NCBI RefSeq assembly: GCF_030053155.1
Contig: NZ_CP125642.1
Coordinates: 310,001 to 374,000 of the forward strand
Length of the DNA: 64,000 nt
From: Rhizobium sp. BT03
GTDB lineage: Bacteria; Pseudomonadota; Alphaproteobacteria; Rhizobiales; Rhizobiaceae
Direction: 5' to 3'
The translations under genes and the position numbers were made by a program. Below are positions 1-64,000 of the stretch, piece after piece. Every line of letters starts with the position of its first letter. Position 1 is the stretch's first letter. Under the pieces are notes generated by a model. It ran no database searches. It was given only the letters and a program-made list of their open reading frames with translations, and was not told the origin of the DNA.

Positions 1-158
1 TAGGGATGAACGAAAGCCCAGATACGCTTGATGATGTTGCCGTCGAAGGCCTTGCCGAACATCTCCTCCTCGATGCGATGCGAACCGACCACCGCCCGCG
101 GCGGGCGGCGCCCATCCTCGCGAACGTCGGGACGCTCGGTTTCCAGTTCCTCGGCCAT
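1..158 (-). CDS. ABC exporter half-transporter, N-terminal fragment (runs off window edge)
   Basis: Only the first 52 codons are in the window. Translation from the ATG at 158 reads MAEELETERPDVRED and continues in frame to base 1; it includes SHRIEEEMFGKAFD and the segment KRIWAFVHPY, which looks like the approach to a first membrane helix. A strong AGGAGG lies six bases before the ATG. It follows, on the same strand, a complete ABC exporter subunit whose ATP site has the degenerate Asp-Asp Walker B, so this is most likely the catalytically complete partner of a heterodimeric type IV exporter. The partner role is inferred from position and from the N-terminal sequence only; the NBD is outside the window. 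Confidence 0.7.
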   Translation of the reverse strand, partial: MAEELETERPDVREDGRRPPRAVVGSHRIEEEMFGKAFDGNIIKRIWAFVHP

Positions 159-210
159 CTCATTCCTCCTGCGGCCATGACGTCGGGTGGCCTGCATCTC
201 ATTGATTTTC

Positions 211-372
211 CTCTCTTCTCCCCAGCGGGGAGAAGGTGCCCGGAGGGCGGATGAAGGGGCCGCACGGCACGCCCTTATTTGCCCTTCGCTTCCGCTCAGC
301 GCACTCGTCGCTATCGCGCCTCGCCCCCTCATCGCCTCGCTTTGCTAGGCACTTCTCCCCAGTGGGGAGAAG
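211..372. repeat. RIME-like palindromic mosaic repeat, copy 1
   Basis: Two near-identical hairpins bound the element: CTTCTCCCC-agc-GGGGAGAAG at 215-235 and CTTCTCCCC-agt-GGGGAGAAG at 352-372. The first is followed by a GGCGGATGA-type segment shared with the other copies near 14.9, 35.7, 39.1 and 59.6 kb. It fills the gap between the two ABC exporter genes. The family resembles the Rhizobium intergenic mosaic elements known from the literature. Whether it attenuates transcription between the two subunits cannot be told from sequence. Confidence 0.75.
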
Positions 373-378
373 AGGGAA

Positions 379-2232
379 TTACGCGCTCAACACCTCGTCG
401 CCCGGCCGCACCTGCAGCTCGTAGAGCGCCTTGTAGCGCCCACCGAGCGCCAGCAGCGCTTCATGCGTGCCGCGCTCGACGATCCTTCCGTCTTCGACGA
501 ACAGGATCTGGTCGGCATGCATCAGCGAGCTCAGGCGATGGGCGACGATGATCGTCACGCGGTCGGCGGCATAACGGCGCATGGCGCTGCGGATGCGCTG
601 CTCGGTGGCCGCGTCGATCGCCGCGGTCGAATCGTCGAACACCATCACCGCCGGCTTCAGCATCAGGGCGCGGGCGATCGAAAGACGCTGCCGCTGGCCG
701 CCGGACAGCGAAACGCCGCGTTCGCCGACGACGGTGCCGTAGCCGGTGGGCAGGCCGAGCACGTAATTGTGCAGCTGAGCGCTTTCACTGGCGCGTTCGA
801 TGCGGCCTTCCTTCGCCCAAGGGTCGCCATAAGCGATGTTGTTTTCGATCGTCGTGGTGAACAGGAAGGAATCCTGCTGCACGACGGCAACGGCCCGGCG
901 CAGCGATTGCAGCGTCGCCTTGCGGATGTCCTGGCCGTCGATGGTGATCCTGCCGGCGCCGACATCGTAGAAGCGCGGAATCAGATGGGCGATCGTCGAC
1001 TTGCCGCTGCCGGGAGGTCCGACGATGCCGATCGTTTGGCCGCGCCTGGCTTCGAAGGAGACGTCGTGAAGCACGGTGCGTTTTTCCGAACCCGGATAGG
1101 CGAAGCCGACATTTTCGAAGCGCAGCACGCCGTCGCTCACCGCCAATTCCCTGGCATCCGGCGCATCCTTGATCGATATGTCGAGATCGAGCAGGTTGAA
1201 GAGGCGCGAGCCGCAGGTGGAGGCGCGGGCAAAGGCATTGACCATCAGGCCGAGCTGGCGCACCGGCATCTGCAAAATGGTCATGAAGGTCAGGAACGAG
1301 GCGAGCGTGCCGACGGTGATCTCGCCCGACATGACCTTGCCGCCGCCGACGAAGAGCACCAGTCCCATCGCCGCGAAGAAGGAAAAGGTCATCGCGCTGG
1401 TATTCGTCACGCGGATGCCGACGCGCTGATGGGCGAGCGCCAGCGCGTTTTTCGACGCCGCCTCGAATTTCGACATTTCGTGGTCCTGTGCGGCAAAGGC
1501 GCGCACGACGCGGATGCCGCCGAGATTTTCCTCCATGATGCGGGTCAGCACCGACAGCCGCTCCTGCAGGTCGAGCCAGGTGGCGCGCAGCCTGAGCTGC
1601 GTCACCGAGGAGCGCCAGCCGACGAAGGGCACGAAGGAGAGCGCGAGAAGGCCGAGCACGATGTCGGTCGACAGCAGCATATAGGCGCCGATGCCGATCA
1701 GGATCGACAGCAGGATCATCCGGACGAGCGCCGTGGAAAAATACATGCGCACGCCTTCGAGATCGAGCAGGCCGATGGTGATCAGATCGCCGGAATGCAC
1801 CGTGTCGTGAAAGCTGAAGGAGAGCCGCTGGATCTTTTCATAGCAGGCCAGCCGCAATTCGTAGCCGATGTGATGGCCGACGGCTTCGCTGTAATAGTTC
1901 TGGACCATGGTGAAGAGGCCGCGCAGCACGCTGGCGCCGAGCAGGAGCAGCGCCGTCGTCAGAAGCGCGTCCTGTGCCGCCTGGCCCGCCGCGCCGCCGC
2001 TCATCGCCATCTGCGTGTGGTCGACCGCCTGGCCGAGCAGGCGGGGGATCATCAGCTGGAAGGTGGAGGCGACAAGCGTGGCGCCGATCGCAAAGCCCGA
2101 TTGCCAGGGGTGGCGGAAGGCCATCATGGTGATGCGCACCAATGTGAAGAGGCCTCGGCCCCAGCCTGCCGCAGTTGCAAGCGCCATCGAAGCCGAAGGC
2201 TTCGTCGCGCGTATTAACGCATCGCTGCTCAC
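379..2232 (-). CDS. ABC exporter subunit (TMD-NBD) with degenerate ATP site
   Basis: 617 residues, GTG start with GGAAA upstream. The N-terminal ~330 residues are a six-helix type IV exporter domain and the C-terminal part is an ABC ATPase. Walker A is GPPGSGKST (G405-K411), the signature is LSGGQRQR and the D-loop is AAID. Walker B ends in Asp-Asp (FDDS, D533-D534), so the usual catalytic glutamate is aspartate, as in the degenerate half of heterodimeric exporters such as BmrCD or TM287/288. The second half-transporter begins downstream at 158, after a repeat-filled gap. It probably exports a lipid, drug or peptide from the inner membrane; the substrate is not predictable from sequence. Confidence 0.9.
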   Translation of the reverse strand: MSSDALIRATKPSASMALATAAGWGRGLFTLVRITMMAFRHPWQSGFAIGATLVASTFQLMIPRLLGQAVDHTQMAMSGGAAGQAAQDALLTTALLLLGASVLRGLFTMVQNYYSEAVGHHIGYELRLACYEKIQRLSFSFHDTVHSGDLITIGLLDLEGVRMYFSTALVRMILLSILIGIGAYMLLSTDIVLGLLALSFVPFVGWRSSVTQLRLRATWLDLQERLSVLTRIMEENLGGIRVVRAFAAQDHEMSKFEAASKNALALAHQRVGIRVTNTSAMTFSFFAAMGLVLFVGGGKVMSGEITVGTLASFLTFMTILQMPVRQLGLMVNAFARASTCGSRLFNLLDLDISIKDAPDARELAVSDGVLRFENVGFAYPGSEKRTVLHDVSFEARRGQTIGIVGPPGSGKSTIAHLIPRFYDVGAGRITIDGQDIRKATLQSLRRAVAVVQQDSFLFTTTIENNIAYGDPWAKEGRIERASESAQLHNYVLGLPTGYGTVVGERGVSLSGGQRQRLSIARALMLKPAVMVFDDSTAAIDAATEQRIRSAMRRYAADRVTIIVAHRLSSLMHADQILFVEDGRIVERGTHEALLALGGRYKALYELQVRPGDEVLSA

Positions 2233-2465
2233 GGTGTTTTTTCCAATATGATGTGTGGTCGGACGCTGGCCCGAAAAGACGGCAAATCCATGAAAGGATT
2301 GATAGCATCGTCACTTTTGCCGATTCCATTTGGGGGTTCAAGTAAAGAATTCACCAACTGGTTATTTTTACGTGAGGTCGCCCCGCATCCTTACGGGAAC
2401 AATCGGCGCGCGGGTGGGTTGCAGCAGGCAAACCCTGTCAGGCAGCCGTTACCGGGGAGAGATCC

Positions 2466-3083
2466 ATGCCGCTGAAAGCCCTCGCTCTCAATGCAACACT
2501 GAAGACCAGCGACGCCAAGGAGCCGTCTTCGACCGACCGGATGATCGGTCTCATCGACAAGGCGTTGTCCGAATATGACGTCAAGACCGAGGTGCTTCGG
2601 CTTGCCGATTTCAACGTCAAGCCGGGCGTCACATCCGACGAAGGTGCCGGCGACGACTGGCCCGATATCCGCGCCAGGGTGCTCGCCGCCGACATCCTGA
2701 TCATGGCGACGCCGATCTGGCTCGGCCAGCCGTCGAGTGTCTGCAAGCGGGCGCTGGAGCGCATGGACGCCTTCCTCGACGAGACCGACGGTCAGGGCCG
2801 CATGGTATCCTATGGCAGGGTCGCGGCCGTCGCCGTCGTCGGCAACGAGGACGGCGCCCATCATGTGTCGGCCGAGCTTTTCCAGGCGCTGAACGATGTC
2901 GGTTTCACCATTCCGGCGAGCGCGGTCGCCTATTGGGTCGGCGAGGCGATGGGTTCCAAGAATTTCGTCGATCTCGACAAGGTGCCGAAGGTCGTGACGA
3001 CATCAGTCGACATGCTGGCGCGCAACGCGGCGCATCTGGCGGGCCTCTTGAAGGCCAAGCAATATCCGGGCGAGCACGGCTGA
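2466..3083 (+). CDS. Flavodoxin-fold NAD(P)H-dependent reductase family protein
   Basis: 205 residues, ATG preceded by GGGGAGAG. The start KALALNATLK is the first strand and phosphate loop of a flavodoxin-like FMN reductase, followed by a segment matching the second strand (TEVLRLADF) and ADILIMATPIWLGQPSSVCKRALERMD, the typical flavin-ring loop TPIWxGxPSSxxKxxxER. It is about the family's usual length with no signal peptide, so a cytoplasmic FMN enzyme reducing quinones, azo compounds or flavin is likely. It stands alone, divergent from the ABC exporter. The specific substrate is unknown. Confidence 0.85.
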   Translation: MPLKALALNATLKTSDAKEPSSTDRMIGLIDKALSEYDVKTEVLRLADFNVKPGVTSDEGAGDDWPDIRARVLAADILIMATPIWLGQPSSVCKRALERMDAFLDETDGQGRMVSYGRVAAVAVVGNEDGAHHVSAELFQALNDVGFTIPASAVAYWVGEAMGSKNFVDLDKVPKVVTTSVDMLARNAAHLAGLLKAKQYPGEHG

Positions 3084-3363
3084 AGTCGGCCCGTCTAAAT
3101 CGTTTATCTTTCAAAGACTTGCATCGCCCTGGCAATAAAGCTCTTGCCACGGGCGCCATTTGGCGCTTTCATACACGACTAGTTTGATAGACTATAGACG
3201 GGCGTGACTGCTCCGCTCATGGACTTCCGCGGCCTCCGGCCCGGACCTCGATCCTGCGGCAAATCGTGAATGGCCGCATGAACCTCATCAACGCATGATC
3301 CGCTGTCTATGCGTTGAAACCTCGATCGACACACGGTGCGGATGAAGCCGCCAAGGAGTTGCG

Positions 3364-4770
3364 ATGACGGTTCAAGGACTTTTTTCCGCCAGAGCCAATG
3401 CGGCGGCGCAGATTTCGGCCGTGCCGCGGATTGCCATCGTCGGGCGCGGTTTTTCCGGGATGATGGCCGCTATCGCGCTGATGAAGACGGTGCGTGCGCC
3501 CTTCCATCTGCAGCTGTTCGATCCGAATTCCTCGGTCAGCGGCGGGCAGGCGCTGGCCTCGGTCCGCTCTTCGACGATCCTCAATACCCGTGTGCGCGAT
3601 CTCTCGGTCGCGGTCGGCGACAGCGACGACTTCAACGACTGGCTCTGCAGCAATACAGCCTTCCGTGCCGCCGTGCCGGCCGCCATACCCGGTTTCCGGC
3701 AGATCTTCGTGCCGAAGGACATCTTCAGCGATTATGTCTACCAGCGCTTTTCCGAAGCGCTGGCCGCGCGCCGGGACATCACTGTCCAGGTCTGCAACGA
3801 TCCGGTGGTGGCGATCCGCAGGAGCCACGGCAATCGCTTCCTGCTCGAAAGCGCCAATCCGGCCAATCCGCTGTTCGATACGGTGATGCTGGCCACCGGC
3901 TATGGCTTGAACGGTGAGGGCGCCGGCGGCGAGGAGGCTTCGCCGGTCAGGGCGCAGCGGCTCGTCGCGCGGCCGCATGCGGTGCTGCTCGGCAGCGGCA
4001 TCCGCGTCGTCGACCAGTTGCTGCAGCTGCGCGATGCCGGTTATGCCGGCCAGGTGACGATCATTTCCCGGCGCGGCTTCCTGCCCCAGAGCCATACGCC
4101 GAATTCCGCCGATCCGGTGTTTCCGGCCGAAGCGCTGCCGGAAAGCCTGCCCGACATCGTCCGTTTCATCCGCCAGGCCTGCCGTGAGGCCGAGGAGGAG
4201 GGCCGAAGCTGGCAATCGGTGATGAACGGCCTGAGGAAACACGCCCGCTCGCTCTGGCGCTCGCTGCCGGCGCGCCACAAACACCAGTTCAACCGGCATT
4301 TGCGGGCAATCTACGACAGCCATCGCAACCGCCTGCCGGAGGCGATGCATCTGCGCCTGAAACGCGAGCTTGCCGAAGGCCGCACGGTGCTGCGCCGCGG
4401 GCGGGCCGGCCGCCGAGGCCTGAGCGGCCTGTTTTTCACGCCGGCCGGTTCCATGGTCGAGGAGGTCATCCATGCCGAGCGCGTCATCGATTGCCGTTGT
4501 CAGGCGCCGGATCTATCCGCGCCGCTGATCGGGAGCCTGTTTTCCGCCGGCCTCGCCATGCCCGACGAACTCTCGCTCGGGCTGGCGGTCAATGCGCGCG
4601 GCGAGCCCTTCCTGGAGGACGGTTCGACCGTTGCCGGGCTCTTTGCCGTCGGCTCGCTCGGCCTCGGCAGCCTGCCCGATATCGATCTGGTGCCGGAGAT
4701 CGTCTCGCAGGCCTATGCCGCTGCCGAGCGGGTCGGTGAACGGTTCTATCCACAGGTCAAGGCGGTCTGA
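3364..4770 (+). CDS. FAD/NAD(P)-binding protein (NAD_binding_9 type)
   Basis: 468 residues. After a short lead, residues ~20-30 read IAIVGRGFSGMMAA, a Rossmann GxGxxG-type dinucleotide motif. A second nucleotide-binding-like segment, HAVLLGSGIRVVDQLLQL, lies near residue 205, and a C-terminal GLFAVGSLGLGSLPDIDLVPEI segment matches the final FAD-contact region of this family. An AAGGAG precedes the ATG. The histidine kinase gene follows closely, so the two may be co-transcribed. Related rhizobial proteins are annotated as FAD-NAD(P)-binding or hydroxyacylglutathione hydrolase-like; the reaction is not known to me. Confidence 0.8.
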   Translation: MTVQGLFSARANAAAQISAVPRIAIVGRGFSGMMAAIALMKTVRAPFHLQLFDPNSSVSGGQALASVRSSTILNTRVRDLSVAVGDSDDFNDWLCSNTAFRAAVPAAIPGFRQIFVPKDIFSDYVYQRFSEALAARRDITVQVCNDPVVAIRRSHGNRFLLESANPANPLFDTVMLATGYGLNGEGAGGEEASPVRAQRLVARPHAVLLGSGIRVVDQLLQLRDAGYAGQVTIISRRGFLPQSHTPNSADPVFPAEALPESLPDIVRFIRQACREAEEEGRSWQSVMNGLRKHARSLWRSLPARHKHQFNRHLRAIYDSHRNRLPEAMHLRLKRELAEGRTVLRRGRAGRRGLSGLFFTPAGSMVEEVIHAERVIDCRCQAPDLSAPLIGSLFSAGLAMPDELSLGLAVNARGEPFLEDGSTVAGLFAVGSLGLGSLPDIDLVPEIVSQAYAAAERVGERFYPQVKAV

Positions 4771-4839
4771 AAATTGAAGCCGCTTCGGAACCATCCGGCC
4801 GCCGCCGCGTTATACAGCGCTGGTGATCAAGAGGGCCTG

Positions 4840-6768
4840 ATGGAAGCGCTGAATCGACAAGACCCGTCTCTTAACGACGAGGGACGCTTTCGCCTTTTGG
4901 TCGATGCCATCACCGACTACGCCATCTACATGCTCAGCCCCGAAGGCATCATCACCAGCTGGAATACCGGGGCTCAGCGTTTCAAAGGTTACAAGCCTTC
5001 CGAAATTCTCGGCGAGCATTTTTCCCGTTTCTATTCGGAAGAGGACCGCGCCGCGGGCATTCCGGAGCGCGCGCTCACCACCGCGAGGGAGCAAGGCCGG
5101 TTCGAAGGGGAGGGCTGGCGCCAGCGCAAGGACGGCAGCCGCTTCTGGGCGCATGTGATCATCGATCCGATCCGCCGTCCCTCCGGCGAACTTATCGGTT
5201 TTGCCAAGATCACGCGTGATTTGACGGAACGCCGGGCCGCTGAAAACGCAATCCGCCAGAGCGAGGAACAGTTCCGCCGGCTGGTCCAGGGCGTCTCCGA
5301 CTATGCGATCTACATGCTCGATCCCGACGGCAATGTCAGCAGCTGGAATTTCGGCGCCGAGCGGATCAAGGGTTACCGGCCTGATGAAATCATCGGCCGG
5401 CATTTCTCGACCTTCTATACCCCAGAGGACCGAGCCGCCGGCGTGCCGCAGACCGCGCTGGGCATCGCCCGCGCCGAAGGGCGGTTCGAGCGGGAGGGCT
5501 GGCGCGTGCGCAAGGATGGCACTCGTTTCTGGGCGAGTATCGTCATCGACGCCATCCGCGACGATGACGGCCAGGTTATTGGTTTCGCAAAGATCACCCG
5601 CGATATCACCGAGAAGATGGAGACTCAACGGGCGCTGGAGCAGGCACGCGAAGAGCTGTTCCAGTCGCAGAAGATGGAGGCGATCGGCCAATTGACCGGC
5701 GGTATCGCCCATGATTTCAACAATCTGCTGATGGCCGTGCTCGGCAGTCTCGAAATCCTGAAGAAACGCATGCCGCAGGATCTGTCGCTGACATCGCTTG
5801 TCGACAATGCCATGCAGGGTGCCCAGCGCGGCGCGGCGTTGACACAGCGCATGCTGGCCTTTTCTCGCCGGCAGGAACTGCATATGGAGCCGATCGACGT
5901 CTCCGGCCTGGTGCGCGGCATGATGGATATGCTGAGCCGTTCGCTCGGCCCCCTCACCAGGATCGAGACCTCCTTCCCTATCCGGCTGCCGACGATCCTT
6001 ACCGATCCGAACCAGCTGGAGATGGCAATCCTCAATCTCGTCGTCAACGCCCGCGACGCCATGCCGTCCGGCGGGCGGATATTGCTTCGCGCGGCCGAGG
6101 AATCAGTGCCGCCGGGCAAGGGGCCGCTGCCGTCCGGCCGCTATGTCCGCATCGCGGTGATCGATCATGGCGAGGGCATGGATGCAAAGACGATGGAGCA
6201 GGCAATTACGCCGTTCTTCACCACGAAGGGTGTTGGCAAGGGCACCGGTCTCGGCCTTTCCATGGTGCAGGGTCTTGCCTCCCAGTCCGGAGGCCGCCTG
6301 ATGCTGAAGAGCCGCCTCGGCGAAGGCACCACAGCTGAATTGTGGTTCCCGGTCGTCACGCTCGAGCAAGCGGCCGAGGTCACCGCCGACCCGCCGCAAC
6401 GTGCGGAAAATACGCCGCGCGGGCTGCGCATCGTCGCCGTCGATGACGATGGTCTGGTCTTGATGAATACGACGCTGATGCTGGAGGATCTCGGTCACAC
6501 CGTGTTCGAGGCGATGGCAGGTCCCGAGGCGCTTGAAATCATGCGCAAGCAGCCGGTCGATCTGGTGATTTGCGACCACGCCATGCCGCGTATGACGGGT
6601 GCGGAGCTTGCCGAGGTGATCCGCGGGGAGTGGCCTGAGATGCCGATCATTCTCGCAACCGGTTACGCCGAGCTCCCCGAAGGCACCGGCATCGCCAATC
6701 TGCCCCGCCTCGGCAAGCCCTTCTCGCAGGCGCAACTCGCCGATGCGATCAGCCGGGTCGCTTCTTAG
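4840..6768 (+). CDS. Soluble PAS-PAS hybrid sensor histidine kinase
   Basis: 642 residues from the ATG at 4840, chosen because GAGGG lies just upstream; a TTG at 4774 would add 22 codons. Domain order is PAS (about 17-130), a second PAS very like the first (~140-255), HisKA with phosphoacceptor His291 in IAHDFNN, HATPase_c with the GEGMD and GTGLGLS motifs, then a receiver domain with phosphoacceptor Asp579 in VICDHAMP. No membrane segment is visible, so it senses a cytoplasmic signal. Both PAS copies contain DYAIYML, FYxxEDRAAG and GRFExEGWRxRKDG blocks. No cognate output regulator is adjacent. Confidence 0.92.
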   Translation: MEALNRQDPSLNDEGRFRLLVDAITDYAIYMLSPEGIITSWNTGAQRFKGYKPSEILGEHFSRFYSEEDRAAGIPERALTTAREQGRFEGEGWRQRKDGSRFWAHVIIDPIRRPSGELIGFAKITRDLTERRAAENAIRQSEEQFRRLVQGVSDYAIYMLDPDGNVSSWNFGAERIKGYRPDEIIGRHFSTFYTPEDRAAGVPQTALGIARAEGRFEREGWRVRKDGTRFWASIVIDAIRDDDGQVIGFAKITRDITEKMETQRALEQAREELFQSQKMEAIGQLTGGIAHDFNNLLMAVLGSLEILKKRMPQDLSLTSLVDNAMQGAQRGAALTQRMLAFSRRQELHMEPIDVSGLVRGMMDMLSRSLGPLTRIETSFPIRLPTILTDPNQLEMAILNLVVNARDAMPSGGRILLRAAEESVPPGKGPLPSGRYVRIAVIDHGEGMDAKTMEQAITPFFTTKGVGKGTGLGLSMVQGLASQSGGRLMLKSRLGEGTTAELWFPVVTLEQAAEVTADPPQRAENTPRGLRIVAVDDDGLVLMNTTLMLEDLGHTVFEAMAGPEALEIMRKQPVDLVICDHAMPRMTGAELAEVIRGEWPEMPIILATGYAELPEGTGIANLPRLGKPFSQAQLADAISRVAS

Positions 6769-6770
6769 AA

Positions 6771-6835
6771 CAATTCCAGGAAAAGTGTGAAGCGGTTTTC
6801 CGTCCGGAATTGCGTAAAAACGAAAAGCTCGAGCG
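6771..6835. repeat. Structured palindromic repeat, copy A (nested hairpin)
   Basis: Outer arms CAATTCC (6771-6777) and GGAATTG (6806-6812) enclose inner arms GGAAAA (6779-6784) and TTTTCC (6796-6801) around a GTGTGAAGCGG loop. A tail containing GCG-AAAA and AAGCTCGAGCG follows. It lies between the convergent histidine kinase and acyltransferase genes. A second copy at 56540-56606 has the same loop and layout but different, still complementary, arms. It may serve as a two-way terminator; that role is inferred. Confidence 0.7.
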
Positions 6836-6842
6836 GCGTGTG

Positions 6843-7994
6843 TTAGGCGCGACGCTTCTCGTCGCCGTCATCCTGGATGACGGCACCGTCGGCCACGGCC
6901 GGGGCCGAAGCTGCGCCGCTCAGAAGCCGCTTTTCTGTCTCTTGCAGGTCAAGGATCGCGCGTTCGATCTGCTCAGCCGGAGTTTCGACGCGCTTCCGAT
7001 GACGCTGCCACAAGCCGACGAGCAGGCGTCGGCTCGGGACTTCGATCGTCTCATGCAGGAACCATGCTCCTCCCACCGCAACGAAAAGCGCGACCGCGAT
7101 GAGCGCCGGTTCCGACATCAGAGTGGCAAAAGTCCGATGCACCAGGAACATGATCGGGACATGGAAGAGATAGAGTGAGAAGCTGATCGTCCCGAGAAAC
7201 CTCACCGGTGCAGCTGCCAGGACATTTGCCGCGATGGGCGGTTGTCGCGCGACAAGCGCCACGATGACGGCTGCGGCGACCGCGCTTTGCAGGCTCCAGA
7301 ATTCAGGGGAAAAACCAGGCGCGAGATTCCGGTAGGTGAAGAACACCGCCAGAAGGAAGAGCGTCAAAATTCCCGTGAGCGCGGATGGCGTCCATCTATC
7401 CCAGTAGGAATGCATCCGCCCGGCAAGTGCACCGAAAAGAAAGTAGGGGAGTTTGGAAACGAGCAATATTCCAGGCCCAGGCAATTCCAGCAGACCATCG
7501 ACGACGACGATGACTGCGAAACCGACGATCACGCCGCTGTAGCGCTGCGGGCGGGCCAGGCAAAGCCATAGGATCGGGAAGAGCAGATAGAATTGAATTT
7601 CGGGTGGAATCGACCAGAAAACGCCGCTCGAGCCGAGAAGAAGGACATGGCGGACAAAGTCGGTGGCGCCGGTGATGGGCTGGACGAAGTCCAGATTTGC
7701 TATGCCGGACAGCATCGCCACGAGCAGAACGGCCGTGAGATAAACCGGATAGATGCGGGCAAAGCGGCTCACCAGAAAATCAAGCACACTTTCTCTGGTC
7801 ACCGGCCGTAAACCGTAGAGATGGGCCATCAGAAAACCGCTGAGGGCAAAAAACAGGCCGACGGCTTCGCTGCCCATGGTCGTTACATGCGCGGATGTGC
7901 CAGGAAAGATAAGCCCGACATGGGCTTGAACGACCAGCAGCGCGGCGATACCGCGCAGGCCATCGAGACTGGGAATGTAATCCGGCCGGTTCAT
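6843..7994 (-). CDS. Membrane acyltransferase, OafA/YrhL type (acyltransferase 3)
   Basis: 383 residues. The start IPSLDGLRGIAALLVVQAH is the hallmark first helix of acyltransferase-3 proteins, with the catalytic His in the VVQAH segment; SEAVGLFFALSGFLMAHL is the second conserved block. About ten hydrophobic segments follow, ending in a charged tail (~45 residues). Such enzymes O-acylate surface polysaccharides, lipopolysaccharide or Nod-type glycans at the inner membrane. No glycan genes adjoin it, so the acceptor is unknown. It is monocistronic and convergent with the histidine kinase. Confidence 0.88.
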   Translation of the reverse strand: MNRPDYIPSLDGLRGIAALLVVQAHVGLIFPGTSAHVTTMGSEAVGLFFALSGFLMAHLYGLRPVTRESVLDFLVSRFARIYPVYLTAVLLVAMLSGIANLDFVQPITGATDFVRHVLLLGSSGVFWSIPPEIQFYLLFPILWLCLARPQRYSGVIVGFAVIVVVDGLLELPGPGILLVSKLPYFLFGALAGRMHSYWDRWTPSALTGILTLFLLAVFFTYRNLAPGFSPEFWSLQSAVAAAVIVALVARQPPIAANVLAAAPVRFLGTISFSLYLFHVPIMFLVHRTFATLMSEPALIAVALFVAVGGAWFLHETIEVPSRRLLVGLWQRHRKRVETPAEQIERAILDLQETEKRLLSGAASAPAVADGAVIQDDGDEKRRA

Positions 7995-8116
7995 GTGCAG
8001 CTTTATCTATTCTGTTCCGGTCAGAAATATCGGACATCGCTTTACACGATATTAATCCGGTTGCGTTAACGCTACCCGGCGCAACCATTCGCCGGAGCAC
8101 TCATATGAGGCCCGGC

Positions 8117-8875
8117 CTACTCCCGGCGGCCTCTTCCGATCTCGCCGCGCAAGATGAATGCCAGCAAAACAAGCGCCATCGCCGCCAGCCCATACCAGGT
8201 GACCGCATAGACGAGATGGTTGTTGGCGAAATGGATGATCGTCAGGCCGCCGACAGGCAGGCCGCCCGGATTGGCGGCGGCGTCGGCATCGATGAAATAG
8301 GGCGCGACCGCACCGACGCCGCGCTTTTCAGCGATCGCCGCGATATCGCGCGAATACCAGCGGTCGGCAGTGATGTCGTTGGATTGCAGCAGCGATCCCT
8401 TCGGCTCGGTCATCCTGATGAGGCCGGTAATCTCGACCGGGCCTGACAGTTCGCCGGCGCGGCGTGTGGCCGGATCGCGTCTGTCGATCGGCACGAAACC
8501 GCGATTGACGAGAATGGCCGTGCCGTCGGCAAGGATGAGCGGCGTCAGCACCCAATAACCCGGGCCGAGCGCCGTGGAGGCATAGACCAGCGTCTCCTTG
8601 TCGTTCGCCAGCGTCCCGGTGGCACTCACGCGGCGATATTCGTCATCGGCGGCATTGACCTTGCCCCAATCGGCCTGCGCCGGCGCGGGCAGGGGGGCCG
8701 CGTGCACACGCTGGTCGACGCGGGCGATGAGGTCGCGCTTCCAGGCGAGGCGCTGCACCTGCCAGGTGCCGAGCGCCGCGAGGGCCGCGGCAAGCAGCGC
8801 CAGGCAGACGCAGAAGATCATGCGTTTTGCCTGAAAAGGCCGCCTTTCCGATTTGTCCGGGAGAGACTCGCTCAT
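8117..8875 (-). CDS. surf1: SURF1-family oxidase assembly factor
   Basis: 252 residues. An N-terminal helix (about 20-40) is followed by GTWQVQRLAWKRDLI, the diagnostic SURF1 block, then a periplasmic domain with GPGYWVLTPLI and ILVNRGFVP, and a second membrane helix near the C-terminus (AVTWYGLAAMALVLLAF). SURF1 helps insert heme into heme-copper oxidases. It is the last gene of the cyoABCD cluster, 46 bases after cyoD, fitting a role in cytochrome bo3 maturation. No heme O synthase gene (cyoE/ctaB) is present here. Confidence 0.93.
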   Translation of the reverse strand: MSESLPDKSERRPFQAKRMIFCVCLALLAAALAALGTWQVQRLAWKRDLIARVDQRVHAAPLPAPAQADWGKVNAADDEYRRVSATGTLANDKETLVYASTALGPGYWVLTPLILADGTAILVNRGFVPIDRRDPATRRAGELSGPVEITGLIRMTEPKGSLLQSNDITADRWYSRDIAAIAEKRGVGAVAPYFIDADAAANPGGLPVGGLTIIHFANNHLVYAVTWYGLAAMALVLLAFILRGEIGRGRRE

Positions 8876-8888
8876 AGGCTGACCCGAT

Positions 8889-8909
8889 GCCGGCGGCGCT
8901 GCCGCCGGC
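8889..8909 (-). other. Intercistronic hairpin between cyoD and surf1
   Basis: GCCGGCGG (8889-8896) and CCGCCGGC (8902-8909) form a perfect eight-base GC stem with a five-base loop. There is no U-tract, so it is more likely an mRNA stability or processing element than a terminator; it could set lower surf1 expression relative to the oxidase subunits. Confidence 0.45.
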
Positions 8910-8921
8910 GCTCGGTGACCG

Positions 8922-9323
8922 TCACGGCATATTCTTCATCATCTCGGGGCTCATCGGCATCATGTTGCTGTTGAGATGATGCATGACCCAGAGGGAACCG
9001 GAGAGCGCGATGGCGACGATGATGATGGTGAAGATCAGCGCCATCATCGTCCAGCCGCCTTCGCTGCGCGGGTTCATGTGCAGGAAGAAGACCATGTGGA
9101 CGACGATCTGGACGGCGCCGATGGCCATCACCAGCACCGCCGTCACCGCCGGGCTGGCGAACACGCCTGACATGACCAGCCAGAAGGGAATGGCGGTCAG
9201 GACGACGGAGAGCGCGAAGCCCATCATATAGCTGCGGAAGGTGCCGTGGCCGGCCTGATGACCGTGGCTGTGGCCGTGATGGGCCTCGTGGGCATCCTCA
9301 TGTGCGGGTGCTTGCGAACTCAT
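8922..9323 (-). CDS. cyoD: Cytochrome o ubiquinol oxidase subunit IV
   Basis: 133 residues from the ATG at 9323, which overlaps the cyoC stop as ATGA; the frame stays open upstream but that part runs inside cyoC. A His-rich cytoplasmic N-terminus ([16 protein letters not shown]) precedes three membrane helices, with [18 protein letters not shown] being the conserved CyoD core. The subunit stabilises the CuB site and the I-III contact in bo3 oxidase. The C-terminus is Met-rich ([16 protein letters not shown]), which is unusual and echoes the Met/His-rich tail of CyoA in the same operon. Confidence 0.95.
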
Positions 9324-9940
9324 CCGAGAACTCCCAGGAGATAGACGAAGGAAAAGACGCCGATCCAGACGACGTCGAGGAAGTGCCAGAACATCGACAG
9401 GCACATCAGACGGCGGCGGTTGGCTTCGACCAGCCCGTGCATCGACACCTGCACCATCAGCGTTATCAGCCAGATGATGCCGAAGGTGACGTGCAGCCCG
9501 TGCGTGCCGACCAGCGTGAAGAAGGAGGACAGGAAGGCGCTGCGCGTCGGGCCGGCGCCTTCGTGGATCAGGTGGATGAACTCATAGAGCTCGAGCCCGA
9601 TGAAGGCCGCGCCGAACAGTCCGGTGACGGCAAGCCAGAACAGCGTTTCCGCTTTGGCGTTCCGCTCCATCTGCAGCATGGCGAAGCCATAGGTGATCGA
9701 CGAGAACAGCAGCATCGAGGTGTTGAGTGCGACGATCGGCAGATCGAAGAGATCGGCCGGCGACGGGCCGGCGGCATAATTGCGGCCGAGCACGCCGTGG
9801 GTGGCAAACAGCACCGCGAAGATCAGGCAGTCGCTCATCAGGTAGAGCCAGAAGCCGAGATTGGTGCTGTTCTCCGGATGATGATCTTCCGTCAGGTAGA
9901 ATTCAGGCTTTTCGGCCGTGTCGATGGTCTGATCGCTCAT
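9320..9940 (-). CDS. cyoC: Cytochrome o ubiquinol oxidase subunit III
   Basis: 206 residues, start ATG at 9940, two bases after the cyoB stop. Five membrane helices are predicted: [20 protein letters not shown] opens the fold, and [13 protein letters not shown] and [20 protein letters not shown] match the conserved helices of subunit III. A longer in-frame start would lie inside cyoB and is rejected. It forms the non-catalytic core subunit of the bo3 quinol oxidase. The tight spacing on both sides indicates translational coupling with cyoB and cyoD. Confidence 0.95.
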
Positions 9941-9942
9941 GG

Positions 9943-11946
9943 TTACACCTGCTCGGCAAGCAGCGCGGTGCGCTTGCCTTCCGTTTCGGTCACCTCTTCG
10001 GCGGGGATGTGGAAGTCGCGCCGGTAATTGAAGGTATGGCCGATCGCCACGACCAGCAGGGCGACGAAGGAGACGACGACCAGCCACCACATGTACCAGA
10101 TCAGGCCGAAGGCCAGCGCGACGCTGATGGCGGAGAGGATGGCGCCGGTGCCGGTGTTCTTCGGCATGTGGATCGGCCGGAAGCCCTCGAGCGGACGCGC
10201 ATAACCACGGTTCTTCATGTCGTACCAGCTGTCATGGTCGTGGACGACGGGCGTGAAGGCGAAGTTGTAATCCGGCGGCGGCGAGGCGGTCGACCATTCC
10301 AGCGTGCGGCCGTCCCATGGATCGCCGCTGTCGTCGCGCAGTTCCTCGCGCTTCATGAAGCTGACGACGATCTGGATCAGGAAGGCGGCAATGCCGAGCG
10401 CGATCAGGCCGACGCCGAAGGCGGCGATGATGAACCAGATCTGCAGCGACGGGTCCTCGAACTGGCTCATGCGGCGGGTGACGCCCATCAGGCCGAGCAC
10501 ATAGAGCGGCATGAAGGCGAACCAGAAACCGATCTGCCAGAACCAGAAGCTCAGCTTGCCCCAGAAGGGATCGAGCTTGAAGCCGAAAGCCTTCGGGAAC
10601 CAGTAGTTCACGCCGGCGAACATGCCGAAGAGAACGCCGCCGATGATGACGTTGTGGAAGTGGGCGATGAGGAACAGCGAATTGTGCAGCACGAAGTCGG
10701 CCGGCGGCACGGCAAGCATGACGCCGGTCATGCCGCCGATGACGAAGGTGACCATGAAGCCGACCGTCCACAGCATCGGCACCTCGTAGCGGATGCGGCC
10801 GCGATACATGGTGAAGAGCCAGTTGAAGATCTTCGCCCCTGTCGGGATCGAGATGATCATCGTGGTGATGCCGAAGAAGGAGTTGACTGAGGCACCCGAG
10901 CCCATGGTGAAGAAGTGGTGCAGCCAGACGATGTAGGACAGGATCATGATCACGCAGGTCGCGTAGACCATGGAGGCGTAGCCGAACAGGCGTTTGCCCG
11001 AGAAGGTGGCGACGACTTCGGAGAAGATCCCGAAGGCCGGCAGCACCAGGATGTAGACCTCCGGATGGCCCCAGATCCAGATGAGGTTGATGTACATCAT
11101 CGGATTGCCGCCGAGGTCGTTGGTGAAGAAGTTCGTCCCGGCATAGCGGTCGAGCGACAACAGCACGAGCGTTGCGGTCAGGATCGGGAAGGAAGCGACG
11201 ATCAGCACGTTGGTGCAGAGCGCCGTCCAGGTGAAAACCGGCATCTTCATGAAGGTCATGCCCGGCGCGCGCATCTTGACGATGGTGGCGATCAGGTTGA
11301 TGCCGGACAGCGTCGTTCCGACACCCGCCACCTGCAGGCCCCAGATATAATAGTCGACGCCGACGCCGGGACTATAGGCGGCGCCCGACAGCGGCGGGTA
11401 GGCGAGCCAGCCGGTCTGGGCGAATTCGCCGATGAACAGCGACAGCATGATGATGATCGCGCCGGCGGTGGTCATCCAAAAGGAGAAATTGTTCAAGAAG
11501 GGGAAGGAGACGTCGCGCGCGCCGATCTGCAGCGGCACCACGAAGTTCATCAGACCGGTGACGAAGGGCATCGCCACGAAGAAGATCATGATGACGCCGT
11601 GGGCGGTGAAGATCTGGTCGTAATGGTGCGGCGGCAGGTAGCCTTCCGACCCGTTGAAGGCAATCGCCTGCTGGATGCGCATCAGGATGGCGTCGGAGAA
11701 GCCGCGCAGCAGCATGATGACCGCCAGGATCACATACATGATGCCGATCTTCTTGTGATCGACGCTGCAGATCCAGTCGTGCCAGAGCGGGCCCCAGAAC
11801 TTGAAATAGGTGATGGCGCCGAGCAGCGCGAGACCGCCGATGACGACGCCGATGAAGGTCACGACCAGAATCGGCTCGTGATAGGGGATGGCATCGAGGG
11901 TCAACCGGCCGAAGACGAACTTCAGGAGGTCAGGATTGGAAAACAT
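9943..11946 (-). CDS. cyoB: Cytochrome o ubiquinol oxidase subunit I
   Basis: 667 residues, the usual CyoB length. [17 protein letters not shown] lies at the N-terminal end of the oxidase core; the heme ligand His is in [28 protein letters not shown] carries the CuB-ligand His and the cross-linked Tyr, HHFFTMG the remaining CuB histidines, and [13 protein letters not shown] the heme ligands. It oxidises ubiquinol and reduces oxygen while pumping protons. It is the second gene of cyoABCD-surf1. Confidence 0.97.
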
Positions 11947-11988
11947 GGAACAACCCGTTCATTATGTCTTGCGACGCAAAGCGCCAGG

Positions 11989-13161
11989 TTAATTGTTGTT
12001 GTTGAGCTGCGCCGGCGCAGGATCGGCGCCGTTGGTCATGCCGGGCATGGAATGGCCGTTATGCCGCATGTCCGTGCCGGGCGTGCCCTGCATGCCGGGC
12101 ATGTCGTGCTGCATGCTGTTGCCATCGCTTGTGTTGGCCGGCTCGCTGCGCGCCGGAGCGCCCGTTGCCGGCACGGTGGCGGCGGGCGCCACGATGCCTT
12201 CGTCGGCATGGCGGTTGTCATATTGCAGCTTCTCGCGATTCTCGGCACTTTCCTTGCCGCTGCCGCCCATCATGTCGATGTGCATCATCTCGTTCATGCA
12301 CATCTTGCCCGGCGTGGCGCACATGTTGAGGATGGCGGTGTAGAGATCGGCGTCGGCGCCGGCATAATAACGCACCGGCTCCTTCTCGCTCGGCTTCTCG
12401 AGCTTCAGATAGGCGTCGCGGTTGAGCATCGTGCCCTGCTGCTTGACCTTGGCCACCCAGGCGTCGAAGCCTTCGCGGTTAAGGCCATGGAACTTGAAGC
12501 GCATGTGCGAGAAGCCGGCGCCGCTGTAATTGGCGGAGAAGCCCTCATACTCGCCTTCCTGGTTGATGACGGCGTGCAGCTTCGTCTCCATACCAGGCAT
12601 GGCGTAGATCTGGCCGGCGAGCGCAGGGATGTAGAAGGAGTTCATCACCGAAGAAGCAGTGATCTTGAAATTGATCGGTTGGTCCACCGGAGCGGCAAGC
12701 TCGTTGACGGTGGCAATCCCGAGTTCGGGATAGAAGAACAGCCACTTCCAGTCGAGCGCCACGACCTCGACGGTCAGCGGCTTGGTATCGGCCGGGATGG
12801 CGCGCGCCGCATCGAGGCGGTCGAGTGGCCGATAGGGATCGAGCTTATGGGTGGAAATCCAGGTCACGGCGCCGAGCGCAATGATGATCGCCAGGGGTGC
12901 AGCCCAGATGACGATTTCCAGGCGGGTCGAATGGTGCCATTCCGGCGCATAGGTTGCGGCCGTGTTGGAGTGGCGGTAGCGCCAGGCAAAGAGCAGCGTC
13001 AGGAAGATCACCGGGACGATGATCAGAAGCATCAGCACCGTCGAGATGACGATGAGATCGCGCTGTTGCACGGCGATGTCGCCGGACGGCGCCATGACCA
13101 CCATGTTGCATCCTGCCAGGAAAAGCAGCGGCAAGACGGATAGAAGGCGGGAAAACTTCAT
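11989..13161 (-). CDS. cyoA: Cytochrome o ubiquinol oxidase subunit II with Met/His-rich C-terminal tail
   Basis: 390 residues from the ATG at 13161; this start gives a lipoprotein signal with lipobox FLAGC, whereas the longer frame would bury it. Two membrane helices follow, then the periplasmic cupredoxin domain with the WKWLFFYPE strand. The CuA ligands are absent, as expected for a quinol oxidase. The C-terminus is extended by about 100 residues and contains MCMNEMMHIDMMGG, MQHDMPGMQG and MRHNGHSMPGMTNG, ending in NNNN. E. coli CyoA lacks such a tail. Metal (copper) binding is an inference. First gene of the operon. Confidence 0.95.
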   Translation of the reverse strand: MKFSRLLSVLPLLFLAGCNMVVMAPSGDIAVQQRDLIVISTVLMLLIIVPVIFLTLLFAWRYRHSNTAATYAPEWHHSTRLEIVIWAAPLAIIIALGAVTWISTHKLDPYRPLDRLDAARAIPADTKPLTVEVVALDWKWLFFYPELGIATVNELAAPVDQPINFKITASSVMNSFYIPALAGQIYAMPGMETKLHAVINQEGEYEGFSANYSGAGFSHMRFKFHGLNREGFDAWVAKVKQQGTMLNRDAYLKLEKPSEKEPVRYYAGADADLYTAILNMCATPGKMCMNEMMHIDMMGGSGKESAENREKLQYDNRHADEGIVAPAATVPATGAPARSEPANTSDGNSMQHDMPGMQGTPGTDMRHNGHSMPGMTNGADPAPAQLNNNN

Positions 13162-13247
13162 GAGTTTTGGCACGTCTCTAAGCTCTTGTTGTTTCGTTTG
13201 TCTCGCGACTAAAGCACTGAACCTGATCGCGACATGAGGCCTTTGGT

Positions 13248-13275
13248 CGCAGTGCAGCAATCATGCCGCACTGCG
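13248..13275. promoter_or_regulatory. Inverted repeat upstream of cyoA
   Basis: CGCAGTGC (13248-13255) and GCACTGCG (13268-13275) are perfect eight-base inverted arms with a 12-base spacer, 87 bases before the cyoA ATG. A second, shorter pair GCGAC/GTCGC overlaps its left side. It may be an operator for oxygen or redox control of the cyo operon; no regulator can be named from sequence. Confidence 0.35.
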
Positions 13276-13492
13276 GCGTAAATGCTGGTGTCCTATAGCG
13301 TTGAAATCCTGATGAAATCCAGAAGGATTTTTGCCGGCGCATGCTTCAGTCCAATATATCCCCAACAAGCGGTCAAGCCAGCATTTGCAGGGGAAAATCA
13401 CCGTTCGGGCCATGCAATTTTTCCTATCTGCGCTTCATTTGCGCCGCGATGATCAACTATTTCAGTCTTACGGACTTGATAAGCCTGCGGGT

Positions 13493-13506
13493 TTGATCAA
13501 GATCAC
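13493..13506. promoter_or_regulatory. FNR/FixK-like box in the cyoA-MFS intergenic region
   Basis: TTGAT-CAAG-ATCAC matches the TTGAT-N4-ATCAA consensus of FNR/FixK/FnrN sites at nine of ten positions. It lies 43 bases before the MFS ATG at 13550 and about 330 bases before cyoA. If activating at -41.5 the transcript would start inside the MFS ribosome site, so it may instead repress that gene, or be chance. The rest of the 388-base gap holds only the inverted repeat at 13248. Confidence 0.3.
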
Positions 13507-13549
13507 GCTTGGGGCGCCTTGCCGGAAGCGCCTTAACGAGGAGGCGTTT

Positions 13550-14881
13550 ATGGCAACAACATCGCACTACGGGCCGTCATCATCGTCGCTGGAACGCGAC
13601 GCGCGGCGTATTCACGACGACAAACCGGTTTCGCCAGGCAGCATCGCCGTCGGCGTGGTGATCGGCCGCATGTCGGAATTCTTCGATTTCTTCGTCTATG
13701 GCCTCGCCTCGGTCCTGGTCTTTCCACAGCTGGTCTTCCCCTTCGCGCCCGACAGGCTGACGGCGACACTCTATTCCTTCGCCATCTTCTCGCTCGCTTT
13801 CCTTGCCCGCCCCGTCGGCTCCGTCGTCTTCATGACCATCGACCGGATGTATGGGCGCGGCACCAAGCTGACGATCGCGCTCTTCCTGCTCGGCGGCTCC
13901 ACGGCCTCGATCGCCTTCCTGCCGGGTTACGAGGAGATCGGCGTCTGGTCGATCGCGCTCTTGGCGCTCTTCCGCCTCGGCCAGGGTTTTGCGCTCGGCG
14001 GCGCCTGGGACGGGCTCGCCTCGCTGCTGGCGCTCAACGCGCCGGCCAATCGCCGCGGCTGGTATGCGATGATCCCGCAGCTCGGCGCGCCGATCGGCTT
14101 TGCGCTGGCCAGCACCCTGTTCGGTTATTTCGTCGCCAATCTTTCCAGCGAGGATTTCCTCTCCTGGGGCTGGCGTTATCCCTTCTTCGTCGCCTTCGCG
14201 ATCAACGTCGTGGCGCTGTTTGCCCGTCTGCGCCTGGTCATGACCAAGGAATTCGGCACGCTGCTCGAACAGCACGAGCTGGAGGCAGCACCGATCCTGG
14301 ACGTGCTGCGCGTTCACGGCCGCGATATTCTGATCGGCGCCTTCGTGCCGCTCGCAAGCTTTGCCATGTTCCACCTCGTCACCATCTTCCCGCTCGGCTG
14401 GATGAGCCTTTACGGCAACCAGCCGATCGGCGCCTTCATGGTGGTGCAGGTGGTCGGCGCCATGGTCGGCATCCTCACGATCATCGCCTCGGGCCTGATC
14501 GCCGACCGCATCGGCCGGCGCGCCCAGCTTGCCATCTGCGCCGTCCTGATCGCCGTCTTCAGCTTCGTCGGGCCGATCCTGATCGCCTCCGGCAACAGCG
14601 GCCACGACGCCTTCGTCATCATCGGTTTCGGCGTACTCGGCCTGTCCTTCGGCCAGGCGACCGGCTCGATCTCGTCGCGCTTCGGCCGCGGCTATCGCTA
14701 TACGGGTGCTGCCTTCACCTCGGACCTCGCCTGGCTGATCGGCGCCGGCTTCGCGCCGCTGGTGGCGCTCAGCCTTTCCAGCCGCTTCGGCCTGACCTTC
14801 GTCGGCTACTACCTTCTCTCCGGCGCCATCTGCACGCTGGCGGCGCTGGCTTTCAGCAGAGCGCTGGAACAGCGGGAATAG
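13550..14881 (+). CDS. MFS transporter, metabolite:H+ symporter type
   Basis: 443 residues from the ATG at 13550, chosen for GAGGAGG six bases upstream; the frame is open for 73 more codons without a signal. GVVIGRMSEFFDFFVYGLASVLVFP is a typical first MHS-family helix, LARPVGSVVFMTIDRMYGRG the conserved loop 2-3 motif, and GLIADRIGRRAQL the equivalent loop in the second half. Twelve helices are expected. The MHS family imports organic acids, betaines or shikimate with protons; the substrate here is unknown. A RIME-like repeat follows the stop. Confidence 0.88.
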   Translation: MATTSHYGPSSSSLERDARRIHDDKPVSPGSIAVGVVIGRMSEFFDFFVYGLASVLVFPQLVFPFAPDRLTATLYSFAIFSLAFLARPVGSVVFMTIDRMYGRGTKLTIALFLLGGSTASIAFLPGYEEIGVWSIALLALFRLGQGFALGGAWDGLASLLALNAPANRRGWYAMIPQLGAPIGFALASTLFGYFVANLSSEDFLSWGWRYPFFVAFAINVVALFARLRLVMTKEFGTLLEQHELEAAPILDVLRVHGRDILIGAFVPLASFAMFHLVTIFPLGWMSLYGNQPIGAFMVVQVVGAMVGILTIIASGLIADRIGRRAQLAICAVLIAVFSFVGPILIASGNSGHDAFVIIGFGVLGLSFGQATGSISSRFGRGYRYTGAAFTSDLAWLIGAGFAPLVALSLSSRFGLTFVGYYLLSGAICTLAALAFSRALEQRE

Positions 14882-14898
14882 GCGGGTCGTCGAGGCCC

Positions 14899-15039
14899 GC
14901 CCCTCATCCGCCTGCGGGCACCTTCTCCCCGCTTGCGGGGCGAAGGGACCGAGCCGCGACCTCTCCGTTTCTCGCCAAGCTCTCACTGGGCACGTCCCCT
15001 CTCCCCGTTTTTTACGGGGAGAGGGTTAGGGTGAGGGGC
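14899..15039. repeat. RIME-like palindromic mosaic repeat, copy 2
   Basis: A full-length copy (about 141 bases) runs from CCCCTCATCCGCCTGCGGGC through hairpin TTCTCCCCGC-ttgc-GGGGCGAA to a second hairpin CTCTCCCCGT-tttt-ACGGGGAGAG and GGGTGAGGGGC. Its ends are imperfect inverted copies of each other (CCCCTCA and TGAGGGG). It sits just after the MFS gene and just before the toxin-antitoxin promoter region. Confidence 0.8.
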
Positions 15040-15166
15040 AGCCATCGGCACCGACCGGGCAGAAGAATAAAGCGAACTTTCATTTCGGGCAATGCATTCC
15101 AATTATTGAACGCATTGCAATCTATAATTAATTGCATAGGATATCCGCGATCAGCGAGGATATGCC

Positions 15167-15625
15167 ATGACCGCGGAAACCATCGATCATTCGACCCTTT
15201 CCCGCCTTGTCGATGCAGGCGCGGTCGATGCCGCGCATGTCGTCGGCAAGACCGGCGGCTGGTCCGTCGTCATCCGCTACGGCAAATCAGAGCGTCCGCT
15301 CGCCGCCCAGCGCAGCCGGCAGGTGCGCCTGTTCAAGCGCATGGATACGCTGGTGTCCTATCTCAAGGATATCGGCATCTCGCAGTTCGATGTCGATGCG
15401 GCCGATTACGTTCCCGAGACGGCATCGCGGCCGGATCGGGCCGCCGCTTTGCGTCGGACCCATGAGGCGGCGGAATACGACAAATGGTTCCGCGAACAGG
15501 TCGAGGAAGCGATTCGGGAAGCCGATGATCCGAACGCGGTCTGGATCCCGCACGAAGTCGTTAAGGAAGAGATGGCGCGCGAACGGGCGGAACTGTTGGC
15601 GCGGCTTAAGGGCGAGAGCAAGTGA
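15167..15625 (+). CDS. Putative type II antitoxin with extra N-terminal domain
   Basis: 152 residues. The C-terminal third (EYDKWFREQVEEAIREADDP followed by VWIPHEVVKEEMARERAELLARL) matches the toxin-wrapping tail of RelB/ParD-type antitoxins. The N-terminal ~80 residues (AHVVGKTGGWSVVIRYGKSE, then RLFKRMDTLVSYLKDIGISQFDVDAADY) do not look like a normal ribbon-helix-helix. They recall plasmid partition-associated ParC-like small proteins, which is my recollection and uncertain. The next gene, a RelE/ParE toxin, starts at a GTG overlapping this stop (GTGA), so the pair is translationally coupled and presumably self-regulated. Confidence 0.7.
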   Translation: MTAETIDHSTLSRLVDAGAVDAAHVVGKTGGWSVVIRYGKSERPLAAQRSRQVRLFKRMDTLVSYLKDIGISQFDVDAADYVPETASRPDRAAALRRTHEAAEYDKWFREQVEEAIREADDPNAVWIPHEVVKEEMARERAELLARLKGESK

Positions 15626-15912
15626 AGCTCGTCTGGCGTGCGAAAGCTGCATCCGATCGCAAAAGAGCCATTCAGTTTATCGCCGACCAGAATGTCGGCG
15701 CCGCGATAAGCCAACTTGATGAGATCGAGCGTCAGACCGATTTGCTCATTGATCAGCCGGAGATCGGCCGGCCCGGACGAATCGATGGAACGCGCGAACT
15801 GGTCATTTCACGCACATCTTTCATCGTGATCTATCGTGTCCGCCAAAAAGCCAAACAGGTGGAAATTTTGCGCCTCGTCCATGGTGCGCAAAAATGGCCG
15901 CCGAAATCTTGA
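15622..15912 (+). CDS. RelE/ParE-family toxin
   Basis: 96 residues, GTG start overlapping the antitoxin stop. KLVWRAKAASDRKRAIQFIADQN is the N-terminal strand and helix of the ParE/RelE fold. GRPGRIDGTRELVISRTSFIVIYRV holds the conserved PxxGRxGRxxGTRELV...YR block, and VEILRLVHGAQKWP the last strand with the RVxHxxQxWP signature. Length and motifs are complete, so it is probably functional. Relatives either inhibit gyrase (ParE) or cleave mRNA on the ribosome (RelE); sequence alone does not decide. Confidence 0.88.
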   Translation: MKLVWRAKAASDRKRAIQFIADQNVGAAISQLDEIERQTDLLIDQPEIGRPGRIDGTRELVISRTSFIVIYRVRQKAKQVEILRLVHGAQKWPPKS

Positions 15913-16002
15913 TCTGATACCTGCCCGAAAGCATGAACCATCATGCGCCTTTCTAATAGCTGATTGCTGGGAAGCTCCATAGTGATAGTCCGTTCAGAGT
16001 GG

Positions 16003-16717
16003 ATGCCCTCCACCCGTGAAATCGATGAAGAGACAGCCATTTGCGCGATCGGCGACGTTCGTGGACGCGCTGATCTTCTGAGAGAGATGCATCTCGGTAT
16101 TGCGCACGAATTTCACCTCATTTCTCCGGGTGCTGCTCATTGCATCCATCTGGGCGATCTGATCGACCCGGGGGGCCGGAAAGCGTGCGGTCGCTGAGAT
16201 TAGCCATGCAGGGCATTCCCGGTGCGACCAACTGCACCCTCTTGGAAATCATGAACATCGATTGATTCAGTTGCTTCGCGCACCTGACGCCAAGATGATG
16301 GATCGTTGGCTGGCGAATGGCGGTACCGAATTCTTTGAGGAACTCGGCGTTGACCCTCGCGGCCGGTGGGAAGAGAGGGTGTCGGAGCTTCTAGGCGGCG
16401 ATATGATTGAGTGGCTGCATTCGTTGTCTCTGAAGGTGCAGATCGGAAAACTACTTTTCGTCCATGCGGGCATCGATGCAGAGGTTCCGATCAATCGTCA
16501 GACCGCAGAAACTCTTGCGTGGATTCGCGAGCCTTGGCTTTCTTCGAAGGGGCCATATGAAGATGGGCTGGCCATCATACATGGTCACACGCCCATCGCC
16601 GATGTCGTTCTCAGCAACCAGCACAGGATCAACCTGGATAGCGGGGCTTGCGAAACAGGTGTTTTGAGCGCGCTTCTGATCCATGACGGTCGAATGAAGC
16701 TCTTTCAGACCGGTTGA
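16003..16717 (+). pseudogene. Metallophosphoesterase (PP1/PP2A-like), split by two frameshifts
   Basis: Three reading frames join into one serine/threonine-phosphatase-like metallophosphoesterase. Frame one from the ATG at 16003 gives AICAIGDVRGRADLLREM and HCIHLGDLID, then breaks in a G-run near 16170-16176 (net +2 bases). The middle frame reads PESVRSLRLAMQGIPGATN to about 16240, where one G appears missing. The third resumes with GNHEHRLIQLLRAP, HAGID and IIHGHTP to 16717. The first metal motif normally reads GDxHG, but here the His is Arg (GDVRG). That argues for real decay and not only sequencing error. A TTG at 15964 is an alternative start. Confidence 0.75.
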
Positions 16718-16805
16718 AACGCCCGCGAAATCCTCCGGACATCCATGATGTTTACCGCCCGTTCGGTCTTCGTATGAGCTGCCGAGCAATTCTGGTTCAG
16801 CGACT

Positions 16806-17273
16806 CTACTGCGCCATCTGCGGCTGCTTTGCCGCCCGCGCCGCGGTCAGTTCCGCGGTGGTGTGGTTCAGGCGGTCGGCGAGCACGCGCATGATTTCGA
16901 CGGCCATTTCGGGGAAGTCGCTGAGCAGCTTCAGGAAGTGCTCCTTGCTGATGCGCAGCACCTCGAGCGGCGAGGTGGCGCGCACCGTTGCCGTGCGCGA
17001 GACATCGCAGAGGATGGCGATTTCGCCGACGATGGAGTTGAGCTCGACATCGGCGACCTTGATCTCGCCGGCCGGCGAGGAGACGATGATGTCGGCGCTG
17101 CCGGAGAGGATGACATAGGCGGCGTCGCCGACATCGCCCTGGTGAAAGAGATCCTGGCCGGCCTTGTAGGTCATGCGATCGGAGGTGAAGGCCAAAAGCT
17201 TGAGCTTGGCCGGCGCAATCCTCGCAAAGATCGGCACCCGGCGCAGCATTTCGACTTCGTCTCTCAACAGCAT
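16806..17273 (-). CDS. Stand-alone cyclic-nucleotide-binding domain protein
   Basis: 155 residues containing one CNBD and no DNA-binding helix-turn-helix. Residues ~38-50 include the FHQGDVGDAAYVILSG turn, and the phosphate-binding cassette is GEIAILCDVSRTATV with the Glu and Arg used to bind cAMP or cGMP. A 25-residue helical tail ends the protein. It lies about 100 bases downstream of, and on the same strand as, the 904-residue ABC-like protein and probably shares its transcript. That suggests cNMP control of the membrane protein (inference). Three cyclase-type genes occur elsewhere in the window. Confidence 0.85.
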   Translation of the reverse strand: MLLRDEVEMLRRVPIFARIAPAKLKLLAFTSDRMTYKAGQDLFHQGDVGDAAYVILSGSADIIVSSPAGEIKVADVELNSIVGEIAILCDVSRTATVRATSPLEVLRISKEHFLKLLSDFPEMAVEIMRVLADRLNHTTAELTAARAAKQPQMAQ

Positions 17274-17371
17274 GAGCGTTTCAATCCCCTGACGCAGGGT
17301 TCTTGGAACCAGGCGCCTTCAATTCCGGACGTCCCCCCGGGAACGCCTACCATCGCCGCCCCAATAGAATA

Positions 17372-20086
17372 TTACGATAACAGTTCCTTGAACATCCCGT
17401 TTTTCTCGGAAAGTTCCGGATAGTTTCCGGCTTCCGCCAGCCCGCCGCGGTCGAAGAGCAGGATGCGGTCGAACATCTCGGCGAGCCGCGCATTGGAGAG
17501 CACCCAGATGATCGCCGGCCGCTTGCCCTCTTCGTGCAGGTCTTCGACGATGTTGCGGGTGATCTGATCCTGAACGCGCTGGTCGAGCGCCGACAGCGGC
17601 CGGTTGAAGATGAAATAGTCCGAGCGTTTCAGCAGCGCACGGGCGAGATTCAGCTTCTGCCGCTGCACCATGGTCAGCCGCTTGCCGCCGGAGCCGACGT
17701 CGAATTCCAGCCCGATCGACAGGACATCGTCGTAAAGATCGAGCGCGTCGAAGAGTTCGCCCATGATGGCGCGGATGCGGTCGGACGCGTCGGCCTGCTG
17801 ATAGGCAATGCGGCCGAACAGCACATTGTCCATCAGGCTGGCCGACGGGGTGAAACGCTCGGCATCGTAGCGCTCGATCAGCTCGGCGAGATCGGCCGGG
17901 ATATGCTCATGGAACTGCTTGCGGGCGCTGACGATCTTGTCCATCAGCTCGTCGGTCAGCAGGCCGAAGCGGTGGCGCGGCTCGATATAGGCGAAGCTCA
18001 GCCGGATGATGGCCGAACGTTCCTCGGGTGTGGCGTCCTCGAAGCGGCGGCTTTGCAGCTTCTGCAGCAGCGCCTGGTAGGTCGGAATGTCGTCCGCCGT
18101 CATGAAGGTCAGCTGCTGGAAGAACGGATGGTCCGGCGGCAGATCGTGGAAGAGTTCGACGGCGTTCTCGGCAATCTCCAGGCCCATGGCGTAGAGATCG
18201 GTGCTCAGGCCCGTCTCGCGGAACAGCTGCTGGAAATAGGGATGGGCGGCCAGCCGGCGGTTGGTCATCAGCGGCCGCTTCATCGTGCCGAACAGCAGGT
18301 TCTCACCGACCGTCGCCTGGGCGTTATAGGCGTCGAAATCGAAGGGCACGACGATGCCGTCGAGCCCTTCGTCGCGCAGCCGATCCCGCAGCGAGGCGCG
18401 CAGGGTTACGACGTGGTCGCTGACGGCCACATGCACGTCGGTATTGACGTTCGAGCGCAGCGCCAGATCGAGGATGTCCTGCGAGATCAGCACGGCGTCG
18501 AGCACCGGGCGGATGGCTTTCAGCAGATCTTCAGGCCCGCTGGCGCCGGCGGCCTGATAATCCACCCAGTCGCTGTTGAGGTCGAGCGTCGGATTGCCGG
18601 CCTTCACCGCCTCGACGGAATGCCATTTATACTCGAGCGCTTCCTTCTCGTCGTAGACGGGATCGGTCATCGGCGCGTGTTTGAGGCCGTAGAGCAGATT
18701 GCTGGCGAGCGAGCCGTGGAAGAAGAAGGTGTCGGCCGAGGCATAGGAGATGCGCCGGCCGGTGATCGATTCCGGCAAGTCCAGGAGGTCGCGCCCGTCA
18801 ATGGTGATGCGGCCGGAATCGGGCCAGACCATGCGGCCGAGCGCTTCGGCGAAGGCTTCGGCGCCGCTGCCGTTCGGGCCGACGATCGCCACCGTCTCGT
18901 TCGGCTTGATCTCGACGGAGACGTGATCGACGAGGCGGGCGCCGCTGTCGTCGGAAAGCGAGAGGTTGGTGACGACGAGCGCGCTGGTCAGCGCGCCGAC
19001 GGGGGCGGTGGCGAGCTCCTGAATGCGGCTGTCGATCAGCGGCTCGACGTTGAACTGCTCGTAGACCTGCTGGTACTTCACCTGCACGTCCTGGCGCATC
19101 TGGTCCCAGTCGATCAGTTCTTTCAGCGGCCCGGGCAGGTCCTTATAGGCCGATATGACGGCAACGAGCTGGCCGATGTCGAGCCGGCCCTGCAGCGCCA
19201 GGTAACCGCCGATCGCGTAGAACAGGAAGGGCGTGACCTGGGCGAGGAAGTTGTTGATGAACTTCACCAGGAACTTCCACTGGTAAAGGTCGTAGCGAAT
19301 CGAGAAGATCCGGCCGAGCCGCGAGGCGATGTCGGCGCGTTCGAGGTTGGAGGTGTCGTTGCCGTGGATCGTGCCGATGCCGTCGACGATTTCGCCGACG
19401 CGGCCGGACAGTTCGCGTGCCGTCAGCTGTCTCTGGCGGCCGAGATCCAGCAGGCGCTTGCGCATGCGGGGAATGACGACGGCCTGAACACCGACGATGC
19501 CGGCGGCGATCATGCCGAGCCAGAAATTCTGGACGATGATGAAGGCGAGCGCCGTGATTGCCTGACCGCCGAGAAGGGCGGGCGAAACGAAGGCATCGCC
19601 GGTGAAGCCGCCCATCGGCTCCACCTCGTCCTTGATCATCGTGGCGATCTCGGCCGATTTCACCCGCTTGAAGTGGATGGGCGGAAACCGCAGCACCCGG
19701 TCGATCAGTTCGAAGCGGATGCGCCGCAGCATGCGCTCGCCGAGCCGGCCCTTATAGGTGTTGATATAGAACTTGAAGAGACCGTTCAGCACCACCAGCG
19801 CCAGAAACACCAGGCTGAGGGCCATCAGCATCTGGAAGCGGTTGAGCTGCAGGCCTTGAAAGAATTCGACATGGCCGATCAGCGGAATGTCGTAGGCGAT
19901 GTGCATGAAGGTCTGCCTTGCGCCCGGACCTTCGAAACCGTCGCCCTGGATCGGTCCGTTGACGATCTGCTTCGGCAGGTCGAAAGACAGGAAATAGGGC
20001 ACCATCGAGGCGGCGACGACAGCCAGAATCCACAGCTGCTGCAGCCGCGTGTTCTTCCAGATGTAGCGGGCGAGGCTTTTTTCCAT
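17372..20086 (-). CDS. ABC-exporter-like membrane protein with non-catalytic NBD and large insertion
   Basis: 904 residues against ~600 for normal half-exporters. Residues ~15-320 form a type IV exporter membrane domain. The NBD is degenerate at every key motif: Walker A is GPNGSGAE (G403-E410, Lys lost), the signature region reads RLTMVQRQKLNLARALL, Walker B is FIFNRPLSALD (N828-R829 in place of Asp-Glu), and the H-loop reads VLSNARLA without His. Between Walker A and the signature lie ~290 extra residues. Three Q-loop-like blocks are spaced through it, ending NLLYG (N463), NLLFG (N596) and NVLFG (N754). It probably binds but does not hydrolyse nucleotide. Confidence 0.88.
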   Translation of the reverse strand: MEKSLARYIWKNTRLQQLWILAVVAASMVPYFLSFDLPKQIVNGPIQGDGFEGPGARQTFMHIAYDIPLIGHVEFFQGLQLNRFQMLMALSLVFLALVVLNGLFKFYINTYKGRLGERMLRRIRFELIDRVLRFPPIHFKRVKSAEIATMIKDEVEPMGGFTGDAFVSPALLGGQAITALAFIIVQNFWLGMIAAGIVGVQAVVIPRMRKRLLDLGRQRQLTARELSGRVGEIVDGIGTIHGNDTSNLERADIASRLGRIFSIRYDLYQWKFLVKFINNFLAQVTPFLFYAIGGYLALQGRLDIGQLVAVISAYKDLPGPLKELIDWDQMRQDVQVKYQQVYEQFNVEPLIDSRIQELATAPVGALTSALVVTNLSLSDDSGARLVDHVSVEIKPNETVAIVGPNGSGAEAFAEALGRMVWPDSGRITIDGRDLLDLPESITGRRISYASADTFFFHGSLASNLLYGLKHAPMTDPVYDEKEALEYKWHSVEAVKAGNPTLDLNSDWVDYQAAGASGPEDLLKAIRPVLDAVLISQDILDLALRSNVNTDVHVAVSDHVVTLRASLRDRLRDEGLDGIVVPFDFDAYNAQATVGENLLFGTMKRPLMTNRRLAAHPYFQQLFRETGLSTDLYAMGLEIAENAVELFHDLPPDHPFFQQLTFMTADDIPTYQALLQKLQSRRFEDATPEERSAIIRLSFAYIEPRHRFGLLTDELMDKIVSARKQFHEHIPADLAELIERYDAERFTPSASLMDNVLFGRIAYQQADASDRIRAIMGELFDALDLYDDVLSIGLEFDVGSGGKRLTMVQRQKLNLARALLKRSDYFIFNRPLSALDQRVQDQITRNIVEDLHEEGKRPAIIWVLSNARLAEMFDRILLFDRGGLAEAGNYPELSEKNGMFKELLS

Positions 20087-20373
20087 GGCTAACCGTCAGC
20101 GTGCTGGGAAATTCCGGGGGCCGGGATGGGGAGGATTCTTGAGAACAGGACCATGCAGCCGGACCGCCGATATCGCAATGAAAACAAGGCGAAGCGACCG
20201 GCTGCAGACGTGCCGATTCTCGCCCGAACTTTGCTTATATCACAGGAATTTTGGATTGCAGCGCCGCACGTCCGAAAAGACGTGCAAAGGACGCTGCAGC
20301 ACTTGGAATTGCTGGATAATTTTATCGCTGAATCGATACCGATTTAAGTTGAGATCGGTGCTGCGAGCAAAGA

Positions 20374-20397
20374 AACCCCCGGAAAAATCCGGGGGTT
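20374..20397 (-). terminator. Rho-independent terminator downstream of the EVE gene
   Basis: AACCCCCGGA (20374-20383) and TCCGGGGGTT (20388-20397) form a perfect ten-base stem with a four-base loop, followed on the minus strand by TTTCTTTG-like sequence. It lies 30 bases past the EVE gene stop at 20428. The remainder of the 340-base gap up to the ABC-like gene start at 20086 shows nothing else I can assign. Confidence 0.75.
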
Positions 20398-20427
20398 GGC
20401 CATTGACGTTCTTTTAGGCGGCCGGGT

Positions 20428-20880
20428 TCATGCCGCGACGTCGCGAAGCATGGCGTTCGGATCGGCATGGCTCATCGCTTCCGCGATCATATCGGCATCC
20501 TCATCGCCGATGCCGAACAAACCGAAGCGGAGCTGATAGCCCCAATTGGGGCCGACCCGGGTGAAGGCCAGCCGGCCGAGCAGCGGCCGGATCGGGGTTT
20601 CCTCCGCAGGCCGCCAGTCGACATCCCGCCGCCAGGGCCTGAAACCGCTTTCCATCTCCACCAGGTAGGGCGCGCCGTCGCGGGCCACACCGATCGCGGT
20701 GAAAGCCTGCAGGCGGTCCTTGCCGCCGAAGACGACGGTCGGCGAATAATAGATCACGCGATCCCCAGGCGTGATCCGCCGGAGGGGTGACGCCTTGCCG
20801 TGACAGACCTGCATGAAACCGGCTTGACGGCCGATGCGGACATGCTCTGCGGAGGCGACGGCGATCCAGGCTTTGGCCAT
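20428..20880 (-). CDS. EVE-domain protein
   Basis: 150 residues spanning a single EVE (UPF0310, PUA-like) domain. [26 protein letters not shown] is the N-terminal strand and pocket region, [16 protein letters not shown] the core GDxxxYYS motif, and [13 protein letters not shown] the C-terminal part. EVE domains bind modified nucleobases or RNA and are often linked to restriction or translation quality control. It starts three bases after the VOC gene stop, so the two are one operon under the palindrome at 21301. Confidence 0.88.
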
Positions 20881-20883
20881 GGC

Positions 20884-21258
20884 TCAAACCTCCTCGGCCA
20901 CGGTATAGACACGCAGGCGATGCCCATCGGGATCGGCGGCGACGAAGCTTCGGCCGAAATCGAGATCGGTCGGCGCCATGACGATATCGGCGCCCTTGGC
21001 CTGCCAATCGGCGTGGGTCGCATCGACCATCTCTGATGCGGCGACCTTGAACCCTATATCGCAGCCGCCGCCGGCTGCTGCCGGCGCGGGCTCGACGCCG
21101 GCCTTGCCCCAGAGACCGAGCCCCAAGCCGGAAGGCAGGATGAACATGGCGAAGGTTTCGCTCGCTTCCACGGGCTCCTTCCCGAGCAGCTTGGCGTAGA
21201 AGCGGGCGCTCGCCGGCGCGTCGGTCACGTAGAGAAGAATGCTGTTGCTGGCGGTCAT
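20884..21258 (-). CDS. VOC-family (glyoxalase/bleomycin-resistance-like) protein
   Basis: 124 residues from the ATG at 21258, which has AGGAGA upstream; 18 more codons are open but lack a ribosome site. ILLYVTDAPASARFYAKLLG is the first VOC beta-alpha unit, FAMFILPSGLGLGLWG the second, and GRSFVAADPDGHRLRVYTV the metal-side C-terminal motif. It is one module pair of a dimeric VOC enzyme, acting as a lyase, dioxygenase or antibiotic-binding protein. The palindrome 43 bases upstream matches the one before the WYL regulator gene, so it is probably that regulator's target. Confidence 0.9.
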   Translation of the reverse strand: MTASNSILLYVTDAPASARFYAKLLGKEPVEASETFAMFILPSGLGLGLWGKAGVEPAPAAAGGGCDIGFKVAASEMVDATHADWQAKGADIVMAPTDLDFGRSFVAADPDGHRLRVYTVAEEV

Positions 21259-21300
21259 AAGGGTCTCCTGTTGTTCGTTGGACAGCAGAACCTTATGACC

Positions 21301-21327
21301 TGATACTGCCAAATTCTGGCAGTATCA
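21301..21327 (-). promoter_or_regulatory. Operator palindrome before the VOC-EVE operon
   Basis: TGATACTGCCA (21301-21311) and TGGCAGTATCA (21317-21327) are perfect eleven-base inverted arms with a five-base spacer. A CATAAG box lies nine bases downstream of it on the minus strand, so the palindrome would cover the -35 region. Its core CTGCCA-N5-TGGCAG is repeated before the WYL regulator gene at 24134-24154. Confidence 0.75.
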
Positions 21328-21493
21328 TCCGTCTCGATGCGATATTGGCCCCCCAACACTAAAGGGGTACAGATATACGGTATGGTGATACGGGCGGCGT
21401 TTGCCATTGCCGTACAACCTTCCCGAAAATGCACACTGGCTGCGAAGATCAACAGGCCGGCAACGGACGCGTCGGTCGCCGGCCGACTGCGGT

Positions 21494-22327
21494 TCATCCC
21501 CCCGTAACGCTTTTCATGACGGCTCGCTGCATCGAGCGCGGTGTCAGGCGATTAGAAAATATGATGATCTTGTTCATGAACCCGGCAACTACGGAGGGCT
21601 TGCCTTGTGACAGCGCGCGGAGACCGCTTTCGGCGACAGGGCGGGGCTTCATCGTCAGAAGGCGCAGCATGCGCGAAACAGGGGCGCTAGCGGCCGAATC
21701 GAATCCGGTTTCGGTGTGTCCTGGGCAAAGGCAGGTGACAGTCACGCCTCGGGGGCTGAGTTCGTCGTGCAAAGCTTCTCCAAAGGAAAGGACGTAAGAC
21801 TTCGTTGCTGCATAGGCTGAAAACCCAGGGACAGGCTGAAATGCCAGAATGCTCGCGATGAGGAGAATCTGTCCGGATCCGCGAGTTGCCATATCCTGTC
21901 CGAAGATAAAGCTCAGTTCCGTTACCGCCGTGATGTTGAGCTGCATCATATCGGTCGTGCGCTCCAGCGGGGTGTCCAGAAAGTCCCCATGCAGCCCGTA
22001 GCCAGCATTGTTCACGAGAATATCGATCTGCAGCGACTTGTCGTCCAGGCTGCTTTTCAAACGAGCGGCAGCACCAGGGACTGCAAGATCGATCGGTTCG
22101 ACGACGATCTCGACACCGTATTTTTGTCGAAGCTCTATGGCGAGCTTCTCCATCGGCTCCCTGCGCCGGGCGGCGAGCACGAGATTTACCTTTTGCGCTG
22201 CCAAGAGTTCGGCATATTCGAGACCCATGCCGCTGGACGCACCGGTGATCAGGGCCCGCTTCGGCGCGGCACTATTCGGTTTTCCTACGAGGGACGTTTG
22301 CGTTTCCGCGTTAACAACATTTTGCAT
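21494..22327 (-). CDS. Short-chain dehydrogenase/reductase
   Basis: 277 residues from the ATG at 22327, preceded by AAAGGA; longer starts at 22348 and 22396 are open but less well placed. RALITGASSGMGLEYAELLA is the NADP-binding TGxxxGxG motif, DILVNNAGYG the NNAG motif, and SAYAATKSYVL the catalytic YxxxK with the Ser in the preceding LLIASILAF strand. It is a cytoplasmic oxidoreductase of the classical SDR type, similar to broad-specificity DltE/YqjQ-like proteins. It is divergent from a TetR gene, the usual arrangement for a repressor and its target. Confidence 0.9.
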   Translation of the reverse strand: MQNVVNAETQTSLVGKPNSAAPKRALITGASSGMGLEYAELLAAQKVNLVLAARRREPMEKLAIELRQKYGVEIVVEPIDLAVPGAAARLKSSLDDKSLQIDILVNNAGYGLHGDFLDTPLERTTDMMQLNITAVTELSFIFGQDMATRGSGQILLIASILAFQPVPGFSAYAATKSYVLSFGEALHDELSPRGVTVTCLCPGHTETGFDSAASAPVSRMLRLLTMKPRPVAESGLRALSQGKPSVVAGFMNKIIIFSNRLTPRSMQRAVMKSVTGG

Positions 22328-22406
22328 TGGTTTTCCTTTCAATTGCATGGATATTTCGGAGGAGCTGACACGGGTCGTGCTTGTTCGCCCCTGCAAAGTT
22401 GAATCT

Positions 22407-22664
22407 TCACCGGAGCATGACGTTCGGGATGCGCCCGGTCAGCTTTCCGTCTGGGGGATGGAACAGTTTGACGGCGTTCCACCGTCCCTGCTCATAGATG
22501 CCTTTGGCATGGCTCAGACGCCTGAAACCCACTACGTCGTGATCGGCACCTATTCCGCTGGCGCCGACGCTGCTGAAAGGCACGTCCTGCGCGGCATGCA
22601 TGATGGTGCCGTTGATTTTTGCTATGGCGTGCATGGTGCATTCCGATGTAGACAGAAGAAACAT
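22407..22664 (-). CDS. Possible small hypothetical protein in the SDR leader
   Basis: 85 residues starting MFLLSTSECTMHAIAKING and ending GRIPNVMLR. I recognise no family. Its ATG falls almost exactly at the predicted start point of a good promoter (22672-22700), so it would be leaderless; an inner ATG at residue 11 is an alternative with no clear ribosome site. It may instead be non-coding leader for the SDR gene. Treat as a candidate only. Confidence 0.25.
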   Translation of the reverse strand: MFLLSTSECTMHAIAKINGTIMHAAQDVPFSSVGASGIGADHDVVGFRRLSHAKGIYEQGRWNAVKLFHPPDGKLTGRIPNVMLR

Positions 22665-22671
22665 ACGCCTT

Positions 22672-22700
22672 TAGATAGGCGACAAAGTTACCAGTGTCAA
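22672..22700 (-). promoter_or_regulatory. Predicted sigma-70-type promoter driving the SDR side
   Basis: On the minus strand TTGACA (22700-22695) is followed after exactly 17 bases by TATCTA (22677-22672), close to the housekeeping consensus. Transcription would start near 22665 and reach the SDR gene after a leader of about 340 bases. It lies in the gap before the TetR gene, where a TetR operator would be expected, though I see no clean palindrome. Confidence 0.5.
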
Positions 22701-22730
22701 CAATGTATCCATGAGAAACTTTGAGGTCCC

Positions 22731-23348
22731 ATGCAGGCTGCACCCCACCGCCCCTATCATCACGGTGATCTCCGCCGCGCAATTATTGAAACTGCTCTGG
22801 ACATGCTTCGGACAGAGAAGGACTGGCAGTTCACGCTGCGGGAAGTCGCCCGTCGGGCAGGCGTCAGCCACGCGGCGCCCTACAAGCACTTTCCGGATAG
22901 GACTGCCCTTCTGGTAGAACTCGCCATGATTGGGTTCGATCGACTACGCGAGGCGCTGGTGGAGGCGAAACCCGAAGCCCCCAGATCGCTGCTCGAGGAG
23001 ATCACTCCGATATCTCTGGCATATGTCGCGTTCGGAACCGACAACCCGGCCTTATATCGCCTGATGTTCAGCGCGGAGGAGGGGCGGGCCGTGGGAATGC
23101 ATCTCGATCAAAGGGCGCTCGCGGTATTTGACGTCGTGCTGGACATGCTCGGACGCGGTCAGGCTGCTGGCACCATTCGCAAGCGGCCAGTCAGGGGACA
23201 GGCGACCGCCGCATGGGCGCTCATTCACGGCATCACCCTGCTTGCGATCGATGGACTTCTGGTGCCAGAAAAGGTCGGATCGGCGCCGCTGGAGGCAGCC
23301 ATTGCCACTCTGGTGGATGGGCTGGCAATCCCGCAGCCGAGCACTTAG
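22731..23348 (+). CDS. TetR/AcrR-family transcriptional regulator
   Basis: 205 residues. PYHHGDLRRAIIETALDML begins the TetR DNA-binding domain and LREVARRAGVSHAAPYKHFPDRTALL is its helix-turn-helix. The rest is a helical ligand and dimer domain of the WHG type (FGTDNPALYRLMFS block). It is divergent from the SDR gene with a ~400-base gap holding the SDR-side promoter, so it most likely represses that gene and itself. The inducer is unknown. Confidence 0.9.
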   Translation: MQAAPHRPYHHGDLRRAIIETALDMLRTEKDWQFTLREVARRAGVSHAAPYKHFPDRTALLVELAMIGFDRLREALVEAKPEAPRSLLEEITPISLAYVAFGTDNPALYRLMFSAEEGRAVGMHLDQRALAVFDVVLDMLGRGQAAGTIRKRPVRGQATAAWALIHGITLLAIDGLLVPEKVGSAPLEAAIATLVDGLAIPQPST

Positions 23349-23414
23349 CGGAAGAGCGGTCCTGCCCAGGCGCTCCGGCAGATGGGCCGGATCGCGAGCG
23401 GACACTGTGCCCTT

Positions 23415-24110
23415 TTAATGTTTAGGGGTCGATATTCCCTGGATCTCCCGCCACTGCTTCAGCAGCGCCTGCCGGCGCTTGGGATAACGTGTGTCGAGCG
23501 CTTGCGCTTGAACGATTCGATCCGTGCGAAACGAGCGGAAATCCTGGCGGAGTTCGCACCAGCCGAGGAGGACGCGCACCTGATCGAAAAAGGCAAGCGC
23601 GAAGGGCCACACCACACGCTCCGACGCCACGCCGGCGCCGTCGCTATAGGAGAGCGAAAGCTTGCGTTCGGTGCGGATCGCCTTGCGCAGCAGGGCCGGA
23701 TCGACCGAGTCGACGGGGATTTTGACGCCTGGCCCCACCAGAAGGGCGGAGGCCTCCAATGCGTCGCGCAATTCGGGCGGCAGCACGGCTGCGATCCGCG
23801 CCAGCGCATTTCGCGCCGCATCGCGTAAGTGATCGTCCCCTCTGTCCGCTACCCATCGGGAGCCGAGCACGAGCGCTTCGATTTCCTCAGGCGGAAACAT
23901 CAGCGGCGGCAGCAGAAATCCCGGTTTCAGGACATAACCGACGCCCGGTTCGCCCTCGATTGCCGCGCCCTGGGCCTGAAGGCTGGCGATATCCCGGTAG
24001 AGGGTGCGGATACTGACGCCGATCTCGTCGGCCAGCACCCCGCCGCTGACCGGCCGGCGGTGGCGGCGCAGTACCTGGAGAAGGTCGAGGAGGCGTTCGG
24101 AGCGGGACAT
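23415..24110 (-). CDS. WYL-domain HTH regulator (YafY/DeoR-like)
   Basis: 231 residues. An N-terminal winged helix (ERLLDLLQVLRRHRRPVSGGVLADEIGVSIRTLYRDIASL) is followed by GYVLKPGFLLPPLMF and a WYL-type domain in which the W-Y-L segment is VWPFALAFFDQVRVLLGWCELR, with RSFRTDRI after it. WYL proteins sense small molecules or nucleic acids. A TGCTGCCA-N5-TGGCAGCA palindrome 24 bases upstream of its ATG shares its core with the one before the VOC-EVE operon, pointing to self-regulation and control of that operon. The SDR/TetR pair lies between regulator and presumed target. Confidence 0.9.
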   Translation of the reverse strand: MSRSERLLDLLQVLRRHRRPVSGGVLADEIGVSIRTLYRDIASLQAQGAAIEGEPGVGYVLKPGFLLPPLMFPPEEIEALVLGSRWVADRGDDHLRDAARNALARIAAVLPPELRDALEASALLVGPGVKIPVDSVDPALLRKAIRTERKLSLSYSDGAGVASERVVWPFALAFFDQVRVLLGWCELRQDFRSFRTDRIVQAQALDTRYPKRRQALLKQWREIQGISTPKH

Positions 24111-24133
24111 GCGGTAAGCTTATACAGGCTTGC

Positions 24134-24154
24134 TGCTGCCAGATAGTGGCAGCA
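24134..24154 (-). promoter_or_regulatory. Operator palindrome before the WYL regulator gene
   Basis: TGCTGCCA (24134-24141) and TGGCAGCA (24147-24154) are perfect eight-base arms with a five-base spacer. A TATAAG box lies about 13 bases further downstream on the minus strand. The core and its position relative to the -10 box match the VOC-EVE operator at 21301-21327. Confidence 0.7.
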
Positions 24155-24221
24155 TGAGATTGGGACAGCTTTGCCGAAGCCGTGCGCCCATGTCTTTAGC
24201 CGCCCGCGCTCATCGATATCC

Positions 24222-25370
24222 TCAAAACGTCGAATTGCCGGCCAGCATGGAGCGAATGATGCCGGCGGTTTTCTCGGCGCCGTCGAGATCGAGCGAGACC
24301 GCCCCGCGGCGCGGCGCGGCGAGCGCTTTTTCGACCGCTTCCTTGACATGGCCTGGCGTCAGTCCCGTTTCCGGCAGGATGTCGGCGAGATCCAGCGCCT
24401 GCAGCCGTTCGGCGCGCACCGTCTGCTCGGTCTCGCCGCCGGCGACGAAGGGGATGAGGATCGCCCGGCATTGACTGCGCAGGAGGTCGCCGACCGTGTT
24501 GTAGCCTGCCTGCGAGATCGACACTTTCGCGCCGCGCAGCAGCGAGGGAAAATCCTTGCGGAAGCGCACCAGCGTCACGTTTGGGGCGGCATCCTGCGAC
24601 AGCGCGGCGAAATCGGCTTCCGGTAGGTTCGGGCCTGCGATCAGCAGCCAGCGCAGATCGGCCGGCAGCAGGGCCGCCGCCTCTTTCGCCGCGCCGATCA
24701 GCGCGGCGCCGACCGCGCCGCCGCCTGCCGATGCGATGATGTCGAAGGTTTCGCCCGGTTCCGGCGCCGGCGGCGCTGCGACGAGGCCGGTATAGCGCAG
24801 CCTGTCGGCAATCTCCGCCGTCAGCGGGAAAGTGTCCTCCAGCCTGGTGAAGCCGGGATCGCCGTGGACGAGCACGGCATCGAAATGCGCCCTGACCAGG
24901 GCTGCGGTCTCCGCGTCGCGGCCGGCCTTGCGGTTTTCCTGCAGGATGTCGCGCACCGAGCTCAAGAGTTTCGGCCGCGGTTCGGTCTTGTCGATCGCCG
25001 CAAGCAAGGGCAGCAGTTCGAAGCGCATCTGCCGCCGGCCGAAGGGGAAAGCTTCGATGATGACGACATCCGGCCTTGCGGCATGGAAGGCATCGAGCAG
25101 CAGATCGCGGCGGGCATTGAGGAAATCCTCGCCGGCTGGGCGGCCATCGGCGTCGGCCAGGCCGGAGAAGCCGGCATTGCTGGCGACGACCGGCGGCAGG
25201 GCCACAGTCTTGACGCCCTCGCCGGGAAAACCCGGCACCGGCAGGCCGCCGGTGACCACGGTGACGTCGAAACCGTCCTTGACCAGCGCATTGGCGATGC
25301 GGCTGGCGCGGGCGATGTGGCCGATGCCGAGCAGGTGCTGGACGTAGAAGAAGATACGCGGTGCCGTCAT
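24222..25370 (-). CDS. Glycosyltransferase, GT28/MurG-like
   Basis: 382 residues; the ATG at 25370 overlaps the preceding stop as ATGA, preferred over an upstream ATG at 25385. RIFFYVQHLLGIGHIARASRIANAL is the GT-B N-terminal Gly-rich loop (GxGHxxRA). The C-terminal half carries ISQAGYNTVGDLLRSQCRAILIPF, the donor-sugar motif of MurG/GT28-like enzymes, followed by GGETEQTVRAERL. It is paralogous to the protein encoded at 26624-27829. Third gene of a three-glycosyltransferase operon; donor and acceptor are unknown. Confidence 0.85.
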   Translation of the reverse strand: MTAPRIFFYVQHLLGIGHIARASRIANALVKDGFDVTVVTGGLPVPGFPGEGVKTVALPPVVASNAGFSGLADADGRPAGEDFLNARRDLLLDAFHAARPDVVIIEAFPFGRRQMRFELLPLLAAIDKTEPRPKLLSSVRDILQENRKAGRDAETAALVRAHFDAVLVHGDPGFTRLEDTFPLTAEIADRLRYTGLVAAPPAPEPGETFDIIASAGGGAVGAALIGAAKEAAALLPADLRWLLIAGPNLPEADFAALSQDAAPNVTLVRFRKDFPSLLRGAKVSISQAGYNTVGDLLRSQCRAILIPFVAGGETEQTVRAERLQALDLADILPETGLTPGHVKEAVEKALAAPRRGAVSLDLDGAEKTAGIIRSMLAGNSTF

Positions 25371-26614
25371 GACGCCTTCTGCCATTCGGCCTCGAACAGG
25401 CCGGTGAGCTGCCGGATGCTGGAGTGATAGTCGAAATCGTCACGCACCCGCCTTTCGGCGGCGTCGCCGAGGCGCTTGCGAAGCGCCGGGTCGCGGATCG
25501 CCGTCTCCAGCGCTTTGGCCAGTAGCGCCGGATCCTCCGGCGGCACCACCAGGCCGTTTTCGCCGTCCTCCAAAAGTTCCGGCACGCCGGATACCGCGGT
25601 CGAGAGGCAGACGAGCCGCTGGCTAGAGGCTTCCACCAGCACGTTCGGCAGGCCGTCGCGGTCGCCGTTGGCGGCAATCCGGCAGGCGAGCGCGAAGAGG
25701 TCGGCGCGGCGGTAATGATCGAGCACGTCTTCCTGCGCCAGGGCGCCCTTCCAGACGATGCGGTGGGAGAGGCCGAGCTCGGCGGCCAATGCCTTCAGCT
25801 TCGCCAGTTCCTCGCCGCCGCCTATATGGTCCATGCGCCAGTGGAGATCGCTAGGCAACAGGGCGAGTGCGCGCAGCAGCACGTCATAGCCCTTCTTCTC
25901 GACGGCGCGGCCGACGCTCAAGATGAAGGCGGGATCTGCCGGGTCGCTGCCGGTCCTCTCCGAACGCTCGCCGGCAAAGGCGCCGAACCGGGCGAGATCG
26001 AGACCGTGGTAGCTGAGGTGCACGGCATCCTTGCGGGATGTCAGGGCGCGCATGTGCTCATAACCTGTCCTGGTGCAGGTGACGGCCCAGCGGGCGCTGC
26101 CGAGTTTTTCCTGCAGCTCCCAGTCGGGCGACGTCCAGATGTCCTTGGCATGCGCCGAACAGGTCCAGGGTGTGCCGGTGAGGATGCTCGCATATTCCGT
26201 CACCGAAGCCGGCGTGTGGATGAAATGGGCATGCAGCCATTCGCCTCCATCCGGCCATTCGCGTGCCAGCACCAGCGCCTGGCCGAGACGGCGGAAGCGG
26301 TTGCGGGAGATGTCGCGTGGGAGATCCGCGAGGAAACGTTTGATCAGCGCCTTGAAGCCGGGCTTCGAGAAGCCGGCGATCAGGCCTTTCAGCACGCGGA
26401 TCGGCTCCTCGTGCAGATATTCCGGCAGGTAGACGACGCGCGCCTTGATCTCGTCATGCACGGGATGGCGCTTCTTGTCGGTCGGCCGGCGCATCGAAAT
26501 CAGCGTCAGGTCGAAGCCGGCCTTTTCCAAGCCGAGCAGCTCCTGGGCGATGAAGGTTTCTGATAGGCGGGGATAGCCTTTCAGCACGACGAGGATCTTG
26601 CGGCGTGGCGGCAA
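25367..26614 (-). CDS. Glycosyltransferase family 4 protein
   Basis: 415 residues. KILVVLKGYPRLSETFIAQELLGLEKAGFDL is the N-terminal GT4 start seen in exopolysaccharide glycosyltransferases (YPRLSETFI). FILSVGRAVEKKGYDVLLRAL opens the C-terminal nucleotide-sugar domain, and a LPNVLVEAS segment carries the second Glu of the E-x7-E element. It sits between two GT28-like enzymes with a nine-base gap upstream and an ATGA overlap downstream. A soluble GT-B enzyme acting on the cytoplasmic face of the membrane is likely. Confidence 0.88.
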   Translation of the reverse strand: MPPRRKILVVLKGYPRLSETFIAQELLGLEKAGFDLTLISMRRPTDKKRHPVHDEIKARVVYLPEYLHEEPIRVLKGLIAGFSKPGFKALIKRFLADLPRDISRNRFRRLGQALVLAREWPDGGEWLHAHFIHTPASVTEYASILTGTPWTCSAHAKDIWTSPDWELQEKLGSARWAVTCTRTGYEHMRALTSRKDAVHLSYHGLDLARFGAFAGERSERTGSDPADPAFILSVGRAVEKKGYDVLLRALALLPSDLHWRMDHIGGGEELAKLKALAAELGLSHRIVWKGALAQEDVLDHYRRADLFALACRIAANGDRDGLPNVLVEASSQRLVCLSTAVSGVPELLEDGENGLVVPPEDPALLAKALETAIRDPALRKRLGDAAERRVRDDFDYHSSIRQLTGLFEAEWQKAS

Positions 26615-26623
26615 GGCTGTGCC

Positions 26624-27829
26624 CTATTCCGCGACGAGGGAAAGGTGGCTGGCGCGGCCATCGATCCATCGGCCGACCGTCTGCGAGATGTGGTCGAGCC
26701 CTTCGAGATGCATGTTGCTGCCGCTCTTCGACGGCGGCAGGCGGGAAGGCAGACGCTTCAGCGCCTCGGACATGATGGTGGGATCGGCCGATTGGTCCGG
26801 CAGCAGCATATCGACGAGGCCGAGCGCGCTTGCCCGCTGGGCGCGCAGCAGCTGTTCCTCGCGCGGCTTGACCCGCGGCACGATGAGGGCAGGCTTGTCG
26901 AAGGAGAGGATCTCGCAATAGGTATTATAGCCGCCCATGGCGACGACGCCGGTGGCGCCGTCGATCAGCTCTTCCATGTGGTTGTCGAACTCGATCACCT
27001 CGATATAGGGAATGGCCTCGCCCTTCTGCACCAGCTTGGCGCGTTCGGCGGCCGGCATATAGGGACCGAGCACGACGAGCGCTTTCTGCGTCAGCGTCGG
27101 ATCGGCCTCATAGGCGTTCATCACGTCGTGGACGAGATCGGAGCCGTCGCCGCCGCCGCCTGTGGTGACGAGCAGGTAGTTATCCTTGCGGGCGTTGATC
27201 GAGGTCTTGCCCTTGGAGACGCTGCGCTGCAGGAAACCGACGAAATCCATCTTCCGGCGCAGGCTCGCCGGCACGTCGAGACCGACAAGCGGATCGTAGA
27301 AATCCGGCGGGCCATAGACCCAGACGCTGTCGTAATATTGGTCGATCTTCTGCATGATGCCGTTCCGCTTCCACTCGGCCTCGAGCAGATGCGGCGCGTC
27401 CATGATCTCGCGCAGGCCGAGCACCAGCACGGTGCCGCGGGCCTTGAGATAGGCAAGCGTATCCTCGACCTCGCCCTTCAGTCCCATCGGCTCCTTGTCG
27501 ACGATGAAAATATCGGGCTGGAAGGTTTCGGCCGTGTGGCGGATGCTCGATTCGCGCATCTTCAGCGTCTCGTGCAGGTCGATATGGCTGGCAAGCGAGG
27601 TATATTCGCCGTTGCGCAGCTTGATGACGCTCGGGATCTTCACGAAATCGACGCGGGCGCGGTAGTCGAAGGCGCCGGCGATCGTCGCGCCCGAAATGAT
27701 CAGGATGTTGAGGCCGCGATAATCCTCGACCAGCGCATGGGCAATGGCGCGACAGCGCCTGAGATGGCCGAGGCCGAAGGTGTCGTGACTGTACATGAGG
27801 ATGCGCGCATCTTCGAGACGTCTGGCCAT
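26624..27829 (-). CDS. Glycosyltransferase, GT28/MurG-like
   Basis: 401 residues from the ATG at 27829, which has GGAGGG six bases upstream; the frame is open for 25 more codons. ILMYSHDTFGLGHLRRCRAIAHALVE is the GT-B N-terminal loop (GLGHLRR), and GVVAMGGYNTYCEILSFDKPALIVPR the C-terminal donor-binding motif, with REEQLLRAQRA after it. First of the three-glycosyltransferase block, 96 bases after the Opp-type permease gene on the same strand. Probably builds an oligosaccharide or glycolipid together with its neighbours. Confidence 0.86.
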   Translation of the reverse strand: MARRLEDARILMYSHDTFGLGHLRRCRAIAHALVEDYRGLNILIISGATIAGAFDYRARVDFVKIPSVIKLRNGEYTSLASHIDLHETLKMRESSIRHTAETFQPDIFIVDKEPMGLKGEVEDTLAYLKARGTVLVLGLREIMDAPHLLEAEWKRNGIMQKIDQYYDSVWVYGPPDFYDPLVGLDVPASLRRKMDFVGFLQRSVSKGKTSINARKDNYLLVTTGGGGDGSDLVHDVMNAYEADPTLTQKALVVLGPYMPAAERAKLVQKGEAIPYIEVIEFDNHMEELIDGATGVVAMGGYNTYCEILSFDKPALIVPRVKPREEQLLRAQRASALGLVDMLLPDQSADPTIMSEALKRLPSRLPPSKSGSNMHLEGLDHISQTVGRWIDGRASHLSLVAE

Positions 27830-27925
27830 GGGTGTTCCCTCCGGGGTGAACAACATAGTTAGCACCCCCACCGTCCGGAGGCCACGTGGCGGGGGCGGTG
27901 CCATGAGGCGCCGCCGGGTTTTCTG

Positions 27926-29098
27926 CTATTTGTAGGGATCTGCCGCATCACGCAAGCCGTCTCCCAGAAAGTTGAACGCCAAAATGACAAGAACAACAGG
28001 AATGATCGGATAGAGCAGCCAAGGATAAAAGGCGATGACGCTGACGCTTTTTGCCTCGGTCAGCAGAATACCCCAGCTGGTGATCGGCGGGCGAAGGCCG
28101 AGGCCGAGGAAGGAGAGCGCGGTCTCGCCGAGGATCATGCCGGGGATCGAAATCGTCGCCGAGGCAATCAGATGCGACATGAAGCCCGGCACCAGATGCC
28201 GGCCGATGATGCGCGGCGTGCTGGCGCCCATCAGCTGGGCCGCCTGGACGTAATCCTCCTCGCGCAGCGCCAGGAGCTTGGAGCGCACGGCACGTGCTAG
28301 CCCGGTCCAGTCGATGATGCCGAGGATGACGGTGATGCCGAAATAGATGACGATCGGGCTCCAGGTCACCGGCATGATGGCGGCCAGCGCCATCCATAGC
28401 GGCAGGCTCGGCAGCGACTGCAGCACTTCAATCAGGCGCTGGACGACGAGATCGAACACGCCGCCCCAATAGCCGGCGAGACCGCCGATGACGATGCCGA
28501 GCACGAAGCTGATCGAAATGCCGATCAGGCCGATCGTCAGTGATATTCGCGCGCCGTAAAGGATGCGCGAGAGCACGTCGCGGCCGAGCCGGTCGGTACC
28601 GAGCAGGAACATCTGGCCGCCGATCGACGGGCAGACCAGATGATAGTTCGAAGCGACGAGGCCCCAGAATTTATAGGAATCGCCGCGGCAGAAGAAGCGG
28701 ATCGGCTGCACGTCGTTCGGCCGGTCGGTATAGACGCGGTGCAGCGTGTCGAGATCGAGCGTCATGCTGCGGCCGTAGACGAAGGGACCGACGAACTCTC
28801 CCTTGTCGAAGAAGTGAACGCGCTGCGGCGGCGCATGGATGAAATCGACGTTGCGGGTGTGCAGGCCGTAGGGCGCAAGGAATTCGACGATCAGGATCAT
28901 CAGGTAGACGGCGGCGAGAAAGATGCCTGAAGTCAAGGCCAGCCTGTGCTGCTTGAACTTCCACCACATCAGCTGCTTCTGCGATGCAAGATGGATGCGC
29001 GATTGCGCCGCCGTCATGGTCTCGGTCGCCAAGGGATCGAAAGGCGCGGTCGAGACGTAATGGGGAAGCGGCGCGCCGGGTGCGGGAAGGGGCGACAT
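27926..29098 (-). CDS. ABC permease, OppC/DppC-type, with large periplasmic insertion
   Basis: 390 residues; the ATG at 29098 shares a base with the previous stop (TAATG). After a cytoplasmic N-terminus (~70) and the first helix, about 95 residues of extracytoplasmic sequence (HTRNVDFIHAPPQRVHFF and on) precede the LGTDRLGRDVLSRILYGARISL motif. The EAA loop is REEDYVQAAQLMGASTPRIIGRHL. Ordinary OppC proteins are nearer 300 residues, so the insertion is notable; similar insertions occur in family-5 transporters for oligosaccharides or unusual peptides. It pairs with the OppB-like permease. Confidence 0.9.
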   Translation of the reverse strand: MSPLPAPGAPLPHYVSTAPFDPLATETMTAAQSRIHLASQKQLMWWKFKQHRLALTSGIFLAAVYLMILIVEFLAPYGLHTRNVDFIHAPPQRVHFFDKGEFVGPFVYGRSMTLDLDTLHRVYTDRPNDVQPIRFFCRGDSYKFWGLVASNYHLVCPSIGGQMFLLGTDRLGRDVLSRILYGARISLTIGLIGISISFVLGIVIGGLAGYWGGVFDLVVQRLIEVLQSLPSLPLWMALAAIMPVTWSPIVIYFGITVILGIIDWTGLARAVRSKLLALREEDYVQAAQLMGASTPRIIGRHLVPGFMSHLIASATISIPGMILGETALSFLGLGLRPPITSWGILLTEAKSVSVIAFYPWLLYPIIPVVLVILAFNFLGDGLRDAADPYK

Positions 29099-30096
29099 TA
29101 TTTGGTGCTCCTGCCTTGCAGACGGATGCGGGGATCGAGGAAGCCGAGGGCGATGTCGGAGATCAAAACGCCGATGACGTTGAGGAAGGCCAAAAACATC
29201 AGGAAGGAGCCGGCGAGATACATGTCCTGGCTCTGCAGTGCCTTGATCAGCATCGGCCCCGTCGTCTCCAGCGACAGGACGATGGCGACGATTTCGGCGC
29301 CGGAGATGATCGACGGCAGGATCGAGCCGATATCGGCGACGAAGAAGTTGAGCGCCATGCGCAGCGGATATTTGAGCAGCGCCCGCATCGGATGCAGGCC
29401 CTTGGCGCGCGCCGTCGTCACATATTGCTTCTGCATCTCGTCGAGCAGGTTGGCGCGCAGCCGCCGGATCATGCCGGCCGTACCCGCCGTGCCGACGATG
29501 ATCACGGGGATCCACAGGTGGGAGAGGATCGAGCGTGCCTTCTCCCAGCTCATCGGCGCCGAGATATATTGCTGGTCCATCAGATGGCCGATCGAAATGC
29601 CGAACCAGATATTGGCGAAATACATCAGGATCAGCGCCAGCATGAAGTTCGGGATGGCGATGCCGAGCAGGCCGAGGAAGGTCAGCCCGTAATCGCTCCA
29701 GCTATACTGGTGCGTGGCCGAATAGATGCCGATCGGAAAGGCGATCAGCCACGTGAGCAGGATGGTCGTGAAAGAGACCAGGATCGTCAGCCACAGGCGC
29801 TCGCCGACCACGTCGGAAACCGGCATCTGGTATTCGAAGGAATAGCCGAAATCGCCGTGCAGCATGCCGCCGACCCAGTAGAAATAGCGCACGATCTCCG
29901 GCTTGTCGAAGCCGTATTGCTGGCGCATCTCCTCGATTTCCTGGAGATTGGCGGTCTCGCCCGAGGCGCGCAGCTCGGCGATCTGGCTCTCGAAGAAATC
30001 GCCCGGCGGCAGCTCGATGATGGTGAAAACCAGCGCCGAAATGACGAAGAGCGTCGGCACCATGGCGGCGATGCGCCAGAGAATGTATCTGAGCAC
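29098..30096 (-). CDS. ABC permease, OppB/DppB-type
   Basis: 332 residues. MLRYILWRIAAMVPTLFVISALVF is the standard OppB first helix, ELPPGDFFESQ the following conserved loop, YVTTARAKGLHPMRALLKYPLRMAL the EAA loop, and FLAFLNVIGVLISDIALGFLDPRIRL the C-terminal end with the DPRIR motif. Six helices are expected. The start is three bases after the binding-protein stop, and its own stop is coupled to the next permease. Confidence 0.92.
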   Translation of the reverse strand: MLRYILWRIAAMVPTLFVISALVFTIIELPPGDFFESQIAELRASGETANLQEIEEMRQQYGFDKPEIVRYFYWVGGMLHGDFGYSFEYQMPVSDVVGERLWLTILVSFTTILLTWLIAFPIGIYSATHQYSWSDYGLTFLGLLGIAIPNFMLALILMYFANIWFGISIGHLMDQQYISAPMSWEKARSILSHLWIPVIIVGTAGTAGMIRRLRANLLDEMQKQYVTTARAKGLHPMRALLKYPLRMALNFFVADIGSILPSIISGAEIVAIVLSLETTGPMLIKALQSQDMYLAGSFLMFLAFLNVIGVLISDIALGFLDPRIRLQGRSTK

Positions 30097-30099
30097 GCC

Positions 30100-32007
30100 T
30101 CAGGCCTCCTTGTACCAGAATGCATCCGGCATGTAGATGCCGAGATAGGAGGTGGGATCGAAGCCGTAGAGGGCCTTCTCCGGCAGGTTCTGCAGCTTGG
30201 CGGCGCGAAGGATCGGCTGCAGCGTGCTGTTGATCAGGCCGATCGAGAACACCTGCTGCGTATAGAGCGACAGCATCTTGTGCCAGATCACCTGGCGCTC
30301 TTCGAATTTCGCCGTCGAGCCCCATTGTTTGAGCAGGTCGACCAGTTCGGCCGCTTCAGGCAGGTCGGGGGCTGCACCCTCCTGGCCGGCGGAGAGGTAA
30401 TGCATGCCCCAGAGCGGCCATTGCAGCTGATCGTCGAGGGTCGGCGCCAGTCCCGAGGGCGACATGTCGGCTGTGGGAACGCCATTGTCGAGGCCGTACC
30501 AGATCGACATCATGATTGAGCCGCTCATCGCGCGGTTGCGGAAGACGTCGCGCTGCGAGGTGCGGGTATAGAGCGCAAGGCCGATATTGGCCCAGTGATC
30601 GTGCACCAGCTCCAGCACGTCGGTATCGAGATTGCTCTCGCCGGCGGTTTCGACGGTGATCTCGGCGCGCCGCCCGTCCGGCAGCAGCCTGATGCCGTCA
30701 TCGCCGCGCTTGGTCAGGCCGATCTCGTCGAGCAGGCGGTTGGCCTCGTCGGCATCGAACTTCACGTAGGCATCGGCATATTCCTGCTTGAACAGCGGGC
30801 TGTCGGGCAGGACGGTATCGGCGCTCGGCGTGCCGAGCCCGTAAAAGGCGACCATGTTGATCTCATGCCGGTCGATCGCCAGCGACAAGGCGCGGCGCAG
30901 GCGCACGTCGCGGAAAAGGCCGCGCCATACCTCGTCGGCGCAGTTGAGGTTCGGCAACAGCGTGATGCGCGAGCCGCGCGCCACCTTCCAGAGATTGACC
31001 TTCACCGGGAAGCGCTTCTCAGCTTCTTTCAGGAACGTATAGTCGTTGAAATCGATGCCGGTCGCCTGCAGGTCGGCTTCGCCGGCGCCCGCCTTGGCGG
31101 CGATGATCGACGAGGAGGAGACGTTGAGGATGAAGCGGTCGAGATAGGGAAGCTGCCGGCCGGTCTCGTCGACGCGGTGGAAGAACGGGTTGCGCTCGAA
31201 GACGAATTGCTCGGCCGGCAGCGCCGTCGTGTTGCGCCAGGGATCGAGCGTGGGCAGGTTGGGATTCTCAGGCCGGTAGGAGCGGGCCATCTTGATGTGC
31301 AGGTCCTGCCATTTCTTGACGCGGTTGGCCTGCATCATCTGTTCCATCTTCGCCTGGTCGGGCTGGAACTTCTTATGGAACTGCTTGAGATAATGCGCCG
31401 GCCCGACGATGACGAGCGGTATGGGGCCGGCGAGCGTCGGCAGGAACATCGGGTTGGGTTTGTCCCAGCTATAGCGCACCGTCAGCGGATCGAGCATCTC
31501 GAAGCGCGGCAGGCTGCCATGCGGGCGAAGCTCCAGCGCGCCGCCGCCCGGCGTCAGCTTGTCGTTGAGGATGACGTCTTCCCACCAGTAGCGGAAATCG
31601 TCGGCCGTGAATGGTTCTCCATCGGACCATTTATGGCCTTCGCGCAGCCTGAAGGTGAAGACCGTGTCGTCTTCCGAGCTGAAATCGGCGAGAATGTCAG
31701 GCTGGAACTGCAGGTGCTTGTCGTAGCCGATCAGGCGGGCATAGCCGTAGATCGTCATGAAGCGGATATCGCGCTGGCTGCCGATGATGGTGCGCACCGT
31801 GCCGCCGTAGCTGCCGGGTTCGAGCCCCATCTCCTTCAAGTTGACGATGCGCGGGCGGGCGGGAATGCGCTCGGCCATACCAGGCAGGCTGCCCGATGCC
31901 AGCCGCTCCTTGAGAAACTCAGGCTCGACGGCCTGCTCGGCCCGAAGCACGGTGGGCGCGATCGCCGCGCCGACGAGGCCGCCGAGAAAAGTGCGACGCG
32001 TCACCAT
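30100..32007 (-). CDS. ABC substrate-binding protein, family 5, Tat-exported
   Basis: 635 residues. The N-terminus [20 protein letters not shown] is a twin-arginine signal (RRTFLGG), so the protein folds before export. FTFRLREGHKWSDGEPFTADDFRYWWEDV is the SBP family 5 signature. The ATG overlaps the ATPase stop by one base (TGATG). The protein is longer than peptide-binding DppA (~535). With the insertion-bearing permease and the glycosyltransferases on the same strand, an oligosaccharide or glycopeptide ligand is possible; this is inference. Confidence 0.92.
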   Translation of the reverse strand: MVTRRTFLGGLVGAAIAPTVLRAEQAVEPEFLKERLASGSLPGMAERIPARPRIVNLKEMGLEPGSYGGTVRTIIGSQRDIRFMTIYGYARLIGYDKHLQFQPDILADFSSEDDTVFTFRLREGHKWSDGEPFTADDFRYWWEDVILNDKLTPGGGALELRPHGSLPRFEMLDPLTVRYSWDKPNPMFLPTLAGPIPLVIVGPAHYLKQFHKKFQPDQAKMEQMMQANRVKKWQDLHIKMARSYRPENPNLPTLDPWRNTTALPAEQFVFERNPFFHRVDETGRQLPYLDRFILNVSSSSIIAAKAGAGEADLQATGIDFNDYTFLKEAEKRFPVKVNLWKVARGSRITLLPNLNCADEVWRGLFRDVRLRRALSLAIDRHEINMVAFYGLGTPSADTVLPDSPLFKQEYADAYVKFDADEANRLLDEIGLTKRGDDGIRLLPDGRRAEITVETAGESNLDTDVLELVHDHWANIGLALYTRTSQRDVFRNRAMSGSIMMSIWYGLDNGVPTADMSPSGLAPTLDDQLQWPLWGMHYLSAGQEGAAPDLPEAAELVDLLKQWGSTAKFEERQVIWHKMLSLYTQQVFSIGLINSTLQPILRAAKLQNLPEKALYGFDPTSYLGIYMPDAFWYKEA

Positions 32008-33896
32008 CAGCGCAACTCCTTGGCATCGGCGCCTTTGCGGGCGCGCACCAGATGGCCGTCGCCGAGATCGGCATAGGCAAGCTCGGAGGCGTCGTCATGC
32101 TCGGCGGTAAAGGTCACGCCCCAGTTTTGCTTGTCGGCGGCGCCGTTTTCCCGGAGCGCCTTGAAATCGAGCGGCCGGTCGAGATCGGGGAAGGGGACGG
32201 CGGCGAGCAGCGATTTCGTATAGGGATGCACCGGATCGCGCAGGATGATCTCGCGCGGCGCGATCTCGACGATACGGCCCTTGCACATGACGGCGATGCG
32301 GTCGGCCATGTAATCGACGACGGCGAGATTGTGCGAAATGAACAGATAGGTAAGCCCCAGCTCCTTCTGCAGGTCCTTCAACAGGTTGAGGATCTGTGCC
32401 TGGACGGAGACGTCGAGCGCCGAGACCGGCTCGTCGAGGATGACGAGCTTCGGGCCGAGCGCCAGCGCGCGCGCAATGCCGATGCGCTGGCGCTGGCCGC
32501 CGGAAAAACTGTGCGGGTAACGGCTGAGGTAACGCTTGTCGAGGCCGATCGCCGCCATCAGCCCTTCGACCTTGCGCTTGCGCTCGTCACTGTCGCCGCG
32601 GTCATGAATTTCAAGCGGCTCACTGAGGATGTTGCGCACCGTCATGCGCGGCGAGAGCGAGGAGACCGGATCCTGAAACACCATCTGGATCTTGGTGCGC
32701 ATATCCTGCAGTGCCTCGCCGCGCACCGACAGCACGTCGATCACGTCCTTGCCGTCGTTGAACACCACCGCGCCACTATCGGGTGTGACGGCGCGCATCA
32801 GGATCTTGCTGAGTGTCGTCTTGCCGCAGCCGGATTCGCCGACGAGGCCGAGACATTCGCCGCGGCGAATGTCGAAGCTGACATCGTCGACGGCGTGCAC
32901 CACGGCGGCTTCGTGCTTGCCGAGCAGGCTGCGCTTGCGGGTCTTGTAGGTCTTCGAAAGATTGGCGACCGAAAGCAGTGTGCCCGGGGCTTCGGCCTGA
33001 AGCGGCTTCTTCTTGCCGACGAGAGTCTCGAGATTGACCGGCACGTCGCGCAACGCCTTCAGCCGCTCGCCGGGTTTCATGTCGAAATGCGGAACGGCGG
33101 CCATCAAAGCCTTGAGATAGGGATGCTGCGGATTGCGGAAGATCGCCTCGACCGGCCCCGCCTCCATGATCTCGCCGTGATAGATGACGACCACCTCGTC
33201 GGCCATATTGGCGACGATGCCGAGATCGTGGGTGATGAGCAGCATCGCCATGCCGAGCTTGGCCTGCAGCTCGCGCAGCAATTCGAGGATCTGCGCCTGG
33301 ATCGTCACGTCGAGCGCCGTCGTCGGCTCGTCGGCGATCAACAGCGCCGGCTTGCAGATCAGCGCCATGGCGATCATGGCGCGCTGGCGCATGCCGCCGG
33401 ACAGTTCGAACGGGTACATGTCGTAGGTGCGGTGCGGATTGGCAAAACCGACGAGGCCGAGCATCTCCTCGGTCTTCTCACGCGCTTCCTGCTTGTCGAT
33501 CTCGGTGTGGATCAAAAGCACTTCGCTGATCTGGTTGCCGACCGTGTGCAGCGGCGACAGCGAGGTCATCGGCTCCTGGAAGATCGTCGCCATGCGCCGG
33601 CCGCGCAGGTCGCGCATCTCCTCGCTGTCGCGCGAAAGCGACAGGATATCGGTCGTGCTGCCGTCGAGCGGATCGGTGAAAAGGATGCGGCCGGAGGCCT
33701 TGGCCGGGTTGGGCAGGATGCCCATCACCGACTGGCTGATCACCGATTTGCCGGAGCCGGATTCGCCGACGAGAGCGGTGACCTTGCCCGGAAGAATGCG
33801 AAGATTGGCGTCCTTTACGACACGCAGCCGGTCGCCGAAAACCGAGAAGGAGACGTCGAGATTTTCAATACGCAACAAATCGGCTGCAGACGCCAT
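32007..33896 (-). CDS. Dual-NBD ABC ATPase, Opp/Dpp type (DF fusion)
   Basis: 629 residues with two complete ABC ATPase domains. The first has Walker [10 protein letters not shown], signature [15 protein letters not shown] and Walker [13 protein letters not shown]. The second has [24 protein letters not shown] and [12 protein letters not shown]. Each is followed by an oligopeptide-type C-terminal extension ([12 protein letters not shown] and [12 protein letters not shown]). It energises the adjacent permeases as a single-chain equivalent of OppDF. First gene of a co-directional block that may run 33896-24222. Confidence 0.94.
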
Positions 33897-34050
33897 ACCA
33901 ATGAAATTCCCCAGTCTTCTATGTTCCCGTTAAGGCACACTATCGTACCGCAAACGGGGTGTCTAGCAGATGACAATCAAGGGAAAACCGTAGCATCCCG
34001 CCGAAGTTCCCCAGGCGAGACGCGCAGATTCATAGCAGGCGTTCGAGTTT

Positions 34051-35394
34051 TTACTGGATGAACTTCTCCATGGTTGTGCGCTCGACGTGTTTCTTCGCGT
34101 CCCGGTGCAGGAGAATGACCTGTTCGGCTTCGGAAAGCCCGTTCTGCACTGCCTCGCGGAAGCCCTCCTCGACGTTGATCTCGGGGGCCGGTGCGCGCGG
34201 CTGCAGCACCGTCACCTTCTGGCGGATGCCGCGCAGTTTCTCTTCGCCGAGCGTCGTCCATTCGCCGCCGCAGTAGCCGGCGAAGGCCTGGCTGGCGACG
34301 ACCTCGCGGCCGTATTTCTTGGTGAGGACCTGCAGCCGCTGCACCTCGTTGACCGCCGAGCCGAAGGCGGAGAAGGTCAGCCGGTCTTTCAGGCCGACAT
34401 TGCCGAACATGACGTTGCCGACATGCAGGCCGATGCCGTAGCCGACTTTGCTCAGGCCTTTCGCCTCGCGGTCCCTGTTGAGTTCGGCGACGCGCGCCTG
34501 CGCCTGATGGACGGCGGAAAGGGCTGCCTCGCAGGCGATTTTCGACGGGTCCTTGTGGCGGCCGCAGGGATAGACCGCCAGGAAGCCGTCGCCGAGGAAA
34601 CTCAGAATCTCGCCGCCATTGCGGTTGAAGGGGGCGGCGATCGCGTCGAAGAACTGGTTCAGCGTGTCGATATAGGCCTGGCGGCCCTCTTTTTCGGCAT
34701 ACATGGTGGATTCGCGCATGTCGCCCATGACGAGCGCCGCACGGATCGTCTCGCCGTCGCCGCGGCGAATCTGGCCGTTCAGCACCCGCTTGCCGGCGTC
34801 GCCGCCGAGATAGGTGGTCAGCATATTGTTGGCGAGTTTACCGAGCACCGCCATCTTGGCGGCGACCGCCAGATGGTTCTGCATCCTGATCAGCGCATCG
34901 ATCATGTCGTCGGAAAAGCCGTTATGGTGGTCGGTCGACCAGGAGCCCATCATGCCCTGCACCGAACCGTCGCCGAAGGGCTGCACGAAGGCGAGGTAAT
35001 CGGTGATGGCGTCCTTGCGCAGGTCCTCGAAGATCGGGAATTCGGCCGGCCCTTCCTGCATCAGCCGGCGGCGAATGTGCTGCAGGTTGTTGTCGAGCAG
35101 ATAATAATAGGGGCTCTGCAGAAAACGGTCCGGCTTCTGCCCGGCCGGCATGCGGAAGCCCTCGATGGTGACGCCGCTGGCGCGCCGCCAGGTGAAGCTC
35201 AGCGCGTCGTAGAGCGGATGCAGCATCGAAAAGGTCAGATGCACGCGCGCGATCGGCAGGCCGGCGGCCGCGATCCTTTCGCAGAAGCCGCGCACGATGT
35301 TTTCAAGCTCGTCTCCGGCCAGCGAAGAGTTCGTCAGCCATTCAGCGACCCGGTCCAACAGGATGGAGGAGACGCTGGATTCGATCGTGCTCAT
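34051..35394 (-). CDS. Class III adenylate/guanylate cyclase with N-terminal sensor-like domain
   Basis: 447 residues from the ATG at 35394; ATGs at 35409 and 35424 are also in frame. The N-terminal ~200 residues resemble the HPLYDALSFTWRR-type sensor region found in many rhizobial cyclases. The cyclase domain has both metal aspartates (D225 in VMGDMREST, D269 in FLGDGFLAVYP) and a GIGLHVGNVMFGNVG strand. The adenine-selecting motif region reads RLTFSAFGSAVNEVQRL instead of RxDYTVIGDTVN, so nucleotide choice and activity are uncertain. No membrane segments. Monocistronic, divergent from the nucleotide-sugar dehydrogenase. Confidence 0.85.
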   Translation of the reverse strand: MSTIESSVSSILLDRVAEWLTNSSLAGDELENIVRGFCERIAAAGLPIARVHLTFSMLHPLYDALSFTWRRASGVTIEGFRMPAGQKPDRFLQSPYYYLLDNNLQHIRRRLMQEGPAEFPIFEDLRKDAITDYLAFVQPFGDGSVQGMMGSWSTDHHNGFSDDMIDALIRMQNHLAVAAKMAVLGKLANNMLTTYLGGDAGKRVLNGQIRRGDGETIRAALVMGDMRESTMYAEKEGRQAYIDTLNQFFDAIAAPFNRNGGEILSFLGDGFLAVYPCGRHKDPSKIACEAALSAVHQAQARVAELNRDREAKGLSKVGYGIGLHVGNVMFGNVGLKDRLTFSAFGSAVNEVQRLQVLTKKYGREVVASQAFAGYCGGEWTTLGEEKLRGIRQKVTVLQPRAPAPEINVEEGFREAVQNGLSEAEQVILLHRDAKKHVERTTMEKFIQ

Positions 35395-35728
35395 TCTCGG
35401 TATGATCCTCATAAGGCACGCCATCCCAGAGAAAAAAATCCCTCGGCCGGCACATTTTCATGCGCAGGTCACAAGGAAATCAGGATGTACGAGCGGTATT
35501 ATTTGTCAACGATCTGCCGAGAGCCCGGCAGCGGCACCCCTCTGCTCCCCATATTGGAGGACCGGACGGGCAGTCCTTTCACGGCGGTTCATTATTAAAA
35601 GTGAAAATAGGGATGCTGCATATGCGAAACAATGGGACCGGGATTTTTTTGTGCCCTCAAGTTGCAGCAAAGGACGGCGGCGGGGCATTTTGGCCACACC
35701 CGGCTAAGGGGTTATGTCGGCGAGACCC
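35395..35728. other. Intergenic region upstream of the cyclase, no assignable gene
   Basis: About 330 AT-richer bases lie between the cyclase start and the RIME-like repeat. It holds a 37-codon plus-strand frame from the ATG at 35485 (MYERYYLSTICREPG, with AAGGAAATCAGG upstream) that resembles nothing I know, and a T-run near 35645. It presumably contains the cyclase promoter, but I cannot place convincing -35/-10 boxes. Confidence 0.4.
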
Positions 35729-35865
35729 GCCCCATCCGCCTGCCGGCACCTTCTCCCCGCGCGCGGGGCGAAGGGGCAAGCCGCGACCTCTCGGTCTCTC
35801 ACTAACGTCTCGCAGGGCACGTCCCCTCTCCCCGTTTTTACGGGGAGAGGGCTAGGGTGAGGGGC
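35729..35865. repeat. RIME-like palindromic mosaic repeat, copy 3
   Basis: Full-length copy in the same orientation as copy 2: CCATCCGCCTGCCGGCACC, hairpin TTCTCCCCGC-gc-GCGGGGCGAA, a variable middle, hairpin CTCTCCCCGT-ttt-ACGGGGAGAG, then AGGGTGAGGGGC. It ends 93 bases before the nucleotide-sugar dehydrogenase start, so that gene's promoter must lie within or after it. Confidence 0.8.
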
Positions 35866-35958
35866 AGCCTTCGGCGCGAATCGGGAGGCGGCCCGGGTTT
35901 AATTCACCGCGATCATGCATTAGATCAGCTTCCTCTTCCCCGTTTGAAAGATCCCGCC

Positions 35959-37296
35959 TTGGCCACCTCCACCTTCGACACGCTTTTGCAGAAGATCGAA
36001 ACCCGCGCGGCGCGTGCCGGCGTCATCGGGCTCGGTTATGTCGGCCTGCCGCTGGCAATGGCGGTGGGGCGCAGCGGTTTTGCGGTCACCGGCTTCGACA
36101 TCGATCCTTCCAAGATGGTGGCACTCGATGCCCGCCGCTCCTATATCGATGCCGTCAGCGACGCAGCGCTTGCCGCCGAGATCGAGGCGGGGCGCTTCCA
36201 GGCGACAACCGATTTCGCCGGGCTTGCCGCCTGCGACGTGATCATCATCTGCGTGCCGACGCCGCTCACCAAACATCGCGATCCCGACCTTTCCTTCGTC
36301 GAGGCAACGTCGCGTTCGATCGCCGAGCACCTGCGCCCCGGCCAGCTCGTGGTGCTGGAATCGACCACCTATCCCGGCACCACCGACGATATCGTCAAGG
36401 TCATTCTCGAAGACACAGGGCTGAAGTCCGGTTCGGATTTCTTCGTCGGCTTCTCGCCGGAGCGCGAGGATCCCGGCAACCAGCATTACCATACCGCCAC
36501 CATCCCGAAGGTCGTCGCCGGCGACGGGCCCGAGGCGCTGTCCTTGATGAAGGCCTTCTATGGCGCGGCGGTGTCGACCGTCGTTCCGGTCTCCTCGAAT
36601 GCGACGGCCGAGGCGGTGAAGCTCACCGAAAACATTTTCCGCTCGGTCAACATCGCCCTCGTCAACGAGCTGAAGACCGTCTATGCGGCAATGGGCATCG
36701 ACGTCTGGGAGGTGATCGATGCGGCCAAGACCAAGCCCTTCGGCTACATGCCCTTCTATCCCGGCCCCGGCCTCGGCGGCCACTGCATCCCCATCGACCC
36801 CTTCTATCTCACCTGGAAATCGCGCGAATACGAGCTGCCGACCCGCTTCATCGAGCTTGCCGGCGAGATCAATTCGGCGATGCCGCGTTATGTCGTCGGC
36901 AAGCTCGCCGAAGCGCTCGACATCCGCGCCGGCAAGGCGCTGAGCCGCAGCAGGGTGCTGGTGCTCGGCCTCGCCTACAAGAAGAACGTCGCCGATATAA
37001 GAGAGAGCCCATCGCTGCGGCTGATCGAGATCATCGAGGAACGCGGCGGACGGGCCGACTATCACGATCCCTTCGTCGCCGAAATCCCGCCGACGCGCGA
37101 ATACCAGGCGCTGAAGGGCCGCAAATCGGTGGCGCTGACGCCCGAGGTGATTGCCGGCTACGATGCGGTGCTGGTCGCGACCGACCATGACAGCGTCGAA
37201 TACGCGGCGCTGGCAAAAAGCGCTGCGCTGATCATCGACACCCGCAACGTTTTCAACCGGCTCGGCCTTTCGGCCGATCACGTCATCAAGGCGTGA
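35959..37296 (+). CDS. Nucleotide-sugar dehydrogenase (UDP-GlcNAc/ManNAc or UDP-glucose type)
   Basis: 445 residues from a TTG at 35959; the frame remains open upstream into the RIME repeat and contains another TTG at 35944, so the start is uncertain. GVIGLGYVGLPLAMAVGRSGF is the NAD-binding motif, VPTPLTKHRDPDLSFVEATS and ESTTYPGTTDDI the central family motifs, and GPGLGGHCIPIDP holds the catalytic Cys. LGLAYKKNVADIRESPSLRLIEII is the C-terminal sugar-nucleotide domain. It makes a uronic-acid donor for surface polysaccharide. It stands alone, convergent with the DUF3095 gene, the two stops overlapping by 11 bases. Confidence 0.9.
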   Translation: MATSTFDTLLQKIETRAARAGVIGLGYVGLPLAMAVGRSGFAVTGFDIDPSKMVALDARRSYIDAVSDAALAAEIEAGRFQATTDFAGLAACDVIIICVPTPLTKHRDPDLSFVEATSRSIAEHLRPGQLVVLESTTYPGTTDDIVKVILEDTGLKSGSDFFVGFSPEREDPGNQHYHTATIPKVVAGDGPEALSLMKAFYGAAVSTVVPVSSNATAEAVKLTENIFRSVNIALVNELKTVYAAMGIDVWEVIDAAKTKPFGYMPFYPGPGLGGHCIPIDPFYLTWKSREYELPTRFIELAGEINSAMPRYVVGKLAEALDIRAGKALSRSRVLVLGLAYKKNVADIRESPSLRLIEIIEERGGRADYHDPFVAEIPPTREYQALKGRKSVALTPEVIAGYDAVLVATDHDSVEYAALAKSAALIIDTRNVFNRLGLSADHVIKA

Positions 37297-38461
37297 CGGC
37301 AACGCCGGAAAGCGATTTTCCGGTCATCCGGCTGGCAGCCACCGCATAACCGCCTGACGCGCCGTCGATGAAATGCATGTGGTCGCGCGAAATCGGCGTC
37401 GGCACGAAGCAGGTCATCAGCGCCGAGGCCTGCCGATGCAGGCCGTAGCGGGCGACGCCCTTGGCGCGTGCCGCTTCCAGCAGCGTCTCGATGCGTTTCA
37501 GATGTTCGGCGTCGACATCGACCGTCATCTTCAGCCCGTCGTCGAACTTGCGGAAATCGGAATTGCCGGCGACGTCGCGCTTGTAGCGGCGCGCATCGAA
37601 GCGGCCGAGCGGAATGCCGAGCCGATAGCAGACCACCGTGATGGCGAGCTGCAGGAAGATGATGAGCTTCTGGCGCAAGCGCCGGCCGGCGGGTGCCGTG
37701 GCCTTGGCCTCGCGGTTGATGCCGTGCAGCGAGAAGGCAAGCTCCGGGCCATCGGCGGGCACCGGATGGCTGCCGCGGTTCTGCTCGCCGGTGATGGCGA
37801 CGATGCCGTTGACGAGGTCGCGGAATTCCTCGCCCGGCCGGCCTTCGCCGGGAACCGCGATGATCGAGACGATCTCGCCGTTTTGCGCATCGATCGGGCT
37901 CCAGCGGCAGGAGAGGCCGGTGAGATCGGGACGTGTTCCGGCCGCCGCGCGCGCGACGGCGTAATGGCCGAGCTTCATCTGCCGTTCCGCCCAGCTGGTG
38001 CCGCCGCCCCAGAACATCGCATAGGTGACGTGCGGGCTTGCCGAGTATCGCGCGACGCGGACGTCGAGGCCCTCGGCACGGGTGTCCGCGACCGGAACGA
38101 TGGCGACGCGCAGCATCAGGCCGAGATCCTCCTCGACCCAGACCTGCACGGCGGCAAGCGCCTCGCGCGCCGCCTTTTCAAGCGAGCCGGGAAGCGCAAT
38201 CAGTGCGCCGTCGCCGCCGAAGACGAAGGGATAATCGCCCTTGCCGACGGCATTCAGGACAGCCGAAATGACGCTGGCGCCCGCCATGTTGACGTCCTTG
38301 TACCGGCCGCCGGCAATCGCCTGTGTCGAGCCGACGATATCGGCGAGCGCCAGCACCCACCCGTCCGGCAGCGGCCGGTAATTGGCGGCATCGGTCACGC
38401 CCTCGAAGGCGCTGAACAGCGGCACGGCGGCAAAGAATTCTTCGTCGGTTACGGTTTTCAT
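37286..38461 (-). CDS. DUF3095 protein (cyclase-like fold)
   Basis: 391 residues from the ATG at 38461 (GGATGAC upstream); a longer start at 38512 is less likely. The N-terminal half reads WVLALADIVGSTQAIAGGRYKDVNMAG and FVFGGDGALIALP, placing Asp residues where class III cyclases hold their two metal ligands. The C-terminal half carries the DUF3095-specific SCRWSPIDAQNGEIVSIIA and DDGLKMTVDVD segments. The function of the family is not established; a nucleotidyl cyclase or nucleotide-sensing role is an inference. Cytoplasmic, no helices seen. Confidence 0.82.
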   Translation of the reverse strand: MKTVTDEEFFAAVPLFSAFEGVTDAANYRPLPDGWVLALADIVGSTQAIAGGRYKDVNMAGASVISAVLNAVGKGDYPFVFGGDGALIALPGSLEKAAREALAAVQVWVEEDLGLMLRVAIVPVADTRAEGLDVRVARYSASPHVTYAMFWGGGTSWAERQMKLGHYAVARAAAGTRPDLTGLSCRWSPIDAQNGEIVSIIAVPGEGRPGEEFRDLVNGIVAITGEQNRGSHPVPADGPELAFSLHGINREAKATAPAGRRLRQKLIIFLQLAITVVCYRLGIPLGRFDARRYKRDVAGNSDFRKFDDGLKMTVDVDAEHLKRIETLLEAARAKGVARYGLHRQASALMTCFVPTPISRDHMHFIDGASGGYAVAASRMTGKSLSGVAVTP

Positions 38462-38585
38462 GTCATCCAGCTTAGCACAGACCCATGTTGCCACTGCAAC
38501 GCCATTTCCCATTTACGGCAATCGACTTGGCAAGGTTTCATGTGTTAGCACGCGCTGACGATTTTTCATCACGGATATGGATTAG

Positions 38586-39065
38586 ATGAGCCGCCTCGAC
38601 AGCTTCATTCGCCGGTTGACGGCGCAGCGCGATATTTTGAACGCGATCATCGATCTGGTCGGCGAAATCGAAGGCCCGGTGCTGGAATTCGGCCTCGGCA
38701 ACGGCCGCACCTATGATCACCTGCGCGAAAATTTCCCCGGCCGGCGCATCGTCGCCTTTGACTGGGAGGTCCGCTCCTATTCGGCCTCGACGCCAGAGGC
38801 ACAAGACATGGTGACCGGCAATATCCGCGAGTCCGGCCAGGCCTTCCTCGGCATCGGCGCGGCGCTCGCCCATGCCGATATCGGCACCGGCCATGACGAG
38901 ATCGACGCGGTAACGCTGACCTGGCTGCCGCAGCTGATGGCCGGCGTGCTCGCCCCCAACGGCATCGCCGTCAGCGGCCTGCCATTGGAGCATGCCGAGC
39001 TGGTGGCGCTGCCGCTGCCGGAGGGGATCAAGGAAGGGCGGTATTTCCTCTATCGCAGGACTTAA
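38586..39065 (+). CDS. Class I SAM-dependent methyltransferase
   Basis: 159 residues. EGPVLEFGLGNGRTYDHLRENFPGRRIVAFDWEV contains the SAM-binding E/DxGxGxG motif I and the acidic end of strand 2. The protein is short for the fold (usual ~200-250), with LTWLPQLMAGVLAPNGIAVSG as strands 4-5. It belongs to a small alphaproteobacterial group of unknown substrate. It is divergent from the DUF3095 gene, 124 bases away, and followed by a hairpin that overlaps its stop codon. Confidence 0.82.
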   Translation: MSRLDSFIRRLTAQRDILNAIIDLVGEIEGPVLEFGLGNGRTYDHLRENFPGRRIVAFDWEVRSYSASTPEAQDMVTGNIRESGQAFLGIGAALAHADIGTGHDEIDAVTLTWLPQLMAGVLAPNGIAVSGLPLEHAELVALPLPEGIKEGRYFLYRRT

Positions 39066-39083
39066 GTCGCCGTTGCGGCGACT
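39065..39083 (+). terminator. Hairpin overlapping the methyltransferase stop
   Basis: AGTCGCCG (39065-39072) and CGGCGACT (39076-39083) make a perfect eight-base stem with a TTG loop. There is no U-tract behind it, so terminator activity is uncertain. Confidence 0.4.
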
Positions 39084-39127
39084 GTGACGAACCGAAGTTT
39101 CAACAAAAGCGAGGCGTCGCCACGATC

Positions 39128-39173
39128 CTCTTCTCCCCCGCGGGGAGAAGGTGCCGGCAGGCGGATGAGGGGG
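39128..39173. repeat. RIME-like repeat, half copy 4
   Basis: Only one half of the element is present: hairpin TTCTCCCCC-gc-GGGGAGAA followed by GGTGCCGGCAGGCGGATGAGG. The second hairpin and far end are missing. It lies in the 345-base gap before the first DUF805 gene; the rest of that gap holds the start of a tandem duplication (from about 39291). Confidence 0.7.
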
Positions 39174-39290
39174 CTACGCGCACCACATCATATGAGCGAA
39201 TTCCCCGGCAAGTCGCAAAGCAAGTCCGTCTCGCGGTCATCGAAGTTAAAAGCGTCTCCGCCCAAGCGTCGCTTTTGAATGCTGACGCGA

Positions 39291-39905
39291 TGAAGCTGCC
39301 TCATTGCAATTTATACGTTTGAATTGTAGCTGTTTTTCGTCGGGCTGTTAGGTCCGAGCCGGTAGGTGAGGGATCACCAAACTCGCAGCTAGCAGAGATG
39401 GGTCATTAAAGTGGGGTTTACAGACGCTGCCGGCACGGTTCTGGTGCAGAAATATGCGACTTTCTCCGGCAGGGCCTCCCGCGCGGAATATTGGTGGTAT
39501 GTTTTATTTTATGTTCTCGTGCTGCTTGCCATAGGCATCTTGTGCAATGTAGTCGCCAGCTTTTCCGACTTCCGGGACGGAGTTCCCCCACCACTCGCCC
39601 TCCTCTTCTTCCTCTGCGGATTGGTTTTGCTCGCGATGTTCTTGCCGGCGATCGCAGTTCAAGTTCGCCGCTTCCATGATCGCAACATTTCCGGCTGGTG
39701 GTATCTCGCCTTATTGATCGGCAACTTCGTTCCGTACATCGGCCTCATTGCAGTTATTGCGATCCTGGTGATCAACGTGCTTCCGGGCACCGAAGGTCCG
39801 AACAAGTTCGGGCCCGATCCGCTGCGGCCTGAAGCGCGCGCAGAGGTCTTTGCCTAAGAGCATGGGCATCCGCAACTTTGGGCCTGCTGGCGGCTCCGTT
39901 CCTGC
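39291..39905 (+). repeat. Tandem duplication unit, copy 1 (DUF805 segment)
   Basis: A unit of about 615 bases repeats at 39937-40552. Both copies contain a TTGCAATTT...CGTTTGAATTGTAGCTG leader, a DUF805 gene, and the first ~45 bases of the downstream gene. In copy 1 that last part survives as a decayed remnant after 39862 (ATGGGCATCCGCAAC, then a frameshift). The duplication is therefore old enough for divergence, yet both DUF805 frames remain intact. Confidence 0.75.
39411..39857 (+). CDS. DUF805 membrane protein, copy 1
   Basis: 148 residues with a GTG start at 39411. TVLVQKYATFSGRASRAEYWWYVLFYVL is the DUF805 N-terminus (YATFSGRASRxEYWW). QVRRFHDRNISGWWYL is the central conserved block (RRxHDxxxSGWW), and LPGTEGPNKFGPDPL the C-terminal GTxGxNxFGPDP motif. 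Four membrane helices. The family is widespread but has no assigned biochemical role. It is a tandem duplicate of the next gene and probably the first gene of the MoxR operon or transcribed just before it. Confidence 0.88.
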   Translation: MGFTDAAGTVLVQKYATFSGRASRAEYWWYVLFYVLVLLAIGILCNVVASFSDFRDGVPPPLALLFFLCGLVLLAMFLPAIAVQVRRFHDRNISGWWYLALLIGNFVPYIGLIAVIAILVINVLPGTEGPNKFGPDPLRPEARAEVFA

Positions 39906-39936
39906 GGTTAGTTTTTCGCATCAGCTGGCGCCTGTT

Positions 39937-40552
39937 TGAAGCAGCCGACTTATTGCAATTTCTGCGTTTGAATTGTAGCTGTTTTATCCGAAAAACGACT
40001 ATTAAGCAGGCCGTGGATAAGACTGTGGGCGCCTCGCTTGCAGCAAACTGAAATGGGGGCATTTCAAATGGGGTTTACTGAAGCCGTTCGGACTGTTCTG
40101 AAGCAGAAATATGCAACCTTTTCCGGTCGGGCACCCCGCTCGGAATATTGGTGGTTCATGCTATTTTGCGTGCTGGCGCTGTTCCCGCTTGCAATAGTGG
40201 CCTTTGTGCTCGCCTACGCCACCAGTGGTGGCGGAGTGCCGTCACCGGTTAGCTATACCGTGGTCATCTGGATGTTGTTCGGGCTCGCAATCCTTTTGCC
40301 AGGGATATCCCTGCAGGTTCGCCGTTTCCATGACCGCAATATTTCCGGTTGGTGGTATCTTGCGCTGTTTGCCTTGAGCTATATTCCTTATGTCGCTTTC
40401 GTCACATTCCCGGTGACGATTGTTATTTCCATGCTTCCGGGCACCGAAGGTCCGAACAAGTTCGGTCCCGATCCTCTGCGCCCCGAAGCGCGATCAGAGG
40501 TCTTTGCCTAAAGCATGACCATCCGCAACGCCGGCCTGCTGGTGGCCTTGTT
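39937..40552 (+). repeat. Tandem duplication unit, copy 2 (DUF805 segment)
   Basis: Second copy of the unit at 39291-39905. It begins near TGAAGCAGCC, includes the same leader motif and the second DUF805 gene, and runs into the intact 5' end of the DUF4129-like gene at 40515. Because copy 1 carries a dead piece of that same 5' end, the ancestral order was DUF805 followed by the DUF4129-like gene. Confidence 0.75.
40068..40511 (+). CDS. DUF805 membrane protein, copy 2
   Basis: 147 residues, ATG at 40068, chosen because it aligns with the GTG start of copy 1; ATGs at 40053 and 40038 are also in frame. It keeps all family blocks: YATFSGRAPRSEYWWF, QVRRFHDRNISGWWYL and LPGTEGPNKFGPDPL. Differences from copy 1 fall mainly in the membrane helices. 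The gap to the next gene is three bases, so it is transcribed with the DUF4129/MoxR operon. Confidence 0.88.
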   Translation: MGFTEAVRTVLKQKYATFSGRAPRSEYWWFMLFCVLALFPLAIVAFVLAYATSGGGVPSPVSYTVVIWMLFGLAILLPGISLQVRRFHDRNISGWWYLALFALSYIPYVAFVTFPVTIVISMLPGTEGPNKFGPDPLRPEARSEVFA

Positions 40553-41264
40553 CCTGGCCGCCTCGGCTCCCTTTCCGCCTGCGCAAGCGCAGGGCAGTCA
40601 GCAGGCCGCGGGCGGTGATCTTCAAAAGAGCGCCGCCGGAGCCGAATATGCCTCGCAGTGCCAGCAGAACGGCCTGCGCTGTACGCTGATCTATGGCGAC
40701 GCCTCCGCGAAAGACGCACCGGCATCGAATACGACGACATCGTCACCGCAACGCAAGCCGTTGATGATCCCGCGGGAACCGGCCGTCAGCGGTCCTCTGG
40801 CGGTTGCCGTCGTGCTTGTCGGTCTCATCGTGGTCATCGGATTGTTGATACGCTTCGGCAATGGCGGTGTCTTGCTCTCATCGGCTCCCCGCGACATGAA
40901 GCGGCAAGGCGAAGCGCCGGAAAGCTGGCGCACATCAGCCGCGGAGGCTGAGGAAAAGCCGAGCGATTTCCTGCAGCGCATTGCGGCCATGGCGGATCGA
41001 AGACAGGCGCTTGTCCTGCTGCTCAGGCATTGCCTGCTGCACGCGGCGGATATCACCGGAACACGGCTTTTCCGCGCCGATACGGAACGCGCCGTTTTCG
41101 CCCGGCTGCCGAAAAACATGCCCGAGCGCGAGCGGCTTGCAAATTTCCTGACGGCGGTGGAACTCGTGCATTACGGCGGCCGCAGCGTTGCGGAAAACCA
41201 TTTCGGCGTCCTTCTCACGACGGCGCGCGACCTGCTTGCAATGGGCAGGTTGGCCCATGCGTAA
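40515..41264 (+). CDS. DUF4129-like membrane protein of a MoxR operon
   Basis: 249 residues. A signal-like N-terminus ending APFPPAQAQG is followed by a short low-complexity periplasmic part with two Cys (SQCQQNGLRCTL), one membrane helix (about 95-115) and a cytoplasmic domain with ALVLLLRHCLLHAADITGTRLFRADTERAVFARLP, which resembles DUF4129. Such proteins sit beside MoxR/DUF58 genes. It overlaps the next gene by eight bases. Biochemical role unknown. Confidence 0.7.
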   Translation: MTIRNAGLLVALFLAASAPFPPAQAQGSQQAAGGDLQKSAAGAEYASQCQQNGLRCTLIYGDASAKDAPASNTTTSSPQRKPLMIPREPAVSGPLAVAVVLVGLIVVIGLLIRFGNGGVLLSSAPRDMKRQGEAPESWRTSAAEAEEKPSDFLQRIAAMADRRQALVLLLRHCLLHAADITGTRLFRADTERAVFARLPKNMPERERLANFLTAVELVHYGGRSVAENHFGVLLTTARDLLAMGRLAHA

Positions 41265-42531
41265 GTCGGCCCCCGTTTTAATCCTGGTTCTGGTGCTTGC
41301 GCTGGTAGCGCTGGCACTCTTCTGGCTGCCGCGGGGCAATGATTTCGACCGCTCGCCGCTCGGCAACAAGGGATTGGAATTGTGGCTGCAGGCCAAGGGA
41401 ATCCCTGTCGTCCGATCCGACCCGCATGTCGCCCGAGCGAGTTCGGAAATCTCGCTGCGCATCGTTCCGCTGTCGATACGCAAAGGTGAGGCTGTCGCAC
41501 CGCAGGCCGGCGAAGAAACGGATGACGCGGGCCCGGCAAACCCGGCTGAGGAGGCAAGCCGATACGCCCTGCCGACGCTGATCGTTTTGCCGAAATGGCG
41601 CGGCAGCGTGTCAATGGATGGTGTCGCCAGCAAATCGAAACTGGTTGATCTCATCGATATCAGTGATGAACTCGAGAAGATCGGGTACTCGGATTTTGGC
41701 TTCGCCCGCAGCAAGACGGATTTTGAAGAGGCGCAAACCCAGCTGAAATCGGGTCAGCCAATCAAGATCGACCTCTATCAAGCACAGACCTTCGAGCGGT
41801 CGAGTCTCCCGAGCGGCTGCAAGGAGATTGCAGGCACGCCGTTGGGTGCGCTGCTCCTGCGCTGCGCGCAGAAGCCCAATGTGTATCTTCTGTCGGATCC
41901 CGACCTGTTGAACAATCATGGACTGGCCCTGGCCGATAACGCCTCCTTCGCCGTGTCGCTCGTCACCCTGTTGCGCGGAGCAGCGGAAAAACGGCCGGTC
42001 TATCTGGATACGGCCGGCCAGCCTCTGGACAGCGAGAAACCGGTTGACGAGGGCAAGTCCTATGAGCGCTCTGCCTCCGATCTCAAGCGGTTTTTCGCCT
42101 ACCCGCTGTCGGTCATCTGGGGAACGCTGATCGTCGTCGCAGCGATCTGCTTCTGGCGGGGCGCCTATCGCTTCGGGCCGCCTTTGCGCGAGGCATCCGC
42201 AAACATCGAGCTGTCGAAGACCGCCGCCATCGACGCCACGGCGCGGCTCTTGCGCCTGTCGGGCAATGACGGGCGGATGGCCGGCCAGTTCGTGCTGCAT
42301 CTGCTGGCCGACAAGGCGCAGTTGCTCTTCGGCTCCGGAGCCGGCAATCAGGCCGGTATAGCGCGGCTGTTTCAACGCCTGGCGCGACAGGATAAGGCAG
42401 CCGCGCAGGCGCTGCACGCCGCAGCCGAGGCGCTGATCGAACGCGGCCATGTGATGACGCGGGCGGACCTGCACCGCAATCTCGATACATTCAGAAAATC
42501 GCTGGGGAGCTTTGACCTTGGATCTAGGTGA
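41257..42531 (+). CDS. DUF4350-like membrane protein of a MoxR operon
   Basis: 424 residues from the ATG at 41257, inside the end of the previous gene; the longer frame from 41188 is rejected. Helix one is at residues ~5-22, then a large extracytoplasmic domain beginning GNKGLELWLQAKGIPVVRSD (the DUF4350 pattern of a GATase-like fold), a second helix near 285-305, and a cytoplasmic helical tail. It resembles the DUF4350 proteins that accompany MoxR, DUF58 and DUF4129 in other bacteria. Exact role unknown; probably a scaffold or sensor of the complex. Confidence 0.7.
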   Translation: MRKSAPVLILVLVLALVALALFWLPRGNDFDRSPLGNKGLELWLQAKGIPVVRSDPHVARASSEISLRIVPLSIRKGEAVAPQAGEETDDAGPANPAEEASRYALPTLIVLPKWRGSVSMDGVASKSKLVDLIDISDELEKIGYSDFGFARSKTDFEEAQTQLKSGQPIKIDLYQAQTFERSSLPSGCKEIAGTPLGALLLRCAQKPNVYLLSDPDLLNNHGLALADNASFAVSLVTLLRGAAEKRPVYLDTAGQPLDSEKPVDEGKSYERSASDLKRFFAYPLSVIWGTLIVVAAICFWRGAYRFGPPLREASANIELSKTAAIDATARLLRLSGNDGRMAGQFVLHLLADKAQLLFGSGAGNQAGIARLFQRLARQDKAAAQALHAAAEALIERGHVMTRADLHRNLDTFRKSLGSFDLGSR

Positions 42532-43474
42532 ATTTCGCAATCTTATCGCCACGGTTCGCGGCGAAATCGGCAAAGTGGTGCAGGGGCAGGATGCGATCAT
42601 CGACCTCGTCCTGATCTCGATCTTTGCCGGTGGGCACTGCCTCGTCGAAGGTCCTCCCGGCACGGCCAAAACTCTGCTGGCCCGCTCGGTTTCCGCCGCC
42701 ATGGCGCTGGATTATCGCCGCATCCAGTTCACGCCCGATCTGATGCCCGGCGATGTGCTCGGCGTCAATCTCTTCAACTTCCAGACCAATCAGTTCCATC
42801 TGACCAAGGGTCCGGTCTTTACCGATATCCTTCTGGCCGATGAGATCAACCGCGCCCCGCCGAAGACGCAATCGGCGCTTCTCCAGGCGATGAACGAGCG
42901 GATGGTGACGCTCGACGGAACCGATTACTCGCTGGGCTCGAATTTCTTCGTGCTCGCGACGCAGAACCCGATCGAACAGCAGGGCACCTATCCTCTGCCG
43001 GAAGCCCAGCTCGATCGCTTTCTGTTCAAGCTCGTCGTCGATTTTCCCGACCGCGATACGGAAATTGCCATCCTCTCCAAACACGCCAAGCAGGCGCTGC
43101 AAGCGGATATGCGCAATGCCGGCATCCGCCCGCTCGTCACCAGCGCCGCGCTGGCCGAGGGGCGCGCGCTGATCGATGCGATCCATCTGGACGGCACGAT
43201 CCTGACCTATGTCGTCGACCTGGTGCGCGCCACGCGCTCAGATGCCGATATTCTCTACGGCGCATCGACGCGCGCCGCCGACGCCCTGGCCGCCGCCGTG
43301 CGCGTGCGTGCGGCCTTCGAGGGCCGGGACTACGGCTTGCCGGATGATGTCCAGGCATTGCTGGTGCCGGCGCTTCGCCATCGCATCATTCTCTCGCCTT
43401 CGGCCGAAATCGACGGCCGCACACCGGACGAGGTGCTGCGCAACATCATGAACCGCGTGGATGCGCCCCGTTAA
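42518..43474 (+). CDS. MoxR-family AAA+ ATPase
   Basis: 318 residues from the TTG at 42518, which has GGGGAG eight bases upstream; a TTG at 42512 is an alternative. It overlaps the preceding gene. Walker A is GPPGTAKT (G45-T52), Walker B with following Asn is ILLADEINRAPPKTQSALLQAMNE, sensor 1 is FFVLATQNPIEQQGTYPLPEAQLDRF. MoxR ATPases act as chaperones or activators of membrane or metal-centre proteins, commonly with a DUF58/VWA partner, which is the next gene here. Confidence 0.95.
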   Translation: MDLGEFRNLIATVRGEIGKVVQGQDAIIDLVLISIFAGGHCLVEGPPGTAKTLLARSVSAAMALDYRRIQFTPDLMPGDVLGVNLFNFQTNQFHLTKGPVFTDILLADEINRAPPKTQSALLQAMNERMVTLDGTDYSLGSNFFVLATQNPIEQQGTYPLPEAQLDRFLFKLVVDFPDRDTEIAILSKHAKQALQADMRNAGIRPLVTSAALAEGRALIDAIHLDGTILTYVVDLVRATRSDADILYGASTRAADALAAAVRVRAAFEGRDYGLPDDVQALLVPALRHRIILSPSAEIDGRTPDEVLRNIMNRVDAPR

Positions 43475-44779
43475 ATGCGGCCATCCCGGTATCTGATCGC
43501 GCTTGTTCTGATTTTGGCGGCGGTGACGGTTTTCGTCAGCGTGTGGTGGCACGATATGGGCTACCTCCTCATCGGCCTGTGGGTCGTGGTCGCGGCATTG
43601 ACGGCAGGCGATCTGGTCATGTCGGCTCTGTCCGGCCGGATGACGGTGGAATTCGATCTGCCGCCGCAAGGCTTTGTCGGCCACACCGCCGCGTTTACGT
43701 TCGCCATCCGGCCGCAGAAGGGCGCGGTGCCTCGGAATATCGAGAGCCGGCTCGATTGCGCGCCCGAGCTTGCCATCGGCGAAAGCAGATTGGGCGCGGG
43801 AGAAGAACAGACCAGTGCCGCCTTCGATCTTCATCTGACGCGGCGGGGACGATACGCGGTCCATGAGCTGTGGTTGAAATGGCCGTCGCGGCTGAAGCTG
43901 CTCGATATGGTCGCGCGCATGCCGGTGGGAAAAGAGATCGCCGTGCTGCCCGACATATCGCCGGTGCTGTCGGGAGCGGTCAAGACCCAGATCCTGCCGC
44001 TGGAAGCCGGCCAGAAGGATCTGCGGCTGCGCGGCGAAGGATCGGAATTCCATCAGCTGCGTGAATTTGCCAGCGGCATGGATCCGCGCAGCATCGATTG
44101 GAAGCGGTCCGCCCGGATGCGCAATCTGGTCGTGCGCGAGATGCGGGCCGAACGAAACCACCAGATCATCCTGTGTGTCGATTCCGGGCGGCTGATGGCC
44201 GAACAGCTCGGTGGCTTCACCAAGCTCGATCGTGCCATCAACGCGGCGCTGGCCATGTGCTGGGCCGCGGGACTTGCCGGCGATCTCGTGGGTTTTTACA
44301 GCTTCGACAGCCGCCCCCGCCTATTCGTGCCGGCTCTGCCCGGAAGAGCGGCCTTTCCGCGGCTGCAGACAATGTGCGCCGAGCTCAGTTACGAAACCCA
44401 GGAGAGCAACCATACGCTGGGACTGACGCATCTGTCCGGGCGTTTGATGCGACGGTCGCTGATCGTGATATTCTCCGATTTCGTCGACAGCATCACGGCG
44501 GAACTGATGATCGAGAACATCCAGGTGCTCGCCCGGCATCATTTCGTCGTCTACGTCGCCCTGCGCGATCCGATGCTGGCAAAGCTGACGGAACCCGAAG
44601 AGGTGACGCTGGACGCCGTCGCCCGCTCCGTGGCAGCGCGCCAGATCCTGCAGGAGAGGCGCACCGTGATGGAAAAACTGGCGCGTCTCGGCGTGCTCTG
44701 CCTCGACAGCACGCCGGAGGCACTGACTTCGGATCTCATTGCGCGTTACATCGAAATCAAATCCCGTGAGATGATATGA
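43475..44779 (+). CDS. DUF58 protein, MoxR partner
   Basis: 434 residues, ATG directly after the MoxR stop. Two close N-terminal helices (8-25, 30-48) anchor it. The DUF58 core is FHQLREFASGMDPRSIDWKRSARMRNLVVREM (the R-x-Y/F-DPRxIDWxxSAR motif), followed by a VWA-like domain starting QIILCVDSGRLM, whose metal site is incomplete (DSGR in place of DxSxS). DUF58 proteins are thought to be MoxR clients or adaptors. Its stop overlaps the next start as ATGA. Confidence 0.92.
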   Translation: MRPSRYLIALVLILAAVTVFVSVWWHDMGYLLIGLWVVVAALTAGDLVMSALSGRMTVEFDLPPQGFVGHTAAFTFAIRPQKGAVPRNIESRLDCAPELAIGESRLGAGEEQTSAAFDLHLTRRGRYAVHELWLKWPSRLKLLDMVARMPVGKEIAVLPDISPVLSGAVKTQILPLEAGQKDLRLRGEGSEFHQLREFASGMDPRSIDWKRSARMRNLVVREMRAERNHQIILCVDSGRLMAEQLGGFTKLDRAINAALAMCWAAGLAGDLVGFYSFDSRPRLFVPALPGRAAFPRLQTMCAELSYETQESNHTLGLTHLSGRLMRRSLIVIFSDFVDSITAELMIENIQVLARHHFVVYVALRDPMLAKLTEPEEVTLDAVARSVAARQILQERRTVMEKLARLGVLCLDSTPEALTSDLIARYIEIKSREMI

Positions 44780-45840
44780 TGGATATCGGTATCGGCGACA
44801 GCAGAGATACGGGCGGGGCGGTCCAGACCGATATGCTTCGCTCGGCGCGCTTCCGGGTGGAGCGTGAAGCGCACTGGCGTCAGCTTGATGATCTCGTGAC
44901 GCGGGCCGAAAAGGGTGGCGCGGCAGCGCTCGGCTATGACGAGGTCCGCAATCTCGCCGGCGGCTACAGGCAGGCGATGAACTCGCTGAGCGTGGCGCGC
45001 GACATTTCCCTCGACCGCGCGCTGATCGCCTATCTCGAAAGCCTCTGCGCCCGGGCCTATCTGGTCGTCTATGCGCCGCAGGAAAGCCTCGGCGGCCTGC
45101 TCACCCGGCTGCTGGTGCAGGGCATCCCGCAGGCGGTGCGCCGATCGGCGCTGCCTCTGTTCATCGGTTTCCTGGCCCTCGTTCTGGGCGCGCTTGCCGG
45201 CTACAAGCTCTGCAACAGCGACCCGAGCTGGTTCTATGCCTTTGTGCCGCCGGACCTCGCCGACCAGCGCACCCCGGACGCATCGGCCGAATATCTCCGC
45301 TCGACGATCTATGGCAATGAGGGGCATGACAGCGACAGGCTGGCCGCCTTTTCCGCCTTTCTCTTTTCCCACAACACCACCATCGCCGTGCTGATTTTCA
45401 CGCTCGGCATTTTCGTGTCGCTGCCGAGCTTCATCCTGACCTTTTACAACGGCCTGATCCTGGGCGCCTTCTACGCGATGTTCGCCCGCAAGGGATTGGG
45501 TTACGAGGTGTTCGGCTGGCTTTCGATCCACGGCGTGACCGAGCTTGCGGCCATCGCCATTGCCTGTGCCGGCGGCGCAAGGCTTGGCCTTGCCGTTCTT
45601 CTGCCGGGTGAACGCACGCGCAGGGAGGCGTTGCGCCACCAGGGGCATGATGCCGTCAAGCTCGCGATCCTGGCGGCGCTGATGTTGATCGTGGCGGCCT
45701 TCATCGAAGGCTTCCTGCGCCAGCTGATACAGGATCCGATCTGGCGCCTCGCCGTCGGCTGGGGCATGGGCCTCTTCTGGGTGGGCTGGCTGCTGTTGAG
45801 CGGCCGCGACAGCAAAGTTTCGCGTGAGCCTGTGCGATGA
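44776..45840 (+). CDS. Stage II sporulation protein M (SpoIIM)-like membrane protein
   Basis: 354 residues, start coupled to the DUF58 stop (ATGA). The N-terminal ~110 residues are helical and cytoplasmic. LFIGFLALVLGALAGYKL begins the membrane part; VLIFTLGIFVSLPSFILTFYNGLILGAFYAMFARKGLGYEVFGWLSIHGVTELAAI holds the SpoIIM signature GxxxG...HGxxEL. Five to six helices. In non-sporulating bacteria these proteins occur with MoxR and RDD genes; the function is not known. Confidence 0.88.
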   Translation: MMDIGIGDSRDTGGAVQTDMLRSARFRVEREAHWRQLDDLVTRAEKGGAAALGYDEVRNLAGGYRQAMNSLSVARDISLDRALIAYLESLCARAYLVVYAPQESLGGLLTRLLVQGIPQAVRRSALPLFIGFLALVLGALAGYKLCNSDPSWFYAFVPPDLADQRTPDASAEYLRSTIYGNEGHDSDRLAAFSAFLFSHNTTIAVLIFTLGIFVSLPSFILTFYNGLILGAFYAMFARKGLGYEVFGWLSIHGVTELAAIAIACAGGARLGLAVLLPGERTRREALRHQGHDAVKLAILAALMLIVAAFIEGFLRQLIQDPIWRLAVGWGMGLFWVGWLLLSGRDSKVSREPVR

Positions 45841-46733
45841 ACCAGTCAGTCCAGCACGGCAAGCGCGTCGAACGGTTCATCCCGCCTGAAGGTGTTCCGA
45901 TCACTTTCGCGATCGGCTCCATCGGCAGCCGCCTCGGCGCGCAAATCCTCGACGTCATCTTCACCAATATCCTCATCTTCATCTGCGCCTTCCTGATCGC
46001 CTTCACGGGAATCCTGCCTTCGAACGTCGAGGCGATGCTGATCGTCCTGCTGGGCTTCCTGGTGCGGACGCCCTATTACATTCTCTCCGAGCTCATCTGG
46101 AACGGGCGTACGCCCGGAAAAAAGATAACCGGCATCCGCGTCATCAACGCCAATGGACGGCGGCTGACGCCGCACCAGGTGACCGCGCGCAACCTGATGA
46201 AGGAGGTGGAGATCTTCGGGCCGATGAGCCTTCTGGCATCGGTCGCCACGCAGTCGGGCTGGGAAATCGCTTTGACGAGCGCCTGGCTTCTGGTGGTGGT
46301 GATCGTGCCGCTCGCCAACCGGCGCCGGCAACGGCTTGGCGACATCATCGCCGGCACGCTGGTGATCGACAATCCGCGCTCCGTGCTTTTGTCCGACCTC
46401 GCACTGTCCGCACCCGCCGCCGCCGCGCAGCCGGAGTTCGAATTCCTGCCCGAGCATCTCGATGTCTACGGCAAATATGAGCTGCAGACGCTGGAAGACG
46501 TGCTTCGCGACACGACAAAGAACGCCCAGAGCCAAGAGATCGTCCAGATCGTGCGCACCATCACCCGAAGGATCCGCTATCCCGACACCGTCAAGCCCGG
46601 CCAGGAACTGCTCTTCCTCAACGAATTCTACCGCGCCCAGCGCGAGCATCTGGAGAGCTTGAAGCTATTCGGGACGCTGCGGGAGAATAAGTATCACGAG
46701 CATACGCGGACAGAGGCGAAGAGGCTTGTGTGA
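45837..46733 (+). CDS. RDD-family membrane protein
   Basis: 298 residues, start overlapping the SpoIIM stop as ATGA. PEGVPITFAIGSIGSRLGAQILDVIF carries the RDD-type first helix with the Arg-Asp pair. ELIWNGRTPGKKITGIRVINANGRRLTPHQVTARNLMKEVE is the diagnostic loop, and NRRRQRLGDIIAGTLVID the last motif. The C-terminal ~110 residues are soluble. Last gene of the eight-gene membrane operon DUF805-DUF805-DUF4129-DUF4350-MoxR-DUF58-SpoIIM-RDD. Confidence 0.92.
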   Translation: MNQSVQHGKRVERFIPPEGVPITFAIGSIGSRLGAQILDVIFTNILIFICAFLIAFTGILPSNVEAMLIVLLGFLVRTPYYILSELIWNGRTPGKKITGIRVINANGRRLTPHQVTARNLMKEVEIFGPMSLLASVATQSGWEIALTSAWLLVVVIVPLANRRRQRLGDIIAGTLVIDNPRSVLLSDLALSAPAAAAQPEFEFLPEHLDVYGKYELQTLEDVLRDTTKNAQSQEIVQIVRTITRRIRYPDTVKPGQELLFLNEFYRAQREHLESLKLFGTLRENKYHEHTRTEAKRLV

Positions 46734-46952
46734 GACGGCGAATGCGCAGGCAGGCCCGAGCGTGTGGCATCGTCACCTCTCGACCACGCGGGCACATGCC
46801 GTACCCAGCCACAAGGTGATGCGGAAGGTCATTCTTGAGAAAGCCAAGTGGTGGCAATGATGGGGGCCGCACGGCACAGCGCCAACGACGATCCCAATGG
46901 CCTTTTCAGGAGCGGCACGCGGCGGGACGGCTGCGTCGGTCGGAAGTCGGAC

Positions 46953-47696
46953 CTATCGCAATAGATGCGCTGCCAAAAAATCGGCTGCGTTCCGGTGTGC
47001 TGCCTCAGCGATTGGGCTTGCCGATCTCAGGAAAAAATCGTGCGCCCCGCCTTCATAAACATTAAATGCAACGGACCCTCCAAGCTGTTGTATCGTCCGT
47101 TGCAGCTCCCGGCCGGTCGACAAGGGAAATGTACGATCAGCACTTCCCCAGATCAGCAGTAAGGGCGGCAATGAACGGACAGGTTGCGAATAGCCGTTCG
47201 GGAAGGCGCCATCGACCAACACCACAGCGTCAATATCGGCGCGTCCAACCGTAGCGGCCGCAGCGATTTGCGCGCCGAGGGAGATTCCGAGGACGCCAAC
47301 CTTACCGCCGTGACGCGGCTGCCCCTCAAGATAGGCGGCCACGCCCTGAACGGCCGATATCCACTCCGGCAATCGCTGCGCATAGAAGACGATCCGCGCA
47401 CGCGCATCGGTCGCTGTGGCAATGGCGTCAATGTCGGCCGGCGACAGGACGTGAACGAGATAGACATTCAATCCAGCAGCGCGGAACGTCTTGCTGATCT
47501 CATCATAAGCGATCGCTCCAAAGCCCTTGCTGCCGCTCAAGATCAAAACAGCCGGACATGTTGCCTTCGCGCAGTTCCCGAAGCTCTCGATCAGAATCCG
47601 GCCGCCCGGCGTCGATACGGTGAATTGCTGCCGGGATGCATGAGCATTGCCAAACATAAACGCGAGAAAAACGAGGATGCATGAAAACAAGCGCAT
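46953..47696 (-). CDS. Secreted alpha/beta hydrolase (dienelactone hydrolase-like)
   Basis: 247 residues from the ATG at 47696, giving the signal peptide MRLFSCILVFLAFMFGNAHA; a TTG at 47717 is possible. GKVGVLGISLGAQIAAAA is the nucleophile elbow GxSxG, LLLIWGSADRTFPL carries the acid and YEGGAHDFF the catalytic His. A pair of Cys (NCAKATC) may form a disulfide in the periplasm. Substrate unknown. Base composition is somewhat lower in GC than neighbours. It is convergent with the RDD gene, with a 219-base gap that shows nothing assignable. Confidence 0.82.
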   Translation of the reverse strand: MRLFSCILVFLAFMFGNAHASRQQFTVSTPGGRILIESFGNCAKATCPAVLILSGSKGFGAIAYDEISKTFRAAGLNVYLVHVLSPADIDAIATATDARARIVFYAQRLPEWISAVQGVAAYLEGQPRHGGKVGVLGISLGAQIAAAATVGRADIDAVVLVDGAFPNGYSQPVRSLPPLLLIWGSADRTFPLSTGRELQRTIQQLGGSVAFNVYEGGAHDFFLRSASPIAEAAHRNAADFLAAHLLR

Positions 47697-47783
47697 TTGT
47701 TTCTCAAACTCTGCCAAAGTACAAAAACTAGGAGTCTTACGAGCGCCAAGGACCGCTTGGGGCTTATGGCCTCCAAGCCGCCT

Positions 47784-48662
47784 CTACGGCAGAAACAACA
47801 CATTATACTGATCGAATTCCCCCGGCAGATCCCGCACCTTCATCTCCTCCTCGCGATCCTCGAAGAGGACGAGGCAATCCTCATAATAGCCGGCGAGCAT
47901 GGAGACGAAGGCTCTCGTGCCCTCGGCTCCGTAGAACAGCGGCGTGAACTCCATGTGGAGCGGCACGCGGCGGGTAAGCAGGGGCTGCATCGAGCGGCAG
48001 GCGATCGGCTCGTAGCCTTCGATATCCATCCAGACGAGGCCGATTGCTCCAGGATCGATCGAGAGGTCGCTAAGGATCTCGGAGACCGGCTTCACCGGCA
48101 CGCTGATCTTTCTGTCGGTCGGGTTCTGGCGGAGGGCGCTGCTCTTGCCGTGATTGTTGCGGTTGAGGAAGAAGTCGATCTCGCCGTCGTGCTCGCCGGC
48201 GGCGCAGTTGACGAGGCGGACCTTTTCCGTGAGCCGGTTCTGGCGGATGTTGAGTTCAAGCAGCGGGAAATTGCGCGGGTCGGGCTCGATGCTGACAATA
48301 TTGGCATAGGTGCCGCTCAAGGCGAAATAGACGGTCTGGGTGCCGATATTGCCGCCGATCTCGAGCAGCGTCGTGTCTTTTCTGAGCAGGCCGCGCTCGC
48401 GCAGGATGGCGATCAGCCGGTCGACCGCCTCGCGCTCGAAATGGCCCTTCCGGAAGACCTTGCGGCCGATATAATCCGAAGGTGAGAAAGTCATCAGATG
48501 GTCGCCGGCATCGACGGTCATCGAGACGACGCGCGGGCCGATATTTTCGATCAGCAGGCGGCGGCCGAAGCGGGTGTCGAAGAAGCGCGAGGCCGCGGCA
48601 TTGCGCGCCTTGCGCAGCCGGCGGCTCCAATATTTGGCGGTCAGCCAGGGTGTGCCGGGCAT
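47784..48662 (-). CDS. FkbM-family SAM-dependent methyltransferase
   Basis: 292 residues. TLLEIGGNIGTQTVYFALSG is SAM motif I, NIVSIEPDPRNFPLLELNIRQN motif II with the acidic residue, VRLVNCAAGEHDGEIDFF and LVWMDIEGYEPIACRSM the FkbM-specific blocks. FkbM enzymes O-methylate sugars or small molecules. The ATG overlaps the stop of the CyaC-like cyclase by one base (TGATG), so the two are co-translated, an unexpected partnership. Confidence 0.9.
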   Translation of the reverse strand: MPGTPWLTAKYWSRRLRKARNAAASRFFDTRFGRRLLIENIGPRVVSMTVDAGDHLMTFSPSDYIGRKVFRKGHFEREAVDRLIAILRERGLLRKDTTLLEIGGNIGTQTVYFALSGTYANIVSIEPDPRNFPLLELNIRQNRLTEKVRLVNCAAGEHDGEIDFFLNRNNHGKSSALRQNPTDRKISVPVKPVSEILSDLSIDPGAIGLVWMDIEGYEPIACRSMQPLLTRRVPLHMEFTPLFYGAEGTRAFVSMLAGYYEDCLVLFEDREEEMKVRDLPGEFDQYNVLFLP

Positions 48663-50380
48663 CAGTCTTTTCCTTCGAGCGGTTCTGCCGCTTTCTCTCT
48701 CGGAATGACATAGACTTTCAAGGGTAGCGCCCGGCCGCGCACGCTGATGTCGCGGCTTTCGATGCCGGAAAGATCGGCGCCGGAAAGGCTTGCCACCGGC
48801 TCGGAGATGACGATCGCCGCTTCGAACTCCTTGGCCGCACTTTCCAGCCGGCTCGCGACATTCACAGTATCGCCGATCGCCGTCATGCTGCGGACCCGGC
48901 CGTAGCCCATCGTGCCGACCACGGCCGGGCCGGTGTGGATGCCGATCGCGATGCGCAGCGGCAGCGCCAGTTCCTCGGCGAGTTCGGCGGCCAGTTTCTC
49001 GATCTCGGCGACGATCGCCGCGGCCGCCTTCAGCGCCTGGCGGCAGGCTTCTTCAGGGGCGGTGTTGAGGCCGAAGAGCGCCATGGCGCCGTCGCCGATG
49101 AACTTGTCGAGTCGCCCGCCCGCCTGCTCCACCGCCTTGCCGATGATGGCGAAATAGCGGTTCAGCAGGAAGACGACGTCGAAGGGCAGGCGCGTCTCCG
49201 TCAGCGTGGTGAAATGGCGGATATCGACGAAGAGCACGGCGATCTCGCGTTCGCGCCCCGGGCTGGTCTCCTGGCTGTTGACGGGAAGGGCTGCTTCGAG
49301 CGCCGGCACCAGCAACGGCGCCACCGCGACATCGCGGTTCGGGCGAAGCTGGCAGGCAAGCCGCACATCCGGGCCGGCATTGATGCGCCTCAGCGTCGTC
49401 TGTTCCATCTTGTCGGGAACCGGCAGGCTTTCGTAATCGCCGAGGATCTGCACCCGGCAGGTGGAGCACTGGCCCTTGCCGCCGCAGACGGCATAATGCG
49501 GCAGCCCGCCGAGCCGGCTTGCCTCCAGCACCGAGAAGCCACGCGGCACACGGATCACCTCGCCGCCCGGATAATGCACGGCCACCTGATCGAGGCGCTC
49601 CTTCAGCTTGCGCCGGGCCCGGGCGGCGACGACGATCAGCAGCGAGGCCGAGAAGGCGCCGTAGAGCCCGGCGCGGATCGCCGAGACCTGACGGTGAACC
49701 TCCGGGTTCGAGCCGTAACGGGCATTGACCGTCGCCTTATAGGGGCTGTTGGCGATTGCCTGCTGATAGGACGGGTCGGCGAGTGTGCGGCCCATTTCGA
49801 CGAAGCCGAGCAGCGAGAGCACCGGCACGAGGATCGCCAGCGCCAGCAGCAGCGGCGCCAGGCCCGGGTACCAGGGGCGGTAGCGCAGCCAGAAATGCAG
49901 GCCGATGCAGCCGTGGATCCAGACGGCGACGAGGCCGAATGCCTGCCGCAAGCCGTTCGCCGGCGCCCTGATCCACAGCGAGCCGACGACCGTCTCGTAG
50001 TCATCGATATAGCCGTAGAGTTCATGGGCAATGCGGGTGCCGATGACATGATCGATGAGAAGCAGCGGGATCAGCAGGCCGAGGACGATCTGCGCCATTT
50101 CGCCCTTTGGCATGACCAGGCTGCGTCGCATATAGATGGCGCGCAGCACCAGCGCCATGTGGGTGAGAACCGACGAATAGAAGATGACGGTCCCGAGAGG
50201 ATTGCGCCAGATCGCCATGAACAGCCGGGCGGCTTTATCGGCCGCGGAGACTGAAATCAGGCCGATCGCATGGTTCGACAAATGCATCAGGACGAAGACG
50301 AAAATGACGAGGCCGGAACCAAGCCTCGCCCTTCTGATCGTGCGCTCCGAAAAAATCCCTGTGGCCGAGACCGTCGTCAT
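48662..50380 (-). CDS. cyaC: CyaC-like adenylate cyclase with diheme-type membrane anchor and 2Fe-2S domain
   Basis: 572 residues. The N-terminal ~265 residues form six helices like the cytochrome b anchor of succinate dehydrogenase, with His residues (MHLSNHAIG, THMALV, DHVIG, WIHGCIGLHFW) suited to bind heme b. A ferredoxin domain follows with Cys ligands C299, C305, C308 and C343. The class III cyclase domain has metal aspartates D386 (VDIRHF) and D430 (GDGAMALFG) and the standard AIGDTVNVASRLE motif. It matches Sinorhizobium CyaC, described as a quinone/redox-responsive cyclase. Coupled to the FkbM gene downstream. Confidence 0.9.
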   Translation of the reverse strand: MTTVSATGIFSERTIRRARLGSGLVIFVFVLMHLSNHAIGLISVSAADKAARLFMAIWRNPLGTVIFYSSVLTHMALVLRAIYMRRSLVMPKGEMAQIVLGLLIPLLLIDHVIGTRIAHELYGYIDDYETVVGSLWIRAPANGLRQAFGLVAVWIHGCIGLHFWLRYRPWYPGLAPLLLALAILVPVLSLLGFVEMGRTLADPSYQQAIANSPYKATVNARYGSNPEVHRQVSAIRAGLYGAFSASLLIVVAARARRKLKERLDQVAVHYPGGEVIRVPRGFSVLEASRLGGLPHYAVCGGKGQCSTCRVQILGDYESLPVPDKMEQTTLRRINAGPDVRLACQLRPNRDVAVAPLLVPALEAALPVNSQETSPGREREIAVLFVDIRHFTTLTETRLPFDVVFLLNRYFAIIGKAVEQAGGRLDKFIGDGAMALFGLNTAPEEACRQALKAAAAIVAEIEKLAAELAEELALPLRIAIGIHTGPAVVGTMGYGRVRSMTAIGDTVNVASRLESAAKEFEAAIVISEPVASLSGADLSGIESRDISVRGRALPLKVYVIPREKAAEPLEGKD

Positions 50381-50560
50381 TCATTCCCGTTCTTGTCGAT
50401 GCAACCGCAGGCTCATAGAAATTGAGAAAGAGGCGGAATTGCTTCCATCGCGATCACATTCCATATGCTTATGCGCAAGTTTTAGGGAAATGGACAATAG
50501 CGGAGTTTCGCCCGCGGCCATGCCGGTTGGAAACACTGTGTCTTCATATGAGGGTTATGC

Positions 50561-51655
50561 ATGCGGGTGGCTTTCTACGCGCCGATGAAATCGCCGAACC
50601 ATCCGGTGCCGTCGGGCGACCGGCTGATGGCGCGGCTGTTGATCCGGGCGCTGGAGCTTGCCGGCCATGAGGTCGAGGTCGTCTCGGAATTCCGCACCTA
50701 TGCCGCGACCCCGGAAGCGGCAGCCGCGCTCGAACCGGCGATCGGTGCCGAGCTGCGGCGGCTGCGGGAAAAATGGGCATCAGTGCCGCGGCCCCATCTG
50801 TGGTTCTGCTACCATCCCTATTACAAATCGCCCGACCCGTTCGGGCCGGTGATCTCCGCCGAATTCGCCATTCCCTATGTCACCGCCGAAGCCTCCTATG
50901 CGGCCAAACGCGACAGCACCGGCTGGGCGGCTCAGCAGAGGCGCGTGGGGCAGGCGATCCTGCAGGCGGCGGTCAATATCAGCTTCACCGGGCGCGATGA
51001 GGCCGGGCTTGCGGCGGCCTTTCCGCAGGCGCGGCTTGCTCGTCTGAAGCCCTTCATCGACACGGCGCTGTTCGAGACGGTGTCACTGGTGCCCGATCCG
51101 CTGCGTCTGATGGTGGTGGCGATGATGCGGGCCGGCGACAAGATGGAAAGTTATGCCATGCTTGCAAAAGCGCTGCGGCTGATCGAAGACCGGCCCTGGA
51201 CGCTTGCCGTCATCGGCGATGGCCCGATGCGCCGGGAGGTGCAGGCGCTGTTTTCCGCCTTTCCCGCCGGCCGCATCAAATGGCTGGGCGAGCTAAATGG
51301 GGCTGAGATCGCCGGCCTGCTCGGGCGCGGCGGCCTTTATGTCTGGCCGGGCTGCGGCGAGGCCTACGGCCTTGCCTATCTCGAAGCCCAGGCTGCCGGC
51401 CTGCCCGTCGTCGCGCAGGAGACGGCGGGGGTGCCTGCGGTGGTCGAGCCCGGGGTGACCGGCCTGCTGACGCGGGATGGCGATGTCGCCGCCTATGCCG
51501 CGGCCGTGGCTGCCCTGCTGGACGAGGGGGAGAGGCGCGACGCGATGGGGCAGGCGGCGCGCCGCTTCGTGCTCAGGGAGCGCTCGCTGGCAAGCGCCGC
51601 CGGGATTTTGGACGGAATTTTGCGAGCCAATGCGGCAACAGGAGTGATGGAATGA
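50561..51655 (+). CDS. Glycosyltransferase family 4 protein
   Basis: 364 residues, ATG with GAGGG seven bases upstream. RVAFYAPMKSPNHPVPSGDRLMARLLIRALELAGHEV is the N-terminal GT4 domain start, and YVWPGCGEAYGLAYLEAQAAGLPVVAQETAGVPAVVEPGVTGLL holds the E-x7-E donor motif (GEAYGLAYLEA). Divergent from the cyclase gene. It is translationally coupled (ATGA) to a polysaccharide deacetylase-like gene, suggesting a two-step synthesis or modification of a surface glycan. Confidence 0.9.
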   Translation: MRVAFYAPMKSPNHPVPSGDRLMARLLIRALELAGHEVEVVSEFRTYAATPEAAAALEPAIGAELRRLREKWASVPRPHLWFCYHPYYKSPDPFGPVISAEFAIPYVTAEASYAAKRDSTGWAAQQRRVGQAILQAAVNISFTGRDEAGLAAAFPQARLARLKPFIDTALFETVSLVPDPLRLMVVAMMRAGDKMESYAMLAKALRLIEDRPWTLAVIGDGPMRREVQALFSAFPAGRIKWLGELNGAEIAGLLGRGGLYVWPGCGEAYGLAYLEAQAAGLPVVAQETAGVPAVVEPGVTGLLTRDGDVAAYAAAVAALLDEGERRDAMGQAARRFVLRERSLASAAGILDGILRANAATGVME

Positions 51656-52404
51656 CCAACATGACGAGCTGGGAGCCGCTACGCCGCGAACTCGACCGCT
51701 GGCAGGCCGCCGGCCGTGTGGCCCGCTTGTGGCTGCGCGACGACGATGCGATCGAGCCGACGCCTGATCTGGAGAGGCTGCTGGCGTTAACCGGCGAAAA
51801 CAAGGTGCCACTGACGCTTGCCGTCATTCCCGGCCTGACGGGCGAGGCACTGGCGGCGCGGCTGGCGGCAGAGGCGGGCGTTACGGTTGCCGTGCATGGC
51901 TGGTCGCATAGCAATCATGCGGGGCCGGAGCGGAAGAAGCAGGAGCTTGGCAGTGAACGGCCGGCGGAGATCGTGCTCGGCGAGCTGAGCGACGGGTTCC
52001 GGCTGCTGCAGCGGCTCTATCCGGCCCGCTTCCTGCCGGTGCTGGTGCCGCCATGGAACCGGATCGACGCCGCCCTCATCCCGGCGCTGCCGGACCTCGG
52101 TTTTACAGCGCTTTCGGTCTATGGGCGAGCAAGCCAGGGCGGGCCGATACCGCTTCTCAACACCCATGTCGACATTATCGACTGGCACGGCACCCGCGGT
52201 GGACGGAGCGAGGCGGAACTGGTGGCCGAGTTGGTGGCGGAATTGCGCGACCGCTTTGCCGGCAGCGACGAGCCGATCGGCGTGCTCGCCCACCATCTGG
52301 TGCATGACGCCGCCGCCTGGGGTTTCCTGTCGGCCCTGTTTGCCGCAACGGGACGGCATCCCGCCGTCCACTGGTCGGCGGCATCGGCACTTCTCAAGCC
52401 GTGA
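51652..52404 (+). CDS. Polysaccharide deacetylase-like protein (CE4/NodB fold)
   Basis: 250 residues, start overlapping the glycosyltransferase stop (ATGA). ARLWLRDDDAIEPTPDLERLL has the Asp-rich first motif of the NodB barrel, VTVAVHGWSHSNH the HxxxH metal motif, FLPVLVPPWNRID the substrate-groove motif, and GVLAHHLVHD the final His motif. No signal peptide is visible, so it would act in the cytoplasm or with the glycosyltransferase at the membrane. Predicted to remove N- or O-acetyl groups from a glycan; substrate unknown. Confidence 0.82.
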   Translation: MTNMTSWEPLRRELDRWQAAGRVARLWLRDDDAIEPTPDLERLLALTGENKVPLTLAVIPGLTGEALAARLAAEAGVTVAVHGWSHSNHAGPERKKQELGSERPAEIVLGELSDGFRLLQRLYPARFLPVLVPPWNRIDAALIPALPDLGFTALSVYGRASQGGPIPLLNTHVDIIDWHGTRGGRSEAELVAELVAELRDRFAGSDEPIGVLAHHLVHDAAAWGFLSALFAATGRHPAVHWSAASALLKP

Positions 52405-52438
52405 GGTTTGCCGGTCCGGTGACCGATCAGTTAGCCGA

Positions 52439-53335
52439 TCAACTGGGATGAACGCGCCCGAGGAAATCTCGCATCAGTGCGGTGACCTCTTCGAGATGCG
52501 TCTCGAGCAGCCAGTGGCCGCCGCCGAGCAGATGCAGTTCCGCATCCGGCAGATCGTGGAGATAGGCGCGCGCCGATTGTTCCGGCATGTAGTGGTCGTT
52601 GGGACCCCAGACGATCAAGGCCGGAGGCCGGTTTTCCCGGAGATATTTCCGGTGCTGCGGAAACCACGCCCGGTTCTCCTTCAGCCCGGCGATCAGGTCG
52701 ATGGCGATTTCCTTGCGCTGCGGCGTCATCAGCGACCAGTGCAGCGTCCAGAGATCCGGCGGGACGGCGGCGTCCAGAGGCTGCGGCAGGTCGTTGAGGA
52801 ATTCCTCCTTGAAGGTCGCCTCGCTGATCGCCTCGGCCAGCACCTTCCTCATCTCCGATCGCGGCAGCGACCACGTCGCCTCGATATCCGCATATTTCGG
52901 CCCGAGCGCATCCTCATAGGGGATGTCGCCGTTCTGGATGATCAGCGCCACGATGCGCCTGGGATCCTTGATGGCCAGTCGCGCACCGGTGGGCGAGCCA
53001 AAATCGTGGAGGTAAAGGGCGAAGCGGTCGATCTCCAGCACGTCGACGAGAGCCTCCAGCCAGGTGGCGTAGCCATCGAAGCTGTAGTTGAAGTCGTCGG
53101 GCGTGCCGCTATAGCCGGCGCCGGGAAAGTCCGGCGCAATCAACCGCCAGCGGTCGGCCAGGCGCGGCATGAGGTTGCGGAATTCATAGGAGGAGCAGGG
53201 ATATCCATGCGGCAGCAGCAAGACAGGCGCACCGCGTCTTCCGGCTTCGCGATAAAACGTCTCGATGCCGGCAACGGTGATCCGGCGATGCTGGACGAGG
53301 GCCGCCGTCGGAGCGTCTCCGGCTGCGCCGCTCAT
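52439..53335 (-). CDS. Alpha/beta hydrolase (epoxide hydrolase / haloalkane dehalogenase-like)
   Basis: 298 residues. VLLLPHGYPCSSYEFRNLMP is the oxyanion-hole HGxP region, FALYLHDFGSPTGARLA the nucleophile elbow with Asp at the nucleophile position, and GGGHWLLETHLEEV the catalytic His segment. Use of Asp as nucleophile groups it with epoxide hydrolases and dehalogenases instead of esterases. The ATG overlaps the GFA-protein stop (ATGA), so they are co-translated. Confidence 0.85.
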   Translation of the reverse strand: MSGAAGDAPTAALVQHRRITVAGIETFYREAGRRGAPVLLLPHGYPCSSYEFRNLMPRLADRWRLIAPDFPGAGYSGTPDDFNYSFDGYATWLEALVDVLEIDRFALYLHDFGSPTGARLAIKDPRRIVALIIQNGDIPYEDALGPKYADIEATWSLPRSEMRKVLAEAISEATFKEEFLNDLPQPLDAAVPPDLWTLHWSLMTPQRKEIAIDLIAGLKENRAWFPQHRKYLRENRPPALIVWGPNDHYMPEQSARAYLHDLPDAELHLLGGGHWLLETHLEEVTALMRDFLGRVHPS

Positions 53336-53706
53336 CGTCGGTCTTCCTCAAACTGCTCGGCGCCCTCGACCGGCCGCAGCCACGCTTCCCGACGCTTGAT
53401 CCAGAGTTCGTAGCTCGGCACGAGCGGCGTCGGCGCCTCGGACAGGATGCCGAGCTTGATTTCCGCCTCCTCGTCATCGACGGAAAACAGCCGCGAACCG
53501 CAGCCGGTGCAGAAATGCCGGCCTTGGAACGCGCCGGTTTTCCCCACATGTTCGAACTGGCCGGCGGGCCAGATCCCATAGAAGGTGAAGGCCGAACCGC
53601 TTTCCTTCCTGCAGTCCATGCAATGGCAGATCCCAACACGAATGGGTTCGCCGCGAACGGAGATGCGCACTTGCCCGCAAAGGCATTGTCCGGAAAATAC
53701 GGTCAT
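53332..53706 (-). CDS. GFA-family zinc protein
   Basis: 124 residues. GQCLCGQVRISVRGEP is the N-terminal CxC zinc motif, ICHCMDCRKESGSAF the CxxC pair, and FCTGCGSRLFS the third Cys pair, all conserved in the glutathione-dependent formaldehyde-activating (GFA) family. Most members have no proven activity. First gene of a two-gene unit with the alpha/beta hydrolase. Confidence 0.9.
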   Translation of the reverse strand: MTVFSGQCLCGQVRISVRGEPIRVGICHCMDCRKESGSAFTFYGIWPAGQFEHVGKTGAFQGRHFCTGCGSRLFSVDDEEAEIKLGILSEAPTPLVPSYELWIKRREAWLRPVEGAEQFEEDRR

Positions 53707-53801
53707 GGCTGATACCCGTTTCGACGATCTTGCGATGCTGTGAAAACGGTCCGGCTCGGGATCGGTTCCCCGCTGCAGGCGGCAAAAGCGGCCTGCAGCT
53801 G

Positions 53802-54632
53802 TCAGATCACCACGGTCTGATTGTCGCGGGCGGCGAAGGATTCGGGGAAGGCGGCCTGGGCCTGGGCTTCCATCTGCGCCAGCTGTTCGTCGGTGCGCGA
53901 GGGCGCGTGATGGAAGAGAGCGAAGCGTTTGGCGCCGGCAATCTTTGCCAGCTCGGTGCCGTGCTGCCAGGTCGAATGGCCGAAGCCCTTGAAACGCTGC
54001 ATCTCGTCTTCATTGTAGGTGCAGTCGTAGACGACGAGATCGGCGTCCCGCATCATCTCCAGCGAGACCGGGTCGTGGCTGCCGGGAATATGCTCGATAT
54101 CGTAGATCAGCGCGACCGAACGGCCCTGCCATTCGATGCGGTAGCCGATGGCACCGCCCGGATGGTTGAGCATGAAGGTCTTGATCTCGATGCCCTCGTG
54201 CGGGGTGAGCACCTGGCCGGGATGGAAATCGCGGAAGTTCATCGTCGCCTGGCAGATGTCGGTCTTCACAGGAAACCAGGGCGGGCTGATGAACTGCTCG
54301 ACCATTTCGCGCGTGCTCATCTTGCCGTCGAGATGGCCCGACCAGATGTTGACGTTGATCGAGGGATAATAGATCGCCTTGAAAAAGGGCAGGCCGATGA
54401 TGTGGTCGTAGTGGCAGTGGCTGAAGAACAGGTCGACGTCGCTGACGCCGTCGGCGAGCAACGACAGACCGGCCTCGCGCAGGCCGGAGCCGGCGTCGAA
54501 GATCATCCTGTGTTCTCCGCAACGAATTTCGATGCAGGAAGTGTTACCGCCATAGCGGTCGAACTCGGGCCCCGAGACGGGAATACTGCCGCGGACGCCC
54601 CAAAATTTTACCTGAAACAGTTCTGTCGTCAT
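53802..54632 (-). CDS. MBL-fold metallo-hydrolase
   Basis: 276 residues. VKFWGVRGSIPVSGPEFDRYGGNTSCIEI is a typical start of an MBL group related to phosphodiesterase and RNase Z-like enzymes. FSHCHYDHIIGLPFF has the HxHxDH metal motif, MLNHPGGAIGYRIE and LVVYDCTYNEDEM carry further ligands, and RFALFHHAPSRTDEQL the last His. Cytoplasmic. The substrate could be a cyclic nucleotide or phosphodiester, but sequence does not decide. Monocistronic. Confidence 0.88.
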   Translation of the reverse strand: MTTELFQVKFWGVRGSIPVSGPEFDRYGGNTSCIEIRCGEHRMIFDAGSGLREAGLSLLADGVSDVDLFFSHCHYDHIIGLPFFKAIYYPSINVNIWSGHLDGKMSTREMVEQFISPPWFPVKTDICQATMNFRDFHPGQVLTPHEGIEIKTFMLNHPGGAIGYRIEWQGRSVALIYDIEHIPGSHDPVSLEMMRDADLVVYDCTYNEDEMQRFKGFGHSTWQHGTELAKIAGAKRFALFHHAPSRTDEQLAQMEAQAQAAFPESFAARDNQTVVI

Positions 54633-55131
54633 CTTTCTTCAAACCGGCCTTCCCGCACCGCCATCGTAAACATAGTTTATCCCGATGCGAAGCAGCAGAA
54701 TTCCACGGGTTTGCCTGTACCCCCTTTCATTCTCCTAACCGCTAGCGGAAGAAGAAGTAGATTTTCCTAAGCAATCGGCTTTCGCGTCGGAAAGCAACCC
54801 GGTATGGTTGGTTTTCGGTAAACGGGCTGCAGGGGCGGGGGCATTTTCCCGTAAGTCATGCCTATTAGATGGTTGCGCGCGATTGAAAAAACAATTGCCG
54901 CCATCTCAGCCCGAATCCGGGTGTCAACCACTTGCGCTAAAACGTTTTTGCGACAGCCTGATACAGTTGCAGGCGCCGGTGCGGCGTGAGCGGATTTCTC
55001 GTCTGCATTGCATGTCGGCAGAAACAGCATCCTCTGAGAAAATTGTGTTCGCTTCCGCGCGAATGTTTCCTTGATCGGCGTTGCCGAAAAGCGATATATC
55101 CGACGATAGTGGAAATATAAGAGACTCGGTG
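54633..55131. other. Intergenic region before the GntR pair
   Basis: About 500 bases between divergently oriented genes, with AT-rich patches and no convincing coding frame. I see a CGCTAGCG palindrome near 54750 but no clear promoter boxes. Regulatory DNA for the GntR genes is expected here. Confidence 0.4.
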
Positions 55132-55800
55132 ATGCTGCAGCCTGTCGTAAACGAGACCATTGCCGAGAGCAGCTACCGGCGCATTCGGGCCGACATCATT
55201 TTCGGGCGGCTGGCGCCCGCCCAAAAACTGAAGCTGGAAAGCCTGAAGGAATCCTACGAGACCAGTATCAGCACGTTGCGAGAGGTGCTGAACCGGCTCT
55301 CCTCCGAGGGGCTTGTCGTCGCCGAGGGACAGAAGGGGTTCGAAGTTTCTCCGGTGTCGGTTTCCGACCTCAGGGAGACGGCGGCCATGCGGCTGCTCCT
55401 GGAGAGCCATGCCCTGGAGCAGTCATTTGCGCATGGGGACGTGGAATGGGAGGCGCCGCTGGTCGCGGCCCATTACAAGTTGGCGCGGATGGAGCAGGTC
55501 ATGGCGACCGGTGACACCAGCCGGGCCGAGGACTGGAAGCGTTACGACTGGGAGTTCCACCAGGCGCTGATTTCCGCCTGCGGGTCGAAGCTGCTGATGC
55601 AGACCCACTCGGTGATCTTCGACAAATATCTGCGATATCAGATGGTCGCTCTGTCCTACCGCGGCGACGTCGCCGCCGAAGAACATCAGCAGCTTCTGGA
55701 TGCGGCCTTGCGGCGGGATGCGGAGACGGCGAAGCGGGTGCTTGCGTTTCATATCGAAGGCGGGGTGGAACATGCGCTCGCCAAAGGGACGCTGAAATAG
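55132..55800 (+). CDS. GntR-family regulator, FCD subfamily, copy 1
   Basis: 222 residues from the ATG at 55132, which aligns with the start of the next, paralogous gene; the frame is open back to 55081. IAESSYRRIRADIIFGRLAPAQKLKLESLKESYETSISTLREVLNRLSSEGLV is the winged-helix domain and the rest the all-helical FCD ligand domain, with metal-site residues in DWEFHQALISACGS and HIEGGVEHAL. Together with the next gene it probably controls the adjacent quinate/shikimate-like genes. The effector is unknown. Confidence 0.9.
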   Translation: MLQPVVNETIAESSYRRIRADIIFGRLAPAQKLKLESLKESYETSISTLREVLNRLSSEGLVVAEGQKGFEVSPVSVSDLRETAAMRLLLESHALEQSFAHGDVEWEAPLVAAHYKLARMEQVMATGDTSRAEDWKRYDWEFHQALISACGSKLLMQTHSVIFDKYLRYQMVALSYRGDVAAEEHQQLLDAALRRDAETAKRVLAFHIEGGVEHALAKGTLK

Positions 55801-55858
55801 CAACGGACGCCTCTTCGAGGTCAGGGACATCACACATCTCGGCAAACCAGGAAAAGCC

Positions 55859-56533
55859 ATGCTCAAGCAAGTCCACGACCCGGCCGAAACCGTAAGCGAT
55901 GTCGTTTTCCGGCAGATCCGCGAGGATATCATATCGGGGGTATTGCCGCCGGGGGCCAAGATCAAGCTGGAGCAGGCCAAGGAGCGCTACTCCATCGGCA
56001 TTTCGTCGCTGCGCGAAATTCTGAGCCGCCTGACCACGGAGAATCTCGTCGTCGCCGAAGGGCAGCGTGGTTTCGAAGTCAGCCCGGCTTCGCGTCGGGA
56101 ACTGCTGGAACTCGCCGATCTGAGGATCGTTCTTGAAACGCATGCGATCGGCCTTGCATTCGCTGCGGGAAATCTCGAATGGGAGGGGCGCATCGTTGCT
56201 GCCCATCACCGGCTGGCCGCCGCCGAGCGCAAGCTGCTGGCGGGCGATATGTCGCGCACGGTCGACTGGGTCCGGTACGATTGGGAGTTCCATCAGGCGA
56301 TCGTCTCGGCCTGCAATTCAGAGACGCTGATGGCGACCCTGTCTTCCGTCTTCGACCGCTTCCTTCGTTATCATATGCTGGCCGAAAGCTTTCGCGGCAA
56401 GCCTGTCGTCGATGACCACCGGCTGTTGTTCGAACTGTCCATTCAACGTGACGTCGCCGGCGCGACCGAGGTGGTTAGACGGCACGTGCAGAGCGGCGTC
56501 GAGCATGTGCTGAAGAGCGGCCGCATTCTCTGA
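55859..56533 (+). CDS. GntR-family regulator, FCD subfamily, copy 2
   Basis: 224 residues, 58 bases after copy 1 and clearly a tandem paralogue: VSDVVFRQIREDIISGVLPPGAKIKLEQAKERYSIGISSLREILSRLTTENLV parallels the copy 1 DNA-binding domain, and YDWEFHQAIVSACNS and HVQSGVEHVL match its ligand domain. They may bind as a heterodimer or sense two intermediates of one pathway. It is convergent with the dehydratase gene, separated by a structured repeat. Confidence 0.9.
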   Translation: MLKQVHDPAETVSDVVFRQIREDIISGVLPPGAKIKLEQAKERYSIGISSLREILSRLTTENLVVAEGQRGFEVSPASRRELLELADLRIVLETHAIGLAFAAGNLEWEGRIVAAHHRLAAAERKLLAGDMSRTVDWVRYDWEFHQAIVSACNSETLMATLSSVFDRFLRYHMLAESFRGKPVVDDHRLLFELSIQRDVAGATEVVRRHVQSGVEHVLKSGRIL

Positions 56534-56539
56534 TTTAAA

Positions 56540-56606
56540 GCATGTCGCGCAAAAGTGTGCAGCGGTTTTGCGGCAACGACATGCGCAAAACCAAAGAGCT
56601 AAAGCG
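56540..56606. repeat. Structured palindromic repeat, copy B (nested hairpin)
   Basis: Outer arms GCATGTCG (56540-56547) and CGACATGC (56577-56584) enclose inner arms CGCAAAA (56548-56554) and TTTTGCG (56566-56572) with loop GTGTGCAGCGG. The tail CGCAAAACCAAAGAGC matches that of copy A at 6771-6835. Both copies lie between convergent genes. Arms differ between copies but stay complementary, so structure, not sequence, is conserved. Confidence 0.75.
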
Positions 56607-56638
56607 CGAGGAGCGTATCTGAAAGATCGCGCCGCGCT

Positions 56639-58534
56639 TTAGTAGGCGTCTTTCGGAATTCCTTCGGGACGCATCTGCCTTTTCAGCGCGGCGATGCGGA
56701 AAATTGCGTTCGGGGCGCCATAACCGCGATAGCCGCGGCGCTCGACGATCTCGAAAAAGAAACCCTCGCCATAGGTGCCGCTGTAAAGCTGGAAATATTC
56801 GCCGTGCTCGTCGCGGTCATAGAGGATGTTCTCCGCTTTCAGCCGCTCGGTCATGACAGGATCGAGCCCGAAGCGGGCTTCGACGTCGTCGTAGTAGTTC
56901 GGCGAAATATGCAGGGACCGGAAACCGCAGGCGCGAAGCTTTTCGGCGGTTGCAAAGATGTCGTCGGTCGAAAACGCCAGGTGCTGGATACCCGACCCGA
57001 ACTTCTCGGCAATGAAATGCCCGGCCAGGGTGCGGCGGTTTTCGGCTCCGTTCATGGTGATGCGCAGCGCGCCAGACTGGTTTTCGACGACCTGGCTGCG
57101 CACCACGCCGGCTGGATCGATGATGTCGACCATCGGGGTCTTATGGGTCTCGAAGATCGACGTGTAGAACAGAAGCCAGGTGAGCATTTCATCATAGCCG
57201 ACCGTCTGGGCGACGTGATCGATGCGGAGAAGGCCGGCAGACGCCGTGCCGGTGTCGTCGGTGACCGGGTGGAAGTCGATTTCGGAAAAGCGGCCGAGAG
57301 CGCTCTTGTCGTCGATCAGATAGACGATGCCGCCGCCGACGCCCCGAATGGCCGGCAGCTCGAGTTCACCCTCCGCCACCGGCTGGGCGAAGGGCTCGGC
57401 ATCGAGAGCAAGCGCACGCGCATATGCCTTTGCGGCATCGTCGACGACCAGCGCCATGGCATAGGCAAACGTGCCATGCACGGCATAGGCCGCATTGGCA
57501 AATCCCGCCTGATCGACATTGACGAGAATGCGGATCTCGCCCTGCTCGAATAGGGAGACCTTCTTGCTACGGTGGACGGCGGTCTGTCTGAAGCCGAGGG
57601 TGCGCAGCAAGGCCACCAGCTCGACCTCATCCTGTTCGTCCGTGGCAAACTCCACGAAGCCGACACCCTTGACGGCAGCCCTTTCCGGCATCGCCGCCCC
57701 GGTCATGCTGCCGGTGCCGAGATCGCGGCGCACCTGATCGCCGAGATAGATCAGCGAGCGGTGGCCATCGGCCGCGATCGGCCGCGACAGGCCGCCTCGA
57801 AACTGGTCGTTGAAAATCTCCAGGGAGAAATAGCCGTCATAGCCGGTGGCGGCGACGGCTTCGGTAAAGGCGGTGACGGGAAGGTCGCCTTCTCCGGGCA
57901 TATTGCGGAAATGGCGGCTCCAATAGAGCAGGTCCATGTCGATATCAGGCGCATCGGCAAGCTGGACGATGAAGATCTTCTCCTTGGGAATCGAGCGGAT
58001 CGAATTGACGTCGATCTTGCGGGACAAGGTGTGGAAGCTGTCGAGGATCAGGCCGACATTCGGATGATCGGCGCGCCGCACGATCTCCCAGGCGTCGCGG
58101 TGGTCGCTGATATGGCGACCCCAGGCGAGCGCCTCATAGCCCACGCGCAGTCCGCGCCGGGCGGCCCGTTCGCCGAGCTCCCGGAAATCGTCTGCCGCCC
58201 GGTCAATGCCGCCGATGGCGGCCGGCGAGACGTTCGAGCAGACCAGCACCAAATCCGTTCCAAGCTGCTGCATCACGTCGAACTTCCGTTCGGCGCGATC
58301 GAAGGTGCGGCTTCTAAGCGGCTCCGGCATGCCCTCGAAGTCGCGAAACGGCTGGAACAGGGTGATCTCCAGCCCATGGTCGCGCACCAGTTTTCCGACA
58401 TCGGCCGGGCTGCCGTCGAAGGCCAGGAAATCGTTCTCGAAGATTTCGACGCCGTCGAAGCCCGCTCGGGCGATCGCCTCGAGCTTCTCCGGCAGTTCGC
58501 CGCTGATCGTCACAGTCGCAATCGAGGTCTTCAT
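56639..58534 (-). CDS. quiC: 3-Dehydroshikimate dehydratase-like two-domain protein (QuiC/QsuB type)
   Basis: 631 residues. The N-terminal ~285 residues form an AP-endonuclease-2 TIM barrel (MKTSIATVTISGELPEKL to DGYFSLEIFNDQFRGG), the dehydratase part that turns 3-dehydroshikimate into protocatechuate. The C-terminal ~330 residues form a double-VOC 4-hydroxyphenylpyruvate-dioxygenase-like domain. It keeps the metal triad in RIDHVA, IQHLAFSTDD and FFFEIVERR. This two-domain layout matches Pseudomonas QuiC1. It is divergent from a transport and metabolism operon containing AroQ- and AroE-like enzymes. Confidence 0.9.
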   Translation of the reverse strand: MKTSIATVTISGELPEKLEAIARAGFDGVEIFENDFLAFDGSPADVGKLVRDHGLEITLFQPFRDFEGMPEPLRSRTFDRAERKFDVMQQLGTDLVLVCSNVSPAAIGGIDRAADDFRELGERAARRGLRVGYEALAWGRHISDHRDAWEIVRRADHPNVGLILDSFHTLSRKIDVNSIRSIPKEKIFIVQLADAPDIDMDLLYWSRHFRNMPGEGDLPVTAFTEAVAATGYDGYFSLEIFNDQFRGGLSRPIAADGHRSLIYLGDQVRRDLGTGSMTGAAMPERAAVKGVGFVEFATDEQDEVELVALLRTLGFRQTAVHRSKKVSLFEQGEIRILVNVDQAGFANAAYAVHGTFAYAMALVVDDAAKAYARALALDAEPFAQPVAEGELELPAIRGVGGGIVYLIDDKSALGRFSEIDFHPVTDDTGTASAGLLRIDHVAQTVGYDEMLTWLLFYTSIFETHKTPMVDIIDPAGVVRSQVVENQSGALRITMNGAENRRTLAGHFIAEKFGSGIQHLAFSTDDIFATAEKLRACGFRSLHISPNYYDDVEARFGLDPVMTERLKAENILYDRDEHGEYFQLYSGTYGEGFFFEIVERRGYRGYGAPNAIFRIAALKRQMRPEGIPKDAY

Positions 58535-58630
58535 ATCAAAGCCCTTTCGGCATCCATCGCCAGCCGCGAAAAATCGCTCTCACCTATTATTGCAAATCTC
58601 GTGAGGAATTCAAATAGCTTGAGGCATTAT

Positions 58631-58648
58631 AAAATCTCATACGATTTT
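58631..58648. promoter_or_regulatory. Inverted repeat in the quiC-transporter divergent region
   Basis: AAAATC (58631-58636) and GATTTT (58643-58648) flank TCATAC in an AT-rich patch midway between the dehydratase start (58534) and the binding-protein start (58755). Its place suits an operator for one or both of the GntR proteins encoded nearby, but the sequence is not a textbook FCD site. Confidence 0.4.
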
Positions 58649-58754
58649 GAAAAACTCTGTTGATTTACGTGTCCGTCTCTGGCAATCATTCCTCCCACAG
58701 TCAAAAGGTGAGGTGGCTGTCCGGTCGAACGACCGCCAAAGAGGAGGAAACACA

Positions 58755-59585
58755 ATGTTCAAATCTATGCTGACGCGCCGAAACGCGATGCTCGGAGCGG
58801 CGGCCCTGGTGGCTGCCGTCACCGTGGCGCAACCGGCCGCTGCCATCACGCCTGACGAAATCAAGGCTCGCGGCAAGATCATCGTCGGAATTCAGGGCGA
58901 CAACCCGCCTTGGGGCTTTGTGACCAGCGGCGGCAAGCAGGACGGCCTCGATGCCGACATCGCGACGCTGTTCGCCAAGGAGCTGGGCGTTTCCGTCGAA
59001 TTCGTACCGCTCGAAGTCAACAACCGCATTCCGGCGCTGACGGCGGGGCGCGTCGACGTTCTGTTCGCGACCATGGCAATGCTGCCGGATCGCGCAAAGG
59101 CGGTGCAGTTCAGCAAGCCCTATGTTGCCAATGCCATCGTCCTGATCGGTCCCAAATCGGCGGAGATCAAGACGAATGCCGATATGGCCAAGTTCAGCGT
59201 CGGCGTCGCCAAGGGTGCGGCACAGGACACGCAGGTGACGAAGAACGCGCCTGAAGGCACGACGATCCGCCGCTATGACGGAGACGCTGCGAGCGTTCAG
59301 GCCCTGGTTTCCGGCCAGGTCGATACGCTGGGCGGCAACATCTTCTATATGGACCGGGTCAACAAGGCGCGTCCGGGCGAATTCGAAAACAAGCTTGAAT
59401 TCCAGAAACTTTATAACGGCGCTTGCACGCGTCTCGGCGAGAAGGAAATCAATGCGGCGCTCAACACCTTCATCGACAAGATCAAGACAAACGGCGATCT
59501 CAAGGCCGTCTACGACAAGTGGATGAAGGTCCCGGTCCCGGAATTCCCGGAGAAGCTGGAAGGCATTCCGTTCGCGGCGAACTGA
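58755..59585 (+). CDS. ABC substrate-binding protein, polar amino-acid (family 3) type
   Basis: 276 residues from the ATG at 58755 with GAGGAGG upstream. The N-terminal segment LTRRNAMLGAAALVAAVTVA with AAA cleavage is a signal peptide, possibly Tat-type given the RR pair. GKIIVGIQGDNPPWGFVTSGGKQDGLDADIATLFAKELGVSVEFV is the family-3 SBP start; NRIPALTAGRVDVLFATMAMLPDRAKAVQFSKPYV is the second signature. First gene of the operon; it is expected to deliver the substrate of the adjacent aromatic/polyol pathway. Confidence 0.92.
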   Translation: MFKSMLTRRNAMLGAAALVAAVTVAQPAAAITPDEIKARGKIIVGIQGDNPPWGFVTSGGKQDGLDADIATLFAKELGVSVEFVPLEVNNRIPALTAGRVDVLFATMAMLPDRAKAVQFSKPYVANAIVLIGPKSAEIKTNADMAKFSVGVAKGAAQDTQVTKNAPEGTTIRRYDGDAASVQALVSGQVDTLGGNIFYMDRVNKARPGEFENKLEFQKLYNGACTRLGEKEINAALNTFIDKIKTNGDLKAVYDKWMKVPVPEFPEKLEGIPFAAN

Positions 59586-59618
59586 GCCAGCGTCGGTTCG
59601 CGTCCGTGGCTGCAGATT

Positions 59619-59759
59619 GCCCCTCACCCTAACCCTCTCCCCGTAAAAACGGGGCGAGGGGACGTGCCCCACGAAACGCTGGTGAGGGACGGAGAGGTTG
59701 CCGCATATCCCCTTCTCCCCGCGAGCGGGGAGAAGCTGGCGGCAGCCGGATGAGGGGCA
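59619..59759. repeat. RIME-like palindromic mosaic repeat, copy 5 (inverted)
   Basis: Full-length copy in the opposite orientation to copies 2 and 3: CCCCTCACCCTAACCCTCTC, hairpin around CCCCGT-aaaa-ACGGGG, a variable middle, hairpin CTTCTCCCCGC-ga-GCGGGGAGAAG, then CCGGATGAGGGGC. It lies inside the transporter operon, between binding-protein and dehydroquinase-like genes, where it could lower downstream expression relative to the binding protein. Confidence 0.8.
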
Positions 59760-59865
59760 GTCGGCGATCTCCTGCGGTGGGAATTTCCAGACAAAGACCA
59801 AAGTGAAGGCGGGCAGGCATGCCCGTCAACGCAACCGCCATGCCCAAGGCCCTGAGGTGCGCGAC

Positions 59866-60315
59866 ATGACCAGAACCATTTTTGTGCTCAACGGCCCGAA
59901 CCTCAACCTGCTGGGTGAGCGCGAACCCGCCATCTACGGCTCGACGACGCTCGCCGATATCAGGGAGAAGTGCCTGGCGAAGGCCGACAGTCTCGGCTTT
60001 GCCATCGACTTCCGGCAGACCAATTTCGAAGGCGAGTTGGTGGAAAGCGTGCATCAGGCCCGCAAAGAGGCCTGCGGCATCATCATCAATCCCGCCGGTT
60101 ATACCTTCACCTCGATCGCGCTTCTCGATGCGCTGAAGATGTTCGAGCCGCCGAAGATCGAGCTGCATATCTCGAATGTTCATGCGCGCGAAAGCATCTA
60201 CCACAATTCGCTGATCTCGCGCGTCGCCACCGCCATCATGATCGGCTTCGGCGCCCGCGGTTATGAGCTTGCCATCGAAGCAATGGCCGACATGGCGGGA
60301 GCAGCGAAAGCATGA
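59866..60315 (+). CDS. aroQ: Type II 3-dehydroquinate dehydratase-like enzyme
   Basis: 149 residues from the ATG at 59866 (GAGG nine bases upstream); the open frame upstream runs through the RIME repeat. IFVLNGPNLNLLGEREPAIYGSTTL has the RExxxYG motif with the catalytic Tyr. HISNVHARE has the catalytic His and a substrate Arg. Two normally conserved positions differ: the THTS His is Phe (GYTFTSIAL), and the Arg expected after HARE (REEFRHHS in most) is Tyr (RESIYHNS). It therefore looks like a divergent, probably catabolic, paralogue. Its stop overlaps the permease start (ATGA). Confidence 0.88.
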   Translation: MTRTIFVLNGPNLNLLGEREPAIYGSTTLADIREKCLAKADSLGFAIDFRQTNFEGELVESVHQARKEACGIIINPAGYTFTSIALLDALKMFEPPKIELHISNVHARESIYHNSLISRVATAIMIGFGARGYELAIEAMADMAGAAKA

Positions 60316-60980
60316 ATTACAAGCTGGATTTCACCCCTGTCATCGATGGGCTGCCGAGCCTTCTGCTCGGCTGTCTCGGGACCTTCCTGCTTGCCATTTG
60401 CGGAATGCTGCTGGCGATCGTCATCGGGATCGGCGGGGTTGCCCTGCGCGATTCCGCGCTCAAACCCTTGCGGTGGCTGGTCATCGCCTTCGTCGAACTG
60501 ATCCGCAACACGCCGTTCCTGGTGCAGATCTTCTTCATCTATTTCGCGCTTCCGCTCACCGGCATCCGGCTGGATCCGACGCCGACGGCGATCATCGCGC
60601 TCGGCATCAACGGCGGCGCCTACGCGATCGAGATCATTCGCGGCGGCGTCCAGTCGATCCCGAAGGGGCAGATGGAAGCCGGCCTGGCGCTTGGCCTGCA
60701 CAAGGCGCAGGTCTTCCGGCTGATCATCCTCAAGCCGGCATTGCGGGCGATCTATCCGTCGCTGACCAGCCAGTTCGTGCTGTTGACGCTGACCACCAGC
60801 ATTGCCTCGGCGATCTCGGCCTATGAGCTGACCTCCGTTTCCCAGCGCATCGAATCAGAGAGCTTCCGGAGCTTCGAGGTCTACTTCACGGTCACGCTTT
60901 TCTATTTCGTGATTTCCTGGGTGATGATGCGCCTATTTGCGGCGTTTTCCGCCCGCTACTTCAAATATCCCGTCAAGTAG
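60312..60980 (+). CDS. ABC permease, polar amino-acid type, subunit 1
   Basis: 222 residues, start coupled to the aroQ-like stop (ATGA). LLGCLGTFLLAICGMLLAIVIGIGG is the first helix of the HisM/GlnP family, LIRNTPFLVQIFFIYFALP the conserved ExxRxTPxLVQ segment, and MEAGLALGLHKAQVFRLIILKPALRAIYP the EAA coupling loop. Five helices. Pairs with the next gene. Confidence 0.93.
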   Translation: MNYKLDFTPVIDGLPSLLLGCLGTFLLAICGMLLAIVIGIGGVALRDSALKPLRWLVIAFVELIRNTPFLVQIFFIYFALPLTGIRLDPTPTAIIALGINGGAYAIEIIRGGVQSIPKGQMEAGLALGLHKAQVFRLIILKPALRAIYPSLTSQFVLLTLTTSIASAISAYELTSVSQRIESESFRSFEVYFTVTLFYFVISWVMMRLFAAFSARYFKYPVK

Positions 60981-60989
60981 GAGGATTCC

Positions 60990-61631
60990 ATGGGTCACGA
61001 CGAATTCGTCTTCCTCCTGATCGGTCTGAAATGGACCGTGCTTCTGTCCGCCGTCGGCTTTGTCTGCGGCTGCATTGCCGGGCTCGGCGTCGCTCTCGCC
61101 CGCGTCTCGGGCAACCCGCTCTTGGAACGCCTGACCGCCGGTTACATCGCCGTCTTCCAGGGAACGCCGCTGCTGATGCAGCTTTTCGTGGTCTATTACG
61201 GCCTGGCCCTGCTCGGGCTGATGCTCGATGCCTGGGTGGCCGTCGCCATCGGGCTGACGCTGCATGCCAGCGCCTATCTCGGTGAGATCTGGCGCGGATC
61301 GATCGAAGCGGTGCCGCGTGGCCAGACGGAAGCGGCAAAGGCGCTCAGCCTCAGATACGTCTCCCGCATGAGAGATGTCATCCTGCCGCAGGCGCTGCGC
61401 ATCTCGCTGCCGGCCACGATCGGCTTCCTCGTGCAGCTGATCAAAGGCACCTCTCTTGCCTCGATCGTCGGCTTCACCGAGCTGACCCGGGCCGGCAACA
61501 TCATCTCCAACCAGATATTCCAGCCGCTGACGGTCTTCGGCGTCGTCGGCATCCTGTATTTCCTGATGTGCTGCCCGCTGACGATCCTCGGGGCGCGCCT
61601 CGAGCGAAAGTTTGCCGCTTCAGCGCGCTGA
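60990..61631 (+). CDS. ABC permease, polar amino-acid type, subunit 2
   Basis: 213 residues, nine bases after subunit 1, with AGGAGG upstream. [22 protein letters not shown] is the first helix, [20 protein letters not shown] the conserved QGTPLxxQ block, and [29 protein letters not shown] the EAA loop. It completes the heterodimeric membrane channel of the transporter. Confidence 0.93.
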
Positions 61632-61686
61632 TCCGCACCACTTGTTCGTCGATGCGGCCTTGACCGCCAATCCTGGAGTTCTACCG

Positions 61687-62451
61687 ATGACCAGACCCGT
61701 TCCCCCCCAACGCGCGGAAGCCATGATCACCATGGCGCAGGTGGAAAAGTGGTACGGCTCGTTTCAAGCCCTTCACGATATCAACATGACCGTTCGCAGC
61801 GGCGAGAGGATCGTCCTGTGCGGCCCTTCCGGCAGCGGAAAGTCGACGCTCATTCGCTGTATCAACCACCTCGAGACCTACCAGAAAGGTCAGATCCGGG
61901 TCGGCGGCATCCTTCTCAGCGACCAGGCCAAAACCATCGATGCTATCCGTCGTGAGGTCGGCATGGTCTTCCAGCAGTTCAATCTGTTTCCGCATCTGAC
62001 CGTGCTGCAGAACTGCATGCTGGCGCCGATGAAGGCGATCGGCGTCGGCAGGGCGGAAGCCGAGGAACGTGCACGCGGGCTGCTCGAGCGGGTCAAGATC
62101 CTGGAACAGGCCGACAAATACCCGGTCCAGCTTTCCGGCGGCCAGCAGCAGCGCGTCGCCATCGCCCGGGCGCTCTGCATGCGGCCGAAAGTGATGCTGT
62201 TCGACGAACCGACGTCGGCGCTCGACCCGGAGATGGTCAAGGAAGTGCTGGATACGATGATCGCGCTGGCCGACGAGGGCATGACGATGATCTGCGTCAC
62301 CCATGAAATGGGCTTTGCCCGCCAGGTCGCCGATCGGGTGATCTTCATGGCCAGCGGCGCGATCGTCGAAGAAGCCCCGCCGGCCGAATTCTTTACCAAC
62401 CCGCAGCACGAGCGGACCCGGAAATTTCTGGGAGAAATCCTGCGGAAATAA
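61687..62451 (+). CDS. ABC ATPase, polar amino-acid type (GlnQ-like)
   Basis: 254 residues from the ATG at 61687 with GGAG upstream; the open frame before it overlaps the permease gene. Walker A is [10 protein letters not shown]-loop [18 protein letters not shown], signature [15 protein letters not shown], Walker [18 protein letters not shown]-loop [16 protein letters not shown]. All motifs are intact, so it powers import through the two adjacent permeases. Confidence 0.95.
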
Positions 62452-62493
62452 TCGGTCTCAGGGCCGATATCTCGTCAAATTCCGGAGCCGATC

Positions 62494-63561
62494 ATGAAGC
62501 CATTGAAGATTGCAGTCATGGGAGCCGGCCTGATCGGCAGACGCCATGCCGAGCGCGTCATATCCGAGCCCGGAACCGTTCTCTCCGCCGTGATCGATCC
62601 GTCTGCGGCTGGCCGCGACTTTGCCCGCAATGCCGGCGTCCGGTGCTACGCGTCCTTCCAGGACATTCCTGGCGAGGACAGGCCCGACGGTGTCATCGTG
62701 GCAACGCCGAACCAGCTTCACGTCGAGAATGCCATGGAGCTTATCGCCGCCGGCATTCCCGTTCTCATCGAAAAGCCGATCGCCGACGACGTCGACGCCG
62801 CCGCAGCGCTCGCTGCCGCCGGCGAGAGGGCAGGGATACCGCTCCTCGTCGGCCATCACCGGCGCCACAACCCGATGATCCAGGCGGCCAAACAGATCGT
62901 CGACGGCGGCAGGCTTGGCCGGATCGTCACGGTGCACGGCACCTTCTGGGTCGCCAAGCCCGACAACTATTTCGACATCCCCTGGCGGCGGGAAGCCGGC
63001 GCCGGCCCGATCTTCGTCAACCTGATCCATGATGTCGACCTGTTCCGATTTCTGTTTGGCGAGGTCGAAGCCGTGCATGCGATGGAATCGCACGCCGTGC
63101 GCCACCACGCCGTCGAGGATACTTCAGTCGTCTCGTTGCGGTTCGCAAACGGTGTTCTCGCCACGCTGACCGGCAGCGATGCGGTGGCCGCACCCTGGAG
63201 CTGGGAGGCGACCACCGGCGAGAACCCGGCATTTCCCCGTTATCCCAAACATTGTTATCAGATCGGTGGCACGAAGGGTTCGCTCGGCATTCCCGATCTG
63301 ACGCTTTGGACGAGCACGGCCGAGCCGGATTGGCTGGCGCCGCTTGCCGAGGAGCGCGTGGCTTACGAAGTCGCCGATCCGCTTTGCCGTCAGCTCAGCC
63401 ATTTTTGCGATGTCATTCGCGGCGAAGCCACGCCGCTCGTGAGCGGGCGGGAGGGGCTCGCCACCCTCAGGGTCGTCGAAGCGATCAAGAGATCGGCGCG
63501 CTCGGGGCAGATGATCCACCTCTCTGACGCCGGCGCCTTTGCCGATCCTGAGAAAGTCTAG
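62494..63561 (+). CDS. Gfo/Idh/MocA-family NAD(P)-dependent dehydrogenase
   Basis: 355 residues. KIAVMGAGLIGRRHAERV is the Rossmann GxGxxG motif, GIPVLIEKPIADDVDAA the EKP motif with the catalytic Lys, and AGAGPIFVNLIHDVDLFRFLFG the HDxD-type substrate motif. Family members oxidise sugars, inositols or cyclic polyols at a ring carbon. In this operon it may oxidise quinate-like or pseudo-sugar substrates before the AroQ/QuiC steps (inference). Confidence 0.9.
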   Translation: MKPLKIAVMGAGLIGRRHAERVISEPGTVLSAVIDPSAAGRDFARNAGVRCYASFQDIPGEDRPDGVIVATPNQLHVENAMELIAAGIPVLIEKPIADDVDAAAALAAAGERAGIPLLVGHHRRHNPMIQAAKQIVDGGRLGRIVTVHGTFWVAKPDNYFDIPWRREAGAGPIFVNLIHDVDLFRFLFGEVEAVHAMESHAVRHHAVEDTSVVSLRFANGVLATLTGSDAVAAPWSWEATTGENPAFPRYPKHCYQIGGTKGSLGIPDLTLWTSTAEPDWLAPLAEERVAYEVADPLCRQLSHFCDVIRGEATPLVSGREGLATLRVVEAIKRSARSGQMIHLSDAGAFADPEKV

Positions 63562-63565
63562 CCAC

Positions 63566-64000
63566 ATGATCACCGGGACGACCAAACTCATCGCCCACCT
63601 CGGTTATCCCACCGAGTCCTTCAAGGCGCCGCTGATCTACAATCCGTATTTCGAGAAGAACGGCATCGACGCGGTCGTCGTGCCGATGGGCTGCAGGCCG
63701 GAGGATTATCCGGCGTTCTTGAAGCTTGTCTTCCGGCTCTCCAATATTCACGGCGCGCTCATCACCATGCCGCACAAGATTGCGACGATGGCGCTGCTCG
63801 ACGAAACCTCGACCAATGCCAAAGTCGCAGGCTCGTGCAATGCGGTGCGCCTCGATTCGAACGGCAGGCTGATCGGCGACATGTTCGATGGCGAAGGCTT
63901 TGTGCGGGGCGTTCTGCGCAAGGGTAAAAAGGTCGAAGGCGCAAATGCGCTGGTCGTCGGCGCCGGCGGCGTCGGTTCGGCGATCGCGGCATCCCTCGCA
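63566..64000 (+). CDS. Shikimate dehydrogenase-like protein, N-terminal part (runs off window edge)
   Basis: 145 codons, open to the window end; ATG at 63566, four bases after the previous stop. LIAHLGYPTESFKAPLIYNPYFEKNGID is the AroE N-terminal substrate region, ITMPHKIATMALLDE has the catalytic Lys, GSCNAVRL and DMFDGEGFVRGV the catalytic Asp region, and ALVVGAGGVGSAIAASLA the NADP loop. The usual SxSP carboxylate-binding motif is replaced by ESFKAP, and NTDG by MFDG, so a substrate other than shikimate is possible. It belongs to the same operon as the transporter. Confidence 0.85.
   Translation, partial: MITGTTKLIAHLGYPTESFKAPLIYNPYFEKNGIDAVVVPMGCRPEDYPAFLKLVFRLSNIHGALITMPHKIATMALLDETSTNAKVAGSCNAVRLDSNGRLIGDMFDGEGFVRGVLRKGKKVEGANALVVGAGGVGSAIAASLA

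Follow-up and report, generated by a model that had tools for sequence, protein, structure and literature searches.

A degenerate ABC-exporter-like protein of Rhizobium with a repeated nucleotide-binding-domain module, a partner of the cyclic-nucleotide-binding-domain family and a recurrent association with glycosyltransferases

What can an ABC exporter do when the residues of its ATPase site are gone and its near-constant companion is a protein that resembles a cyclic nucleotide sensor? The question is raised by two genes in the window, the whole 64,000-nucleotide stretch of Rhizobium sp. BT03 analysed here (contig NZ_CP125642.1, positions 310,001 to 374,000). The genes lie head to tail on the same strand with 98 bp between them, and their products carry a degenerate nucleotide-binding domain (NBD) and a cyclic-nucleotide-binding domain (CNBD), respectively.

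17372..20086, minus strand: 904-aa ABC-exporter-like protein with a degenerate NBD (ORF; PF00664 and partial PF00005)
19052..20086, minus strand: exporter transmembrane domain (TMD), residues 1-345, the best-conserved part of the protein (86-row conservation)
18677..19003, minus strand: NBD N-lobe, residues 362-470 (alignment with canonical exporters)
18854-18880, minus strand: degenerate Walker A, GPNGSGAEA (alignment with canonical exporters)
17663..17677, minus strand: degenerate signature LTMVQ, residues 804-808 (alignment with canonical exporters)
17600..17617, minus strand: degenerate Walker B strand, residues 824-829, including N828 and R829 (alignment)
17495..17497, minus strand: H-loop position, S864 (alignment with canonical exporters)
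16806..17273, minus strand: 155-aa stand-alone CNBD protein (PF00027, E 1.6e-19)
16989-17027, minus strand: CNBD phosphate cassette (cassette conservation in relatives)

The 904-aa protein has the domain order of a type I exporter, with a PF00664 membrane domain (residues 87-312, 57.1 bits against a cut-off of 28) followed by an NBD of which Pfam recognized the first part only (PF00005, residues 387-480). No other family, and in particular no C39 peptidase domain, was found in it by Pfam at E-values up to 1. The AlphaFold2 model of the whole chain, a check proposed with the original prediction, had an exporter fold (pLDDT 85.3, pTM 0.81) whose best structural matches were type I exporters, TM287/288 and TmrAB among them, with the exporter-fold regulator SUR2B also among the close matches; the predicted retention of an exporter membrane domain was thus borne out by both family and fold. 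The 155-aa protein matched PF00027 at 70 bits (cut-off 27.5) and no other Pfam family at E-values up to 1, and the absence of a DNA-binding domain from it was as predicted. Lacking such a domain at its C-terminus, it does not appear to be a transcription factor of the CRP/FNR type and, with its phosphate cassette intact, is a putative cyclic nucleotide monophosphate (cNMP) binder. The ABC gene is a single copy in the source genome, where the next match was an ordinary exporter at 78.5 bits, and the closest named relatives of the window were Rhizobium plasmids and contigs.

Six canonical exporters of the source genome served as controls in an alignment of the NBD lobes of 86 family members, the window protein among them and L219 absent. 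Eight core residues were scored: two in Walker A (Lys and Ser/Thr), the Q-loop Gln, two in the signature (Ser and the second Gly), the Walker B Asp, the catalytic Glu and the H-loop His. All eight were present in each of the six controls and none in the Rhizobium protein, where Walker A Lys is replaced by A409 and Ser/Thr by E410, Q-loop Gln by A451, Walker B Asp by N828, catalytic Glu by R829 and H-loop His by S864, and where the LSGGQ signature reads LTMVQ; the D-loop Asp is retained as D835. The protein therefore has no counterpart in this alignment for any residue lost according to the original prediction, whose calls for Walker A Lys, Walker B Asp-Glu, LSGGQ and H-loop His were all correct, and it lacks the catalytic residues on which an active type I exporter depends.

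The description 'catalytically dead' agreed with the residues of the window protein and was too strong as a label for the family, in which the state is graded. Scores ranged from 0 (26 members) up to 6 in L205 alone, with no member reaching eight. Walker A Lys was retained in 34/86 members and Ser/Thr, the magnesium-binding residue, in 8/86, its position being taken by Glu or Asp in 69/86; Q-loop Gln was kept in 13, signature Ser in 38, the second Gly in 11, Walker B Asp in 17, catalytic Glu in 28 and H-loop His in 13. Because of this partial retention, and of two members (L178 and L205) that keep the Lys, Asp, Glu and His together, some members may still bind or hydrolyze ATP. Close homologues with normal Walker motifs were looked for and none was found: in the window's own clade (18 rows), Walker A has A, G or V followed by E or D in place of Lys and Ser/Thr, and Walker B reads N-R in 18/18. 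The alignment supports a loss that is fixed in the lineage and is not a local decay. On the TMD tree, the Lys state requires 14 changes and the Glu state 15, counted without regard to direction, and repeated loss would be the simplest reading.

The graded state bears on whether the protein is still an ATP-driven transporter, either as half of a heterodimer whose canonical half is encoded elsewhere or with an unusual ATPase site, the CNBD tuning its activity. Exporters with one degenerate site exist, TM287/288 and TmrAB being examples that are also among our structural matches, the distant members retain part of the motifs (best 6/8), and the D-loop Asp and the signature Gln/Glu persist in 73/86 and 76/86 members, respectively. 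However, the window protein has lost both the Walker and the signature sides, which would leave no site that pairing with a canonical half could restore. Moreover, a canonical exporter half was not a conserved neighbour in the gene clusters of 81 loci, where a generic ABC ATPase cluster occurred in 19, without a fixed strand or distance. With the low constraint on the NBD described below, we regard this explanation as unlikely.

The NBD also contains an inserted stretch between the Q-loop and the signature, within which we identified repeated modules.

17852..18676, minus strand: inserted stretch, residues 471-745 (near-constant length; folds alone)
18455..18757, minus strand: module copy 0, the original Q-loop/helical segment, residues 444-544, with NLLYG at N463 (hhalign)
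18176..18415, minus strand: module copy 1, residues 558-637, with R563 and NLLFG at N596 (hhalign; invariant columns)
17699..17938, minus strand: module copy 2, residues 717-796, with R722 and NVLFG at N754 (hhalign; invariant columns)

The original prediction of about 290 extra residues was right as to their presence, and their number is nearer 275. In an alignment of 157 nonredundant members (window included; L238, partial, L085, frameshifted, L241, truncated, and one identical sequence left out), the insert columns held 248-347 residues and exactly 275 in 110 of the 157. Folded alone, the insert was modelled with a pLDDT of 92.4, and no significant Foldseek match was found for it. The suggestion that part of the NBD had been reiterated, made from the blocks at N463, N596 and N754, was confirmed by profile-profile comparison (hhalign): copies 1 and 2 share the pattern 'FD..YN..ATV.ENLLFG ... 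helices ... GL' and matched each other at 98% (E 2.8e-14), and the original copy, which is broken by about 40 residues, matched them at 93% and 92%, respectively. The piece preceding the two extra copies is repeated as well (540-590 versus 690-745, 97%), and copy 2 runs back into the canonical C-lobe. The original copy was the weaker match, at 78% and 89% in shorter alignment windows, and fell to 29% against the last copy when long units were forced into a global alignment. R563, R722, N596 and N754 were invariant in the 86 rows and N463 was conserved in at least 90% of them. These profiles mark each N-[LV]-L-[YF]-G block as part of a true repeat, and the domain contains two extra copies of its Q-loop-to-helical-subdomain module.

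Selection has acted on all parts of the protein. Against 74 relatives, median dN/dS was lowest in the TMD (0.051), followed by the C-lobe (0.073), the NBD N-lobe (0.122) and the insert (0.138), and the highest value of any single pair was 0.13-0.37 depending on the region; every pair includes the window protein, so the pairs are non-independent. These values clearly indicate that the 904-aa protein is maintained by selection. They also speak to the possibility that it is an ordinary exporter in decay, which would accord with the frequent changes of the catalytic Lys and Glu on the tree. The reading frame is open, no region exceeds a median dN/dS of 0.14, and the insert keeps a near-constant length and its four invariant residues; decay is contradicted by these observations and we consider it hardly credible.

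The constraint is unevenly distributed. Positions conserved in at least 90% of the 86 rows numbered 68/344 in the TMD and 6/109 and 7/104 in the two NBD lobes. In a canonical exporter with 27 rows (L261 did not pass the motif filter, and L274 and L275 were left aside), conservation was 0.740 for the NBD and 0.648 for the TMD, and in a matched repeat with 24 orthologues from the same genomes, from which the extra Rhizobium sequences L247-L249 were dropped, it was 0.739 and 0.644. By contrast, 25 members of the degenerate family gave 0.533 and 0.515 for the NBD lobes against 0.653 for the TMD. The order of NBD and TMD is thus reversed relative to the canonical exporter while the TMD values are alike, and an NBD constraint so far below the canonical one argues against ATP-driven transport.

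The CNBD protein is a near-constant companion of this ABC family. Of 160 loci examined, 80 came from close relatives and the other 80 mostly from a more diverse set; L239 and L081 seem to be one contig, so that at least one locus enters the count twice. A CNBD gene directly followed the ABC gene in the same orientation in 146 loci, and in 11 the CNBD was fused to the ABC C-terminus. No partner was found in three loci, namely L168, L238, where only the TMD was matched, and L241, which matches residues 1-896 and is an additional copy in its genome. As the source genome has only 12 PF00027 matches in 6.9 Mb, the adjacency is not due to chance. The partnership is real at the gene level, in line with the co-conservation of the two genes that the original prediction had called for. 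The phosphate cassette, described there as an intact GE...RTA, was retained while the NBD motifs of the ABC partner were lost: among 132 nonredundant sequences of the 158 CNBDs, G83 was present in 132, E84 in 125, R93 in 131 and T94 in 118.

The ABC family was found in 129 of 385 alphaproteobacterial genomes sampled, about a third, and in 37/37 genomes examined of the genus; in a phylum-wide draw, 27/398 genomes had a match, all of the same class or closer. Its members are mostly named 'ABC transporter ATP-binding protein' in the database, which is misleading for this exporter-like family. No description of a degenerate ABC-CNBD family was recognized in our literature search, which covered subscription journals thinly.

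We then turn to the neighbouring genes, all on the minus strand between 24222 and 35424 of the window.

24222..25385, minus strand: glycosyltransferase (PF04101), the third of the set (Pfam)
25367..26614, minus strand: RedB-type glycosyltransferase (PF00534; Pfam, name from R. etli CIAT 652)
26624..27904, minus strand: RedA-type glycosyltransferase (PF04101; Pfam, redA at the same place in R. etli CIAT 652)
27926..33896, minus strand: oligopeptide ABC importer with two permeases, a PF00496 substrate-binding protein and an ATPase (ORFs; Pfam; annotation of relatives)
34051..35424, minus strand: class III adenylate/guanylate cyclase, 457 aa (PF00211, E 1.8e-6)

R. johnstonii pRL11 and R. etli CIAT 652 carry annotations of the same gene order, with two of the glycosyltransferases (GTs) named redA and redB. 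The distance between the GT and ABC genes is 182 bp in pRL11 and 165 bp in CIAT 652, and in the window the intervening 20428-24110 holds EVE, VOC, SDR and regulator genes. In R. etli CIAT 652, the genes directly upstream of the pair have names or roles of the R. etli opt operon, an oligopeptide importer with redA/redB that was reportedly studied by Vos et al. in 2007. In neighbour clustering of the 81 loci, the GT set adjoined the ABC-CNBD pair, usually in divergent orientation, with a RedA-like cluster in 58 (which also includes the third GT, and one representative of which had no Pfam match), a RedB-like GT in 53 and another GT4 in 41. A histidine phosphatase cluster lay beside the pair in 25/81 loci, and downstream came a PF12692 methyltransferase (23/81) or an MBL-fold hydrolase (11/81).

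Across the 385 genomes, the ABC gene and the RedB-type GT occurred together in 122, the ABC gene alone in 7 and the GT alone in 3 (Fisher p 2.6e-87, which ignores shared ancestry; the E-value limit was 1e-60 in one search and 1e-80 in the other). The genomes with the ABC gene alone were G104, G131, G187, G229, G287, G315 and G326, and those with the GT alone, G085, G352 and G384, were 86, 78 and 91% complete. Four of the ABC-only genomes speak against a strict link, since completeness reaches 97% or more in G104, G229, G326 and G287, the last of which has 10% contamination. In 42 chosen ABC-holding genomes, a RedB-like GT gave a single match in 41 and lay within 10 kb of the ABC gene in 33. 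What is new here is that this ABC family is tied in occurrence, as judged by these searches, to a RedB-type GT, usually as a neighbour. In one report, pRL110056, described as a gene of O-antigen biosynthesis, is counted as important for the colonisation of roots (PMC11103875); by gene count on pRL11, it may be one of the neighbouring GTs or the nucleotide-sugar dehydrogenase. The GT co-occurrence, the oligopeptide importer and the same-strand cyclase had not been mentioned in the original prediction.

The co-occurrence also holds without adjacency, for example in G439, G361 and G214, which would suit a pure signalling or scaffold device akin to SUR, the main variant reading, through which no substrate passes and which regulates the GTs or another membrane protein; the close fold match to SUR2B points the same way. 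However, most invariant residues lie in the membrane domain and not in the NBD, among them Q186, N278 and P286, and polar and proline residues of this kind would fit a domain that binds something or lets it through. We regard the scaffold device as possible but doubtful.

The nearby cyclase suggests another alternative, a Pycsar-type anti-phage defence composed of cyclase, CNBD and membrane effector, and the CNBD matched the PADLOC profiles of Pycsar effectors and cyclases with E-values of 8.7e-18 to 2.7e-9. That match is likely generic to the fold, however, and the presence of the ABC gene in every genome of the genus examined is at odds with a sporadic mobile distribution; its low dN/dS and its stable link with one glycosyltransferase also speak against a role in defence. 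Homologues of the window's cyclase (counted at E 1e-25 only) were found within 15 kb of the ABC gene in 16/42 genomes: 10/10 of the same genus, 5/5 of the same family (in two cases with an identity of just 35-36%), 1/8 of the same order and 0/19 more distant, so that the cyclase is rarely near outside the family. A Pycsar system is very improbable.

The reading that we favour, at a little less than an even chance, is that the protein is an exporter-like gate or switch of a surface-glycan pathway, controlled by a cNMP and not hydrolysing ATP. The cNMP-gated, non-pumping device proposed in the original prediction stays a hypothesis as well. What the comparisons establish is the degeneracy, the repeats, the selection, the pairing and fusion and the co-occurrence with the GT, while the cNMP ligand, its docking site, the gating and the glycan role are inferred. 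An exporter-fold motor would have become a signal receiver, its membrane domain under full constraint and its NBD, enlarged by two extra copies of the Q-loop-to-signature-helix segment, no longer cycling ATP. The adjacent CNBD protein would bind a cyclic nucleotide and dock on the enlarged NBD pair, moving the membrane domain between states. In exporters, the Q-loop-to-signature region meets the coupling helices; as the insert lies between Q-loop and signature, a docked CNBD could therefore move the membrane domain directly. The output would go to the surface-glycan or glycoconjugate pathway of the RedA/RedB glycosyltransferases, with the protein acting as a regulated GT scaffold or, independently of ATP, letting a lipid-linked product across as a gate or flippase. 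A further reading, a real possibility that we nevertheless lean against, is a class of exporter-fold proteins in which a cyclic nucleotide has taken over from ATP as the ligand behind the conformational change; the NBD with its triplicated helical module would be the platform on which the CNBD subunit docks, and glycan precursors would pass through a flippase or channel gated by cNMP, across the alphaproteobacteria. If our favoured reading is right, the pair would be a naturally occurring example of an exporter fold that works without its motor and is coupled to a second-messenger sensor, and a candidate direct output of cyclic nucleotide signalling in rhizobia, which are rich in cyclases (26 PF00211 matches in the source genome); the ABC-CNBD-GT set would point to a glycan pathway for which we found no description.

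Among known systems, SUR1/2 and CFTR are full-length ABCC proteins that retain ATP binding, and we know of no CNBD partner or repeated helical module in them. The type I exporters MsbA, TM287/288 and TmrAB have, to our knowledge, at least one intact site and no insert between Q-loop and signature; the Rhizobium protein, with none of the eight core residues, differs from them as it does from its own-genome controls. The nearest characterised case is HetC of Nostoc PCC 7120, a CNBD-containing peptidase-type ABC exporter whose PF00027 domain is required in vivo and whose CNBD is protected by ppGpp and not by cAMP (PMC10986499). This counts against a cNMP ligand, HetC being the closest comparison. 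HetC resembles the Rhizobium pair in joining an ABC exporter fold to a PF00027 domain and differs in its N-terminal CNBD, C39 peptidase domain, essential ATPase Glu and in vitro ligand ppGpp, whereas in the Rhizobium family the CNBD is separate or C-terminal, and the Rhizobium protein has lost the ATPase residues and gave no Pfam match to a peptidase domain. CNBD fusions to MFS transporters are also noted in another report (PMC10710835). CNBD-bearing exporters (HetC) and exporter-fold regulators (SUR, CFTR) are thus known, but in neither are lost ATPase residues combined with a helical module in three copies and a CNBD that is almost always present, and it is this combination that sets the Rhizobium pair apart.

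The cyclic-nucleotide-binding domain (CNBD), which is encoded in the window by a gene next to that of the degenerate ABC-exporter-like protein, was found joined to the C-terminus of this protein in loci L203, L206, L209, L210, L212-L216, L219 and L236 of the family, yielding fused proteins of 976–1103 aa. Several genomes with such a fusion carried the glycosyltransferase gene at a great distance or on another contig, unlike L236, where the glycosyltransferases were adjacent. At another locus, L238 (G167:C4), the 413-aa ORF was related to the membrane domain only (38% over residues 86–338), and neither the other parts of the family protein nor a significant CNBD was found by tblastn in the 12-kb locus.

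In 11 of the 81 loci used for neighbour clustering (L222, L223, L224, L093, L082 and six more), a gene for an MBL-fold hydrolase lay downstream of that for the CNBD, and the one member scanned belonged to Pfam family PF12706. This hydrolase could be a cyclic-nucleotide phosphodiesterase, for which it is a candidate.

The following further features were located in the window.

Further genes and domains of the window
20428-24110: EVE-domain gene (Pfam), with putative VOC, SDR, TetR-type and other regulator genes named from ORF reading
37286-38512, same strand as the class III cyclase gene (minus) and beyond it: DUF3095 protein (PF11294, E = 3.5e-130)
48704-49252 (G000:C3:358704-359252): second class III cyclase domain of the window (PF00211, E = 1.5e-22)

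The DUF3095 protein also occupied the matching place in the annotation of the R. johnstonii plasmid pRL11. The block at 20428-24110 parts the glycosyltransferase genes from the ABC gene in the window; in the annotated records, the gap between them is 182 bp in R. johnstonii 3841 and 165 bp in R. etli CIAT 652.
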